Virus record (IMG/VR): IMGVR_UViG_3300048927_000516
Location: 1-44,782 of that record
Length of the DNA stretch: 44,782 bases
Reading direction: 5' to 3' (one strand)
From: a virus
The notes beneath the pieces were generated by a model. That model did no database searches. It worked only from the letters and a program-made list of their open reading frames with translations, and was not told the origin of the DNA. The translations under genes were made by a program, and so were the position numbers. Each line of letters opens with the position of its first letter. Position 1 is the first letter of the stretch. Shown one piece after another: positions 1 through 44,782 of this stretch.

Positions 1-62
1 CCCACCTCACCATTCCTGATAAACTCCCCCACCTCCCAGCCCCACCCAATCCAGAACCGCCA

Positions 63-137
63 ATGTCCCCTATCTCCGCCACACCCGCCCCACTCTCCCG
101 CCGCTTCTCCGTCGCCCCGATGATGGATTGGGCGTAG
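63..137 (+). pseudogene. dusA: 5' remnant of host dusA, 24 codons then stop
   Basis: An ATG at 63 opens a reading frame that contains [11 protein letters not shown], the same block found in the intact dusA copy at the right edge, then ends at a TAG at 135-137 just past the att core. This is the original chromosomal beginning of dusA, separated from the rest of the gene by prophage insertion. The residues before the shared block differ completely from those at the right junction, as expected if the right-hand 5' end came from the phage. The host start codon is intact, so a 24-residue peptide may still be made and transcription may run on into the prophage. Confidence 0.85.
114..127 (+). other. 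left att core (14 bp)
   Basis: GCCCCGATGATGGA is identical to 44656-44669. Identity breaks on both sides: C/G at the base before the core, T/C at the base after it. The crossover therefore lies within these 14 bases. The core codes for APMMD of DusA, which keeps the reading frame across the junction. Confidence 0.85.
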
Positions 138-189
138 TCCCTCGTCTGCACCCCGGCCAGCCTGGCCATTTCCTCAAAGACACAACGCT

Positions 190-198
190 TTGTAGCAA
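190..198 (-). other. arm-type integrase site candidate (left)
   Basis: TTGTAGCAA is the complement of the TTGCTACA motif that occurs three times next to the integrase gene (44485-44522). Its place 60 bp inside the left junction fits an arm-type binding site of a tyrosine integrase. This is inferred from the repeat alone. Confidence 0.45.
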
Positions 199-278
199 TT
201 TCTAAGCATCCAGCAACTTCCGTTCACAAAGGGCACTTCAGGTACTACGCTTTTCCTTTTGTGAAAGGAGTCGATGCT

Positions 279-491
279 GTGGCTGACGAATATTCATTAG
301 CGGATGTGCTGGAGAGGATGTACCAGAATCAGCTCAGCCTAGAAGCAGCCTTGATGGAGCTTACGCTTCGTGCCGAACAGCAAGGCTTGGCCGAGGTTGG
401 GGACAACGTTCGGGGCGCTTTGTGGGTGATTGGCGAGAACGCTGGGCACATTAAACAGGGCCTGGCAAAGCTCCGGAGCAAAAACCTCTGA
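279..491 (+). CDS. small helical phage protein, 70 aa, unknown function
   Basis: The GTG at 279 is preferred over the in-frame GTG at 261 because AAAGGAG at 264-270 lies eight bases upstream of it. The product begins M-ADEYSLADVLERMYQ and is predicted to be mostly helical, with a conserved-looking centre (VGDNVRGALWVIGENAGHIKQGL). Small proteins of this general look recur beside Pseudomonas prophages, from memory, but no function is known to me. It is the first gene after the left junction and reads in the same direction as the truncated dusA, so it could be expressed from the host dusA promoter even in the silent prophage. No transmembrane segment or signal peptide is visible. Confidence 0.7.
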   Translation: MADEYSLADVLERMYQNQLSLEAALMELTLRAEQQGLAEVGDNVRGALWVIGENAGHIKQGLAKLRSKNL

Positions 492-913
492 AAGACCACA
501 CACCGATTGTACTGGAGCACTTCGGTCGTTAAGCCCCAACCCCATGTATATACTGAGGTTCAGCGCATTTCACTAATGCGGTCATAAATGCATGATGGGC
601 ATTGGATGGCATAGAATGGCTTACTGTTTGCCCCATTGCCCCACCCTCGCCAGTTCCGTAGCTCACGATCCGACGGGTTATCATAACAATCGGTAGACTC
701 GTCCCTGACATAGGCAGCATGCGGCCGGTAGCGGCTCAAAGGATGCAATGGTCCGCGACGTACGGTCACGGCAGCCAGAAATGCAACTGGATTTACTGCG
801 TTACCAAGGTAAAGTCACCGAAATGGTTAGTTATCATTCACGACTCGGCAGCATTTCTTTAAGCGTTTTCGCATAAATTTAGGAAGCTGTACAAAAAAGG
901 AAAGCTGTATTAC
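492..913. other. 422-bp gap, no supported gene
   Basis: No frame here has a convincing start, ribosome site and codon bias. Short ORFs on the minus strand resemble anonymous intergenic Pseudomonas translations. Just before the next gene, GGAAGCTGTAC and GGAAAGCTGTAT form a short direct repeat (883-911), the second overlapping the ribosome-binding region. Confidence 0.5.
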
Positions 914-1825
914 ATGCAAAAGACAACGCTGATTGATCGCTTTGGAAACCCACTTACCTCTCAAACGCAGCTTGTCGTTGTCGCTAAATTACCCAATGGA
1001 AGCTACGCAGAGGAACAAGACCTGTATTCGTGGCAAAATGGGCAGCGTAACACTAACTTAGTGGCCCACGCGCACGGCCATGACCTTTTATACATCCTCA
1101 CCAATGAGCTGGGGCTTGTTGATGTAGACCCCTCGGGCTTATTGCAACTACGGGTCGTGGTAACTGCTGATCCTCACGTATCTGTAATGCGGGTACTTGG
1201 TAAGATTGCCGAAGCAGTCATCGTGCAGGAGTGCAATCGCAGCATATTCGCGAACAGAAAATGGGGCATGGTTGCACGGAAGGGTCGACGCCCGCACCAA
1301 GCGCTAGACGACTTCAAGGCAATTGGTACGGGACTTAATTCTACGAATAGGAACCACCCGCAAAAATATAACGCAACCAACCCTCAAAGAGACATCATCT
1401 GGATTCATAAAGAGAATACTACTCAAGAGCTTTTGCAATTAGTGCGCGGCAACAACTCAGGTGTATCTGCTGGAATTCAAGTAAAAGTCAGTCACGATGG
1501 CCTTACGTATTTATATCAGTCCGACATCGCTACTCGACGGTACGAAGTGCCTCTTGTGTATTTCGACTTAGGAAATGACTTTCATAACTTGGCCAACAGG
1601 ATTTACGCAACTGGACTTGATGTAGCAATCGGCACCGACTTCGTACAAGGCCGCACAATCTCATCAGAGGTCCACGAATTGTTAGTGTCCTACTATTGGC
1701 TGGTATATGATTTGGTCGCAGGAAAGATGACAATTGATCAACTAATAAAAGACGAGTTGCTTTTCGATGCATTCAAAAAAGATGTGCAGGAACAGCAACT
1801 CCGCAAGCAAATTATTGTTGTTTAA
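914..1825 (+). CDS. 303-aa protein with PD-(D/E)xK-like nuclease signature
   Basis: I do not recognise the family. The order of candidate residues matches the restriction-endonuclease fold: E100 in a helix (LGKIAEAVIV), D160 before a hydrophobic strand (QRDIIWI), then a strand carrying Q189-V-K191 (AGIQVKVS), the QxK variant of the ExK motif. The remaining C-terminal third is helical (HELLVSYYWLVYDLVAG). No membrane segments are present. AAAGGAAA lies upstream of the ATG at a long spacing. It is monocistronic, more AT-rich than the structural genes, and sits in the cargo region near the left junction, which suggests a lysogenic-conversion or defence role. That role is inference; the fold assignment needs structure prediction. 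Confidence 0.6.
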   Translation: MQKTTLIDRFGNPLTSQTQLVVVAKLPNGSYAEEQDLYSWQNGQRNTNLVAHAHGHDLLYILTNELGLVDVDPSGLLQLRVVVTADPHVSVMRVLGKIAEAVIVQECNRSIFANRKWGMVARKGRRPHQALDDFKAIGTGLNSTNRNHPQKYNATNPQRDIIWIHKENTTQELLQLVRGNNSGVSAGIQVKVSHDGLTYLYQSDIATRRYEVPLVYFDLGNDFHNLANRIYATGLDVAIGTDFVQGRTISSEVHELLVSYYWLVYDLVAGKMTIDQLIKDELLFDAFKKDVQEQQLRKQIIVV

Positions 1826-1888
1826 GGGGCAGTATGATAAACATAATTGCGTTTGGCTTCCTGTGTGTCGACGCAATTGGTTGTCTGC

Positions 1889-1940
1889 GACCGCTTTCGA
1901 CTTGGGGTTGCTCCCAAAAGGGAGCTAGTCGATAGCGGTC
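1889..1940. repeat. 52-nt imperfect hairpin in a 328-bp intergenic gap
   Basis: Paired segments are GACCGCT with AGCGGTC (outer), CGAC with GTCG (middle) and GCTCCC with GGGAGC around an AAAA loop (inner), separated by small internal loops. There is no T run in either direction, so it is not a standard terminator. It resembles short palindromic intergenic elements of Pseudomonas. The rest of 1826-2153 holds only the palindrome at 2035-2050 and a small AGCGG/CCGCT hairpin just after it. Confidence 0.5.
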
Positions 1941-2034
1941 ATTGGAACAATTACAGGTTAGGGATTCGAACCCGACCATGGTTAGCTGTAGTCCGCTCAA
2001 GGCCACGAAAGTAGAGCATGTAGCACCTGAGTTA

Positions 2035-2050
2035 AGGCCTATATAGGCCT
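2035..2050. repeat. 16-bp perfect palindrome
   Basis: AGGCCTATATAGGCCT is fully self-complementary, with AGGCCT arms and an ATAT centre. It is followed at 2052-2064 by a 5-bp hairpin and two nearby copies of TGCCCTAA. It may be a protein-binding site upstream of the membrane-protein gene at 2154. Confidence 0.4.
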
Positions 2051-2153
2051 AAAGCGGTGTCCGCTATGCCCTAAAAATGCCCTAAGATCATCTGCGCTTC
2101 GAGCCGGCATTGGCAGGAGCAGAGGGAAGCGTCCTGATACAGGTGATCATCTG

Positions 2154-2678
2154 ATGGAAAATTACAAATTTTTGTATGAGCTCTCGAGAAAAGCACTGGA
2201 CGAGGAGCTTGACCGGTACAAAAAACTCGACGAGAAAGCGAGTAGATTTCTCAGCATCCTCAGCATCGGCATCGTTGCCTACACAGCCCTCCTTAATGCA
2301 GCGTCTTCAAAAATACTACCTATCAACACCTTCGGCATTCTCGGATGGGTATTTGCCATACTTTCGGGACTGACATTTGTAGCTCTGTTTTCGGCATGGT
2401 TCAGAATTTTCAATAGCATTAAGCTTTCTGACAGCCCCACCATCGCTATCGGAAAAACCGCAAACGAGCTTGCCGATCAGGAAGAAATTATCACGATGTA
2501 TTATTTACTGGCTCTTTCCTGCCAGGAAGCGTTGGTGGTAGCCCGCTCGGTGCTACAGGCGAAGACCGACTATCTGGAGAGTGCGTACAGAGAAATTTTC
2601 GCGTCCACATGTCTTTTAGCCGCTTGCCTGCTACTTTATTTCTGGATTGCAGCGTCTTCCCAAGGAGTAAATTCATGA
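2154..2678 (+). CDS. membrane protein, SLATT/2TM-effector-like layout, 174 aa
   Basis: The N-terminal amphipathic helix (ALDEELDRYKKLDEKASRFL, residues 14-33) leads directly into a transmembrane pair (about 32-52 and 62-84). A soluble helical stretch rich in acidic residues follows, then a final hydrophobic segment near 150-168. This helix-then-TM-pair layout is typical of SLATT, PycTM and retron 2TM membrane effectors, which kill or arrest infected cells by disturbing the membrane. The assignment is by layout only. Its stop overlaps the start of the 39-aa gene (ATGA at 2675-2678), so the two are translationally coupled. No nucleotide-sensing domain or cyclase is next to it. Confidence 0.6.
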   Translation: MENYKFLYELSRKALDEELDRYKKLDEKASRFLSILSIGIVAYTALLNAASSKILPINTFGILGWVFAILSGLTFVALFSAWFRIFNSIKLSDSPTIAIGKTANELADQEEIITMYYLLALSCQEALVVARSVLQAKTDYLESAYREIFASTCLLAACLLLYFWIAASSQGVNS

Positions 2679-2794
2679 CCGATGATAAAAAACCGGATAC
2701 AAAACCTGCTGACAAACCAAAACCTAACCCGGCGGCAAAGAAGCCTGAGGTGGTAATGGTTCTCAATCATCAGGATAAACTCAAAAAGCGCTGA
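2675..2794 (+). CDS. 39-aa Lys/Pro-rich partner of the membrane protein
   Basis: AAGGAG at 2662-2667 lies seven bases before the ATG, which shares ATGA with the upstream stop. The product is very polar, with repeated K-P-D/N/A units (residues 4-24) followed by a short hydrophobic strand (EVVMVL, 25-30) and a basic tail (KLKKR). It has no membrane segment. Tight coupling to the membrane protein suggests they work as a pair, for example effector and inhibitor or effector and accessory peptide. Too short for family assignment. Confidence 0.65.
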   Translation: MTDDKKPDTKPADKPKPNPAAKKPEVVMVLNHQDKLKKR

Positions 2795-2813
2795 TGCTTT
2801 CAAACCTCGTTTC

Positions 2814-2949
2814 GGCTTGGCAAGGTCGATCAACATCACCTGCTCCACAGTTTTATGCCGCGAGCCATCCTGCGGCATCAAGATGCCTTGCAAAAAGGTG
2901 TCTGTCTCAGTGATTCAAGGCAGTTTTTTTGTGGAGCAGTAGCCAAGCC
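2814..2949. ncRNA. nested inverted-repeat element, candidate structured RNA
   Basis: Four perfect stems nest in one another. The outer stem is GGCTTGGC (2814-2821) with GCCAAGCC (2942-2949). The second is CTGCTCCACA (2840-2849) with TGTGGAGCAG (2930-2939). Inside are two hairpins: ATGCCGC/GCGGCAT (2855-2861/2872-2878) and TGCCTTG/CAAGGCA (2884-2890/2916-2922). A T7 run follows the last hairpin on the plus strand, so that hairpin could also end transcription of the two genes upstream. If read through, the T run becomes trapped inside the 10-bp stem. The strand of the RNA, if any, is not certain. A minus-strand ORF also runs through here but has no clear start. Confidence 0.5.
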
Positions 2950-3102
2950 ACCTGCAAATTCGGTACAGTGACGTCTAAGAGATGTGCTATGGCGCATGCC
3001 TTGACCGAAGCAGATGGCGAAAAAGGCATCCGAAGATGCTACGTTTGCTTCAACGACTCTTAATCACATGAGTTCCATGGACCTTCAAGCAGGGCCATCA
3101 AA

Positions 3103-3276
3103 ATGCAAAGAAACGAAGATACAACCCGTCGCAATGAGCCGGCGCGCTTCAATTACGATTTGGTACGTATGTCCTCGGCAATTGAGAGCGGCAGCATGAC
3201 CCTCCCACGCGGACAAAATCACGCAGAGCGGAAAGAATGGATTCGGGCCCAACTAGCCAAGCTGGACACGTTGTAG
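3103..3276 (+). CDS. putative antitoxin, 57 aa
   Basis: An ATG at 3103 (the frame is closed just upstream by a TAA) opens 57 codons ending with TAG at 3274-3276. The product is charged and helical, with RNEPARFNYDLVRMSSAIE in the first half and AERKEWIRAQLAKLDTL at the end. It lies directly before, and overlaps by 40 bases, a gene whose product resembles a YafO-type toxin. Small-first gene order with overlap is the usual form of type II toxin-antitoxin operons. The ribosome site is weak (AGGG at 3091-3094). I do not recognise the antitoxin family. Confidence 0.5.
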   Translation: MQRNEDTTRRNEPARFNYDLVRMSSAIESGSMTLPRGQNHAERKEWIRAQLAKLDTL

Positions 3277-3695
3277 ACTTAAGCATCCATTTTGCAAGAA
3301 TCTACATGACTGTTGCTGCGAACGATGGCGAAATCCTCGATCGATTCATCAATCACGCTCAAGAACACGGGCTAGCCAATCTTCCAGGCCGGCTTAAGCC
3401 TTCGTGGGACGTCCCCACAGATGACCCATTCTGGCTCAAAAAAGTTGAATACGCCCGCCACTGGGATTTATGGCATTACCACGTCGGGATGCCAGATTAC
3501 GATGAAACCAACGGTCATGGCGATTTTACCTCAGAATGGGTTCTGCACCTCCGTCGCTTGCCATGCGGTACTCGAACGCAAATAGTCGATTGGGATAAGC
3601 ACCCGCCATTTGAGCTTCCCCTCGAAAAGTATTTTGTGATGCCTGGCGATGAGATTCCACTGGTTTTCCCTAAGAAGCCGAAGCCGGTGCGCTAA
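3237..3695 (+). CDS. putative YafO-like ribosome-dependent toxin
   Basis: The 152-aa product has a core (FWLKKVEYARHWDLWHYHVG, then TSEWVLHLRR) that matches, from memory, the general pattern of YafO-family mRNA interferase toxins: a hydrophobic strand, a DRF..AQEHGL helix, a P-rich turn with W, then paired His/Trp strands. Tail residues VFPKKPKPVR are basic. The start is uncertain: ATG 3237 overlaps the preceding small gene, while ATG 3306 would remove the first strand. It ends four bases inside the 3' end of umuC on the other strand. Function by similarity of layout only. Confidence 0.5.
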   Translation: MDSGPTSQAGHVVDLSIHFARIYMTVAANDGEILDRFINHAQEHGLANLPGRLKPSWDVPTDDPFWLKKVEYARHWDLWHYHVGMPDYDETNGHGDFTSEWVLHLRRLPCGTRTQIVDWDKHPPFELPLEKYFVMPGDEIPLVFPKKPKPVR

Positions 3696-4969
3696 TCACA
3701 TCGTACCGTCCACAACTGGTCTAGCTTCGTGGTGTAGCTTTGGCTCATCAATTCTCGTCGCATGCTCCATTCAGGACTTCTCGGTACGCTCGCGGCACGA
3801 AGCGTACCTTTGCCCCACCGCTCATTGATCTCATCCAGCACTGCCATCACCTTTGTCGCCTCTGAAGGTTGCGAAACGGCAAACAAATCGTCCGTGTACT
3901 CACCCGGCTGGCACAGATTCAGCAGCATCACTTCGGCTTTGCTGTAGTTGAATCCGGGGCGAAATACCCCCTCAAGCGCGTCGACCGCCGTCTTTGTCAG
4001 CAAGCGCACATCGTCCGTCGGGTACGGCAGATCGACCACCACACCATTCGCGTATTTGGCCTCATCGGGATTGAACATACCGGTGCGGATGCTGACCCGG
4101 ATCTTCTTGCACAGCGACTTCTGTGCCCGGAGCTTTTCCGATGCCCGCATCATGTAAGTCGCCACGGCCTCCTTGATCGGCGGCAGCTCCTTCAGCCTTT
4201 TGCCGAACATTCTGCTGCAGCAGATCTCTTGCTTTGGCGGATCCGACTCGTCCAGCTCCAGGCACGTCGTGCCGGCCAATTCTCGGGCAGTTTTCTCGAT
4301 CACCACGCTGAAGTTTTTCCTCAACATCCACGGGTCTGCTTTGGCCAGATCCATGGCGGTTTTGATCCCCATGCCGTCAAAGTGCAATTTCATGCGCCGT
4401 CCTATTCCCCACACCTCCGCTACGTCCGTGTTACGCAGCACCCAGTCGCGCTTGATTGGGTCGCAGATGTTCACGACGCCACCGGTTTGCGCCTGCAGGC
4501 GCTTGGCGGTGTGGTTGGCCAGCTTGGCCAAGGTCTTGGTGTGCGCGATACCAACGCCGACAGGTATGCCCGTGCAGCGCAGTACCTGGCTGCGGATCTT
4601 GCGGCCGAGGCCGTCCAAATCATTGATGCCGGTGAGGTCGGCGAAGGCTTCGTCGATGCTGTACACCTCAACGGCCGGCACCAACGATTCGATCAGGGTC
4701 ATGACGCGTTCGCTCATGTCGCCGTACAGCGCGTAATTCGAGGAGAACGGGACGATGCCGTGCTGCTTGAGCTTCTGCTTGATCTGGAAGTACGGCTCGC
4801 CCATTTTCACGTAGGGCTTGGCATCGTAGCTCCGGGCGATGACACAGCCGTCGTTATTCGACAGCACCACTATGGGTACCTTGGCCAGGTCAGGACGAAA
4901 CACGCGTTCGCAACTGGCGTAGAAGCTGTTGCAATCGATTAGGCCAAATACCGGCGTCACCTTAGACAT
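3692..4969 (-). CDS. umuC: error-prone DNA polymerase V subunit UmuC (RulB type)
   Basis: A Y-family polymerase of 425 aa, the usual length. Catalytic acidic residues are in LIDCNSFY (D12) and YSIDEAFADL (D106, E107), and the helix-hairpin-helix region follows (DVAEVWGIGRRM). It copies damaged DNA once bound to UmuD' and RecA. The ATG overlaps the end of umuD by eight bases, so the two form one operon. It is carried inside the prophage rather than in the chromosome proper. Similar plasmid-borne rulAB operons are known in Pseudomonas. The C-terminal RNA-like tail usual for clamp binding is not obvious. Confidence 0.95.
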   Translation of the reverse strand: MSKVTPVFGLIDCNSFYASCERVFRPDLAKVPIVVLSNNDGCVIARSYDAKPYVKMGEPYFQIKQKLKQHGIVPFSSNYALYGDMSERVMTLIESLVPAVEVYSIDEAFADLTGINDLDGLGRKIRSQVLRCTGIPVGVGIAHTKTLAKLANHTAKRLQAQTGGVVNICDPIKRDWVLRNTDVAEVWGIGRRMKLHFDGMGIKTAMDLAKADPWMLRKNFSVVIEKTARELAGTTCLELDESDPPKQEICCSRMFGKRLKELPPIKEAVATYMMRASEKLRAQKSLCKKIRVSIRTGMFNPDEAKYANGVVVDLPYPTDDVRLLTKTAVDALEGVFRPGFNYSKAEVMLLNLCQPGEYTDDLFAVSQPSEATKVMAVLDEINERWGKGTLRAASVPRSPEWSMRRELMSQSYTTKLDQLWTVRCD

Positions 4970-5387
4970 GGCTGCGCACGCTGCCGATGATTACGCCCCA
5001 GATGGCTAGCTCATCACCTTCCAGCACATAGCGAGGCGGATACTTGGGGTTTTCAGACAAGAGGATCACGTCCTTTCCCCGGACGCACAGTCGTTTACAC
5101 AGCGGATCGTTGTTCAGCAACGCCACGACGATGTGACCATGGGCTGGCTCCAGCGAACGATCTACCACCGCCAGATCTCCGTCAAAAATGCCCGCGCCCT
5201 GCATACTTTCCCCGGTGATTTTCACCAAGTAGACATGCGGGGCGCGAATGTTGAGAACCTCATCTAAAGAGATGTGTGCCTCAATGTGATCAGCCGCCGG
5301 CGAAGGAAAGCCAGCGGGCACCTGAAATAAACAAAGAGGCAGCTTCAGGCCTACTTCGGCAATTGGGCCTAAAATCGAATAGCTCAT
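4962..5387 (-). CDS. umuD: SOS mutagenesis protein UmuD (RulA type)
   Basis: The 141-aa product has the S24 self-cleavage set: cleavage site Ala25-Gly26 (VPAGFPSP), catalytic Ser61 in TGESMQGAG and Lys98 in LCKRL. RecA-stimulated cleavage yields UmuD', which activates UmuC. Length matches the family. Upstream at 5406-5421 is a perfect LexA box, so the operon should be under direct SOS control. Confidence 0.95.
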   Translation of the reverse strand: MSYSILGPIAEVGLKLPLCLFQVPAGFPSPAADHIEAHISLDEVLNIRAPHVYLVKITGESMQGAGIFDGDLAVVDRSLEPAHGHIVVALLNNDPLCKRLCVRGKDVILLSENPKYPPRYVLEGDELAIWGVIIGSVRSHV

Positions 5388-5405
5388 GACGCACGACTTC
5401 CAACA

Positions 5406-5421
5406 CTGTACGAATGTACAG
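5406..5421. promoter_or_regulatory. LexA box upstream of umuDC
   Basis: CTGTACGAATGTACAG matches the CTGT-N8-ACAG consensus at all eight conserved positions. It lies 19 bases before the umuD start. It also faces the decayed SRAP gene on the other strand (from about 5478), so it may once have controlled both. Confidence 0.85.
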
Positions 5422-5477
5422 TTAACTTTCAGAAGCGCTCGCGGTCAATTTCTGTAGGAAATATCTGATAGGCGGGC

Positions 5478-6008
5478 AAATGGGGGGCGACTTGCACAGT
5501 ACGACGGTATCCACGATTTTGTAGCGGCGTTGAGCATGCTCAACGCCTTGATCAATAAAACCGGCGACCAGCCCTTCGAGCGCTACAACGCAGCTCCCAC
5601 TACCCAGCTGGCGATTTTCTATCTGGGGGAAAATACCTGCACGCCGACATGGTCCGCTTGGGGATGGCGTCCAAACTGGGCAAAGGATCGCGCCGCGCCG
5701 ATCAACGCCCGGGTAGAAAAAGTGGCCCATGGCCCATTCTTCCGTGCGATCTGACCGCACCGGGCATTCATTGCGATCAACAACTGGTTTGAATGGGTCG
5801 ATGAAGGCGGCCCCAAGAAAAAAACGTTACATTATTCGCCGGCGAGACCGGGCACCGATCCGTCGCCGCGATAGGCCAATACCCCGATGCCGAACAACCA
5901 CCTGGTAAGCACGACGGTTTCGTGATCATTACGGCCGACAGTGCCGGTGGCATGGTGGATATTCATGATCGTCGAGGGTATTGGACTGTTGAAGCCGACA
6001 AGCACTGA
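5478..6008 (+). pseudogene. decayed SRAP-domain gene (YedK/HMCES type)
   Basis: Reading from 5480 the frame gives RLAQYDGIHDFVAAL, then RYNAAPTTQ, WGWRPNWAKDRAAPINAR and a stop at 5752-5754 in place of the expected Trp, after which PHRAF..NNWFEWVDEGG continues in the same frame. A frameshift near 5830-5860 leads to AAIGQYPDAE and FVIITADSAGGMVDIHDRR, after which similarity ends. SRAP proteins cross-link to abasic sites in single-stranded DNA through Cys2. Here the start region reads ATG then five G, so Cys2 and the frame are lost. Several independent lesions make this a dead gene. It is divergent from umuDC across a LexA box, a typical SOS setting. Confidence 0.85.
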
Positions 6009-6077
6009 CTGTTGAGTCTTGGCCTAGCGCCCACTTGCGTAGAACCATTTATTACCATGGCCACTCAATTCGTTGGC

Positions 6078-7898
6078 TTACCAAGATCCGAACTTAGCTA
6101 ACGCGTCTTTATGTTCAGACTCACTGTCGTGCTGCCAACGCAAACTCCAGCTCCATTTATCCGCCCTCGGCTTGCAATCTTTACAGGTGTCACAATGATT
6201 TTGCTTGAAGCCTCTCAAAAACTCCTGCTCCGACTCGCGGTCGTATAAAGGAAGTAATAGGCCCCCAGTCCCTGAAACATGATAATGCTTCAAACATACC
6301 AACAAATGCATCCCGCCTGCGGAGTGCATACGCAGCGTTTCGGCCACCATACCAGCGGGACGATAACTGACGAACAGATGTTCGCATTTTCTTAGAATCT
6401 CACTTGGATCATAGTTAGCAAGCCCGCGAGCAACTATCCCTCCCAACATGCATTTAGGGTCATCGGGATCCATTCCTAAATCCTTTGCCATAGATATAAA
6501 GTATTTTTTCTGCTCTAACACACTTAAATCTATAAAGCGTGCTGGCGCGCCTTCATCGCCTATAATCTCATCGTCAAAACTCTCAAAACGCGCAATCAAC
6601 TCAGTATTTAACCTTACTAGTTTCTTGATTTCTGAAATCTGATCAGAGGTAATTTCCGAGCGAACCAAAAACCTGTAAAGCACCACTGCTTTTTCCAGCT
6701 CCCCAGTTAGCGAGCAGGAAGCAAACACAAGTAGATAAACACTACGAAACCATGCATCGAATATAGAAACGGCGGCAACATCGCCTCGACCACCATGCAC
6801 TGATCTGAACAGTATTATGGACACTACAGCACTGACGAAGACGTCACACAAAATTCCAAACTGATCAAGCTTAGTAAGACGCTGACACAACTCTGCGAGT
6901 TTTTGCAAATTATCGCAGCAAATACTGTACAGCTTATGCTCCTCTACGTTGAACATATACTTTTCAATACTGTTTTCAGGAAGCGCTTTTTTTGCGTTAT
7001 GCATCGCATAAAGCTGTTCAGCTCGAATCCTAAACATCAGGACTCGCGTTTTACCTATGGCTAGCAATCGGTATGCTTGGTCTTGCTCTTCCCTAGCGAA
7101 AGCGATCAGCAGATCACAAATCAGCAATTTTTGCTGAAGCTGTTCTCTTTTAATATTGGTAAAAGGCGCAACACTAAGGGCTTGATCATAATAGAGAGCA
7201 GCAACAAACCGGTCTGAGGAAGGAACTATCGTTGAATTTATTAACTGCTGTGATAATTTATAAACCCTCCCAAACTCTTTGCTTCTGAGCAAATTATCAA
7301 GCTGTTGGTGATAAGCTTTGAAAAATACATCACCGACATCTTCTATACGTTTTTGCAGTGCATCTGGACTGATGACATGAAGATTTGAAATCGAAGACTT
7401 CAAACCTTTGAATGCAAGATAATCCCAACAGATACTTACTGCATTTAAAAGCGTATCCGTAGATCGAGGCGAACCTTTGAGAATTTCATTGGCGACAGGC
7501 AAGTGGATTTGAATTGTTTCATTCGCTGCCGATCTTTCGGCTTTTTTTATCAAGTCTTCATTTCCGGTCACCGGAACCCAGAAAATGCGCTCACTTGAGA
7601 CTTCCACAACCACTAAAATAACAGGAACGCAAAATGAAAAATAGTACCTTAAACGCTCCAAGTCCAAACTAAAAGAAACAGTTATTCCACCACTGATAAA
7701 ACTCGAAAACTCTTGCCCCTTTATCTGCACTTTGAAAACCGAACTTTCCCCTAATGCTTTGCCGGTAGCATCCTTGAGTTCAATCTCCCCATCAATCCCG
7801 TGATCATTTTGATCCTCTTGAGATCTGAAAATCCAATTTGATGGCAACTTATATTCAAAGATCCTCCCGGCAACTGTACCTATTTCACCCGCATTCAT
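6078..7898 (-). CDS. DUF4365 nuclease-like protein with long helical region, 606 aa
   Basis: The N-terminal 150 residues carry the DUF4365 signature: E15 in a helix, NDHGIDGEIEL (D36, E38) and a strand with Q58-I-K60-G, the arrangement of a PD-(D/E)xK nuclease core. The middle (about 190-480) is a run of helices of TPR-like character. The C-terminus has a Cys/His cluster (HCDTCKDC) and a Trp-rich end. DUF4365 proteins are frequent in defence islands, where they are thought to cut nucleic acid. AGGGAGG precedes the ATG at 7898. The gene is clearly AT-rich against its GC-rich neighbours, a sign of separate acquisition. It lies 123 bp downstream of the D12 methyltransferase on the same strand. 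Confidence 0.75.
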   Translation of the reverse strand: MNAGEIGTVAGRIFEYKLPSNWIFRSQEDQNDHGIDGEIELKDATGKALGESSVFKVQIKGQEFSSFISGGITVSFSLDLERLRYYFSFCVPVILVVVEVSSERIFWVPVTGNEDLIKKAERSAANETIQIHLPVANEILKGSPRSTDTLLNAVSICWDYLAFKGLKSSISNLHVISPDALQKRIEDVGDVFFKAYHQQLDNLLRSKEFGRVYKLSQQLINSTIVPSSDRFVAALYYDQALSVAPFTNIKREQLQQKLLICDLLIAFAREEQDQAYRLLAIGKTRVLMFRIRAEQLYAMHNAKKALPENSIEKYMFNVEEHKLYSICCDNLQKLAELCQRLTKLDQFGILCDVFVSAVVSIILFRSVHGGRGDVAAVSIFDAWFRSVYLLVFASCSLTGELEKAVVLYRFLVRSEITSDQISEIKKLVRLNTELIARFESFDDEIIGDEGAPARFIDLSVLEQKKYFISMAKDLGMDPDDPKCMLGGIVARGLANYDPSEILRKCEHLFVSYRPAGMVAETLRMHSAGGMHLLVCLKHYHVSGTGGLLLPLYDRESEQEFLRGFKQNHCDTCKDCKPRADKWSWSLRWQHDSESEHKDALAKFGSW

Positions 7899-8021
7899 AT
7901 TGCCTCCCTATATGTAATCGATGCGGGCTGAATACGCCCAAAACTTATGTTAAAACTACGGATCGCCAATGAAGCGTCGAACCGAGACAGATTACCTGTA
8001 TCTCTTGGACACACACAACTC

Positions 8022-8816
8022 TCAGAATAGCTCACCAAGATCGGAATGCATCCAGTTCATAATGACCAGTTCCCCACTCACCCCTGCTTTGCCTTGCCTT
8101 TGATTGGTGTTGCTGTATCGGATATCCAAGGTTTCAAAATGGAAGCCTTCGAATACACGGCGGATATCCGGATGATCGTTGATGCTGACCATCACCCTGC
8201 CTTTACAGCGGCGCATGAAGTCGGCCATCCGCTCGTAGTTCTCGAACGGAAAGTCCACGCCATAGCCGGCGGTCTGCCAATAAGGCGGATCCATGTAGTG
8301 GAAGGTGTGGGCACGATCGTAGCGTTCAGCACATTCAAGCCAGGGGAGGTTTTCGACGTAGGTGCCGGACAGGCGCTGCCACGCAGCCGAGAGGTTTTCC
8401 TCGATCCGCAGCAGATTGATGGCCGGGGCAGTCGTCGCCGTGCCGAACGTCTGACCGGAGACCTTGCCGGCAAAGGCATGGTGCTGCAGGTAGAAGAAAC
8501 GGGCGGCGCGCTGGATGTCGGTGAGTGTTTCGGGGCGGGTCATTTTCTGCCATTCGAACACCTGGCGCGAGCTGAGCGCCCATTTGAATTGGCGCACAAA
8601 TTCTTCAAGGTGGTTCTGCACGACGCGGTAAAGCGTGACCAGGTCGCCATTGATGTCGTTGAGGACTTCGACTGGCGATGGCTGAGGCTTCATGAAGTAC
8701 AGCGCGGCACCGCCGGCAAAGACTTCAACGTAGCATTCGTGTGGCGGAAAAAGCGGAATGAGGCGGTCGGCCAGGCGGCGTTTGCCGCCCATCCAAGGGA
8801 TGATGGGAGTAGACAT
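8022..8816 (-). CDS. D12-class DNA adenine N6-methyltransferase
   Basis: All parts of a Dam/D12-type enzyme are visible in 264 aa: PWMGGKRRLADRL at the start (AdoMet-binding motif X), YVEVFAGGAAL (motif I) and YMDPPYW near residue 175 (motif IV, catalytic DPPY). The target-recognition region lies between. It transfers methyl from AdoMet to adenine. Phage copies usually protect the genome from restriction. A perfect LexA box lies 17 bp upstream. The gene has the GC content of the phage core, unlike the DUF4365 gene that follows it. Confidence 0.9.
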   Translation of the reverse strand: MSTPIIPWMGGKRRLADRLIPLFPPHECYVEVFAGGAALYFMKPQPSPVEVLNDINGDLVTLYRVVQNHLEEFVRQFKWALSSRQVFEWQKMTRPETLTDIQRAARFFYLQHHAFAGKVSGQTFGTATTAPAINLLRIEENLSAAWQRLSGTYVENLPWLECAERYDRAHTFHYMDPPYWQTAGYGVDFPFENYERMADFMRRCKGRVMVSINDHPDIRRVFEGFHFETLDIRYSNTNQRQGKAGVSGELVIMNWMHSDLGELF

Positions 8817-8832
8817 GAAAGCAAGACCTTTA

Positions 8833-8848
8833 CTGTATGGATAAACAG
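8833..8848. promoter_or_regulatory. LexA box upstream of the methyltransferase
   Basis: CTGTATGGATAAACAG matches CTGT-N8-ACAG at all conserved positions with an AT-rich centre. It precedes the methyltransferase start (minus strand, 8816), but could equally control a rightward transcript through the 8921-8961 hairpin toward the gene at 8996. Confidence 0.8.
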
Positions 8849-8920
8849 GTGCTAGGCTCGCCGCGCTTTGTGCACGGAGCAGAAGCCTTGGCTGGACTTG
8901 CAGGGACCATCTGCGGGGAC

Positions 8921-8961
8921 AGCGATCGGGAAGGATGTTGACGCATCTTTACCCGATCGCT
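8921..8961. other. long hairpin in the leader of the 181-aa membrane gene
   Basis: AGCGATCGGG (8921-8930) pairs perfectly with CCCGATCGCT (8952-8961). The stem continues with AAGGATG against CATCTTT (one wobble, one bulged A) around a TTGACG loop. On the plus strand TTCTTTATT follows, a weak T tract, so it could terminate a short rightward RNA starting near the LexA box or attenuate the gene at 8996. Confidence 0.6.
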
Positions 8962-8995
8962 TCTTTATTAAAAGTATCTCAATTAACTATCATTA

Positions 8996-9541
8996 ATGAA
9001 AATGACAAAACACAAAGACGGCTTTGCATCTGCATTCATTATTATTGCAAAAAAGATTCGTTATGAATTTTTCATATCAGTCATCCTCGGGGCAATACCA
9101 GTTATTATTTACACACGAAACCCGAAGGAGCTTGACGACATAGTTAGTGGGTTACTGGCAATAGGATCATTAATAGATTATGCGGGATTCTTATTAATCC
9201 CTTACTGCATCGCAACCGCAATTCGATTCGGCATGCGTTTCATCTCAGAAAATGCACAGAAAAAACTTGTCACCATCTATAAAATGATGACAGAGGTTGG
9301 AACTAGTTTTTTGACCATTTTACGAACAGGAGGCGGAGCGATGATTGGAGTCCTTTGCCTGGGTTTATTCACTAACATCATCGCGCTGACAAGAGCTGAT
9401 TACATAATGCTTACCGTAAGTGTTACATGCGTACTGATTGCGTGCACCTGCATGGCGTTCTTACATGAGTTCCTAGCTAAAGCTTCACGAACATCTCAAT
9501 ACGATAACCCTATAAAGCTCGACAGAGGCCTACTCCGCTGA
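8996..9541 (+). CDS. four-TM membrane protein, unknown, 181 aa
   Basis: Four hydrophobic segments are visible: about 24-42, 50-75, 115-130 and 138-160, with a short basic N-terminus (KMTKHKDG) and a polar tail (TSQYDNPIKLDRGLLR). No catalytic motif is seen. It is AT-rich, on the opposite strand to the lysis and tail genes, and converges on Rz with a 12-bp overlap. Such isolated membrane genes in prophages often act in superinfection exclusion or cell-surface change, but that is inference from position. No strong ribosome site precedes the ATG; an alternative start at Met3 is possible. Confidence 0.6.
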   Translation: MKMTKHKDGFASAFIIIAKKIRYEFFISVILGAIPVIIYTRNPKELDDIVSGLLAIGSLIDYAGFLLIPYCIATAIRFGMRFISENAQKKLVTIYKMMTEVGTSFLTILRTGGGAMIGVLCLGLFTNIIALTRADYIMLTVSVTCVLIACTCMAFLHEFLAKASRTSQYDNPIKLDRGLLR

Positions 9542-10084
9542 GTAGTCAGCTCCAATAATAGTTTTCACATACGCCTGACAGGCCGCGAGGGCAATCAGCC
9601 CCCGGTCGCCGTCATCGGTGACGCCGATAATTCGTTGAGCATGCGCTGGGTCAAGTTCGGCTCTTGTGGGGCCATGAACCACGCCGCCGGTGGCGGTGGT
9701 CGCTGACAACGATCCGATGCCGGCGCCGGTGGTGGCGTCGAGTAGGACTGACAGGCGCAGATCAGCAGTGGCAAGGCGGTCGCGCAGGCGACCTTGATCA
9801 CGTTGGACATCGCTCAAGGCTCGATAATGGGTCTGTTCGCTGGCTGCCAGACGCTGCTCGAGCGCGAGGCGCTTGTCCTGCTCGGCACGCTGTTGCGCGG
9901 CCGTGGCCTGGGCCATCTGATTGAGGGTTTCGGTGTGTAGTCGGGACTGCTCGCTGAGGCGACTACCGTAGCGCCAGTCCTGCACCTGCCAGGTAATGGC
10001 GGCGGACGTGCCGACCAAGCCGATCAGCAGCACCACCTTGCCCAGCAGCCGATAGGGCGCAGGTATCAGGTCGCTGAGACGCAT
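9530..10084 (-). CDS. Rz: inner-membrane spanin Rz
   Basis: The start at 10084 has GAGGG seven bases upstream and removes eight unlikely leader residues. The 184-aa product has one N-terminal membrane anchor (VVLLIGLVGTSAAITW) followed by a long periplasmic coiled coil rich in Q, R, E and A, the form of i-spanins. It pairs with the lipoprotein Rz1, encoded inside it in another frame, to fuse inner and outer membranes in the last step of lysis. It overlaps the end of the endolysin gene by 19 bases. Confidence 0.85.
   Translation of the reverse strand: MRLSDLIPAPYRLLGKVVLLIGLVGTSAAITWQVQDWRYGSRLSEQSRLHTETLNQMAQATAAQQRAEQDKRLALEQRLAASEQTHYRALSDVQRDQGRLRDRLATADLRLSVLLDATTGAGIGSLSATTATGGVVHGPTRAELDPAHAQRIIGVTDDGDRGLIALAACQAYVKTIIGADYSAE
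9595..9810 (-). CDS. Rz1: outer-membrane spanin Rz1, nested in Rz
   Basis: This 71-aa frame lies wholly inside Rz. It starts MSNVIKVACATALPLLICAC, a lipoprotein signal with the lipobox ICAC (lipidated Cys20), followed by a proline-rich stretch (STPPPAPAS, PPPP). Both features define Rz1-type o-spanins. Nested Rz/Rz1 coding is known from lambda. Confidence 0.85.
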   Translation of the reverse strand: MSNVIKVACATALPLLICACQSYSTPPPAPASDRCQRPPPPAAWFMAPQEPNLTQRMLNELSASPMTATGG

Positions 10085-10629
10085 AAAACAGCCCTCGCCC
10101 GCCCCCAAAGTTCCAGCCGATCCTGCAGGCCATTGAGACCGCCGTTGATCCTTCGGGTGATCGTGTTGAATTCATTTTGATCCGCAAGCGTGTTCAACCC
10201 ATTCACCGACCAGAACCATGCCGCCGATTCAGCAGCCCATTGCGGCAATTCCAGCAGCTCTGGGGTACGCAGCAATCGCTCGTCGCCGAACAGTGCCAGG
10301 CTGCAGCGCAGATAGTTGTCGTGGCCGGTCACCTGAATCAGCCCGCGACCGCGATAACGCTGGCCATCGCCGTCCGCTGCCGGGGTGTTGCCCAGTTTTG
10401 CGGCCAGGGCACCGGTGTCGTATTTGCTCAGGTATTGATCGCCACCCAGCTCCCGGACGTACTGCAACTGACCGGACTCGTGTCCGATTTGAGCCAGGAA
10501 CGCGGCTTGGCGTTTCGGTGTGTTGATCTGTCGGTGCGCCATGGCAGCGTTGAGTGCAGATACAAAAACGCCCGCTTGGCGGCGGGCGTTGGGCATGATG
10601 CGTTGTAGTTGCTGTTCTGTGAGTGACAT
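10066..10629 (-). CDS. endolysin, glycoside hydrolase family 19
   Basis: The 187-aa product has the GH19 chitinase-type lysozyme signature: FLAQIGHESGQ with the catalytic Glu, then YRGRGLIQVTGHDNY and the C-terminal INGGLNG motif. It cuts the glycan strands of peptidoglycan. AAGGAG precedes the ATG. There is no signal peptide, so it needs a holin, which in this phage is 21 kb away at 31394. Confidence 0.9.
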   Translation of the reverse strand: MSLTEQQLQRIMPNARRQAGVFVSALNAAMAHRQINTPKRQAAFLAQIGHESGQLQYVRELGGDQYLSKYDTGALAAKLGNTPAADGDGQRYRGRGLIQVTGHDNYLRCSLALFGDERLLRTPELLELPQWAAESAAWFWSVNGLNTLADQNEFNTITRRINGGLNGLQDRLELWGRARAVLCVSAT

Positions 10630-10663
10630 CGATGTCTCCTTGAGGTGTGGGGATGCGACGCTC

Positions 10664-11710
10664 TTAGTTGAGCTGAACGACCTTCAGATCCTTCGCCGCT
10701 TTTTTCTTCTTGCCTTTGGCTTTCGCCTTGCCCTTCTTGCCGCCGTTGCATTCGACCGTTGTGCTCCAGCCGGACTGGGTAAACACCTGCTCCACAGAGT
10801 CGACCAGGTACTCGCCATCGAGGCCGACCTTGAAACCCTGAGCATTGATCGAACGTTCGGCAAACAGATCAGTGCGCCCCGCCATCTCCAGCCTGACGCC
10901 GGCTGTGGAGCGGTTGAATGCGGTGAGACGTGCCTGTGCTGCCGCTTCGGCGGCTGACTTGTTCGGGTAGATGTGGCGGTCGCTGTGCACCGGCGGCAAC
11001 CCGTCAGGCGATTCGTCGTTATCCAAGGTGACCACCGCGAGCTTTCCGGTTTTCTTGTCCTGGTACTTGGTCGACACCGCCTTGTGCGTGTTGCGATCAC
11101 CGAGACGAAACTGAAAGCGGCTCACGTCGCGCCGTTGGAGCGGTACTACGCCTAAACTCTTACCCGAGGCGCTCTGCCCGGCCTGGCGCGGCATGACCAG
11201 CAGCTTGCCGTCGGCGACCTTGGCCGTGCAGTCGTACTGCTTGGCCAGACGCGTGATGAAATTGAAGTCCGACTCGTTGAGTTGATCGGCACGCGGCACC
11301 TTGGTCTGCACCGGGCAGACCGCCTGCCAGCCATTGCGTGTGGCAACATCGGTGACGATCCGTGACAGTGGCACGTTCTCCCAACTGCCGCTGCGGGTGG
11401 TTTTGCCGCTGCCGCGCATGTCGCTGGCCTTACCGGTGATCACCAATGTATCTGGTGGACCGGACAGCTCGATCTCGTCGACGACATAGCGGCCGATACG
11501 GGTGAGCGACGTTTCGACGTAACCGAGGAAGATCTCGATGCTGGCCCCTCGAGGGGGCAGCACTACCGCTCCGTCACGGTCATCGATGCGTAACTCGAAC
11601 TCATCGGATTCCATGCCGGGCTTGTCGGTGGTCTTGAGCTGAAGCAGCCGATCATTGATCCGCTGGGTGATGTCGGCGCCGTCGGCCACGACGCGAAAGA
11701 TTGGGGTCAT
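10664..11710 (-). CDS. D: P2-type late control/tail hub protein gpD
   Basis: The start at MTPIFRVVADGADIT (11710) is favoured, as family members begin this way from memory; an upstream ATG at 11767 would add 19 residues. Typical blocks are ESDEFELRIDDRDG, GPPDTLVITGKASDMRGSGK and NESDFNFITRLAKQYDCTAKV. The C-terminus is a Lys-rich tail (KKGKAKAKGKKKKAAK). gpD forms the baseplate hub/tail-tip ring in P2-like phages. It ends the FI-to-D tail operon. Confidence 0.9.
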   Translation of the reverse strand: MTPIFRVVADGADITQRINDRLLQLKTTDKPGMESDEFELRIDDRDGAVVLPPRGASIEIFLGYVETSLTRIGRYVVDEIELSGPPDTLVITGKASDMRGSGKTTRSGSWENVPLSRIVTDVATRNGWQAVCPVQTKVPRADQLNESDFNFITRLAKQYDCTAKVADGKLLVMPRQAGQSASGKSLGVVPLQRRDVSRFQFRLGDRNTHKAVSTKYQDKKTGKLAVVTLDNDESPDGLPPVHSDRHIYPNKSAAEAAAQARLTAFNRSTAGVRLEMAGRTDLFAERSINAQGFKVGLDGEYLVDSVEQVFTQSGWSTTVECNGGKKGKAKAKGKKKKAAKDLKVVQLN

Positions 11711-11779
11711 CATTCCATCCAAAAGAAAGTCCGCACTGGGCGGACCGATTGAGTCATTGCGCGGCATACCGGAGGGGCA

Positions 11780-11986
11780 TCAGCCCCACAGCATCACCTC
11801 GCTGTCATCGGGTGCCGGCAGATCCGGCAGCTCGATCACGATGCCGGCGCGATACGGTTGCGGCTCGTCGGCCAGGCCCTGATTGGCGTCCAGCACCGCC
11901 TCGACCGTTCCACTCAAATGCCCATAGGCGTGGTAGCACAGGGTGTCCAGCAGATCCCCGTCAGACGTTCTGCAGGTCATCGCCAT
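11780..11986 (-). CDS. X: P2-type tail protein gpX
   Basis: The 68-aa product has the LysM-like form of gpX: GDLLDTLCYHAYG, VEAVLDANQGLADEPQPYRAGIVIELPD. It sits between U and D as in P2 and overlaps the end of U by 26 bases. Confidence 0.85.
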   Translation of the reverse strand: MAMTCRTSDGDLLDTLCYHAYGHLSGTVEAVLDANQGLADEPQPYRAGIVIELPDLPAPDDSEVMLWG

Positions 11987-12806
11987 AACGCGTGAACTCC
12001 AATGTAAATGCCTGCTTGCGCGGGATACCGCCCTGCAGGAGCGCGCTCTGTTCTTCTTCGACGTTCTTCAAGCACCAGGTGCCGAGCACGTCGCCATAGC
12101 CGGTGGTCAGGGTCAGAGGCAGGAGCTGGGCACCGAGGCTGCGCAGGGTGTCCAGCTGCTTGATTCCGCCCTTGAAGCCCGGGAAGATCGCGCCCTTGAG
12201 GGTGATTTTTTCCTCGCCGATGCCCACCGCTTGCTGCGCCGGACGGCGGGTCAACCGTTCTTGCGATGCCCAGCGGTACTCAGTCGAGCGCCGCAGCTCG
12301 TCGAAGGCGGCGGTGTCCAGGTTGAAGTAATACGGGACCGCCTTGGGATCCAGCGGCTGTACGACTAACAGGTGCGGAAACGGCTTCACCGCTTCCGGCA
12401 TCGGTGTCGCGTCACCCGCCAGTGATCCGGTCGGCAGAATGTTCCCCAGTGATGGACTGACCTTGCCGGCGATCTTGTTGATCGCGGTAGACGCCCGCGC
12501 TGCCTGTTCCTTGAGTTCGCCCATCCGCTCATCAATCTGCGACACGGCGCGGGTGGCCTTGTTGTATGTGGCCACCACCTGGCCGACCTTGGCCTGCGCG
12601 GCGTTGACGCTGCGCATGACACGCTGCAGCTTTGCCCCGACCGCCGGCCCCACGATTGGAATACCTTCCAGCTCCGAGGCCGCGCCGCTGATCTCGCTGA
12701 TCGCGCCGTTGACTGGTCCCATCATGCCGTCGAGGCTACGTCGCCCGGTCTCCCCCGCTGCCGCCAGTTGCTTGAGCCCTGACTGCAGCTGTTCCATGTA
12801 GACCAT
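11961..12806 (-). CDS. U: P2-type tail protein gpU with N-terminal extension
   Basis: The C-terminal half (VVQPLDPKAVPYYFNL, EEKITLKGAIFPGFKGG, PLTLTTGYGDVLGTWCLKNVEEEQ) is the gpU tail terminator domain. P2 gpU is about 160 aa, whereas this protein is 281 aa, with an extra 130-residue helical, Ala/Gly-rich N-terminus (coiled-coil character, about 40-110). The start follows AAGGAGG. The extension may be a membrane- or tape-measure-interacting segment. Confidence 0.85.
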   Translation of the reverse strand: MVYMEQLQSGLKQLAAAGETGRRSLDGMMGPVNGAISEISGAASELEGIPIVGPAVGAKLQRVMRSVNAAQAKVGQVVATYNKATRAVSQIDERMGELKEQAARASTAINKIAGKVSPSLGNILPTGSLAGDATPMPEAVKPFPHLLVVQPLDPKAVPYYFNLDTAAFDELRRSTEYRWASQERLTRRPAQQAVGIGEEKITLKGAIFPGFKGGIKQLDTLRSLGAQLLPLTLTTGYGDVLGTWCLKNVEEEQSALLQGGIPRKQAFTLEFTRYGDDLQNV

Positions 12807-12815
12807 CAGTCCTCC

Positions 12816-15266
12816 TTACACATGCGGTTCATCGTAGAGTTTGCGGTTCTGCAGCTGCTGCGTGGCCTGCTGCATTTGCTGCGCGATGTAGGGCTGCAGC
12901 TCTCGCGCCATCTGCGCCGGATCCTTGACATCGCCCTGCACGGTAATGTGCAGCGGTGCCGAGATTTGGACCTGTTGCTCGATTTTCGGCGACTCGGCTT
13001 TCGCAGCAGGAACCGGTGCAGCCAGAAGAGCCGGTGGCACTGGCGCACTGGCAGGTGCGGCCAACGACCTGGCCACATCGCCCATTGCTGCAGCAGGTGC
13101 CAAAGGACCATTGGCCGGCTTGGGTACGAATGACCGGGCAATGTCGCCCATCACTGGCGACAGGTTTTTCCCGGCATCGGCCATCATCAGCGGGCCGGCA
13201 TCCGGTACCCGCCTCAACGACTCATCGGTGCCGAACAGCTTCTTACCCAGAAAGCCGCCGGCTGCATCGCCACCCATGTAACCTAGGTAACCGCCGATTA
13301 GGCCGCCGACGATATTGCCAATGATCGGCACCGCCGTACCGATGGCTGCACCGGCAGCCGCACCGGCCAAGGTACCTGCCAAACCGCCGGCCGCTTGTCC
13401 GTAGCCTTCCGCTTTTTCATCCTGGGTCTCGGCATTTTCGTAGGTGTCGTAGGCTTTAAAACCAGCATCGACCACCGCAAGCAGCGCTGGACCTTTCATG
13501 CCGTCAACAATCTTGGCACCACGACCACCACCTCCTCTCCCGCCGCCTTTCCCCCCTTTGCCCTTCTTGCCTTCACCACTGGCATCGAGATCACCGCCAC
13601 TCAGCCCACCGCCAGTACCTGGCAGATTGGTGACGATCACTTTTTGCGGGATGTTCGGGTTACCCATCAAGGTGCCGCGCCCGAGGTTCATCAGCCCCTT
13701 GCCGATCTTGTAGGTATGAACCACACCACCCAATGCGACCAGCGCTGCCACGGCCGTTCCGATGCCGACCACCACACGGGGAAATTCGTCGGAGAGGCCC
13801 GTCAGTTTGCGGCTGACGTTGTTGATGCCGTCAGCGACGGAATCGGTTACCGGCCTGATCGCATCGCCGATGCTGCGCATGGCATCGTCCATCGACTGGG
13901 CCATTTCAGACCATTTTTGCGCCGAGGTTTGCCGGCGCTCGGCCAGGTTCTTGTCGAGGATTCCGGTCGCCCCGGCGGAATCCTTTTTCAGCTGCTCATA
14001 CAGATCCTTATTCTGCATGTACGCCGTCAAGGCTGCCTTGACTTGCATATCAGCGAACAGGTCACCGGTACGCAAAGCCTCCTCCAGAGACTTCATCATG
14101 GCCTTGGCTTTCTCGGGATCTGCCTCTTTGCTGATCGCGGCTGTGGCCTTGGCCATCTCGGCGGCTCGCTTCGGATCGGTCGCTTCGATGTACTTCTGGG
14201 CCAGGGCAAAACTGGATTCCAGTGTGGATTTGCCATTCTGCAAACCGGTCTGCATCGACCCCTTATAGTCGATCCCGGCCTTCTGGTAGGCCTTGACCGT
14301 TTCTCCGGAGCCGATTTTCTCCATCCAGTTTTTGAGGTTGTTGGCCGCTTCGTCCGAACCACCGGCCGTTTTCATTTGCACCTGCAGCATCGCGCCCAGT
14401 TGCGTTACCGAATCCATGCCGGTGATACCCAGTTTGCCCATGCCGGCCAGCAACTCGGGAAACCACTTGGCCATGTCGACCGCTTCAAAACTTCCCGCCT
14501 GGCCTTGATAGGCGATAGCCTCCAGCGCCTGCTGCATCACTTTGGGGTCAGTGATCTTGGCGTTCTGACCCAAGGCGTTGATCATCTTCGCCGTTTCAGT
14601 GCCTTCCGATCCTTGGCCCACTGCAAATTTGGCTGCGGTCGGTGCATAGGACAGCGCCTTGTCCAACTCCATACCGGCGCCGACCAGGGCGTTGACCACT
14701 TCGGCAACCTGATTACGCGCCATGCCTGTATCGCGTGACGTGTCGATCACAGTCTTGGACAGTTGCGCCTCTTCCGGCGTGTTGGCAATGTTGGCCTTGA
14801 TCGCAACGTCCCGGATGATCGCGCCATAGTCCGCACTGACCTTGGTCGGGATGGCAGCTGCTGCGGTCAACGCCCCTGCTTGACCGAGGGTGCCTTTCAG
14901 TCCTGCTCGGCCTTCTTCGATCTGTCGATGACCGAGTGCCTTCAATTCGGCTCCAGCCGCCACGCGGCCCATCGTGGCGTAGGCCTTGCTCAACCTGCCC
15001 ACCTCGACGCCTTGTTTCTTCAGCAGTTCGAGGTTCTTTTCGTACTTGCTCAGCAATTTGTCCGCGCCGGCGGCGCCGGTCATGTGCGCCTTGCGCCATT
15101 CATCGCGCAGACGCATGGTGTCGCCGATGGTGCTCTGCAACACGCGGGCCTTGCTGCCCACGGAGTCCAGATGTTTGATCTTGCTTTCGACGTCCTTGAA
15201 CGCTTTGCCCACCGTCGGATCGACGGCGCCGCCAATGACAAAGCCGAGTGCGAGGTTCTTCGCCAT
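12816..15266 (-). CDS. T: tail tape measure protein gpT
   Basis: An 816-aa protein with the tape-measure layout: helical N-terminus, a conserved TP901-type core (AEVVNALVGAGMELDKALS, AAKFAVGQG), hydrophobic Gly/Ala-rich segments near 500-515 and 630-690, a glycine-rich linker near 560-590, and a Pro/Ala-rich C-terminus. Its length sets tail length. It follows E/E' in the P2 order. Confidence 0.95.
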   Translation of the reverse strand: MAKNLALGFVIGGAVDPTVGKAFKDVESKIKHLDSVGSKARVLQSTIGDTMRLRDEWRKAHMTGAAGADKLLSKYEKNLELLKKQGVEVGRLSKAYATMGRVAAGAELKALGHRQIEEGRAGLKGTLGQAGALTAAAAIPTKVSADYGAIIRDVAIKANIANTPEEAQLSKTVIDTSRDTGMARNQVAEVVNALVGAGMELDKALSYAPTAAKFAVGQGSEGTETAKMINALGQNAKITDPKVMQQALEAIAYQGQAGSFEAVDMAKWFPELLAGMGKLGITGMDSVTQLGAMLQVQMKTAGGSDEAANNLKNWMEKIGSGETVKAYQKAGIDYKGSMQTGLQNGKSTLESSFALAQKYIEATDPKRAAEMAKATAAISKEADPEKAKAMMKSLEEALRTGDLFADMQVKAALTAYMQNKDLYEQLKKDSAGATGILDKNLAERRQTSAQKWSEMAQSMDDAMRSIGDAIRPVTDSVADGINNVSRKLTGLSDEFPRVVVGIGTAVAALVALGGVVHTYKIGKGLMNLGRGTLMGNPNIPQKVIVTNLPGTGGGLSGGDLDASGEGKKGKGGKGGGRGGGGRGAKIVDGMKGPALLAVVDAGFKAYDTYENAETQDEKAEGYGQAAGGLAGTLAGAAAGAAIGTAVPIIGNIVGGLIGGYLGYMGGDAAGGFLGKKLFGTDESLRRVPDAGPLMMADAGKNLSPVMGDIARSFVPKPANGPLAPAAAMGDVARSLAAPASAPVPPALLAAPVPAAKAESPKIEQQVQISAPLHITVQGDVKDPAQMARELQPYIAQQMQQATQQLQNRKLYDEPHV

Positions 15267-15300
15267 GTGCGTGCCTTATGCGTCAGTGGGGTTGAGTGGC

Positions 15301-15417
15301 TCAATCGGAGAGCCACCACACCAGTTCGTTGAAGGACATGGCCAGGATCTCGGCTGCCGAGAACCCGGTTTCTTTGGCCATACGCTTGGCCAGGATCTTC
15401 AACGTCGAGCCATCGCA
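15301..15417 (-). CDS. E': gpE' extension, candidate frameshift product
   Basis: Directly after the E stop, another frame encodes a 38-codon segment ending RMAKETGFSAAEILAMSFNE then LVWWLSD, the pattern of P2 gpE'. In P2 this segment is joined to gpE by a programmed frameshift and the fusion acts as a tail assembly chaperone. Here the -1 frame closes within nine codons, so joining needs a +1 or -2 shift in the last 60 bases of E. A separate start at 15381 would give only 26 residues. Confidence 0.6.
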   Translation of the reverse strand, partial: CDGSTLKILAKRMAKETGFSAAEILAMSFNELVWWLSD

Positions 15418-15418
15418 C

Positions 15419-15733
15419 TTAGTCGTCCGTGACCAGACGAAAGTAGCCGGCCTGCAGGCGCAGGTAATCGACCATCTTCAGGCTCATCAGATCCGCTTCA
15501 GGGGTTTGAGTCAGCGAAGCGAACAGCGACATTTCGCGCTGCTCAGCATCACCGTTGGAGGCCGCTTGCGCGGCCCGCACATCCCGCACGCAAGGTGCGC
15601 GCATCGTCAGGCGGTCGACTTGCACACCATTAAGTTCAGTCGGGTATTTGAGGCTGATTCGAAACCCTTCCTTGGTCAGTTCCATCCATTTAGGGAGCGA
15701 CTGTTCGGGTGTAACTTGAATTGCTTGAGTCAT
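15419..15733 (-). CDS. E: tail assembly chaperone gpE
   Basis: The 104-aa acidic product includes GFRISLKYPTELNGVQVDRL and LSLKMVDYLRLQAGYF-like segments of P2 gpE. With gpE' it coats the tape measure during tail assembly. It lies between tube FII and tape T as expected. Confidence 0.85.
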   Translation of the reverse strand: MTQAIQVTPEQSLPKWMELTKEGFRISLKYPTELNGVQVDRLTMRAPCVRDVRAAQAASNGDAEQREMSLFASLTQTPEADLMSLKMVDYLRLQAGYFRLVTDD

Positions 15734-15744
15734 TGCGTATGTCC

Positions 15745-16248
15745 TTAAAGGCCCAGGGCCGAACGTTCTTCTGCCAGTTGATCAACGCCGTCGACCACCA
15801 GCACCATGCCGACCATGTCGATCTCGTAGATCAACCGGCCGCCGACTTCGAGCTTGTAGTAGGTCAGCGCCATGTTGTGTTTACTCTCGGCCTTTTCGCC
15901 GGCCTTCCACTCGCCCATGTCGACTTCTTTGAGGCCGCCGCGCATGGTCACGATGACCGGAGTGACCTTGCCCTTGAGACCTTTGAATGAGGCGCGAAAC
16001 ACCGCCGTGCAGGCGGTGCGGTCGGACAGGCCGAACCATTTCAGCGCCTCGCGGCGCACACCATTAGTGGTGAATCCAGCTTCGAGTTTCTCGACACCGG
16101 TCGGGATCTCGATCTCGCCGGCCATGCCGCCGCCCCGGTAGGTTTCGGTTTTCAGCACGACCTTGGGCAGGGTCAGGCTCGGCATCTCGCCGGCAAAACT
16201 CACGCCGTCGATAAACCCGGCGCAGTTGGACAGAACTTCAGGAATCAT
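15745..16248 (-). CDS. FII: tail tube protein gpFII
   Basis: A 167-aa protein whose central blocks (VVLKTETYRGGGMAGEIEI, TVIVTMRGGLKEVDMGEWKA) and YYKLEVGG end match P2 major tail tube proteins. It polymerises into the inner tube. It directly follows the sheath gene. Confidence 0.9.
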   Translation of the reverse strand: MIPEVLSNCAGFIDGVSFAGEMPSLTLPKVVLKTETYRGGGMAGEIEIPTGVEKLEAGFTTNGVRREALKWFGLSDRTACTAVFRASFKGLKGKVTPVIVTMRGGLKEVDMGEWKAGEKAESKHNMALTYYKLEVGGRLIYEIDMVGMVLVVDGVDQLAEERSALGL

Positions 16249-16260
16249 CAGGTGGCCTCC

Positions 16261-17436
16261 TTAGGCGGCTTCAAGCACTTCGGTCATCCATTCGTTGGTG
16301 ACTTCGAAGAGGAAATTCGGGTTCTCGGCCGGCGGCACGTCGGTGAAGCGGATCCGCCAGTACACCTTGCCCTGCTCAATCTGGCTGGCCGTGTTCAGCT
16401 CCTGGTCGGCGTACACCTCAAAGTTGATCACCGCGCCCTGATTTTTCAGGTCGCGCATGAATGCTTCCAGGCCGTCGGTGACGTCCTTGACGTAGGTCTT
16501 GGTGATCGAACGGTCGACGGCCCATTTGTGCCCGGCCTGCACCGCGTCCATCAGGATGAACAGCGTGCGTACGCGGGTGACGAATGCCCACTTCGGATCG
16601 CTGGAAAGCGTGCGGTTGCCCCAGAGGCGATAACCATCGTCGCGAATGATCGTGGTGATGTTCGCGTTGTTGAGCAGGTTGGCCCGGCAGGTTTCATCGC
16701 CGTCCAGGTATTCGACGGCGCGGGTGGTACCGGTGATGCCGGTGAGTTCCTTGTTCGAAGGCGAGGCCCAGAAACCGTAGGTGGCATCCGTCCAGGCAAA
16801 CAGGCCCGCCGTCCATGCAGAGCCAGGCGCATCGACCGTCTTGCTTTCACCGGTATCCCAGTACTGCACGCCTGGGTCGACCATGAACAGGTTGCGACTG
16901 CCGAAGTTTTTCGCGTAGGCCATCGCGGCCTCGTCGGTGGTGCATGGCCCGTCGATGATGCCGATGGCCCGCAGCTTCTGCGCCAGGCTATCCATCTCTG
17001 TGGCCACCGCTTGCGTGGCCGAATGACCGGGCGCGATCAGCAATCGCGGCTGGGCATTGAACAGGCTTTTGCCATCAAGCAGCGCCTTCAGGCCAGTACG
17101 CTGACCCGAAGCTAACACGCCGCCGATGATGGCCGAGGTCTGCAGCGCCGGGTCGTCCATCTTCGGCACACCGATGGCGACGATGACCGCCTTGGCTTTG
17201 GCGTAGATCGCCTGGCAGGCTTTGGTGATCGCCGACTCGGCGCCGAACGCGGCGATGGCTTCACGCTCGGTAGTGATCAGTTTGAGTTCGCCGGCCTTGG
17301 CGGTACCGCCACCGAGCAGCCCGGGACTGAAGGTGTCGCATAAGCCGATGATCGACGAGGACGGCAACGAGATAGTGCGTGCGCCGGTATCGACCGAAGT
17401 GGTCGTGACGCCGTGAAAGAAACTCATAGAGGTCAA
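16261..17436 (-). CDS. FI: contractile tail sheath gpFI
   Basis: The 391-aa protein begins MTSMSFFHGVTTTSVDTGAR and carries typical sheath blocks (PSSSIIGLCDTFSPG, SAIIGGVLASGQRTG, NGRT-like region near WGNRTLSSD, C-terminal YADQELNTASQIEQGKVYW). It forms the contractile sleeve, so the virion is a myovirus. It opens the FI-to-D operon behind two terminators and a palindrome that separate it from the fibre genes. Confidence 0.95.
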   Translation of the reverse strand: MTSMSFFHGVTTTSVDTGARTISLPSSSIIGLCDTFSPGLLGGGTAKAGELKLITTEREAIAAFGAESAITKACQAIYAKAKAVIVAIGVPKMDDPALQTSAIIGGVLASGQRTGLKALLDGKSLFNAQPRLLIAPGHSATQAVATEMDSLAQKLRAIGIIDGPCTTDEAAMAYAKNFGSRNLFMVDPGVQYWDTGESKTVDAPGSAWTAGLFAWTDATYGFWASPSNKELTGITGTTRAVEYLDGDETCRANLLNNANITTIIRDDGYRLWGNRTLSSDPKWAFVTRVRTLFILMDAVQAGHKWAVDRSITKTYVKDVTDGLEAFMRDLKNQGAVINFEVYADQELNTASQIEQGKVYWRIRFTDVPPAENPNFLFEVTNEWMTEVLEAA

Positions 17437-17446
17437 TCTCCGGAAA

Positions 17447-17530
17447 CGAAAAAGCCCCGCATAGGCGAGGCTGTGAGGGGTGTTCGTGTTACGCGTAACG
17501 GAAAAGAAAACGCCCCGTCAGTGCGGAGCG
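17447..17530 (-). terminator. two tandem intrinsic terminators after the fibre-assembly gene
   Basis: Read on the minus strand, GCCTCGC-loop-GCGGGGC followed by TTTTT (17447-17471) and CGCTCCG-loop-CGGGGCG followed by TTTTCTTTT (17502-17530) each form a G/C-rich stem, with one G-U pair, and a T run. They mark the end of the V-to-fibre operon, as in P2 where FI starts a new transcript. Confidence 0.7.
17488..17499. promoter_or_regulatory. 12-bp palindrome between the fibre and sheath operons
   Basis: GTTACGCGTAAC is a perfect palindrome 51 bp upstream of the sheath start, between the two terminators. It could be the binding site of the late tail-gene activator. No P2 Ogr-type TGT-N12-ACA site was recognised here. 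Confidence 0.4.
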
Positions 17531-17534
17531 CTTA

Positions 17535-17960
17535 TTAAAGCTGACCGGACAGCCACGGCGGTGCGACTGGGCGGTGATCGATCAGTGGGAATTGCCCCCC
17601 TTGCGGCCAGTCGCGCAACAGCCGACGGTAACCTTGCAGCTCGGTATATTGCTCAGGCGTGATTGAGGTCGACCCGCCTTCCTCGACCTCGTCGCGATGG
17701 CGTGAAACCAAAGGGTCAGTAGCCGCCAATTGCCGATCGCGCCAAACACGCTCAGCGGCGGCCAGCACCTCAGCGCTAGGTGCCGGCCGCTCGACAAGGA
17801 TAGGGCCGCCGAACTCGTCAGCAGCGACAACCATTCCGGCAGACTGACCCTCCAGAATCGCGCGACGCTGCTCATCGGAGACTTCGACCCCGTCATCAGG
17901 TACGCGGCTGTTAATGGTGTCGTCGTAGAAGCCGCACTCAGACGCACTAAAAAAAATCAT
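17535..17960 (-). CDS. tail fibre assembly chaperone
   Basis: The start at 17960 (MIFFSASECGFYDDTI) follows a GGGGG stretch and avoids overlap with the fibre gene. The 141-aa product has the tail-fibre-assembly layout: short N-terminal strand, VEVSDEQRRAILEGQSAG, DEFGGPILVERP, and the C-terminal TELQGYRRLLRDWPQ block. It folds or attaches the gpH fibre encoded just upstream. Confidence 0.85.
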   Translation of the reverse strand: MIFFSASECGFYDDTINSRVPDDGVEVSDEQRRAILEGQSAGMVVAADEFGGPILVERPAPSAEVLAAAERVWRDRQLAATDPLVSRHRDEVEEGGSTSITPEQYTELQGYRRLLRDWPQGGQFPLIDHRPVAPPWLSGQL

Positions 17961-17962
17961 GA

Positions 17963-19501
17963 TCAATACCCCCACGCGCGCCAGGTTACGAGTTGACTTA
18001 CCGAGGTCTGAGGCCCCGTGTTTGCGTTGATAGCAATGGTGCTCAAGCTGGCACCGTTCTTTCTCGCACCGGCAATCGCGAACTCACCACCAGAGATCGC
18101 CAATGAGTTGGACACTGACGCCATCGCCCCGAGAATTGCCGCAGGGAATGCGATGGGCAGCGTAATGTACGATTCAGTGTTGTCATTGATCGTTACGGTT
18201 CCCCACTGCTCGATCAAACCTGACGGATACCGTTGATAGCCATTGGCAAAAAGCCCGGCGAGTCCAGATCCGCCCACCGCGAGCCAGTTCACACCTGTTG
18301 CGATAAATTCTGTCGCAACGCCGTTACCCAGCACCACACTGTTCGAACCCACCTGATTGCCATTTGGCCCAGTGATTGCGCCATTAATTGACCTTACAGT
18401 ACAGACGGTCATTGCTCCCGCCTGAATGTAAATACGACTTCCAAGGGGCAACAGCGTGACATCAGGCAGCGTTAGAGTGACAGTCGCCCCGCTTGCATAG
18501 ACGTACTTGCCGACATCTACCGCCGTTAAAACCGTATTTACCGCATAGGCGACGTACCCAGCCAAACTTCCCGCCGCGCGCTGCACAAACTCGGTCGTGG
18601 CAAGTTTCGATGAATTATCAAATTGCGGCTGTGTGTTGGCCGATGGGTTAACCAATGTCGGAGCATTGATTGGCGCAAAGCCTTGCGTCACGTTTTGGAA
18701 TGTCAGCGCCGTTGTACCTAAGACAATCGCCCCGTCGGTAATCAACTGCCAACGGGTGTCGGCCAACGTGGTGCCCTGTTCAACCGACACTAGCAACGCC
18801 GATGTGACCTCTGTATTGGAGTCCGAATCCGCCGCTCGCGACCAACCCGCCGCTGCCGCGACCCATATTCCGTTGTCCTTGGCGGCAGTCTGGTTTTTCA
18901 CCAGTACCCGATCACCGACAACCAGTGCCACGCCGTCGATGGACTGAAGCCCGGACAGCACGATGTTTGCCGTCGTCGCGAGCCGCACCGACTGCTTGTT
19001 GTCGAGCTTGTACAGCTCTTCCAGAATCTTCGCGTCGACATATTCGCGTGTAGCCAGCACAACTGCCGGATCGATCTTGAGCTGAATATTGCCAGTGCTG
19101 GTGACGATGAAGTTCATGCGCACAATTTGCGTGCGGCCTGAACCTTGCGACAGCAGTGGCTTGAAGCTTGGCGCGCAGTTGGCCACCGCCACTAGATCAC
19201 CGTCCGCGTCGTAAAGACCGATCTCACGAATCCACTTGCCACCCTCGTCTGCCGGGATGACCTGTTCGGCGATTATGATCGCCGGATTGTTCGGGTCGAC
19301 CTTGAGTTGATTCAACGGCCGGCGCCGCCATTCGTTGATTAGTTTGGTTTGCAACCGATCAGGAATGGGATCAGCGCCGTTAGCATCACCTACGCCCATT
19401 TGGCTGATCAGCCAGGGAACACCGAGTGCATCGGCATTCGCTTGCTTCGCCTCTCCGACCTTGGTCAGGATGGCGAAAAACTGCGAGTTCGCATCAATCA
19501 T
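17963..19501 (-). CDS. H: tail fibre protein gpH
   Basis: The N-terminal domain (FFAILTKVGEAKQANADALG, then IRWIREIGLYD-like and VANCAPSFKPLLSQGSGRTQ) is the baseplate-attaching part of P2 gpH. The middle contains repeats of the type DRVLVKNQTAAKDNGIWV and ALTFQNVTQGFA. The C-terminus (NGYQRYPSGLIEQWGTVT, then VTWRAWGY) is a gp53-like receptor-binding tip. 512 aa. Variable tips of this kind set host range. Confidence 0.9.
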   Translation of the reverse strand: MIDANSQFFAILTKVGEAKQANADALGVPWLISQMGVGDANGADPIPDRLQTKLINEWRRRPLNQLKVDPNNPAIIIAEQVIPADEGGKWIREIGLYDADGDLVAVANCAPSFKPLLSQGSGRTQIVRMNFIVTSTGNIQLKIDPAVVLATREYVDAKILEELYKLDNKQSVRLATTANIVLSGLQSIDGVALVVGDRVLVKNQTAAKDNGIWVAAAAGWSRAADSDSNTEVTSALLVSVEQGTTLADTRWQLITDGAIVLGTTALTFQNVTQGFAPINAPTLVNPSANTQPQFDNSSKLATTEFVQRAAGSLAGYVAYAVNTVLTAVDVGKYVYASGATVTLTLPDVTLLPLGSRIYIQAGAMTVCTVRSINGAITGPNGNQVGSNSVVLGNGVATEFIATGVNWLAVGGSGLAGLFANGYQRYPSGLIEQWGTVTINDNTESYITLPIAFPAAILGAMASVSNSLAISGGEFAIAGARKNGASLSTIAINANTGPQTSVSQLVTWRAWGY

Positions 19502-20103
19502 TGGTAAACGTCCAGAGTGTCTACGGAGTGTTCGCGCCCGACCACGCCAAAGCTGCCGGTGACTTCGATGTCACGCATCACTGGCGGGTAAACGTCGATT
19601 ACGTCGCCCTCGTACAGAGCGACACTGATGTTCAAGTTGCCCTGGGTTTCGAGGCTGATGGCGAGGCCGGTCAGTTGCCGGCTGACCGGTTTGGCGTCAT
19701 CAATCAGGCGTTCCAGTTCGAGGTACATCTCCTCGGTGATGCCGGTGTCGAGTACACCGACCTTCAGCGCGAAGGTACCCGGCACGCCTTCCGGTACGCT
19801 TTGCCACCACTCCAGCACCTCGATCAGGTAACCCAGTGGCTCAACCACCCGGCGCAGAGCGCCGATAGTGCCCTTGTGCTTGTGGATGTAGAACGAGGCC
19901 TTGATCGCGGCGCGTTTGACCGTTTCCGGCCAAGCCGGGTCCCAACGGTCAACTGACCAAGCCCACGCCAGATGCGGCAATAGGTGCACCGGACAGGTGT
20001 CGGGGTTATACAGTGTGCGCAACGGAATCAGCGTGGTCTCGGCAAACGTCGCCTCGATACCCCGTTCCAGGGGAGTACTGTTGAGCGGTAGAAGACTGCG
20101 CAC
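19498..20103 (-). CDS. I: tail protein gpI (baseplate wedge)
   Basis: The 201-aa product carries the gpI signature: LPLNSTPLERGIEATFAE, NPDTCPVHLLPHLAWAWSVD and the KRAAIKASFYIHKHKGTIGA block. It belongs to the baseplate wedge that holds the fibres. It overlaps H by four bases. Confidence 0.9.
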   Translation of the reverse strand: MRSLLPLNSTPLERGIEATFAETTLIPLRTLYNPDTCPVHLLPHLAWAWSVDRWDPAWPETVKRAAIKASFYIHKHKGTIGALRRVVEPLGYLIEVLEWWQSVPEGVPGTFALKVGVLDTGITEEMYLELERLIDDAKPVSRQLTGLAISLETQGNLNISVALYEGDVIDVYPPVMRDIEVTGSFGVVGREHSVDTLDVYQ

Positions 20104-20104
20104 A

Positions 20105-20995
20105 TCAGCCTCCCAACACGACGGTGCACCCAGTGCAGTACGCCGCCTGCGCCTTGGTAGGTTTCAGATCCTGCCAGTCCTTGAGCTCAACGCGGGCCAC
20201 ACCGGCGACGTGTAACTGCGCATCGACACCCGAGCGGGCCACCTCGACGCCCAAGCGACGGCGTGGATTGATCCAGGCCTCAAGGCGCTTGATCGCCTCG
20301 GCGAGCGCGGCGTCGTTTTCCGGGCCGGTACCTTTCATGTGCAGCACCGCATCGATCCGGTACCGCAGGATCTCGGCGCCGCGTACCGTGACCCGATCAC
20401 CGACCGGGCGCACATCGTCGTCATTCACAGCCTTGGCGACCAACGCCAGCAGCTCCGGCCCGACTGCGCCGTCCCCTTCCAGGCCCAGCACTGTCACGTC
20501 GACACAGGCCGGCGCCGGGCTTTCGGCCGTTGCATCGGCGACCAGTGCCGAGGCATTACGGGCATGCAGGATGTAGCTGTTGCGTGGCCCCGCTGTGGTC
20601 AATCCTTCGTAGGCCATCTGCACCCGCTCTCGCAGGGCATCGTAAGACTCCAGCACCGACTCGACCGGCGGCACCGCCAGCGGATCCGCCGCCTGAATCA
20701 CCAGGCGTTTGAGATTCACGTTGGCGGCCAGTTGCTCCAGATCGGCGCCGATGGCATAGGCCAGCAACTGTGCCTTGGCCGCATCGTTGACCCGCGCCCG
20801 GTTGCCGAGTTTGATGTAACTGCCGACTTCCAGCAGCTTGGTCACCGGATCGCTCTCCAGCGCCGCTGTCCAGTTGTCACCCATGTAACTGCGAAACACG
20901 TTCAACGCTTCGCCGTACACTTCTTCGAAGTCCAGCGGCTCCAGCACGTCAGGTGCGGGCAGCTCCGTCAGATCCACCAGCGTACTCATACCCAC
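20105..20995 (-). CDS. J: baseplate assembly protein gpJ
   Basis: A 296-aa protein with the Baseplate_J layout: YIKLGNRARVNDAAKAQLLA, TADLEQLAANVNL-like segment, VLESYDALRERVQMAYEGLT and the C-terminal VGDRVTVRGAEILRYRIDA. It forms the baseplate wedge with W and I. It overlaps the end of W by ten bases. Confidence 0.9.
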   Translation of the reverse strand: MGMSTLVDLTELPAPDVLEPLDFEEVYGEALNVFRSYMGDNWTAALESDPVTKLLEVGSYIKLGNRARVNDAAKAQLLAYAIGADLEQLAANVNLKRLVIQAADPLAVPPVESVLESYDALRERVQMAYEGLTTAGPRNSYILHARNASALVADATAESPAPACVDVTVLGLEGDGAVGPELLALVAKAVNDDDVRPVGDRVTVRGAEILRYRIDAVLHMKGTGPENDAALAEAIKRLEAWINPRRRLGVEVARSGVDAQLHVAGVARVELKDWQDLKPTKAQAAYCTGCTVVLGG

Positions 20996-21312
20996 ACCTC
21001 CAACGTGCCGCGCTCACCGAGATACTCGCCACTGATTCTGAAATTGATTTTCCCGCCCAACACCGAGATGGCGACGACGCGCTCAATCTTGAGTCGCGGC
21101 TCCCACTGGCGTAGCGCCCGGGCCGCTTCCGCTTGAGCGGCGCTTTTCCAGCCTTCGTTGATAGGCAGGTCGACCATGCGCCGCAGCTTGCTGCCGTACT
21201 CCGGACGCTCGCGGCGGCTCAGCAGCGGCGTGCCGAGGATGTCCGCCACCGACTGACGTAAATGCTCGATGCCGGAGATGGGTTGCCCGGTGTGGCGATC
21301 CATTCCGATCAT
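20986..21312 (-). CDS. W: baseplate wedge protein gpW (gp25-like)
   Basis: The 108-aa product shows the T4 gp25/GPW lysozyme-like fold signature: GIEHLRQSVADILGTPLLSR, ERPEYGSKLRRMVDLPIN, and alternating strands near the end. It joins sheath to baseplate. Confidence 0.9.
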   Translation of the reverse strand: MIGMDRHTGQPISGIEHLRQSVADILGTPLLSRRERPEYGSKLRRMVDLPINEGWKSAAQAEAARALRQWEPRLKIERVVAISVLGGKINFRISGEYLGERGTLEVWV

Positions 21313-21317
21313 GTCAA

Positions 21318-21560
21318 TTACTCCGATGCAGGTTCCAAATCTGGATGGGCGGACAAAAACGCATATTGTTCGTCACCATCGGCAGTGATTCGGCCCCCAG
21401 CTACCGGTAACGTGCGACCGTCAGGCATGACCAGATATCGCGAGGTATATAAGGTGTCGCGAAAAACTCGCGCCGGACCGACGGAAAGGCTGTCTTGCAC
21501 AGGTTCCACGACGCTGACAGAGCGAGTATCTGAACTGTCGTTGGGTTTGGTTCGGCTCAT
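21318..21560 (-). CDS. small tail-operon protein, 80 aa, unknown
   Basis: The start at 21560 (MSRTKPNDSSDTRSV) is chosen because upstream codons run through the terminator hairpin at 21580-21602. The C-terminal half (YTSRYLVMPDGRTLPVAGGR, DEQYAFLSAHPDLEP) is compact and resembles small proteins encoded between V and W in many Pseudomonas P2-like elements, from memory. No function known. Confidence 0.65.
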   Translation of the reverse strand: MSRTKPNDSSDTRSVSVVEPVQDSLSVGPARVFRDTLYTSRYLVMPDGRTLPVAGGRITADGDEQYAFLSAHPDLEPASE

Positions 21561-21579
21561 GAGAGATGCTCCAGAAATG

Positions 21580-21602
21580 AAAAAGCCCGCACAGGGCGGG
21601 CT
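21580..21602 (-). terminator. intrinsic terminator inside the tail operon
   Basis: On the minus strand AGCCCGC, a five-base loop, GCGGGCT and TTTTC form a perfect 7-bp terminator. It lies just downstream of the 89-aa moron and directly upstream of the 80-aa gene. Confidence 0.8.
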
Positions 21603-21657
21603 GAAGTACACCTAACTATAAGAGCGGGTGCACGTCCTCAAGGTATGTTTCAAACGA

Positions 21658-21927
21658 CTACACGGGATTAGGCTCCGCTTTGGAAAACGTAACGGTTACC
21701 TCCTCCAAGCCGATTGTTTTCAAGTCACTCAAAGCAGCTTCGATGGTCTTGAAAATCTTCTTCCCTCCGCGCGCGGTTTCCAAATGAGTGCTGAGATGCG
21801 AAGGCAATTGTTTGGCCATATCAAACTGCACACTCCACGTACTCCGGCCCTCATCGATACGTTCAGAAATGCGAGCCCCATTTATTGCCCCTACGTGAAA
21901 CATGCTGAACGCTTGTCCGATATCCAT
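21658..21927 (-). CDS. moron: 89-aa protein of unknown function
   Basis: The product starts MDIGQAFSMFHVGAINGARI and has two parts: a strand-rich N-terminus (STWSVQFDMAKQLPSHL) and a helix-strand end (KKIFKTIEAALSDLKTIGLEEVTVTF). It resembles small plasmid partition-associated proteins in layout, which is a weak lead only. The gene is AT-richer than the tail genes, has inverted repeats upstream (21961-22002) and a private terminator downstream (21580-21602). Those are the marks of a moron: a gene expressed on its own in the lysogen. Confidence 0.65.
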   Translation of the reverse strand: MDIGQAFSMFHVGAINGARISERIDEGRSTWSVQFDMAKQLPSHLSTHLETARGGKKIFKTIEAALSDLKTIGLEEVTVTFSKAEPNPV

Positions 21928-21960
21928 TTCAGGATTCCTTTTTAGTGAATGACGGCATCA

Positions 21961-22002
21961 ATATGACACTTTCAACAAAACAAAACAACTGTTTTGTCAT
22001 AT
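21961..22002. promoter_or_regulatory. nested inverted repeats upstream of the 89-aa moron
   Basis: ACAAAACA-AC-TGTTTTGT (21980-21997) is an 8-bp inverted repeat inside a second pair, ATATGAC (21961-21967) with GTCATAT (21996-22002). The region is strongly AT-rich. On the minus strand it includes TTGAAA followed by TATTGA-type boxes, fitting an operator-promoter for the moron. Confidence 0.55.
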
Positions 22003-22030
22003 CGATAGTCCAATATCGTTTTAATAACCG

Positions 22031-22618
22031 TCAATGCCTATGGTTCGGAGTGTTACCACCGACGTCGATAACCTTACCGGCACTGTTGATGTCGCCAGTG
22101 GTGGTCAACGTGCTGTTGATGACCGTCTCGCCATCGATAGTGACGGTGCCAACGAGGTTGATTTGCCTCGACATCAGCCGGGTACGGTCGGGTGTCATCT
22201 CCAGCAACGAGCCTCCGACCTTCACGATGACAGTACCTGCGGGCAAGTTGATGGTGTAACTGTTGGCCTGCCAGTCGTAGACCAGTGAACCTCCATCATC
22301 GAAACGCCAGACCTCGACGTGGTCGCGGTTGTCTGGTGGCGGGCCACCATTGCCGTAAAGACCAGGAATGAAGGTGCCCTGTGCTACATCGCCGCTGGCA
22401 CTGATCAATGTGCCCTGCTCGTTGATGCTCGGTGCCCGCCAGTGCCGCGCCTTGCCAGCTGCAACGCTGTGCCAGCGCACCCAGCCGCTGACCCACTCCC
22501 CGTCCGAGACTCGGCACACTGGGGGGGATGCGGCGAGATCCACCGCCACCACGTAGCAATCCTTGACCAGGCCGGCAAGCATGCGGTCGTGCTGGGCCGC
22601 GACGTAACCGGAACTCAT
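22031..22618 (-). CDS. V: baseplate spike protein gpV
   Basis: The 195-aa product has an N-terminal OB-fold region (VAVDLAASPPVCRVSDGEWVSGWVRW), then a beta-helical spike (QGTLISASGDVAQGTFIPGLYG, VIVKVGGSLLEM, NLVGTVTIDGETV) and ends in HRH, the iron-binding HxH tip seen in P2 gpV. It pierces the outer membrane. It opens the V-to-fibre operon. Confidence 0.9.
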   Translation of the reverse strand: MSSGYVAAQHDRMLAGLVKDCYVVAVDLAASPPVCRVSDGEWVSGWVRWHSVAAGKARHWRAPSINEQGTLISASGDVAQGTFIPGLYGNGGPPPDNRDHVEVWRFDDGGSLVYDWQANSYTINLPAGTVIVKVGGSLLEMTPDRTRLMSRQINLVGTVTIDGETVINSTLTTTGDINSAGKVIDVGGNTPNHRH

Positions 22619-23136
22619 TGCACGTCCTCCGGACGGAACGGGCCGTCGCCTGGCTCAATGTTCAACACCAGGGTGCCCGGCGGCTGATCCGGCCATGGCC
22701 ATTCGGCCTCACCGAGGTAGATCTGCTGCGTCCATTCCACGACCCAGACGGTGTAGCCGTCTAGCTCTGGTTTGGTCCAGTCCTGCATGGCCTGCACGAA
22801 CTCGGCCGGTTCGACCTCAACGCCCCAGCACTGCATGCGCAGCAACGCGGCGAAGTGGCCCGCCAGGAACACCGCTTGTTGATGATGATCCGGCTGAATC
22901 GGATCGGTGATCACTCGCGCCTCGAACTTGCAGGCCAAGCCGGTTTCACCGGTTCCCGGATCGAGACCCGGCTCCATCTCGGCCAGTTCGATCAGCACCG
23001 CAGGCAGCGGTAAGCGATCCAAATCATCCGGCCACATGCACACCGTCTGCAGGTACGGAAAGTGTTGCTGAATGCGCTGCTCGATGGCGCGATACAACTG
23101 CTCAAGACTGAACGGCTCGCCGACTTGATCCGTCAC
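22615..23136 (-). CDS. tail/neck protein, probable tail-completion protein, 173 aa
   Basis: I do not recognise the family by motif. The protein begins MTDQVGEPFSLEQLYRAIEQ, has a Pro-rich central strand region (LPAVLIELAEMEPGLDPGTG) and ends in acidic, Trp-rich segments (WPWPDQPPG). Its place between gpZ and gpV, at the border of the lambda-like head and P2-like tail, is where lambda encodes gpU, the tail terminator. It may join the two modules. It overlaps V by four bases. Confidence 0.6.
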   Translation of the reverse strand: MTDQVGEPFSLEQLYRAIEQRIQQHFPYLQTVCMWPDDLDRLPLPAVLIELAEMEPGLDPGTGETGLACKFEARVITDPIQPDHHQQAVFLAGHFAALLRMQCWGVEVEPAEFVQAMQDWTKPELDGYTVWVVEWTQQIYLGEAEWPWPDQPPGTLVLNIEPGDGPFRPEDVQ

Positions 23137-23137
23137 G

Positions 23138-23794
23138 TCATTTCCCCTTCAAGTGCTTCTGCACTTCGAAATTGAGTTCCTGCTGCAGGACATGCACCAG
23201 TTGTTCGTCAGCCTTGCGCACCCAGCTCTCGAAGTGCGGGCGGGCCTGCTCCAGCGACACCTTGGCCTTGGCCAGCGGGAAGCGGTTGTCGTGTTCGGCG
23301 ATCCAGCCCGAACTCGCGCCGACCGCACCGCTGACATCGCTGTCGGGATAATCGCTCGCCCTGAAGTGCTTGCTGCCGGTACGAATCCAGACGTCTGCGC
23401 TGTTGCCGTAGACCTTCTTGAAGAATGCACCTTGAAAGCGCCGGCCGGCCACCGAGACACCGGCGCGACTCTGCCGAGGCCGGCCGATGCGGCTGGCCTC
23501 CATGGCGTTGAGGCCGAACCACAATTTGCCGCTGTTCGCTCCACCGCTGACCGGGTAGGCCCGCAGCCGCTGCCGAACAGCAGCGACTGCAATCCGTTCC
23601 TGTCTGCCGACAGCGCGGGCGATGTGTGTGGCAAGCCAGCGCAGGGTTTTGTTGATGGCTCGGCGCTGGGCGTTGGCGGCTGCTTTTGGCAGCACGGCGG
23701 CAAAGTCCTGAAAGGCTTTCAGGTCTGCCGCCGAGGTCTGCAACGAGATCATCCCGCCGCCGGCCGAGGGCTTGAAGTGACTGCCAACGCTCAT
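23138..23794 (-). CDS. Z: minor tail protein Z-like
   Basis: The 218-aa product fits the GPZ family: FQDFAAVLPKAAANAQRRAINKTLRWLATHIAR near the start and a basic, Arg-rich centre (RAGVSVAGRRFQGAFFKKV). In lambda, Z acts in tail completion and DNA connection to the head. It overlaps the preceding connector by four bases. Confidence 0.8.
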   Translation of the reverse strand: MSVGSHFKPSAGGGMISLQTSAADLKAFQDFAAVLPKAAANAQRRAINKTLRWLATHIARAVGRQERIAVAAVRQRLRAYPVSGGANSGKLWFGLNAMEASRIGRPRQSRAGVSVAGRRFQGAFFKKVYGNSADVWIRTGSKHFRASDYPDSDVSGAVGASSGWIAEHDNRFPLAKAKVSLEQARPHFESWVRKADEQLVHVLQQELNFEVQKHLKGK

Positions 23795-24105
23795 GCTTTA
23801 GGCCTCAATAGCAATGCTACCCAGCCGGTGCCGTCTGGCTCCAGTTTGACCAGGTCGTACTGGCCTCCCCCGTCTTGCCTCGCAAGATCAACAACCACCA
23901 GCTGTCCCGGCTCTACACCGGCAGCATCGACGACGCGAATCTCAAATTGCGGCTCGCGCAATGCGGTGTTGATTCGCCCCATGCGCGGCTGCAACCAAGG
24001 CGCAGAAAAGAAACCGGCGATCTCTCGACCGCCGACCGTTGCCATATCGCCCAAGCCATCCAGAACCAAGGCATCCATGTCATCGCTCAATTCGCGAAAG
24101 TCCAT
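23791..24105 (-). CDS. head-tail connector gpFII-like
   Basis: GGAGG lies six bases before the ATG at 24105, which decides the start. The 104-aa product begins MDFRELSDDMDALVLDGLGD and has a strand-rich end, the form of lambda FII-type attachment proteins. It would sit at the head-tail interface. Confidence 0.7.
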   Translation of the reverse strand: MDFRELSDDMDALVLDGLGDMATVGGREIAGFFSAPWLQPRMGRINTALREPQFEIRVVDAAGVEPGQLVVVDLARQDGGGQYDLVKLEPDGTGWVALLLRPKA

Positions 24106-24107
24106 CA

Positions 24108-24323
24108 CTAACCTCCGCTGTCTTCGTCCTCATCAGCAACGTCCGACTGTTGGCGCAGCAGTTCTTGTACTCGCGGATCCTTGAGCGGGGCGATACGCCC
24201 CTCAGCGAGTAACGCTTCCTCGATTTCTTTATTCGGCGGACTGTATGGCTCGCCCTTTACGACAACGACGCGACCATCCTGCACGCAACCATCGATCACC
24301 AGAAATTCGGCTTTCTTGGCCAT
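24108..24323 (-). CDS. small head-region protein, 71 aa, unknown
   Basis: The start MAKKAEFLVIDGCVQDGRVV at 24323 follows the capsid stop by one base. It has two short strands then an acidic tail (DVADEDEDSGG). It takes the place of lambda FI, which helps terminase and prohead meet, but it shows no sequence sign of being FI. It is probably a capsid-associated or packaging accessory protein. Confidence 0.6.
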   Translation of the reverse strand: MAKKAEFLVIDGCVQDGRVVVVKGEPYSPPNKEIEEALLAEGRIAPLKDPRVQELLRQQSDVADEDEDSGG

Positions 24324-24324
24324 G

Positions 24325-25353
24325 TCACACCACCTTGGCGTAGATGAAGGCATCCGGTTCGAGCAGGCCAGCCAATGCTGCACTCTGGAGCTTCAGCCAG
24401 CGAGCGCTTGGCTCTTGGGTCACCCAACTTTTTGGGAAGCGCGCCGCTTCGACCAAGCCGCTTTCCACGGCTTCCAGATCCTGGATCGCGCCATACAACA
24501 TGGCGTTGCGCGTCGAGGTGGAACCGAGAATCAGACCGCCGGCCGGAATCATTGGCTGTTCTTCTTCGTCGTCATCCAGGTACCACTCGTCATAGCCATA
24601 AAGGTCGACGCCCGGATCATTCAGATAGCCGAGATACGTCACACCGTCGGGCAGCTCCTCGGGTTTGATCAGCCCCATATCCACACGGCGAGTATTGAGC
24701 TGTTTCATCACAGTCGCGTTCGACTGGAAGGCATCCAGTGCCTCACCGCTCATGGCGACGGTGTTGGCTGTACGTCCAGAGTCCTTGGCGATTTTGCGTT
24801 TCCAGCCACGCAGATTGGCAATAGGGTCACCGTCAGAGCTGTTCCATTGCCCGCTGCCCAGGCTGATCTTGTGATCACTGGACATCAGGAAGTCGATGGT
24901 GTCGTCCACGCCTTCGCCGATCACGCGGACTTTGCCGGTGGTGAGGGCTTGAGCACACATCCACTCCTCACGGCGTACGATTTCATCGTCCAAGTCACGC
25001 AGATCCTTGCCGAGCAACTGCCCTGCCCGCTCCAATGGAGTACGCGAAGAAAACGGGTTGTCACCAGCCGAACGCTTGAGTACCAACTCGGCAGTGGTTT
25101 CGCGCTTGGGTTGGATGTAAGGCGGGGTGTAGTTGCTGGTGGTGTAGCCCTCACGCAACGACACACTGCCAGGCAGACGCGGGTGAACAAAGGGAGCCAT
25201 TTTTCGCTTGCCCTTGATAATGTCGATGTCGACCGTTTTGGTCGGGAACGTCACTGGGCTGCCACCGTTGAAAAACGTGTTCAACAAAAAACGGCGCGCA
25301 GTCGGCATCTGCTCAACCGCTTCGAGCATGGTGCGGGTATCAAAAATATCCAT
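24325..25353 (-). CDS. major capsid protein, lambda gpE family
   Basis: A 342-aa protein of the right length with the gpE pattern: MDIFDTRTMLEAVEQMP at the start, RPRLPGSVSLREG-like and YIQPKRETTAEL segments, and WMCAQALTTGKVRV. It folds as HK97-type capsid subunits. The decoration and protease genes upstream confirm the module. Confidence 0.95.
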   Translation of the reverse strand: MDIFDTRTMLEAVEQMPTARRFLLNTFFNGGSPVTFPTKTVDIDIIKGKRKMAPFVHPRLPGSVSLREGYTTSNYTPPYIQPKRETTAELVLKRSAGDNPFSSRTPLERAGQLLGKDLRDLDDEIVRREEWMCAQALTTGKVRVIGEGVDDTIDFLMSSDHKISLGSGQWNSSDGDPIANLRGWKRKIAKDSGRTANTVAMSGEALDAFQSNATVMKQLNTRRVDMGLIKPEELPDGVTYLGYLNDPGVDLYGYDEWYLDDDEEEQPMIPAGGLILGSTSTRNAMLYGAIQDLEAVESGLVEAARFPKSWVTQEPSARWLKLQSAALAGLLEPDAFIYAKVV

Positions 25354-25366
25354 TTAGAACTCCGAA

Positions 25367-25717
25367 TTAACGAACGAACAGACTCAGGGCACGTAGCGCG
25401 GCTTTCGCCTGCGCCAGGGTGAAGCCCTCGCCGAGAGTGAGTTGGCTGGCCAGCACTTCGCCGGTCAGGCGGATAGGCGCGATCTGCGCACCTTTGGTCG
25501 AATCGGTGGCCTGATCGAGGATTGCCAGTGGCGTCTCGGAACCATCAGTTGCTGCCGCTTTGGCCAGGACAAACTCACCACTGGTTTTGACCTGACCGAG
25601 GACGGCGCCACGGTTGAGTTTTTGTCCGGAAGCAATCACGACGGTATCGATGATCACCGGAAAGGCGCCCGCCGACAGTTGGTCGGGGACGTAGGTTTGG
25701 CGTTCAGGATTACTCAT
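25367..25717 (-). CDS. head decoration protein, lambda gpD family
   Basis: The ATG at 25717 has GGAG at good spacing and gives MSNPERQTYVPDQLSAGAFP, typical of HDPD proteins. The 116-aa product continues with KLNRGAVLGQVKTSGEFVLA and PLAILDQATDS. It trimerises on the expanded capsid. Confidence 0.9.
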   Translation of the reverse strand: MSNPERQTYVPDQLSAGAFPVIIDTVVIASGQKLNRGAVLGQVKTSGEFVLAKAAATDGSETPLAILDQATDSTKGAQIAPIRLTGEVLASQLTLGEGFTLAQAKAALRALSLFVR

Positions 25718-25729
25718 GAGGATCTCCAA

Positions 25730-26962
25730 TCAGCGGCGCGAGGCGCCTTCAACAATGGCGTTCACAACTGCTTTACGTTCACCCTGAGCCGCATCGCCCG
25801 TCGGAGTAGATGTCGACGCGCCGGTGGCATCAGCCTTGATCGCACTCAGTGAAATACCGCGATCCTGCGCCGCCTTAAACAGCTGCAGAGCGGTGGCCTC
25901 GACCGAGGTGCCGGCATCGATGGCGGCGGCGATCTCGGTCTCGAAACCCTTGCTGGCCATGGCGTTGATACCGGTGATGCGCTGTCGCTCGGCGGTAGCA
26001 CCCTCCTCACGGCTTTGGGTGCGAACACTCTCAAGATCCGGTTGACCGGCTTGAGCGATCTCGATGGTTTGCGGATCCGTGCCGGCGGCCAGCGCCTCAC
26101 GCAACTCCGCCGTGCTGCTGACGGTGGTCATGTTGTATTTCCTCGGTTGGGTTGCGGCCGGTTTGGCCAGTTCTGTAATCAATGTTTCGAGTGAGCCAAG
26201 GCGATGGGCCAAGCCGGACTCAACGGCGGCGGCGCCCACGCGCAAACCGCCGAAGTCGCCCATCTCGGGAACGCGCTCAGGATCCACCCCCAGGTTGCGG
26301 GCCACTTTGGCCACGAACACGTCGCCCATGGCGTCGACCGTCTCGCCGACCTTGGCCCGACCTTCTTCGGTGGCCAGATCCACTCGCTTGTTGGGCGCGT
26401 TGCGACTGACGATCTGGTAGCGCTGGCGACCGTTGGCTTCTTCACCGCCGACGACAGCCTCGACGACTACACCGATGCTGCCAGCGAGTGCGGTTTCGTC
26501 GATAACGATCTCGCTGGCCGCTGAAGCAATCCAATAAGCGGCGCTGGCACCAGTGCCGCCGATGTAGGCGACAATGCGTTTACGATCACGGGCCGAATGG
26601 ATCTGGTCGGCCAGCTCGTTGATGCCAGCCGCTACGCCGCCAGGGCTGTCGATGTTCAGGATGATTGCACTGACCTTGGGATCATCCAGCGCCGTTTGCA
26701 GGTCGGTGGCTAACACCTGAGTGCTCGTCGCGCCGCTGATCTCAGTGAAGAGATTGGCGTAACGAAACACCGGGCCGACCACCGGAATGATGGCCACGCC
26801 ATTGCGCACACTCACAGTTCGACTGTTATCCAGCCGCATACCGGTGCGGGTTTCCAGCGCTGCCGGATCGCCCATCCGATCTGCAATGGTCAGCAGGTTG
26901 TCCAGGGCGCCAGGCAGCATTAGCCAAGGCTGCGATGCAGCCAGCTCAAATGCGCGGGGCAT
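25730..26962 (-). CDS. S49-family prohead protease fused to scaffold-like C-terminus
   Basis: The start at 26962 follows GAGGAA, which also contains the end of the portal gene. The first 280 residues are an S49 (lambda gpC/SppA) peptidase: NIDSPGG, then GTGASAAYWIASAAS with the catalytic Ser and TALAGSIGVV. The last 130 residues are helical and Gln/Glu/Ala-rich, like a scaffold. Lambda makes its scaffold Nu3 from an internal start in C; a similar internal start may exist but was not identified. 410 aa. Confidence 0.9.
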   Translation of the reverse strand: MPRAFELAASQPWLMLPGALDNLLTIADRMGDPAALETRTGMRLDNSRTVSVRNGVAIIPVVGPVFRYANLFTEISGATSTQVLATDLQTALDDPKVSAIILNIDSPGGVAAGINELADQIHSARDRKRIVAYIGGTGASAAYWIASAASEIVIDETALAGSIGVVVEAVVGGEEANGRQRYQIVSRNAPNKRVDLATEEGRAKVGETVDAMGDVFVAKVARNLGVDPERVPEMGDFGGLRVGAAAVESGLAHRLGSLETLITELAKPAATQPRKYNMTTVSSTAELREALAAGTDPQTIEIAQAGQPDLESVRTQSREEGATAERQRITGINAMASKGFETEIAAAIDAGTSVEATALQLFKAAQDRGISLSAIKADATGASTSTPTGDAAQGERKAVVNAIVEGASRR

Positions 26963-26964
26963 GG

Positions 26965-28575
26965 TTATTCCTCGTTGGGGTTGTTGGGCGGTGGAGTTTC
27001 CTGTTCTCGCCCTTTGGGCAAGACGTGCAGGCCATCCTTGCGGCGTTGCTCGACCTCGCGAACACGCTGTCGGTAAACCTGCTGCCACGGTTCACCGGTC
27101 ATTGCGGCTGTTTCCAGCGTTTCATTGCTGACGCCGATTTCAATGCGCTTGCCGGCGGCGTTGGCCTCCTTCAGTTCATCAATAGCGCCACGGGCCGGAC
27201 CGATCCAGATCGCTTGGCAGTACGCTTTGCGTTTGGCCGGATCGGCGTAGCCCGGCAATTTGATCAGCCCCCTTGCCACCGCTTCATCAATCAGCAGCTC
27301 TCGACTGGGCTGACAGAAGTCACAGATCAGCCACCAACGACGCAGGCTGTAGAACCGCCACGCCTGCAACATGGCGGCGCGGGCAGCGCTATAGCTGCTG
27401 CTGTAATGCAGCAAAAGCTCTTCCATTGGCTGTTCGAGCGCGGCGCCGATTTCCTTAACGACGGCGGTAAAGAACGGATCGAATTGCGCGTTGGGTCGCG
27501 CAGGATTGGCGATCACTGGCTCTTCACCTTGGCCCAAATCGACAATGGCGCCCTCGCCCAAGGCCAACTCACCATCGCCGGTGGTGTCGCCTCCAACGCC
27601 GTCACCTTCGTTGGCCAGTGCCGTCAGCGGCAGATTGCCAACCTGAAAGTCACTGGTCTTTTTGATGAACACGGTGAACATCGCCGAGATCACCGCCGCC
27701 ATCAGTTCGGCGCTGCTGTAGCGCTCCAACTTTTGCAGCGGCTCCAGCACCGGAGCCAGATACGGCGCGCCTCGCTTCTGCCCTGGGCGCTCCTTGTCGG
27801 CCATGACGTGCATCACCCGGCGCCGGCCAGTGGCTTCTCCGAAGGCCGGCAACCGTTCCCACTTAAGCGCTTGGCCGGAGGTGTATTCGTTCTGGTAGCC
27901 GCTGCAGACGTGATAGGCCAACGGCGCACCGAGCCGATCAAACTCGACTCCGTCCACCAGGTTGACGCCATCCTGTTGCCCAGCCGGGTTGCACACGCGA
28001 TCCGATTCGATCAATTGCAGCCGGGTACTGAACACACAGCCAGGACGCTCATCGTCGGGACTGGCCACCAATACATCACCGCCTACCATCGACGATATCA
28101 ACACCAGTGCCTGCAGCTGATAGTGATTGAGCGAGGCCTCAGCGTCACATTCCCGAGGGTCATCGGCATACAACGACCACAAACGATCAAGTTGGGCGTT
28201 GATTGCATCGGCCTGCAGCTCGTCGAGGCCAAGCGCGTCATGGTCGATCTGTGCGCGGCAAACCAGTCCGGTGCCAACGACGTTGGTACGCAACCGAGTG
28301 ATGGCTGCACGGGCGATCAGGTGATTGCGCATGGCATCCCGCGAACGAGCCACCAGCATTCGCCGCTCATTCTGATCGAGATCCCGACGTGGGCTACCAA
28401 GACCGGGTATCCAGCTGGCCATGCTACGCAGCACCCGGGAGGCACCGCGCCACCGAGTCTCAACACCGCCACCGCCGCCTTGAGCGACGATAGGTCGGGC
28501 TTCGTTTGCCGACTTGGCGAGCTTGATCGCCTCACGCATCAGCAACTCGGCCGGGTCTTTTCGAAAAAATCCCAT
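26965..28575 (-). CDS. portal protein, lambda gpB family
   Basis: A 536-aa protein with the lambda portal pattern: ESRDAMRNHLIARAAITRLRTNVVGTGL near the start, LNHYQLQALVLISSMVGGDV, ALVKWERLP-type segment, and YSSSYSAARAAMLQAWRFY. It forms the dodecameric DNA channel. Gene order W-B-C is that of lambda. Confidence 0.95.
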   Translation of the reverse strand: MGFFRKDPAELLMREAIKLAKSANEARPIVAQGGGGGVETRWRGASRVLRSMASWIPGLGSPRRDLDQNERRMLVARSRDAMRNHLIARAAITRLRTNVVGTGLVCRAQIDHDALGLDELQADAINAQLDRLWSLYADDPRECDAEASLNHYQLQALVLISSMVGGDVLVASPDDERPGCVFSTRLQLIESDRVCNPAGQQDGVNLVDGVEFDRLGAPLAYHVCSGYQNEYTSGQALKWERLPAFGEATGRRRVMHVMADKERPGQKRGAPYLAPVLEPLQKLERYSSAELMAAVISAMFTVFIKKTSDFQVGNLPLTALANEGDGVGGDTTGDGELALGEGAIVDLGQGEEPVIANPARPNAQFDPFFTAVVKEIGAALEQPMEELLLHYSSSYSAARAAMLQAWRFYSLRRWWLICDFCQPSRELLIDEAVARGLIKLPGYADPAKRKAYCQAIWIGPARGAIDELKEANAAGKRIEIGVSNETLETAAMTGEPWQQVYRQRVREVEQRRKDGLHVLPKGREQETPPPNNPNEE

Positions 28576-28577
28576 AG

Positions 28578-28793
28578 TCAGATCTTCATGTAGGAGATGC
28601 GGTTACGGCCGCGTCCCTGTTGTTGGGCCTGTTCCAGCGCGACCTCCTTCGCGTATTGCTGCTCTAGCAGGCGAAGGCTGTTCAGCTCGGCGCGATACAG
28701 TTCGCGATCTGCACGACGCAAGCGCTGGCCTTTCTTCAGGACGTCAGAGATCGCCGCCCGGACTTCCGCGAGGCGCTGTTGTGCGTCTGTCAT
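28578..28793 (-). CDS. head-tail joining protein gpW (lambda type)
   Basis: The start MTDAQQRLAEVRAAISDVL at 28793 gives a 71-aa product matching lambda gpW in length and pattern (RADRELYRAELNSLRLLEQQ, then a basic GRGRNRISYMKI end). It seals the portal. The upstream in-frame codons are part of the terminase gene end. Confidence 0.85.
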   Translation of the reverse strand: MTDAQQRLAEVRAAISDVLKKGQRLRRADRELYRAELNSLRLLEQQYAKEVALEQAQQQGRGRNRISYMKI

Positions 28794-28803
28794 GTTTGTT
28801 TTC

Positions 28804-30792
28804 CTAGTAGCCCGCGCGACTGCGGGTGCCCCGTCCACGAGCGACGGCTCGGCGCGGTACCGGTGCGACCGGTTGTTCGGTGGTGAACAGAGTTGGCTGT
28901 AGCAGTTGCTGCTCCAGCTGATCCCATTCGTGATCGCGCAGCAGGTGGGTTTTCAGACTGCGCGCCGCATGCAAGGCGTACACCTCGCAGTCGAGCGCTT
29001 CGTTGCGCCGTCCGGCCTTTTTCTGCCAAACCATCTTGCTGGGGTTGCGTGGGTGCGGCGCCAGCACTTCGTTGGTGAGCTGCTCGTAGTAGTCCGAGCG
29101 GATCTCGCTATACCAGTGCATTCGGCCAGGCCCTGCGCCTTTCAACCGAAGTCGGCCGTCGATCAGGGTCTTGGCTTTGTGCGTGCCAACGATGTGGACC
29201 CTCAGCCCGTATTTGGCAGCCTTGGTGTTGTCTTGCGAGGTGTCCACCGACTGCGGCGGCTTGGTGAAAATCTCCTTGTCGCGGCTGTCAACGGAAGCAC
29301 CTTTGATCGCCATGACGTTGTAGCGTTGACGATCACGCACATACGCATAAACCGCATCGCTGGTATTACCGTCAGAGCTGTCGATGCTGACCGCCGACAC
29401 CGCCAATTGGGCGCCGCTTGCGATGGGAATCGGTCTGGAGATGACCCTGTCCAGCTCTTGCCAGACAGCGTCATGCGGATCGATGGGGTTGCCGTGCAGC
29501 TCGCCCCAATACAGACGCCATGACTCTTCACCCCGTCCCCATCCAGTGATCACTAGCGCCAAGCGGTCGCCTTGCACGTCGACGCCGACGGTGACCAAAA
29601 GCACACCTTGGGGTGCGGTGAGTTCCGCGTAGGGTTCGGCGCGCTTCTCCAGTTCATCAGTCTTCGGAGCATCGCTCTGGTATTCGTAGCTTTCGCCTTT
29701 GGAGCTGTTGACGAAGGCGATCATCGGGCCGATGTTGCCCTGCGCCGCCGCGTGCTCAGCCTGGAGTTTCTTTTCCATCAGCACCTCAAAGCGCGATCCC
29801 CAAAACGTCGCGTAAAGCTCGTTGAGGATGTAGCCCGCGATACCACGAAACTCTGCTGTAGCTGACCAGCGCCCATGCTTGAGGTTGGCGTTTTTCTGGT
29901 TATCGTCCCAGATCCCGCCGCAGTGCGGGCAAGAGTAGAAAGTATTTTCCGGACGCTTCTTGCCGTACACCTCGTGCTGGTACTCAGGATCCTCATCGCA
30001 GTGCAGGTTGTCGAAGTTCAGCGCGTGCTCTTGCCCGCACTCGTGACAGGGCACCAAACCAACACGCTTATCTGATAGCTCCAACTCCGCATCGATGGCC
30101 GATAGACCTTTGATGGTCGGTGTGCCGCCGATGATGATTTTCGAACGACGAAAGGTTTTAAGTCGCTCCTTCGCCAGCTTGATGCTATCTCCCTGCCCAC
30201 GCAGGTTGAGGTTGCAGTCGTCCGGTTCCTCAATGGCCACCCGTGGCACTGGCGTGGACTTCACGCTAGCCGGGCTGTTGGAGCCAACCATTTTCAGGAA
30301 GCCACCAGGGAAACGCTTGAAGTCCTGCCTTTGTTGAAGCTTGCGGCTGCGCAGGTCGACTTTCTTGCGCAGCCGTGGCGTGGCTTCGATCATCGGTTCG
30401 AGCTTTTCGCCGACGTACTGTTTGGCCGCTTCGGCTTTGGGAAACAACACCAGGATCGGTGACGGGTCAATGTCGATCCATTTGCCCAGGGCATTTCCCA
30501 GAACGCCAGACGTCCAAGCAACCTGCGCAGATTTGCGTCCGACGATCTCGCTAACAGTCGGATCGTCCAGTGCCTCCAATGGCCCACCGGGCCAGATTAG
30601 GTGAGGCGTCACGTCAAAGCGATATTTGCCGGGGCGCGCCGCTTCTTCCGGTGCGAGCCAGCGGTACTTGTCCGCCCACTCGATAATGCTCATGCGGGGC
30701 GGCGGTGCCCACTTGCGGCAGGCGCCGCGCAGCGCTTTAGTCGCAGTCTTCCTCAAGGCCCTCCGAATCGTCCGGTTCGTCAGAATATCCAT
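28804..30792 (-). CDS. terminase large subunit, GpA family
   Basis: 662 aa if started at MDILTNRTIRRALR (30792); earlier ATGs at 30807-30816 are possible. Visible are the GpA ATPase region (RKSAQVAWTSGVLGNALGKW), a Cys pair set (CHECGQ and CPHCGG), and the nuclease segment LVTVGVDVQGDRLALVI. It cuts concatemeric DNA at cos and drives packaging. The start overlaps the small terminase gene. Confidence 0.95.
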   Translation of the reverse strand: MDILTNRTIRRALRKTATKALRGACRKWAPPPRMSIIEWADKYRWLAPEEAARPGKYRFDVTPHLIWPGGPLEALDDPTVSEIVGRKSAQVAWTSGVLGNALGKWIDIDPSPILVLFPKAEAAKQYVGEKLEPMIEATPRLRKKVDLRSRKLQQRQDFKRFPGGFLKMVGSNSPASVKSTPVPRVAIEEPDDCNLNLRGQGDSIKLAKERLKTFRRSKIIIGGTPTIKGLSAIDAELELSDKRVGLVPCHECGQEHALNFDNLHCDEDPEYQHEVYGKKRPENTFYSCPHCGGIWDDNQKNANLKHGRWSATAEFRGIAGYILNELYATFWGSRFEVLMEKKLQAEHAAAQGNIGPMIAFVNSSKGESYEYQSDAPKTDELEKRAEPYAELTAPQGVLLVTVGVDVQGDRLALVITGWGRGEESWRLYWGELHGNPIDPHDAVWQELDRVISRPIPIASGAQLAVSAVSIDSSDGNTSDAVYAYVRDRQRYNVMAIKGASVDSRDKEIFTKPPQSVDTSQDNTKAAKYGLRVHIVGTHKAKTLIDGRLRLKGAGPGRMHWYSEIRSDYYEQLTNEVLAPHPRNPSKMVWQKKAGRRNEALDCEVYALHAARSLKTHLLRDHEWDQLEQQLLQPTLFTTEQPVAPVPRRAVARGRGTRSRAGY

Positions 30793-31261
30793 CTGACGGG
30801 GCATCATCCTTGTCATAGTCAGAAAGCCTCCTCAGGATGGCTTCAATGGGGTCGCGAATGAGCTGCTCGTCAACTTCCACGTCGTAGCGCGCCGACAATT
30901 CGGCGGCTAACGCGTCCGGAAAGGAATTGAGCAGCTCCACTTTGGCAGCGGTGATCATGGCTTCGAAACGCTCGACCAGATCAGCCGCAATCACAACCTC
31001 GCCCAGATCCTTGGCCATCGCGAGTTCTTCGCGGTCGGCACGGATCCGGTCGAGCCGGTCGCGTGAAGATTCTTTTTTGCCGTTGAGTGCGGCCTGGTGC
31101 ATCAGCCACTGAATGACGGCTTCGGTGTCGTATTGGTTTTCGTTGCCCCGACCGAGGCCGAACTCGGTCACAGGCATGCCGTCGTTCTGCCATCGGGTCA
31201 GGGTGCGTTCATCACGGCCGACGATCTCGCTTAAGTCGGCCTTGCTAACTGACCTGCCCAT
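30737..31261 (-). CDS. terminase small subunit, Nu1 family
   Basis: The 174-aa product starts with a winged helix-turn-helix (VSKADLSEIVGRDERTLTRWQNDGMPV), the Nu1 DNA-binding domain, then a helical region and an acidic C-terminus (DDSEGLEEDCD) for contact with the large subunit. AAGGGA precedes the ATG. It marks the packaging start of the head operon. Confidence 0.9.
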   Translation of the reverse strand: MGRSVSKADLSEIVGRDERTLTRWQNDGMPVTEFGLGRGNENQYDTEAVIQWLMHQAALNGKKESSRDRLDRIRADREELAMAKDLGEVVIAADLVERFEAMITAAKVELLNSFPDALAAELSARYDVEVDEQLIRDPIEAILRRLSDYDKDDAPSDGYSDEPDDSEGLEEDCD

Positions 31262-31393
31262 ATCTATCCCTTTGAAAAGACGGACATCCCTGCCAAATTC
31301 TCAGCTGCAGAGATCCCGCGAGTTCGCTAACCCGTGTAGGGGGCGGCCCTCAGGGAGGACCCGGAAAAATGGCGCCCCCACCCGGCCGCCGAC
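31262..31393. other. candidate cos site
   Basis: The 132-bp gap between holin and terminase small subunit holds a dense G/C block at about 31336-31393, with GGGGGCGGCCC and, 30 bp further on, GGCGCCCCC and CGGCCGCCG, in roughly dyad order. Lambda-type cos sites lie just before Nu1 and have GGGCGG-type nick sequences. Position and composition fit; the exact nick cannot be read from the sequence. Confidence 0.45.
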
Positions 31394-31732
31394 CTAGCTT
31401 CGGTCGGTCGATGCCGACTCCGAAACGCCCAGCCGCTTGGCAGCCCACCGTTCGTACAACCCGATGGCTACATCGGCACCGGCCATTGCCGTCAGGCAAC
31501 CCAAGGCGCCCGCCGTCCAGATCGTCATGCCGGCTGCGATCATCAGCATCATCGCCGATACCCCGCAGACAATGCAGGCACCGGATCGAAGCGCGAGGCG
31601 GCGCAACAACGCCCAGCCCCGCGCCCCATCCTTGTCTGCTCGCCACATCTCCCCCGATACGCCACCGACCAGAGCCAGGACGATCACTAACCAGATCGGC
31701 ATTTCTGCCAGTGCTTGTTGCTCGCTTGTCAT
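31394..31732 (-). CDS. holin, LydA/lambda holin-3 type
   Basis: A 112-aa protein with two to three transmembrane segments (PIWLVIVLALVGGVSGEMW; LRSGACIVCGVSAMMLMIAAGMTIWTAGALG; end region) and a polar, charged C-terminus. It would let endolysin cross the inner membrane. It is upstream of terminase, far from the endolysin, an arrangement seen in other Pseudomonas phages of this type. Confidence 0.75.
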   Translation of the reverse strand: MTSEQQALAEMPIWLVIVLALVGGVSGEMWRADKDGARGWALLRRLALRSGACIVCGVSAMMLMIAAGMTIWTAGALGCLTAMAGADVAIGLYERWAAKRLGVSESASTDRS

Positions 31733-31750
31733 CGCCTACCCCATGAACGC

Positions 31751-31776
31751 AAAAACCCGGCGCAATGGCCGGGTTT
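31751..31776 (-). terminator. tR'-like terminator just upstream of holin
   Basis: On the minus strand AAACCCGGC, a six-base loop, GCCGGGTTT and a T run form a perfect 9-bp intrinsic terminator ending 19 bp before the holin start. In lambda-type late control, Q protein lets polymerase read through such a site into lysis and head genes. Confidence 0.7.
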
Positions 31777-31957
31777 GGTGGTGTGGTGCATGCCGCTCTC
31801 TGCGGTCGCACCTATCGAAGATGACTACTTTTTACAGGTCGATTCCGGTGGCAGCAACCCTGTGTTAATGCCACCCGGTGAATAAGTGGGTAACGCAGGG
31901 TGAACGCCTAGCGAATGTCGGTGAATACACCACCACGGCATTCTGTTGTTTCGGTGC

Positions 31958-32237
31958 TGTCCCATACGTCCCACTTTTCAGAATCGAAGTGGGACGCCTG
32001 AGAGCGCCTAAATTCGGGGCTTCGCCCCACTGTCCTACTTATCTTTCTCCTTTCTCGTGTAAAGGAGGAAATTTAAAGAACACGCATGCGCGTGAAACGC
32101 GCGTACTGCTGCCCGCTACGCTTACACGGGCGGGAGGCACTTTGTAGCGGGACGGTGGGACAGCCCAACAACGACAAGGCCCGCACCTGTCCCACTGCAT
32201 CAAAACGCAGCGAGGCAAGACGGGCCAGTGGGACAGC
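31958..32237. promoter_or_regulatory. late-control region with repeated GTGGGAC motifs
   Basis: The 528-bp gap 31733-32260 has no gene. It contains six copies of GTCCCA(C) or its complement, forming a 10-bp perfect hairpin CGTCCCACTT/AAGTGGGACG (31967-31976/31987-31996) and a 9-bp inverted pair GTGGGACAG (32155-32163) with CTGTCCCAC (about 32187-32195), plus another GTGGGACAG near 32229. A GGGGC/GCCCC hairpin (about 32016-32028) and a CTCCTTT/AAAGGAG pair lie between. The late promoter should be here, between the Q-like gene and holin. Confidence 0.55.
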
Positions 32238-32260
32238 AACAGCGGGAGCAATGCCTGGGA

Positions 32261-32620
32261 TCACGCAGCCAGCCCCATCATCACGCCGAAGATCTGCAGA
32301 TGCGCCTCATGCAAACGCTGGTAGTACGTGTCGCGGCCACAACCGCAGTGCGCGTATCGCAAGCGCATATCCACATCGAGCGTGCAGTAATGCTCACGCA
32401 CCACCGCCACCAACTCGGGCGCGAGGTGCTTGGTCACGATCAGCTCGATGTCCAACGAACTTTCCAGCGGAGCACGGAAGGCCCGCCGCCCCCTGATCAG
32501 TTGCCCGTTGCTCTCCATCATCATCGCAACCATGTTCCCCCCAGCAAGCCCCCCTTTCGAATGTTCGGAGTGCAGCTCCTGCGCCCACAACCTCAGCAGC
32601 GAATCGATCTCCTTAATCAA
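32261..32620 (-). CDS. Q-like late antiterminator candidate, 119 aa
   Basis: The gene probably starts at TTG 32620, overlapping the VapE stop by eight bases; longer starts would run far into VapE. The product (LIKEIDSLLRLWAQELHSEH, then HLAPELVAVVREHYCTLDVD, and CGCGRDTYYQRLHEAHLQIF) ends in a helix-turn-helix resembling sigma region 4, as in phage Q-type antiterminators. Its place directly before the late-control region supports this. The start remains uncertain. Confidence 0.65.
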   Translation of the reverse strand: MIKEIDSLLRLWAQELHSEHSKGGLAGGNMVAMMMESNGQLIRGRRAFRAPLESSLDIELIVTKHLAPELVAVVREHYCTLDVDMRLRYAHCGCGRDTYYQRLHEAHLQIFGVMMGLAA

Positions 32621-34829
32621 AGCAAGGCTCCTCGAACGCTTCCCGCTGCAACGCCGAAGCACCGCCCCACCCTGCTGGCTTCTTGTAAGCCCACGGCCGC
32701 TGTCCACTCTTCACCAATGCAGGCAACCGCACGCGCCGCCAACCCAACCGATGCATGATCGCGCCGACGCGCATCTGCTCAGGTTTGCCCCAATGCCCAA
32801 AGTCCAACTTAAGCGCATTGGCCAGCACCTCGCTCCCGGTGGTCGTCTCACCGATCTGCGACTCTTCCAGCCAGGTCAGAATCGGCCCTTCCCATTCATC
32901 CACCACAAAACGCTCGTCCTGTTCCTCGCCGAACATAGCCGCCTCATCCAGCGTCACCCACCAGAGGTCACCCGCGTCGTAGCAGAACACCGCCTCGGCC
33001 CACAGCTGATCGCGCATCGAACGCAACAGATCCAGATCCACCTTGGTACACGCCACCGGCCAGTACCGCCGGTTGCCGGTGGCGTCCTTCAGGTACTCGT
33101 CTTGGTTGGTCGTACCCACGAAAACACACTGGCGTGGCACGTCCATCGTTCTGCGGCCGTAGCTCTCGCGATAAGTGTCAGTAGACGCCGAAAAGAACTG
33201 CTTAGCCTTGGTGCTCTCTGCCTTGTTGAAGCTATCCAGCTCACCCAGCTCGACAATCCACTTGCCCCGGATCGCCTGAAACCCGTCCTTGTCGCCCAGC
33301 GCAAACGGCGTATCCATGAACCACTCACCGCCGAGGATGCTCATTGCGGTCGACTTACCAGCGCCCTGCGCGCCTTCCAGAATCATCACCGAGTCAGCCT
33401 TGCAACCTGGCTTCATCACCCGAGCCACGGCCGACAACATCCAGCGCTTGCCAACCTTGGACGAGTAGTCGGTCGCCTTGACGCCCATGACGTCCGTGAG
33501 CCAGCTTTCCAAGCGCGGCACGCGATCCCATTCCAGCTTGCGCAGGTACTGCCGCACCGGATGAAACGCGTGATCATGCGCAACCACACTCACCGCCTCG
33601 ATCACATGCGAGGCCTTGACCCGCAAGTTGTACTGCTGCGCGAGCCACTTCATCACCCGCACATCGTCGATATCCGCCCAATCGCCTGTGCCGCCGCCAT
33701 ATGGGGCCGCACGCAGCTTTACGATCTTCGAACTGAACGCGCTGTAGCTGATCACCCCGACCCAGCGTTCGTCATTGGCCAGGATCAACTCGACGTTCTG
33801 CATGTGCGCAATCAACGCGCCGCTTTCACTGCGGGCCAGCATGTCCTTCCAGCCACCAGCGGCCGGCGGCTTGACCACCGCCAGCACCTGACGACGCACC
33901 GCTTCCAAGCCTTCCGCGACATGCAGGTCGTTGAAGTCGGTCCACTTGGCTTCCCGCTCTCCGGAAAAGATCGGCGCGACCACCTGGCCACCGACAATCA
34001 GCGCCGCGTTGTTCGCTTTCTCTTCACCGGGGTTCCACGCATCGCCATTCGGCTTCGTGGTCTTCCAGTCATCATCTCGGCAGATGATCAGCGGGCAACC
34101 AGCGAAGCGCTCGCGCATGGCCTTGCAAACCACCAGCAAATTGCCCGCATCAAACGCAACGGCCACGGTCAGTGACGTGGCCATATGCAGGCTTGCGCCG
34201 GTCGCGTACCCCTCACACACCAGCACCGGCTCGCCCGGATCCGGGTGCGGCCCGATCAGATGGAAAGCACCCTCTTTGGACATGCCATAAGGCCAATAGG
34301 ACTTGTCGCGACCGGTGTCCTTTTGCTTGGTCGGAAACACCACCTGCAGGCCAACAATCTCGTCGCGCACATTACTCATCGGCACCAGGAGCGCGCCGGT
34401 ACGCGGCGCATACCGAACGCCAAAGCCGACAATCTGCTTGCGATCCAGATAGTCGCTACGGCCTTTTTCCGGCATGCGCTTGAACATCCCAGCCGCTCGG
34501 TTCGCCGCACGACGTGCCGCATTGGCCGAGATTTCGGCAGCCCGACGCTTGGCTTCTTCTTGCCGAGCGCGCATGACCTCACGTTCTTCAGGCGACATCC
34601 GGCCAGCCTTGACCTTGATCTTCTGCGACTCGCCCGAGCGCCAATCACCGAACGCTCCGAAAATCAGCGTCTCGCCCTTTTCCGTACGCTGCTCGTGAAC
34701 GACATACCAGCCGTTCTTTTCCTTGCCTTTGTCCTGCGCGGTCTTACACCGTGTCAGCTTGCCGAACACCAGCGGCTGCGCAGGTTCAAGCCCGTAATCG
34801 GCGAATTGCCCCAATACCTCATCGAGCAT
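32613..34829 (-). CDS. replication protein: Toprim primase plus VapE-type helicase
   Basis: A 738-aa fusion. The N-terminal half holds a zinc-free primase region with the Toprim motifs VLVCEGYATGASL (about 205) and IICRDDDW (about 248). The C-terminal half is a VapE-type superfamily 3 ATPase with Walker A EGAQGAGKSTAMSILGG (about 484) and the arginine-rich NRRYWPVACTKVDLD. It should prime and unwind phage DNA; the origin is often inside or near this gene. It overlaps the zinc-finger gene by 11 bases. Confidence 0.9.
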   Translation of the reverse strand: MLDEVLGQFADYGLEPAQPLVFGKLTRCKTAQDKGKEKNGWYVVHEQRTEKGETLIFGAFGDWRSGESQKIKVKAGRMSPEEREVMRARQEEAKRRAAEISANAARRAANRAAGMFKRMPEKGRSDYLDRKQIVGFGVRYAPRTGALLVPMSNVRDEIVGLQVVFPTKQKDTGRDKSYWPYGMSKEGAFHLIGPHPDPGEPVLVCEGYATGASLHMATSLTVAVAFDAGNLLVVCKAMRERFAGCPLIICRDDDWKTTKPNGDAWNPGEEKANNAALIVGGQVVAPIFSGEREAKWTDFNDLHVAEGLEAVRRQVLAVVKPPAAGGWKDMLARSESGALIAHMQNVELILANDERWVGVISYSAFSSKIVKLRAAPYGGGTGDWADIDDVRVMKWLAQQYNLRVKASHVIEAVSVVAHDHAFHPVRQYLRKLEWDRVPRLESWLTDVMGVKATDYSSKVGKRWMLSAVARVMKPGCKADSVMILEGAQGAGKSTAMSILGGEWFMDTPFALGDKDGFQAIRGKWIVELGELDSFNKAESTKAKQFFSASTDTYRESYGRRTMDVPRQCVFVGTTNQDEYLKDATGNRRYWPVACTKVDLDLLRSMRDQLWAEAVFCYDAGDLWWVTLDEAAMFGEEQDERFVVDEWEGPILTWLEESQIGETTTGSEVLANALKLDFGHWGKPEQMRVGAIMHRLGWRRVRLPALVKSGQRPWAYKKPAGWGGASALQREAFEEPCFD

Positions 34830-35046
34830 GGTGTGCCCCCTTCAACTCCACGAGAGAAAGGCAACCCACACACTGCGTGCAGCCGGGCTGCGCCAAACGG
34901 CGGGCTTCAGGGATAGGGTCATCACACGTTTCGCAGAACAGAAACGAATGCGCCACCAAGGCAGGCTTGGTGGCGTTGCGTGCAGCGAGCGCCTGATCGA
35001 TACGTTCCTGCACCAGGTCATTAGCGAAGTCAGCAATGTCAGCCAC
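34819..35046 (-). CDS. TraR/DksA-type zinc-finger protein
   Basis: The GTG at 35046 shares GTGGCTGA with the end of cII, a coupled start. The 75-aa product has a helical N-terminus (FANDLVQERIDQALAARN) and a C4 zinc finger, CETCDDPIPEARR then CTQCVGC. TraR-like phage proteins bind the RNA polymerase secondary channel and redirect host transcription. Confidence 0.85.
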   Translation of the reverse strand: MADIADFANDLVQERIDQALAARNATKPALVAHSFLFCETCDDPIPEARRLAQPGCTQCVGCLSLVELKGAHHAR

Positions 35047-35557
35047 GATCAACACCCCGCGTCGTCTGGTTGACATACGTGGCGCGGTTGAACAAACCCA
35101 ACAGCCCCTGAATCCCACGGAACACTTGCAGGCGAATCGCGGCGAGTTCCTCATCGGAAACCACCCCGTCGCCAATGCTCTTGGCCCAGGTATCCGCCAG
35201 ATCCGCGACTTGCCGGAAGTACTCGGCAATCCCGGTGGTCAGCGTCTCTGGCATATCGTTGGTGTACGCCTCAGCCAACTCCTGCCAAGTCGTGTCACCG
35301 ACCAATGCATGCACCGCATCCAGAATGCGGCGATCCTTGGTCAGCTCCAGAATCTCGCCGAACTCTTGAATGTTCACTGTGTGGCTGGGATGGGTCGGGG
35401 ACAGCTTGTGCTGCAGCGTGGTCGCATTGCGGCCGGTGGTGGCGGCGATAGCGGCGGCGCCACCGGGGTAGTCCCGGGCAGCATGGTAAAGCGCGAGATC
35501 GAGCGGCAAAACTTCCCGCTGCGCCCGCTCAACAGAACTCAGAGCGATACGGCTCAT
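35039..35557 (-). CDS. CII-type phage regulator (CP76 family)
   Basis: The 172-aa product starts MSRIALSSVERAQREVLPLD and contains AAAIAATTGRNATTLQHKLSP, a helix-turn-helix, followed by EFGEILELTKDRRILDAVHAL, the pattern of the CP76/CII family. AAGGA precedes the ATG. It would influence the lysis-lysogeny choice. Confidence 0.8.
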   Translation of the reverse strand: MSRIALSSVERAQREVLPLDLALYHAARDYPGGAAAIAATTGRNATTLQHKLSPTHPSHTVNIQEFGEILELTKDRRILDAVHALVGDTTWQELAEAYTNDMPETLTTGIAEYFRQVADLADTWAKSIGDGVVSDEELAAIRLQVFRGIQGLLGLFNRATYVNQTTRGVDRG

Positions 35558-35561
35558 GGCA

Positions 35562-35699
35562 TTAATCCTTGTAAGTTGCCAGTGCCGCGCGACATGCAGT
35601 GGTGATACATTTGCCGCGTGGCTTGAAAGGGCCCAAACGCCGGCTAGATCTTCGGGATCGATACCGGCACCGTGCCGGGGCGAGCAATCCGTTGCTCAC
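35562..35699 (-). CDS. small Arg-rich ORF, 45 aa
   Basis: GTG at 35699 overlaps the stop of the 32-aa ORF (GTGA) and the frame ends five bases before cII. The product has a basic run (ARCRYRSRRSSRRLGPFKPRG) and ends ALATYKD. AGGGG lies just before the start. Coupling on both sides supports expression, but the same DNA forms a row of hairpins, so the coding role is not certain. Confidence 0.45.
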   Translation of the reverse strand: MSNGLLAPARCRYRSRRSSRRLGPFKPRGKCITTACRAALATYKD

Positions 35700-35794
35700 C
35701 CCTGGCGCAACAGCTGCCAAATCTGTGGTGGAAGAGGCAGCAACACCAAGGCTTCCGAGCCTTGGAAAAGCGCGATAGAGAAAGGTGGTTGCAT
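35696..35794 (-). CDS. tiny ORF, 32 aa, after cro
   Basis: ATG 35794 to TGA 35696 encodes a hydrophobic, Leu/Pro/Gln-rich peptide (PPFSIALFQGSEALVLLPLP). The ATG lies in the loop of the 12-bp inverted repeat 35771-35821, whose arm covers the AGAAGGGCGGG that would serve as ribosome site. Its stop is coupled to the next ORF. It may be a translated leader rather than a functional protein. Confidence 0.35.
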   Translation of the reverse strand: MQPPFSIALFQGSEALVLLPLPPQIWQLLRQG

Positions 35795-35860
35795 GTGGTG
35801 TGCCCGCCCTTCTCTATCGCGATCCGACAGCGCTGTGGTGGTGCGTGCCGGGAGGAACTG

Positions 35861-35884
35861 GGCGGCCTTAAGGTCGCCTTTTTT
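35861..35884 (+). terminator. plus-strand intrinsic terminator beyond cro
   Basis: GGCGGCCTTAAGGTCGCC followed by TTTTTTC forms a 9-bp stem (one G-U) and T run on the plus strand. No annotated rightward gene ends here, so it implies a rightward RNA from the cII side. Confidence 0.7.
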
Positions 35885-35888
35885 CTTG

Positions 35889-36122
35889 CTAAGCTACTTT
35901 TTTCACTGGGCTTGTTTCAGTGATACCGAAATGAGCTAGAACCTCTACGAGCGAGACAAAGCCCTCGCTTTCACGGGCAAGGGACTTGATCAAGGAAACG
36001 CTAGGATCTTTGCTCGCGTATTTAACGTGAAGACGCAGATAGCTAACAGCAATCCGACAGCGTGCGGCGTAGGCACTGAGTGCCTCTGAATCCAAATGGT
36101 TGATGTAGTCACGCAGTTTCAT
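35889..36122 (-). CDS. Cro-like repressor
   Basis: AAAGGAGG precedes the ATG at 36122 with six bases spacing; the longer frame (from 36188) would run through the operator. The 77-aa product (LRDYINHLDSEALSAYAARCRIAVSYLRLHVKYASKDPSVSLIKSL) has the YdaS/Cro helix-turn-helix layout. It is divergent from cI, with two operators between, and leads the leftward lytic operon. Confidence 0.8.
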   Translation of the reverse strand: MKLRDYINHLDSEALSAYAARCRIAVSYLRLHVKYASKDPSVSLIKSLARESEGFVSLVEVLAHFGITETSPVKKVA

Positions 36123-36147
36123 GTGGTGCACCTCCTTTGGCGCCAAT

Positions 36148-36164
36148 TTAACCATTAAGGTTAA
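36148..36164. promoter_or_regulatory. repressor operator O1 in the cro promoter
   Basis: TTAACCATTAAGGTTAA is a perfect dyad (TTAACC-N5-GGTTAA). It fills the spacer between TTGAAA and TAAATT boxes reading leftward into cro. Confidence 0.8.
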
Positions 36165-36187
36165 TTTTTTCAACACCATTTTGGACA

Positions 36188-36204
36188 TTCACCCTGAAGG
36201 TTAA
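36188..36204. promoter_or_regulatory. repressor operator O2 near the cI promoter
   Basis: TTCACCCTGAAGGTTAA differs from O1's arms at one base. It lies 19 bp before the cI start, just after TTGGAC at 36181, so repressor could regulate its own gene. Confidence 0.75.
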
Positions 36205-36222
36205 TCAGGTCAATATCGCCAT

Positions 36223-36870
36223 ATGAAAATCTCCGATACCCGATTGCAAAATTTCCGAAGAGTCTTGGCCGAGAAAAAGCTCCGCCTGACTGACATCGCA
36301 GACCTTCTAGGCAAAGCGCCCGCTCAGGTGAGTGCTTTCGGGGGCAAGAACCCATCCAAAGGTATCGGCGATCAGATTGCCCGGGAAATTGAGAAAGCGT
36401 TAGATCTCTATAGTGGCTATCTAGACATGCCCTACGGGCTTGGTGAATTCAATAACGCTACGGTGATGAGCCACACAGATCGAAAATTGCCGGTAATAGG
36501 TTCGATTGCGGCAGGTGCATGGTGCGAGCCAAACGGGATCTTCGACCCTAGAGACGCTGAGGAGTGGATTGACGCGCCAGGACCAGTTGGACCGCGTGCT
36601 TTTATCCTTCGCGTTGAGGGAATGAGCATGGAACCTAAGTTCCAAGAAGGAGACTTGATTGTTATCGATCCGGCACTTGAAGCACTTCCTGGTCATTTCG
36701 TCGCAGCAAAAAGAACAAGAGATCAAGCAGCAACACTGAAGCAGCTCAGACAGGAAGGTGATGAGCAATATTTGTTCGCTATCAATCCAGACTGGCCGGA
36801 GAGAATCATTAAAATGAATGAGGAGTGGAGTATTTGCGGCCGAGCTCGATGGAAAATATCAAATTTATAG
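36223..36870 (+). CDS. CI-type repressor, S24 self-cleaving
   Basis: The 215-aa protein has an N-terminal helix-turn-helix (LTDIADLLGKAPAQVSAFGG) and a C-terminal S24 domain with cleavage site Ala97-Gly98 (GSIAAGAW), catalytic Ser135 in VEGMSMEPKF and Lys173 in ATLKQL. RecA filaments should trigger self-cleavage and induction. There is no strong ribosome site before the ATG. It should bind the GGTTAA dyads. Confidence 0.9.
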   Translation: MKISDTRLQNFRRVLAEKKLRLTDIADLLGKAPAQVSAFGGKNPSKGIGDQIAREIEKALDLYSGYLDMPYGLGEFNNATVMSHTDRKLPVIGSIAAGAWCEPNGIFDPRDAEEWIDAPGPVGPRAFILRVEGMSMEPKFQEGDLIVIDPALEALPGHFVAAKRTRDQAATLKQLRQEGDEQYLFAINPDWPERIIKMNEEWSICGRARWKISNL

Positions 36871-36888
36871 ATCACTAATCAGCGCCGA

Positions 36889-37947
36889 TTAGCTTGACTC
36901 GTCCACTTCAATTTCAACAGTTTGAAATCTCCCTACTTCAACCTGCCTGTATTTCTCCAGCAAAGGTTTATTATGCTGGTGCATTGCAACATTCAGTCGA
37001 TTTTTTAAAGATAGTCCGTCAGATTGACCGCAGGCCAATAGCCTACCTACCCGTCCCATTGCTCGACTATAGAGCTCGCGCAACTGAATCAAATCCCCTC
37101 CCATCTCTGCGAACACTTCAAATTGTCGCACCGCAGAACGTATTTGCTTTCTTTCTTTTTTTGTAACACCAGGACGGGGTCCCGCAACACTTAGACCTGT
37201 AATCACTACAGCTTCAGGCTCATGAGATTTTGTGATCACCTGACCTTTTTTTAAAATGTGCATTTTTTGCCGCTTCTGAAGAAAGCCTTTTGCGGCTAGC
37301 ATTCCTGTAACTCTTCGCACAATCTCTGTTTTTTGATCGGGCAGAATTATGCCCTTCGAGGAAATGCTTATGTCATCCGCAAAGCGACTATAAGACATGC
37401 CTTGTTCTTTTACCCACGATACCAATCTTGGTTCTACATCCCAGAAAACTAAATTTGCTATATAACTGCTTGTACTTGCCCCTTGTGGTACGACCCCACC
37501 CTTTGTGACAAGCCTAGCCAGCATGACAGCAACATCATCGCCAAACCCCATCATGCCTTTAAATATCGAAAGCACCTTATCGATGGTAATTGATGGAAAA
37601 AAATTCTTTATATCCTGCAACACAATATTGCGAGCACCTGAATGAGACTTAACATTCGAGTAAATGCTACGCGGGGAATTAGGGTCTTTAATTCCACCGT
37701 GAAGGTAGTCGGGAAACGAAACCTTAGCTAGCAGCCTGTCCACAATTTTTCGTTGAACAGTTTTCAACGGTTCGTGAGCGTCGAAGGTCTCTCTTTCTGA
37801 CCCATCTTTCTTAATTTGAGGTACCCGCCGATACATTTTGTGAGAATCCTCCGCTAGTTTATTCAACAAGGGAACAGTTTCTCCAAGCAATAGAGCAAGA
37901 GACTTAATATTATAAATCGGTTTGTAGGGGTAGCGCGGAGAGTCCAT
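36889..37947 (-). CDS. retron-type reverse transcriptase
   Basis: The start at 37947 (MDSPRYPYKPIYNIKSLALL) is chosen because AGAGG lies at correct spacing and the longer frame begins inside a terminator stem. Visible in 352 aa: NVKSH (98-102, the retron NxxxH motif), QDIKNFFPSI with catalytic D112, PQGASTSSYIANL (154-166), YSRFADD (186-192, catalytic pair) and ITGLSV (249-254, the retron VTG motif). These two extra motifs separate retrons from group II intron RTs. It converges on cI and is downstream of an 86-aa gene. No fused effector domain is present. It would copy a nearby ncRNA into multicopy single-stranded DNA, usually for phage defence. Confidence 0.85.
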   Translation of the reverse strand: MDSPRYPYKPIYNIKSLALLLGETVPLLNKLAEDSHKMYRRVPQIKKDGSERETFDAHEPLKTVQRKIVDRLLAKVSFPDYLHGGIKDPNSPRSIYSNVKSHSGARNIVLQDIKNFFPSITIDKVLSIFKGMMGFGDDVAVMLARLVTKGGVVPQGASTSSYIANLVFWDVEPRLVSWVKEQGMSYSRFADDISISSKGIILPDQKTEIVRRVTGMLAAKGFLQKRQKMHILKKGQVITKSHEPEAVVITGLSVAGPRPGVTKKERKQIRSAVRQFEVFAEMGGDLIQLRELYSRAMGRVGRLLACGQSDGLSLKNRLNVAMHQHNKPLLEKYRQVEVGRFQTVEIEVDESS

Positions 37948-37958
37948 TTCCACCTCTG

Positions 37959-37992
37959 AAAAAAATAAGGCCAGCAAATTTGCTGGCCTTAT
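37959..37992 (-). terminator. 28-bp perfect palindrome with T run between the 86-aa gene and RT
   Basis: ATAAGGCCAGCAAA pairs with TTTGCTGGCCTTAT (37965-37978/37979-37992), followed on the minus strand by TTTTTTT. It is a strong intrinsic terminator 12 bp before the RT start. RT would be expressed only by read-through or from a leaderless start, unless the hairpin has another role. Confidence 0.8.
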
Positions 37993-38020
37993 CGGAAATT
38001 CGATGATGCGATTTGCTGCG

Positions 38021-38281
38021 TCATAGGTTCAACAACTCCACAAGGGCCTCAATCATTTTCGAGGCATGCTCCTGGACGAAAGGCCAATTCTGAATCCCCC
38101 AACGTACAGCTTCCTTTGTCACCGTTTTGACCACAGCGGTCAAAATTTTGCTTCGGGTTTCTGCAACGTCTGGTGTAGCAGTTTTCGGGTCCTTTCCGGT
38201 CTTATCAGTGACGCGGACACCTTCATTGTTGTGCACATGCTTTGCCGCCTTATGGCGACAAGTTTTCTTTAAATATTTCAT
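38021..38281 (-). CDS. 86-aa basic helical protein, retron partner candidate
   Basis: AAAGGAG lies eight bases before the ATG, a strong site. The product has a basic N-terminus (KYLKKTCRHKAAKHVH), a polar middle (TDKTGKDPKTATPDVAETR) and two amphipathic helices (ILTAVVKTVTKEAVRWGIQN; EHASKMIEALVELLNL). No transmembrane segment. I do not recognise the family. It directly precedes the retron-type RT and may be its effector or a cofactor. An 8-bp hairpin (TTTTGACC/GGTCAAAA) lies inside the gene. Confidence 0.7.
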   Translation of the reverse strand: MKYLKKTCRHKAAKHVHNNEGVRVTDKTGKDPKTATPDVAETRSKILTAVVKTVTKEAVRWGIQNWPFVQEHASKMIEALVELLNL

Positions 38282-38326
38282 CGATACAGCTCCTTTAGGC
38301 GGAATTGCCCCGCCGCGAAGCTTCTA

Positions 38327-38449
38327 GGCCGAAAGGAACTTGAAGGTGTCCATACAAATCGCAGTTCTGGCTTATCAAAAACTTTTGATAAGCCCGTCCG
38401 CCGCCATTCGCCCATTGCTCATCTGACTAACCGCTCGCATATTCGGCCA
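38327..38449 (-). ncRNA. candidate retron msr-msd RNA
   Basis: The 658-bp gap 38282-38939 lies upstream of the 86-aa gene and RT, where retron ncRNAs are found. Within it, GGCTTATCAAAA and TTTTGATAAGCC form a perfect 12-bp stem with a 2-nt loop (38369-38394), like an msd hairpin. Short arms GGCCGAA (38327-38333) and TTCGGCC (38443-38449) flank it, a possible a1/a2 pair though only 7 bp. Other weak hairpins are at 38717-38734 and 38776-38792. The limits and strand are guesses. Confidence 0.4.
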
Positions 38450-38472
38450 ACGGCGGCTAAGCGCTGTGTGGC

Positions 38473-38514
38473 TAACGCTAAGCAGATTTACGTTAACGCT
38501 GAGCAGCTCTACGT
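38473..38514. repeat. tandem 21-bp repeat, two units
   Basis: Two adjacent units of the form TAACGCT(A/G)AGCAG followed by (A/C)T(T/C)TACGT agree at 18 of 21 positions. A third partial copy of GGCTAAGCGCT lies just before (about 38455-38465). Such iterated units often bind excisionase, replication or regulator proteins. Confidence 0.6.
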
Positions 38515-38875
38515 CACCGTAAAGTCACTTCGCTAGCGCAAAATGCCTCACTCGTCACCGAGAGGAGCCTTTGTCAAAGTAAGTCGGCAGAACGCGATAA
38601 CGCAGCGCCTGTCGAAAAACCGGTTCGGATTGCTGCACCCTAAGGCACAAATCGTGAACTGATTTCATGGGTCGAGCATGCGGGTGGCGGAGAAAGTCTT
38701 GGTAAACACCCAAAACTGATTGGTTGCCCAATCACCAACTGCAAGCCTAGAGATTTATCGATATTTAAAGAGCACCTGGGTGGTACACCCAGCGAGATCT
38801 TTATAGCCCATAGCCATCACGAGCACAATCCCCCAACAACAAAACCCAATAACAACCTACCAGGTTAACCTTGCC

Positions 38876-38903
38876 TTGACTTAATAACCTTCAAGGTTAA
38901 TAT
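38876..38903 (+). promoter_or_regulatory. promoter of the rightward early operon with operator O3
   Basis: TTGACT (38876-38881), 16 bp, TAATAT (38898-38903) make a good sigma-70 promoter. The dyad ATAACCTTCAAGGTTAA (38884-38900), one base from O1's arms, fills the spacer. An extra GGTTAACC lies just upstream (38863-38870). Repressor bound here would silence the operon in the lysogen. Confidence 0.8.
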
Positions 38904-38939
38904 TCGCCAGACTCTTCCACCACAGAGCGAGGCAACACC

Positions 38940-39116
38940 ATGCACACCACAGCAACCCTCCACGTCCACCCTGCCGCTGCCAACCCCTTCCAAATTTTTG
39001 AGATTCGGCGCCTAGCCCGCGAGTACGGCTGCGCGTTCGCCATCAGCAGACCGAAGCTGACAGCGCGGACCACTTCTGCACCAGTCAATCCGAACGGCGG
39101 AGGGCACGCGGCATGA
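38940..39116 (+). CDS. first gene of the early operon, 58 aa, unknown
   Basis: GAGG seven bases before the ATG and an ATGA overlap with the next start support this short gene. The product is rich in Ala, Thr and Pro with a short helix (FEIRRLAREYGCAFAIS) that could bind DNA or a protein partner. It is too short to be sure of any family. Confidence 0.6.
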   Translation: MHTTATLHVHPAAANPFQIFEIRRLAREYGCAFAISRPKLTARTTSAPVNPNGGGHAA

Positions 39117-39703
39117 TCAAGTACAAAATCGACAACCGCACCCTGCAGTTGCTCAACGCTCAGGTCAACCTGACCGAGACCTTCAATCACTTACTCCGCA
39201 CATCGCCCAAGCGCGAATGTCTGGCGTTCCGTTTGAAGGCTGAACGCGGGACTACGGAAAGCACTTTCGTTGTCGAGCTGGGCAGCGAACGCCACACGCT
39301 GACCCTACAGAACGACAAGAAAATGCACCTCAAGCTAGCCGACTTCATCGAAGAGATCGCCAATGGCCCTTTCGATACGAGTAATTCCAACGACTTGGTG
39401 CACCGCCCGCACACTAGCCGTGAATATGGCCGCTTCGAGGTCTCGGACAAGCAACGGGTGTTCGAGCTGGTACGCGTCGGGGGCGTGCTGAGTCTCGACA
39501 TGGGCTTCGATTACCCCCTGCAAGTCGCGGTGCATCGCACGCAATCGCGCTCAGGTATCACCACCATCCTGAGTATCGGTAACAAAAGCCCGCACACCCG
39601 CTGCTTCACCGCGTACGGCACCGATATCGAGATCTATGGCAAGGTCACCGAGCCCATCAACCACCTCGCTGCAGCGGCCACCCCAGCCGCGCACGCGGCA
39701 TGA
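39113..39703 (+). CDS. early protein, 196 aa, unknown
   Basis: The product is strand-rich (MIKYKIDNRTLQLLNAQVNL, then TFVVELGSERHTLTLQND, EVSDKQRVFELVRVGGVLSLD) and ends in an Ala-rich tail. It has no membrane segment or recognised catalytic motif. It is coupled to the 58-aa gene before it. Early-operon place suggests a takeover or replication-support role. Confidence 0.65.
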   Translation: MIKYKIDNRTLQLLNAQVNLTETFNHLLRTSPKRECLAFRLKAERGTTESTFVVELGSERHTLTLQNDKKMHLKLADFIEEIANGPFDTSNSNDLVHRPHTSREYGRFEVSDKQRVFELVRVGGVLSLDMGFDYPLQVAVHRTQSRSGITTILSIGNKSPHTRCFTAYGTDIEIYGKVTEPINHLAAAATPAAHAA

Positions 39704-39713
39704 GGGGGACGCT

Positions 39714-39998
39714 ATGGAACGCACACTCGCCCAAGCCGCAACCCAACTCGGCCTCACCCGGCCCAAGCTCATCGCCCGCATGCGGGAAAAAGGCCTGCTC
39801 AACGAGAAGAACCTACCGGCCTACCCCAACCGCGACCGCGATTACCTGCGCATCAAGGACGGCCAGTGGTACCACGACCAGCTCGGCATGCAGTACAGCC
39901 AGTCGACCAGAGTGAAACAACCCGGCATCCGCTGGCTGGCCGAACAGTTGGGCATCGACCTACCTGCCATCCCGGCAGACAACCGTGACGTGGCCTAG
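39714..39998 (+). CDS. KilAC-type antirepressor domain protein, 94 aa
   Basis: GAGGGGGAC precedes the ATG at 39714. The product (MERTLAQAATQLGLTRPKLI, LLNEKNLPAYPNRDRDYLRI, TRVKQPGIRWLAEQLGID) is the C-terminal KilAC/ANT domain alone, a helix-turn-helix plus strands. Phage antirepressors with this domain relieve CI repression or act in early control. Confidence 0.75.
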   Translation: MERTLAQAATQLGLTRPKLIARMREKGLLNEKNLPAYPNRDRDYLRIKDGQWYHDQLGMQYSQSTRVKQPGIRWLAEQLGIDLPAIPADNRDVA

Positions 39999-40164
39999 GG
40001 AATACGCCCGCCAGATCATCGCCATGCGGACACGAGAGGAGCGCAACGCCGCGCTCCTCGAAGTGCCCGAACATCTGCGCGAGCTAACCCGAACCCACTG
40101 CCTGAACGCCTGGAATCACCCGGCCAGAAAACAACGCAAGGAGGCCCAACAAAGCCATGAGTAA
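39985..40164 (+). CDS. small early protein, 59 aa
   Basis: GTG at 39985 overlaps the KilAC gene and the frame ends inside the start of the next gene. The product (TWPREYARQIIAMRTREERN, VPEHLRELTRTHCLNAW, KQRKEAQQ) is helical and charged. Overlaps on both sides make it a real member of the operon; its function is unknown to me. Confidence 0.65.
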   Translation: MTWPREYARQIIAMRTREERNAALLEVPEHLRELTRTHCLNAWNHPARKQRKEAQQSHE

Positions 40165-40474
40165 CACAGCCCAAAACCCACTGCGCCTGCACCCAGCACC
40201 GGAGTCAGCCACCGTCGAATTGCTCTACCGCATCTTCGGCGACGTCCTGATCCCGCTGGACAAAGTGCGCGAACAGTACTTCCGCAACCTCAACGAGCAA
40301 TCCTTCGTCGCCGAGATCAGCAGCGGTCGCATTCAGCTACCCATCACCACGCTGGACACCAGCCGCAAGGCACCGAAGTACGCCCACATTCGCCATGTCG
40401 CCTCCCTGATCGACATCCGCGCCTACAAGGCCGACGAAGACATGCAGCGACAGCAGGACGAGGCCACCGAGTAA
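40157..40474 (+). CDS. PrtN-like pyocin-activator family protein, copy 1
   Basis: AAGGAGG lies upstream (about 12 bases). The 105-aa product contains VELLYRIFGDVLIPLDKVREQYF and FVAEISSGRIQLPITTLDTS, then HIRHVASLIDIRAYKADED, the PyocinActivator pattern of P. aeruginosa PrtN. PrtN activates pyocin genes after SOS; here it may activate late phage or host genes. Confidence 0.75.
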   Translation: MSNTAQNPLRLHPAPESATVELLYRIFGDVLIPLDKVREQYFRNLNEQSFVAEISSGRIQLPITTLDTSRKAPKYAHIRHVASLIDIRAYKADEDMQRQQDEATE

Positions 40475-40531
40475 CCACCAAAACCGAACGGCTGCCACCA
40501 CCAGCCAACGACATCACCAGGAGCACACCAC

Positions 40532-40951
40532 ATGACCGCAATTCAGATCTGCGCACTCATCGCCTTGATCACCCTGGCCGGGCTACTCGTCTGGGCCGGC
40601 TACTTCATGGGCCACAGCGACGGCATGTCCGCCGGCATGAAAGAAAGCGACGACACCCTTCGTGCCGAAAGCGCCAAGACCATTCGCGAGTTACGGGCCT
40701 CGCTCGACTTCATCAGGGCCGACCACGCTCACTTGGCGCAATTCAGCAAACGTCTCCAGCAAGCGCTGGCACTCGGCGAACCCGAGCGCCAAACGCTGCT
40801 CGACATCGCTGACAAGCTCAGGATCGCCGCTGAGACATTCGCTGCCTTCCGCACTGGCAAAAAACTCGAACGTGAAACCCGCGTCCTGCGCGACCAGGCG
40901 CTCGCCATCGCTGCGCTGCTGGAGCCGGCAGATCAGGAGAGCGCCGCATGA
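40532..40951 (+). CDS. membrane-anchored coiled-coil protein, 139 aa
   Basis: One N-terminal transmembrane segment (ICALIALITLAGLLVWAGYFM, about 5-25) leads to a long helical coiled coil (ESDDTLRAESAKTIRELRAS to the end). AGGAG precedes the ATG. It overlaps the next gene by four bases. It has the layout of i-spanins or of proteins that scaffold complexes at the membrane; its early-operon place argues against lysis. Confidence 0.65.
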   Translation: MTAIQICALIALITLAGLLVWAGYFMGHSDGMSAGMKESDDTLRAESAKTIRELRASLDFIRADHAHLAQFSKRLQQALALGEPERQTLLDIADKLRIAAETFAAFRTGKKLERETRVLRDQALAIAALLEPADQESAA

Positions 40952-41601
40952 GCCAGGCCAATTCCCAATCCCCCACAAACCGCAACCCGGTTCACGCCTC
41001 ATCAGCGGCTGATGAACCAACGCGCAATCGAACTTCGGAGGAAAGCGGCATGCACAAGGACCAGCACAACACCCAATCCCCAACCGCTTTGCTCCGCGAG
41101 GAAGCCAGCGTCGACACACTAGAAACAAACAGCCTCTGCTGCGCAGCAGCAGGCATTATTGCTCCTTCCAGCAGCACCACCGAGGCGCTTATACCCCACG
41201 AAAGGCTGCGCGAGGCAGCCACACCCAATGCAACGCTAATCGCTCAGAAACGCCCGCCCGCGCAGCCTGTTGTGGGGTATGGGCACGGCTCACCCACTTA
41301 TGAAATTCCCCCACTCGAGCTATCCGACTCGCTGGTGCAAGCCGTGACCCGCCATGTGGCTGCCCGCCCCTTCACAGGCCCAAGAGCATTGATGCGCCGC
41401 TTTGGGATTGGTTTGCAACATGCCCGCTGGATTCTGGTAGTGCTGGAACAGCGGGGGTTGGTGCGCGGCCACTGGGGACGATTGGTGGCGACCAGTTACA
41501 TCCAAGGTGTTTCTGCCCATCGCATTTACCGAGTGACCCCAGAAGCCTGGGGCACTCACCTGACCATGGACAAGCAGGGCCAGATGGGAGTCGCCAGATG
41601 A
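40948..41601 (+). CDS. protein with FtsK-gamma-like winged helix, 217 aa
   Basis: The first 120 residues are low-complexity and polar. The C-terminal part (DSLVQAVTRHVAARPFTGPR, ALMRRFGIGLQHARWILVVL, EQRGLVRG) matches the FtsK gamma domain pattern, the KOPS-reading winged helix of the DNA translocase. No ATPase is present, so it cannot be a translocase itself. It could bind KOPS-type DNA sites or compete with host FtsK. A large inverted repeat lies in the linker (41192-41279). Confidence 0.7.
   Translation: MSQANSQSPTNRNPVHASSAADEPTRNRTSEESGMHKDQHNTQSPTALLREEASVDTLETNSLCCAAAGIIAPSSSTTEALIPHERLREAATPNATLIAQKRPPAQPVVGYGHGSPTYEIPPLELSDSLVQAVTRHVAARPFTGPRALMRRFGIGLQHARWILVVLEQRGLVRGHWGRLVATSYIQGVSAHRIYRVTPEAWGTHLTMDKQGQMGVAR
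41192..41279. repeat. long imperfect inverted repeat inside the FtsK-gamma-like gene
   Basis: TACCCCAC-gaa-AGGCTGCGCG (41192-41212) and CGCGCAGCCT-gtt-GTGGGGTA (41259-41279) pair at 18 of 21 positions across 46 bp. It lies in the low-complexity linker of the protein, so the DNA or RNA form may be under selection rather than the peptide. It resembles a REP doublet. Confidence 0.6.
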
Positions 41602-42587
41602 GTACTCGCAACATAGTTAGCGTCAGCGGAGGGAAGGACTCCACCGCAACCCTACTGGTAGCAATAGCCCTAGAGACAGAAAACCTCCAGGCCGTCTTCG
41701 CCGACACCGGTAATGAACACGAACAGACACTCCAGTACCTGGAATACCTTGAGCAAGCGACGGGAGTGCCGATCACCAGAGTCAAAGCCGACTTTTCCAA
41801 TCAGATCGCCGGAAAACGAAGGTTCATCGAGACCAAGTGGCGAGAGCAAGGCATCGAAGAGTCGTTGGTATTGGCTGCCCTCGACACTCTGCAACCCACC
41901 GGCAATCCGTTTTTAGACTTGTGCCTCTGGAAAGGACGCTTCCCCAGCGTCCGAGCCCAGTTCTGCACTCTGGAACTGAAGCGCGATCCCATGCTGGAGC
42001 AGGTCGTGCTTCCCCTGACGGAACAGGGCGACATGATTCTCAGTTGGCAAGGCGTGAGAGCAGGTGAATCGTTGAACCGCCGTTATCTGCCGGAGTGCGA
42101 CGAAGTCGGTGGAGGCCTATTCAACTACCGGCCGATTCTGAAATGGGACGTCCCCGCCGTGTTCGAGGCTCACCGGTACATGGGGATCAAGCCAAACCCG
42201 CTCTATTCCCAAGGCATGGGCCGGGTGGGATGCATGCCCTGTATCAACTGCCGCAAGGACGAACTACGGGAAATTGCGCTGCGTTTCCCCGAGGCGATCG
42301 ACAGGATCGAACGCTGGGAGCGCTTGGTGCAACAGGCCAGCAAGCGGGGCGCCGCGACATTCTTTGCAGGTTCGAACGCCAAGCATCCAAAAGGCTCGAT
42401 ATCCGGTATGACGGCTATCGAAGTGATGGAAATCGCGAGTATTCGCCAGGCGGTGGAATGGTCGAAGACCACTCGTGGCGGCATCCAGTACGACCTGTTG
42501 ATCGCTACGGATAAAAACAACTGCTCAAGCGCATACGGGCTCTGTGAAAGCGGATGGGCGCCACACCAAATAATGGAGGCAGCATGA
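41598..42587 (+). CDS. PAPS-reductase-family (adenine nucleotide alpha hydrolase) protein
   Basis: The 329-aa product starts with the PP-loop SVSGGKDSTA (8-17) for ATP binding, followed by VFADTGNEHEQT. A later Cys cluster (GRVGCMPCINCRKDE) may hold an Fe-S cluster. DndC of DNA phosphorothioation and many phage proteins share this fold. ATGA couplings join it to both neighbours. Substrate unknown; nucleotide or DNA/tRNA sulfur transfer is possible. Confidence 0.8.
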   Translation: MSTRNIVSVSGGKDSTATLLVAIALETENLQAVFADTGNEHEQTLQYLEYLEQATGVPITRVKADFSNQIAGKRRFIETKWREQGIEESLVLAALDTLQPTGNPFLDLCLWKGRFPSVRAQFCTLELKRDPMLEQVVLPLTEQGDMILSWQGVRAGESLNRRYLPECDEVGGGLFNYRPILKWDVPAVFEAHRYMGIKPNPLYSQGMGRVGCMPCINCRKDELREIALRFPEAIDRIERWERLVQQASKRGAATFFAGSNAKHPKGSISGMTAIEVMEIASIRQAVEWSKTTRGGIQYDLLIATDKNNCSSAYGLCESGWAPHQIMEAA

Positions 42588-42856
42588 ATACCTTATTTCT
42601 ACTTATGGCTCAGTATGACGGGCAAGCTGTCATCCCATTAGATCGCGTCTGTGCAGACTACATGCACCTGACCGTTGAGAAATTCAAACGCAAAAGGCTC
42701 GACGGTGAGATAGACATCCCAGTCGTTCGCTTAGGTGCTGACACACAAAAGGCAGCCCTTGGAATCCATCTCAAAGATCTTGCTGACTACATTGACAAAC
42801 AGCGAGAGAAGGCAGCTCGCGAACAGAATCAATTAATGGGCAGGAAAGCGGCATAG
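42584..42856 (+). CDS. PrtN-like pyocin-activator family protein, copy 2
   Basis: The ATG at 42584 follows GGAGG and overlaps the previous stop. The 90-aa product (NTLFLLMAQYDGQAVIPLDR, VCADYMHLTVEKFKRKRLDG, IPVVRLGADTQKAALGIHLK) is closer to classical PrtN than copy 1. It ends the operon before a bidirectional terminator. Confidence 0.85.
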   Translation: MNTLFLLMAQYDGQAVIPLDRVCADYMHLTVEKFKRKRLDGEIDIPVVRLGADTQKAALGIHLKDLADYIDKQREKAAREQNQLMGRKAA

Positions 42857-42860
42857 CTTC

Positions 42861-42897
42861 AAAAAGTGGGGAGAGCCTTGAGCCATCCCCACTTTTT
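42861..42897. terminator. bidirectional terminator between the early operon and the integrase side
   Basis: AAAAAGTGGGGA (42861-42872) and TCCCCACTTTTT (42886-42897) form a perfect 12-bp stem with T runs on both strands, between convergent genes. Confidence 0.9.
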
Positions 42898-42899
42898 CG

Positions 42900-43349
42900 T
42901 TATTCACCTGATGATTGTTTTTGCATTGCAATAAAGTAAAAACCCCATACAAAACAAGCATAGAACCAGAAAGAGCTAACAGACATGACCCTTGCCGCTA
43001 ACTCTTGTGGTGGAAACAACCCCAGCAAACCTATTGTGAATAAACACATTGCGGTTATAGGATAAAAAAGCTCGTTAAATTCAGTTTGCAATACCCATAT
43101 AAAACCATTCACAAGAGTTCCAAAGAACGCGCTCCACAGTGTTTTCAAAACCACGATAAAAAGCGCCATCAACCAAGCAGCAGCCGCATTACCTTCCCAG
43201 TCCACCTCAAACCAGACAGTACCTTCCATCGAGACCACCAACCCCGTCTGCAGTATGTAAGCGACTGCGAGCATTGGCAAAGCGAAGATCTTCGCCAAAT
43301 CTTGTAAGTTCTTTAGGTCTGTAAGTTTCGGAGCAAAATCAGCAGCCAT
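42900..43349 (-). CDS. four-TM membrane protein beside integrase, 149 aa
   Basis: AAGGAAAAGGT precedes the ATG at 43349. Four hydrophobic segments (FALPMLAVAYILQTGLVV; AAAAWLMALFIVVLKTLW to WVLQ; PITAMCLFTIGLLGLF; FWFYACFVWGFYFIAM) fill the protein. No catalytic motif. AT-rich. It sits between terminator and integrase, a usual place for superinfection-exclusion morons; that role is inferred. Confidence 0.65.
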   Translation of the reverse strand: MAADFAPKLTDLKNLQDLAKIFALPMLAVAYILQTGLVVSMEGTVWFEVDWEGNAAAAWLMALFIVVLKTLWSAFFGTLVNGFIWVLQTEFNELFYPITAMCLFTIGLLGLFPPQELAARVMSVSSFWFYACFVWGFYFIAMQKQSSGE

Positions 43350-43380
43350 ACCTTTTCCTTCAATTAAACAGTCCATCAAA

Positions 43381-44478
43381 TCAATCAGGTTTCACGCAGG
43401 CCTTCAGCCAAGGCCATCCTTTGAACGTGTCACCCCGTCCTCTTAAATGCGTATATCGGCGCAACGAGTTCCAGTCCCTATGTCCGGAAACACTCGAAAC
43501 CCTGGGAATATCCCAGTCCATTTCGAACAGGCGACTCACGCCTTCATGCCTTAGATCATGGAAGTGCAGATCCTCAATACCCAACAGCGGACACGCCCGC
43601 GTGAACGACGCCGACACCGATCTGGAGTTGTACGGAAATATCACCTGCTCTCTCCTTGGCATACTCTGCAGGATCGCCCAGGCCTCATCGGGCAGATGGC
43701 ACCACACGTCGTTGCCGATCTTCTGTCCGGGGTTCTTCATATCACGCACCAGGACGGCCTGGCGGGACTCGTCGAGATCATCCCAGCGTATCCGCGTGAT
43801 CTCCTCCTGGCGGCGCGTCGAGAAGAGAGCAAAAGCAATCATCTTCGGCATGTTGATCGACTCAGGTCGACGTACCTGCATTTCGAAAAAGTGCCTCATC
43901 AACCTGTCCAACTCATCCAGTGTCGGCCGACGGTTGCGCTCCTTGCTCTTGCTCACCATACCTAGCTTTCGTAACACCTTGCGCGCGTCGGGCATTGCCA
44001 GCGCATCTACCTCGTAGCCCCAGGCCGGTCGCGCCACGGACAGCACCGCGCCCAAATGCGAGAGATCATTACCGACCGTCTGCGCCTGAACACCGCCGCC
44101 CTCTTTACTCATCCGCCACTGTGCGAACTCCACAAGCTTCTGACTGGTCAGGGCCGAGTCGTCGAGGTCGCCCAGCCAGGTATCCTTAATCGCCTTCAAT
44201 GTCGCGTTCTTGGTCTTGCCCAGCGGCCGGATTTTCTCGTACTCGTCCAGGTACTGCTCGATCATCTTTCTGATCGTCACACCCTTACGATTTGCGCGCT
44301 CAATCGCACCAGGTTCAGCCAGCTCAGTCTCACGCCGTTTGATCCAAGCTTGGGCGACCTGCTTTCGGTCGAAAGTTTGGCTTTCCTGATAAACTGTGCG
44401 CCCGTCCCGATTGATCCGTATCTGCGCCGTGTAGGCCGTCGAGTTGTCCTTGCGCTTGCGTGATGTGATCGTGCCCAT
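43381..44478 (-). CDS. int: tyrosine integrase of the dusA-integrating type
   Basis: A 365-aa tyrosine recombinase: N-terminal arm-binding domain (STAYTAQIRINRDGRTVYQE), then catalytic residues in ALFSTRRQEEI, FHDLRHEGVSRLF, SGHRDW and LRRYTHL (nucleophile Tyr). It makes and removes the prophage at the DusA core. The gene is 100 bp from the right junction, the usual place for dusA integrases. TTGCTACA-type sites overlap its promoter. Confidence 0.95.
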   Translation of the reverse strand: MGTITSRKRKDNSTAYTAQIRINRDGRTVYQESQTFDRKQVAQAWIKRRETELAEPGAIERANRKGVTIRKMIEQYLDEYEKIRPLGKTKNATLKAIKDTWLGDLDDSALTSQKLVEFAQWRMSKEGGGVQAQTVGNDLSHLGAVLSVARPAWGYEVDALAMPDARKVLRKLGMVSKSKERNRRPTLDELDRLMRHFFEMQVRRPESINMPKMIAFALFSTRRQEEITRIRWDDLDESRQAVLVRDMKNPGQKIGNDVWCHLPDEAWAILQSMPRREQVIFPYNSRSVSASFTRACPLLGIEDLHFHDLRHEGVSRLFEMDWDIPRVSSVSGHRDWNSLRRYTHLRGRGDTFKGWPWLKACVKPD

Positions 44479-44484
44479 TTCCAG

Positions 44485-44522
44485 TTGCTACATTGCCGAA
44501 TTCGCTTGCTACATTGTAGCAA
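44485..44522. other. arm-type integrase sites over the int promoter
   Basis: TTGCTACATTG occurs at 44485-44495 and 44506-44516. The second is part of the 17-bp palindrome TTGCTACATTGTAGCAA (44506-44522). On the minus strand this palindrome contains TACAAT, a good -10 box for int. A single copy of the motif lies at 190-198 near the other end. Confidence 0.6.
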
Positions 44523-44545
44523 CCGACTTCAGAAAACAAGGAAAA

Positions 44546-44584
44546 ATGGGTAAAAACCGCTGTATAAAAGATCAGTATCAATGA
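44546..44584 (+). CDS. 12-codon leader ORF coupled to dusA
   Basis: AAGGA at 44539-44543 precedes ATG 44546. The frame reads [12 protein letters not shown] and its TGA (44582-44584) overlaps the dusA ATG (44581-44583) as ATGA. dusA itself has no clear ribosome site, so coupled translation from this leader is likely. Confidence 0.6.
44560..44575. promoter_or_regulatory. LexA-like box before dusA
   Basis: CTGTATAAAAGATCAG keeps the CTG-N10-CAG core, with one change from the CTGT-N8-ACAG consensus. It also contains TATAAA, a possible -10 box. It lies between dusA and int and could affect either. Confidence 0.4.
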
Positions 44585-44782
44585 ATTTCGAAAAACCTGA
44601 AGCGCCCGTAAACACTAGCCATGCCCGTTCCGAGCCGTCTCGCCGCTTTAGTGTGGCCCCGATGATGGACTGGACTGACCGCCACTGCCGTTTCTTCCTA
44701 CGCCTCTTGTCGAAGAACGCCCTGCTCTACACCGAAATGGTCACCACCGGCGCCCTCCTCAACGGCGATCACGAACGTTTCC
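44581..44782 (+). CDS. dusA: tRNA-dihydrouridine synthase A, 3'-truncated by the window edge
   Basis: The frame gives [19 protein letters not shown] then [20 protein letters not shown] and [19 protein letters not shown], the N-terminal FMN-binding barrel of DusA, which reduces U20/U20a in tRNA. The first 30 residues, up to the att core, are phage-supplied and replace the host start left at 63-137. The host gene thus stays in frame. Confidence 0.95.
44656..44669 (+). other. right att core (14 bp)
   Basis: GCCCCGATGATGGA, identical to 114-127. Bases beyond it (CTGGACTGACC) are host dusA; bases before it are the phage-borne replacement 5' end. Confidence 0.85.

Follow-up and report, generated by a model that had tools for sequence, protein, structure and literature searches.

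Two PrtN-family paralogues in the early operon of a dusA-inserted Pseudomonas prophage: a proposed late-gene activator and a proposed excision factor

Why should a single prophage operon carry two members of the family named for the pyocin activator PrtN (Pfam PF11112)? Virus record IMGVR_UViG_3300048927_000516, whose full 44,782 nucleotides are here called the window, contains two such genes, copy 1 and copy 2; both score far above the family cut-off of 24.2 bits (Table 1), and they share 32% identity over 66 amino acids. Pfam calls both of them PrtN and PHROGs calls both excisionase (phrog_1300), the PHROGs names being derived from clustering, not from a test. A first-pass annotation of this DNA had correctly recognized two PrtN-like genes in one operon, and had suggested that their targets might be the late genes of the phage, pyocins of the host, or both. 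Here we argue that the two paralogues have probably divided the work within one putatively SOS-responsive early operon, copy 1 serving late activation and copy 2 serving excision. The parts are known and the division of labour is new; a limited literature search found no account of two PF11112 copies with split roles.

The family tree has two sides, and each of the 155 two-copy loci examined contributed one gene to either side; profiles made separately for each side agreed with this for 453/453 domains. Copy 1 grouped with the PrtN genes of tailocin loci and copy 2 fell on what we call the RdfN side; support for the split was 100/97, with a long-branch warning, in a tree that includes neither the RdfN tested in Vibrio nor PrtN from P. 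aeruginosa. The premise of the first-pass annotation that pyocin activators are normally single fails for prophages, as 22 of the 87 Pseudomonas genome stretches that surround a PF11112 gene hold two copies. Among 369 genomes drawn class-wide in search of non-Pseudomonas relatives, PF11112 turned up in 2, including G001. The start of copy 2 is most likely the ATG at 42584, which overlaps the preceding stop and has GGAGG just upstream, rather than the ORF-finder start at 42554; the protein then has 90 residues.

All genes from 38940 to 42856 share one strand, and most overlap their neighbour by a few bases, in a tightly packed operon. The palindrome AACCn5GGTT occurs three times in the window, at 36150 in the cI-cro gap and at 38854 and 38886. 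The promoter-like site of the operon was recognized from a sequence scan together with the palindrome, the scan by itself being at chance level (5 found vs 5.3 expected). Since the palindrome at this site is also found in the cI-cro gap, repression of the operon by CI is likely, which favors the CI control that the first-pass annotation had surmised; a swap test of the operators, which is a weak control, gave a mismatch of 0.193 for own and 0.239 for swapped operators. The operon is probably damage-inducible (SOS-responsive).

Table 1. Features of the window discussed in the text
Feature	Position	Strand	Evidence or remarks
att repeat	96..131	+	in native dusA start, now truncated (ATG at 63); by sequence
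GTAAAAAG, conserved core of late promoter region	31828..31835	-	in 142/142 regions fetched
11-bp-period repeat array, RTTCRCC-like units, candidate copy 1 site	31877..31927	-	window p 0.0115
phrog_4300 protein	32264..32617	-	downstream of primase; gene directly precedes array
small divergent gene, cro position	35889..36188	-	sub-threshold, weak PF11112 similarity over 29 aa
AACCATTAAGGTT, putative CI operator	36150..36162		cI-cro gap
cI, S24-peptidase (LexA-type) repressor	36223..36870	+	PF00717 E 4.6e-22; phrog_4
AACCTACCAGGTT, second palindrome	38854		near operon promoter-like site
promoter-like site of operon, TTGACT-16-TAATAT	38876..38903	+	sequence scan + palindrome
AACCTTCAAGGTT, putative CI operator	38886-38898		between -35 and -10 of operon promoter-like site
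first operon ORF, 58 aa	38940..39116	+	ATGA overlap with following ORF
early protein, 196 aa, phrog_15582	39113..39703	+	PHROGs match
KilAC/ANT-like protein, 94 aa	39714..39998	+	PF03374 E 9e-8; phrog_5689
ORF, 59 aa, phrog_3648	39985..40164	+	PHROGs match
copy 1, PF11112, PrtN side, proposed late-gene activator	40157..40474	+	98.9 bits; tree; Mantel
139-aa protein, phrog_28176	40532..40951	+	PHROGs match
217-aa protein, FtsK-gamma-like per first-pass annotation	40948..41601	+	no family match
PAPS-reductase-like protein	41598..42587	+	PF01507 E 4.5e-20; phrog_424; PADLOC SspD E 2.2e-21
copy 2, PF11112, RdfN side, proposed recombination directionality factor (excisionase)	42584..42856	+	91.3 bits; phrog_1300 'excisionase'; tree; co-occurrence; Mantel
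terminator-like hairpin, 12-bp stem + T run	42861..42897	+	closes operon; read from sequence
integrase, dusA-type, tyrosine	43381..44478	-	PF00589 E 5.1e-18; phrog_1; convergent with copy 2
TTGCTACATTG repeats, candidate Int/RDF arm sites	44485..44522		between int and attR
att repeat	44638..44673	+	in phage-supplied dusA 5' end (ORF from 44581)
identical att core, 14 bp, GCCCCGATGATGGA	within 96..131 and 44638..44673

The window is an entire Pseudomonas prophage that occupies the 5' end of dusA. The replacement dusA start brought by the phage matches Dus (PF01207, E 5.6e-10), and the prophage lies between att repeats at this place, as expected for an RdfN-type RDF. TGTAGCAA, from the region of the candidate arm sites, recurs at 191, beside attL, and at 1621, and exact TTGCTACA occurs five times in the window vs 0.8 expected. 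An Rfam scan of the window gave no match at gathering scores.

The presence of an RdfN-side gene followed the type of integrase. Among loci fetched with copy 1 alone, such a gene accompanied a dusA-type integrase in 16/16 genome loci and 40/40 viral loci, and other integrases in 0/20 and 0/24, respectively; across the 116 distinct viral loci, of which roughly half were retained from the fetch with copy 2, the counts were 68/68 vs 0/24. Among all loci with an integrase in view, the exceptions to the pairing were L008 and L280, with an integrase fragment. The gene lay at a median of 809 bp from the dusA-type integrase and was convergent with it in 162 of 163 pairs. Copy 2 also co-diverged with Int (Mantel r 0.92, against -0.01 with copy 1; n=71), although part of this correlation comes from linkage because copy 2 and int are neighbours. 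One locus with a different integrase, L145, has an excisionase of another family (phrog_9668) adjoining that integrase, and this type of excisionase was matched, by xisB similarity, in further loci with other integrases.

The published work on RdfN, a Vibrio PF11112 protein, establishes it as the recombination directionality factor (RDF) of a dusA element by deletion, complementation and a mini-element (PMC8409611). Like copy 2, RdfN of IMEVchUSA3 from Vibrio cholerae is a small PF11112 protein of a dusA 5'-end element with a dusA-specific integrase, a likeness of family, element and integrase. Unlike copy 2, which is on the integrase side, convergent with int and in a CI-type operon, rdfN of IMEVchUSA3 is described as lying across attP from int and being driven by AcaCD (PMC8409611). 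On the grounds of context, co-occurrence, co-divergence and likeness to the tested RdfN, copy 2 is very likely the RdfN counterpart, that is, the excision factor of the dusA-type integrase.

Copy 1 behaved otherwise. It was independent of integrase type and tracked the replication module (Mantel r -0.04 with Int and 0.62 with primase), and relatives with a non-dusA-type integrase kept copy 1 and had no copy 2. In the late promoter region, lags of 11 and 22 stood out between -100 and -40 before the core (0.41 and 0.43 vs a median over lags of 0.25), this stretch being the best of four tried. In 12 of the 14 regions tested, the segment with the strongest 11-base lag began 85-93 bases ahead of the core, and in the others at -81 and -94; the array was non-significant in 3 of the 14 (L205, p 0.89; L202, 0.28; L208, 0.09), and its significance in the window is moderate. 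The P-box of PrtN is described as direct repeats of ~11 bp upstream of controlled genes (PMC4905994). A true P-box was present at the corresponding place in PrtN-clade prophages in 5 of 10 records, namely the five over 18 kb, and in 5/5 the distance from its start to a GTA(A/C)AA-type core was exactly 87 bases; just three of these records are independent because two of the five supplied the pattern. The search for P-box-like sites in this phage that the first-pass annotation had proposed yielded none above chance: the best match in the window to the classical P-box (four ATTGnn(n)GTnn(n) repeats) was 18/24, with a mean of 18.0 in shuffles, and the derived P-box pattern matched 0/11 copy-1-group records. 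Because the classical P-box was not found, copy 1 would be PrtN-like in its working rather than PrtN proper. The arrays of tailocin loci have repeat units that differ from the window's. Neither result speaks for activation of host pyocins. A cluster of GTCCCAC/GTGGGAC was considered as the copy 1 site but rejected: its neighbour is a hairpin-like repeat adjoining primase, so that the cluster may belong to an origin, and the array, which is closer to the promoter, agrees better with what the relatives show.

Taken together, the position of copy 1 on the PrtN side of the tree and an 11-bp array placed like a P-box suggest that copy 1 is probably a PrtN-type activator of the phage's own late genes. 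As in the PrtR/PrtN system of P. aeruginosa, a PF11112 protein would be under the putative control of an S24-type repressor, and direct repeats of ~11 bp lie ahead of the genes proposed to be controlled; the prophage differs in an array unit that is not ATTGnn(n)GTnn(n) and in the proposed target, the phage late genes.

Phage Haddon (PQ571161) has the same arrangement: both PF11112 genes stand in identical order downstream of the repressor gene, and an integrase 62% identical to the window's adjoins copy 2. Haddon also has an 11-bp array at the late promoter, but with a different unit, and both of its PF11112 genes are annotated just 'excisionase'. In dusA islands, the accessible text of Farrugia et al. 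2015 reports a prtN homologue in 60 of 94, gives its role as not known, and does not distinguish two kinds of homologue (PMC4482086).

Structural models of both copies matched excisionases best (GIsul2 Xis, Z 6.3 and 6.2; Cox, the DNA-binding protein of phage P2 in entry 4lhf, Z 5.6 and 5.9), and BldC was matched at Z 4.5; the best scores of both copies are about 5-6, and values below 8 can reflect no more than a common arrangement. These predicted likenesses to P2 Cox and BldC-like winged-helix proteins come with no sequence kinship, and a search of solved structures by sequence gave marginal matches only (best E 0.012), with no named DNA-binding relative. The absence of a PrtN structure among the structural matches listed carries no evidential weight. 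Copy 1 and copy 2 are paralogous, probably winged-helix proteins, which may bind DNA. BldC binds direct repeats head to tail. P2 Cox is excisionase and transcription regulator in one protein, whereas the window prophage would use two paralogues for the two jobs.

That both copies activate transcription of late phage genes, host pyocins or both would agree with their common family and its name, and the late-gene half of the first-pass proposal has sequence support for copy 1, given its tree position and the late-promoter array. For copy 2 it finds no such support: where an integrase is in view, copy 2 pairs and co-diverges with dusA-type integrases, L008 and L280 apart; relatives with another integrase dispense with it; and a PF11112 protein is a proven RDF in a dusA element (PMC8409611). 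Activation by both is very improbable. The converse, that both are excisionases or that both are required with Int as a heteromeric RDF, is also improbable, if less so. The phrog_1300 assignment, the Haddon labels and the resemblance of both models to excisionases speak for it, but the names are a clustering outcome, copy 1 is retained with other integrases, some of which are accompanied by an excisionase of another family, as in L145 and the xisB-similar loci, and copy 1 did not co-diverge with Int.

A more serious, though still unlikely, alternative is that copy 1 regulates the early operon or replication, and that the array belongs to the phrog_4300 product, CII or another protein. Copy 1 does co-vary with the array (partial r 0.79), but a single copy-1 type (L313_1, 5 loci) accounts for this; with that type left out the value was 0.58, compared with 0.62 for primase and 0.63 for CII, and within the window's own copy-1 type it was 0.15, so that co-variation loses its force as decisive proof. 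In L042, and in the tailocin loci L316 and L281, a gene of the phrog_4300 family also comes before the array; being present in tailocin loci too, this gene is a common factor as well. A second late regulator, for example the phrog_4300 protein, may also take part. On the other hand, what PrtN-clade prophages carry at the corresponding place is a true P-box, where PrtN is known to act, which favors copy 1 as the late activator.

With copy 1 as activator and copy 2 as excision factor, the proposed circuit would work as follows. Intact CI would repress the operon promoter at about 38.88 kb, and its cleavage would allow both copies to be made. Copy 1 would then bind the array and activate the late genes, which run leftward (terminase, head, tail), in the way that PrtN activates pyocin genes, and copy 2 would turn the dusA-type integrase from integration to excision, so that the prophage leaves dusA. 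The link from induction to bacteriocin release in the first-pass annotation is better read as one in which induction leads to excision and to late gene expression.

The RdfN paper raises the question of how rdfN is driven in prophage-like dusA elements (PMC8409611); the anatomy of the prophage group suggests a driver, since rdfN there ends an operon whose promoter has a CI-type palindrome. As for the role of prtN in dusA islands, the same anatomy suggests that the second PF11112 gene encodes a distinct protein that has another partner. The two-sided split also tells PrtN-type from RdfN-type proteins by sequence where Pfam and PHROGs names merge them, and points to an origin of the pyocin activator that can be tested. 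Prophages and tailocin loci have in common the phrog_4300 gene, the 11-bp array and the GTA(A/C)AA-type core. We tentatively raise the possibility that the PrtR/PrtN pyocin switch arose by domestication of part of this prophage circuit, PF11112 having given rise in these phages to an excision factor tied to the integrase and an activator tied to the late promoter, with a repeat unit that changed in each activator lineage and so insulates co-resident prophages and tailocins.

Two other operon genes had been named in the first-pass annotation. The FtsK-gamma-like label finds no backing, as neither the 217-residue protein nor six relatives had an FtsK-gamma Pfam match and the window protein had no PHROGs match. 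The PAPS-reductase-like gene was correctly called, and appears to be variable cargo, being found in 9 of the 116 distinct copy-1 loci from viruses and in 1 of the 51 from genomes.

The window's two PF11112 genes (copy 1 and copy 2) lie in one operon. The products come from two branches of the family and appear to be an excision factor (copy 2) and, most likely, a late activator (copy 1). The first-pass annotation was right to call both genes PrtN-like: copy 1 scored 98.9 bits and copy 2 91.3 against a cut-off of 24.2, with 32% identity between them over 66 aa. Because PHROGs puts both in phrog_1300 ('excisionase'), family names alone cannot separate them. AlphaFold2 models of copy 1 (pLDDT 79.7) and copy 2 (pLDDT 87.1) had the order helix-strand-helix-helix-strand-strand-long helix, and their best fold matches were mostly excisionases (Z for copy 1, copy 2): GIsul2 Xis (6.3, 6.2), the phage P2 DNA-binding protein 4lhf, presumably Cox (5.6, 5.9), Pukovnik Xis (5.1, 4.6) and RdfS (4.9, 5.1). 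At such Z values the excisionase likeness of the two models is suggestive only.

Features of the prophage, by position
Feature	Position	Strand or direction	Remark
Native dusA start (ATG)	63		stop reached after 24 codons
36-base repeat common to both dusA starts	96-131; 44638-44673		81% identical, 14-base identical core
TTGCTACA repeats	191; 1621; 44485-44522		near both prophage ends; candidate integrase or RDF arm sites
UmuC/UmuD-like polymerase pair	3692-5387	minus	near left end
606-aa protein	6078-7898	minus	DUF4365 (E 4.2e-17); PADLOC Aga_REase-PNTD1-PNTD2 (E 6.9e-13)
Late genes	from about 31.3 kb	leftwards	terminase, portal, capsid, tail sheath, tape measure, fibre
Inverted repeat GGTGGCA...TGCCACC	31847-31875		between array and late promoter core; also in Haddon, U5, LPPA36
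GTCCCAC/GTGGGAC cluster	31968-32234		5 of 6 window sites in 267 bases; hairpin-like repeat 32178-32226 inside
cro-position, CII-like, primase genes		leftwards	
cro-position protein	35889-36188	minus	weak PF11112 similarity (29 residues, E 0.013), under cut-off
cI		rightwards	
AACCn5GGTT, cI-cro gap	36150		
Reverse transcriptase	36889-37977	minus	best PADLOC match RT_VI (E 1.6e-74)
ORF	38021-38281	minus	with the reverse transcriptase, between cI and operon
AACCn5GGTT, just before operon	38854; 38886		
Operon with both PF11112 genes	38940-42856	rightwards	mostly overlapping genes; terminator-like hairpin
PAPS-reductase-like gene	41598-42587		also similar to SspD (E 2.2e-21)
Integrase	43381-44478	minus	right end of prophage
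Phage-supplied dusA start	44581		restores dusA; ORF matches Dus family

The survey set held 298 loci, the window among them. Viral loci were the best 80 of 187 for copy 2 and the best 80 of 212 for copy 1 (one common to both); 51 genome loci were fetched by copy 1. A draw of 149 Pseudomonas genomes, 70 with a PF11112 match, yielded 89 places, of which 87 were added and two (L163, L188) were already in the set. Contigs overlapped among the viral loci fetched by either copy, and counts are per locus unless stated. Searched with an iterated profile, the set contained 453 PF11112 domains, two each in 155 loci and one each in 143. A tree of 100 representatives (88% identity clusters) had two sides with branch support 100/97, albeit from few columns and under a long-branch warning. 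On the RdfN side (59 rows, including copy 2), 49 representatives were the PF11112 gene nearest the dusA-type integrase and 10 had no integrase in view; the PrtN side (41 rows, including copy 1) comprised 18 second copies, 7 genes from loci with other integrases and 16 from loci without one. Profiles built from members of either side reproduced the split for 453/453 domains, and two-copy loci had one gene per side in 155/155. PrtN-side rows without an integrase include the genes of L316, L281, L325 and L334, in which an integrase was sought and none found, and tail tube, sheath or tape-measure genes are present; TrpE (Pfam) adjoins the PF11112 gene in L316, with an equivalent ORF in L281, and an S24 repressor does so in L325. 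We infer that these four are tailocin loci, the head-gene search there being non-exhaustive.

Among loci fetched by copy 1 only, an RdfN-side gene accompanied the dusA-type integrase in 16/16 genome and 40/40 viral loci, and other integrases in 0/20 and 0/24; no integrase was recognised in 15 genome and 16 viral loci. The distinct viral loci numbered 116, of which the copy-2 fetch supplied 59 and the copy-1 fetch 57; in these, copy 2 was present in 68/68 with a dusA-type integrase versus 0/24 with another, and in 8 of the 24 without a recognised integrase; L008 and L280 have copy 2 with the integrase as a fragment only. Over 71 distinct loci, distances of copy 2 followed those of the integrase (r 0.92; 0/999 permutations as high), part of which is linkage because the two genes adjoin. 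The corresponding values were -0.04 for copy 1 and integrase, 0.62 for copy 1 and primase, and 0.13 for copy 2 and primase. L145, which has another integrase, retains copy 1, and phrog_9668, a different excisionase family, adjoins that integrase. Named phages agree with the association: Haddon has both genes, and the integrase adjoining its copy 2 is 62% identical to that of the window; in U5 and LPPA36 only copy 1 is present, the dusA-type integrase being absent from the stretches read; and the PF11112 genes of BcepIL02 (128.7 vs 60.2 bits) and mEp460 (55.7 vs 43.6 bits) are nearer the RdfN side and near related integrases (54% and 36% identical). The tested precedent for copy 2 is RdfN: as described in PMC8409611, excision was lost on deletion and regained on complementation, and Int plus RdfN were enough for excision of a mini-element in E. 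coli. Copy 2 is very likely a recombination directionality factor. Of the initial proposal that both copies could be activators, the half concerning copy 2 is not supported, given its co-occurrence with the integrase; for copy 1, its place on the PrtN side and the array described below make a late activator a good probability. For activation of host pyocins the analysis gives no support.

In the copy-1 group (relatives of copy 1), 11-bp repeats follow phrog_4300 at the place that the P-box (PrtN target repeats) takes in the tailocin-PrtN clade; about 45 bases later comes the core GTAAAAAG, found in 142/142 regions fetched. Four stretches were tried for a lag-11 signal; in the best of them, -100 to -40, mean self-match reached 0.41 (lag 11) and 0.43 (lag 22) vs a median of 0.25, and 94/118 distinct regions, many of them near-copies, differed from base shuffles at p<0.05. 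Tested singly, the array gave p 0.0115 in the window, 0.0245 in L134, 0.0010 in L316 and 0.0005 in L050, L071, Haddon, L325, L334, L281, L270 and L042; three regions failed (L208, p 0.09; L202, 0.28; L205, 0.89). The best lag-11 window lay 85-89 bases before a GTA(A/C)AAAG core in Haddon, U5, LPPA36, the four tailocin loci and prophages L270 and L042, with lineage-specific repeat units. The array co-varied with copy 1 (r 0.82, partial 0.79, n=112), a figure that depends on a single copy-1 type (5 loci): when this type was left out, the array gave 0.58 with copy 1, 0.62 with primase and 0.63 with CII, copy 1 not being ahead, and within the window's copy-1 type the value was 0.15. Because the co-variation hinges on that type, it is put as a likely prediction from sequence that copy 1 works like PrtN.

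The proposed scan for P-box-like sites in the window came out at chance (best 18/24, shuffle mean 18.0). Scores of at least 20 occurred in 3/15 loci of the tailocin-PrtN clade (L270, L042 and L057) vs 4/283 others; the site lies after phrog_4300 and before terminase in L042, and before holin and spanin genes in L057. A pattern written from these three sites matched 5/10 records of the clade, the five above 18 kb (two pattern sources, three new), and 0/11 copy-1-group records, window included; reversed, it matched 0/21. In each of the five, the distance from the P-box start to the core GTA(A/C)AA(A/G/C)G, which follows it, is exactly 87 bases. L042 has its single lag-11 test above, and the other four of these P-box records gave p 0.002-0.003.

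That the operon is CI-controlled, also suggested at the outset, found support in the sequence and is likely. The palindrome AACCn5GGTT has three sites in 44.8 kb vs about 0.7 expected, one of them between cI and cro and two directly ahead of the operon. Over 76 distinct loci, the promoter palindrome differed from its own cI-cro stretch by 0.193 mismatch vs 0.239 when swapped, a slight edge only; the promoter-like site before the operon is one of 5 found, 5.3 expected. The operon with both copies is probably damage-inducible.

The IMG/VR record of 44,782 bases contains a complete prophage within dusA. Rfam gave no match anywhere in the window. The reverse transcriptase and its accompanying ORF are a candidate retron or similar defence cargo. 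GTCCCAC/GTGGGAC, found in 118/124 distinct regions, may mark replication origin iterons. The PAPS-reductase-like gene resembles SspD, a DNA phosphorothioation protein, and is cargo, since few copy-1 loci have it (9/116 viral, 1/51 genome). Two copy-1 relatives, L152 (at 644) and L177 (at 2603, minus strand), carry 10-bp tandem repeats (GAACTGGAGT) below primase, distinct from the 11-bp array.
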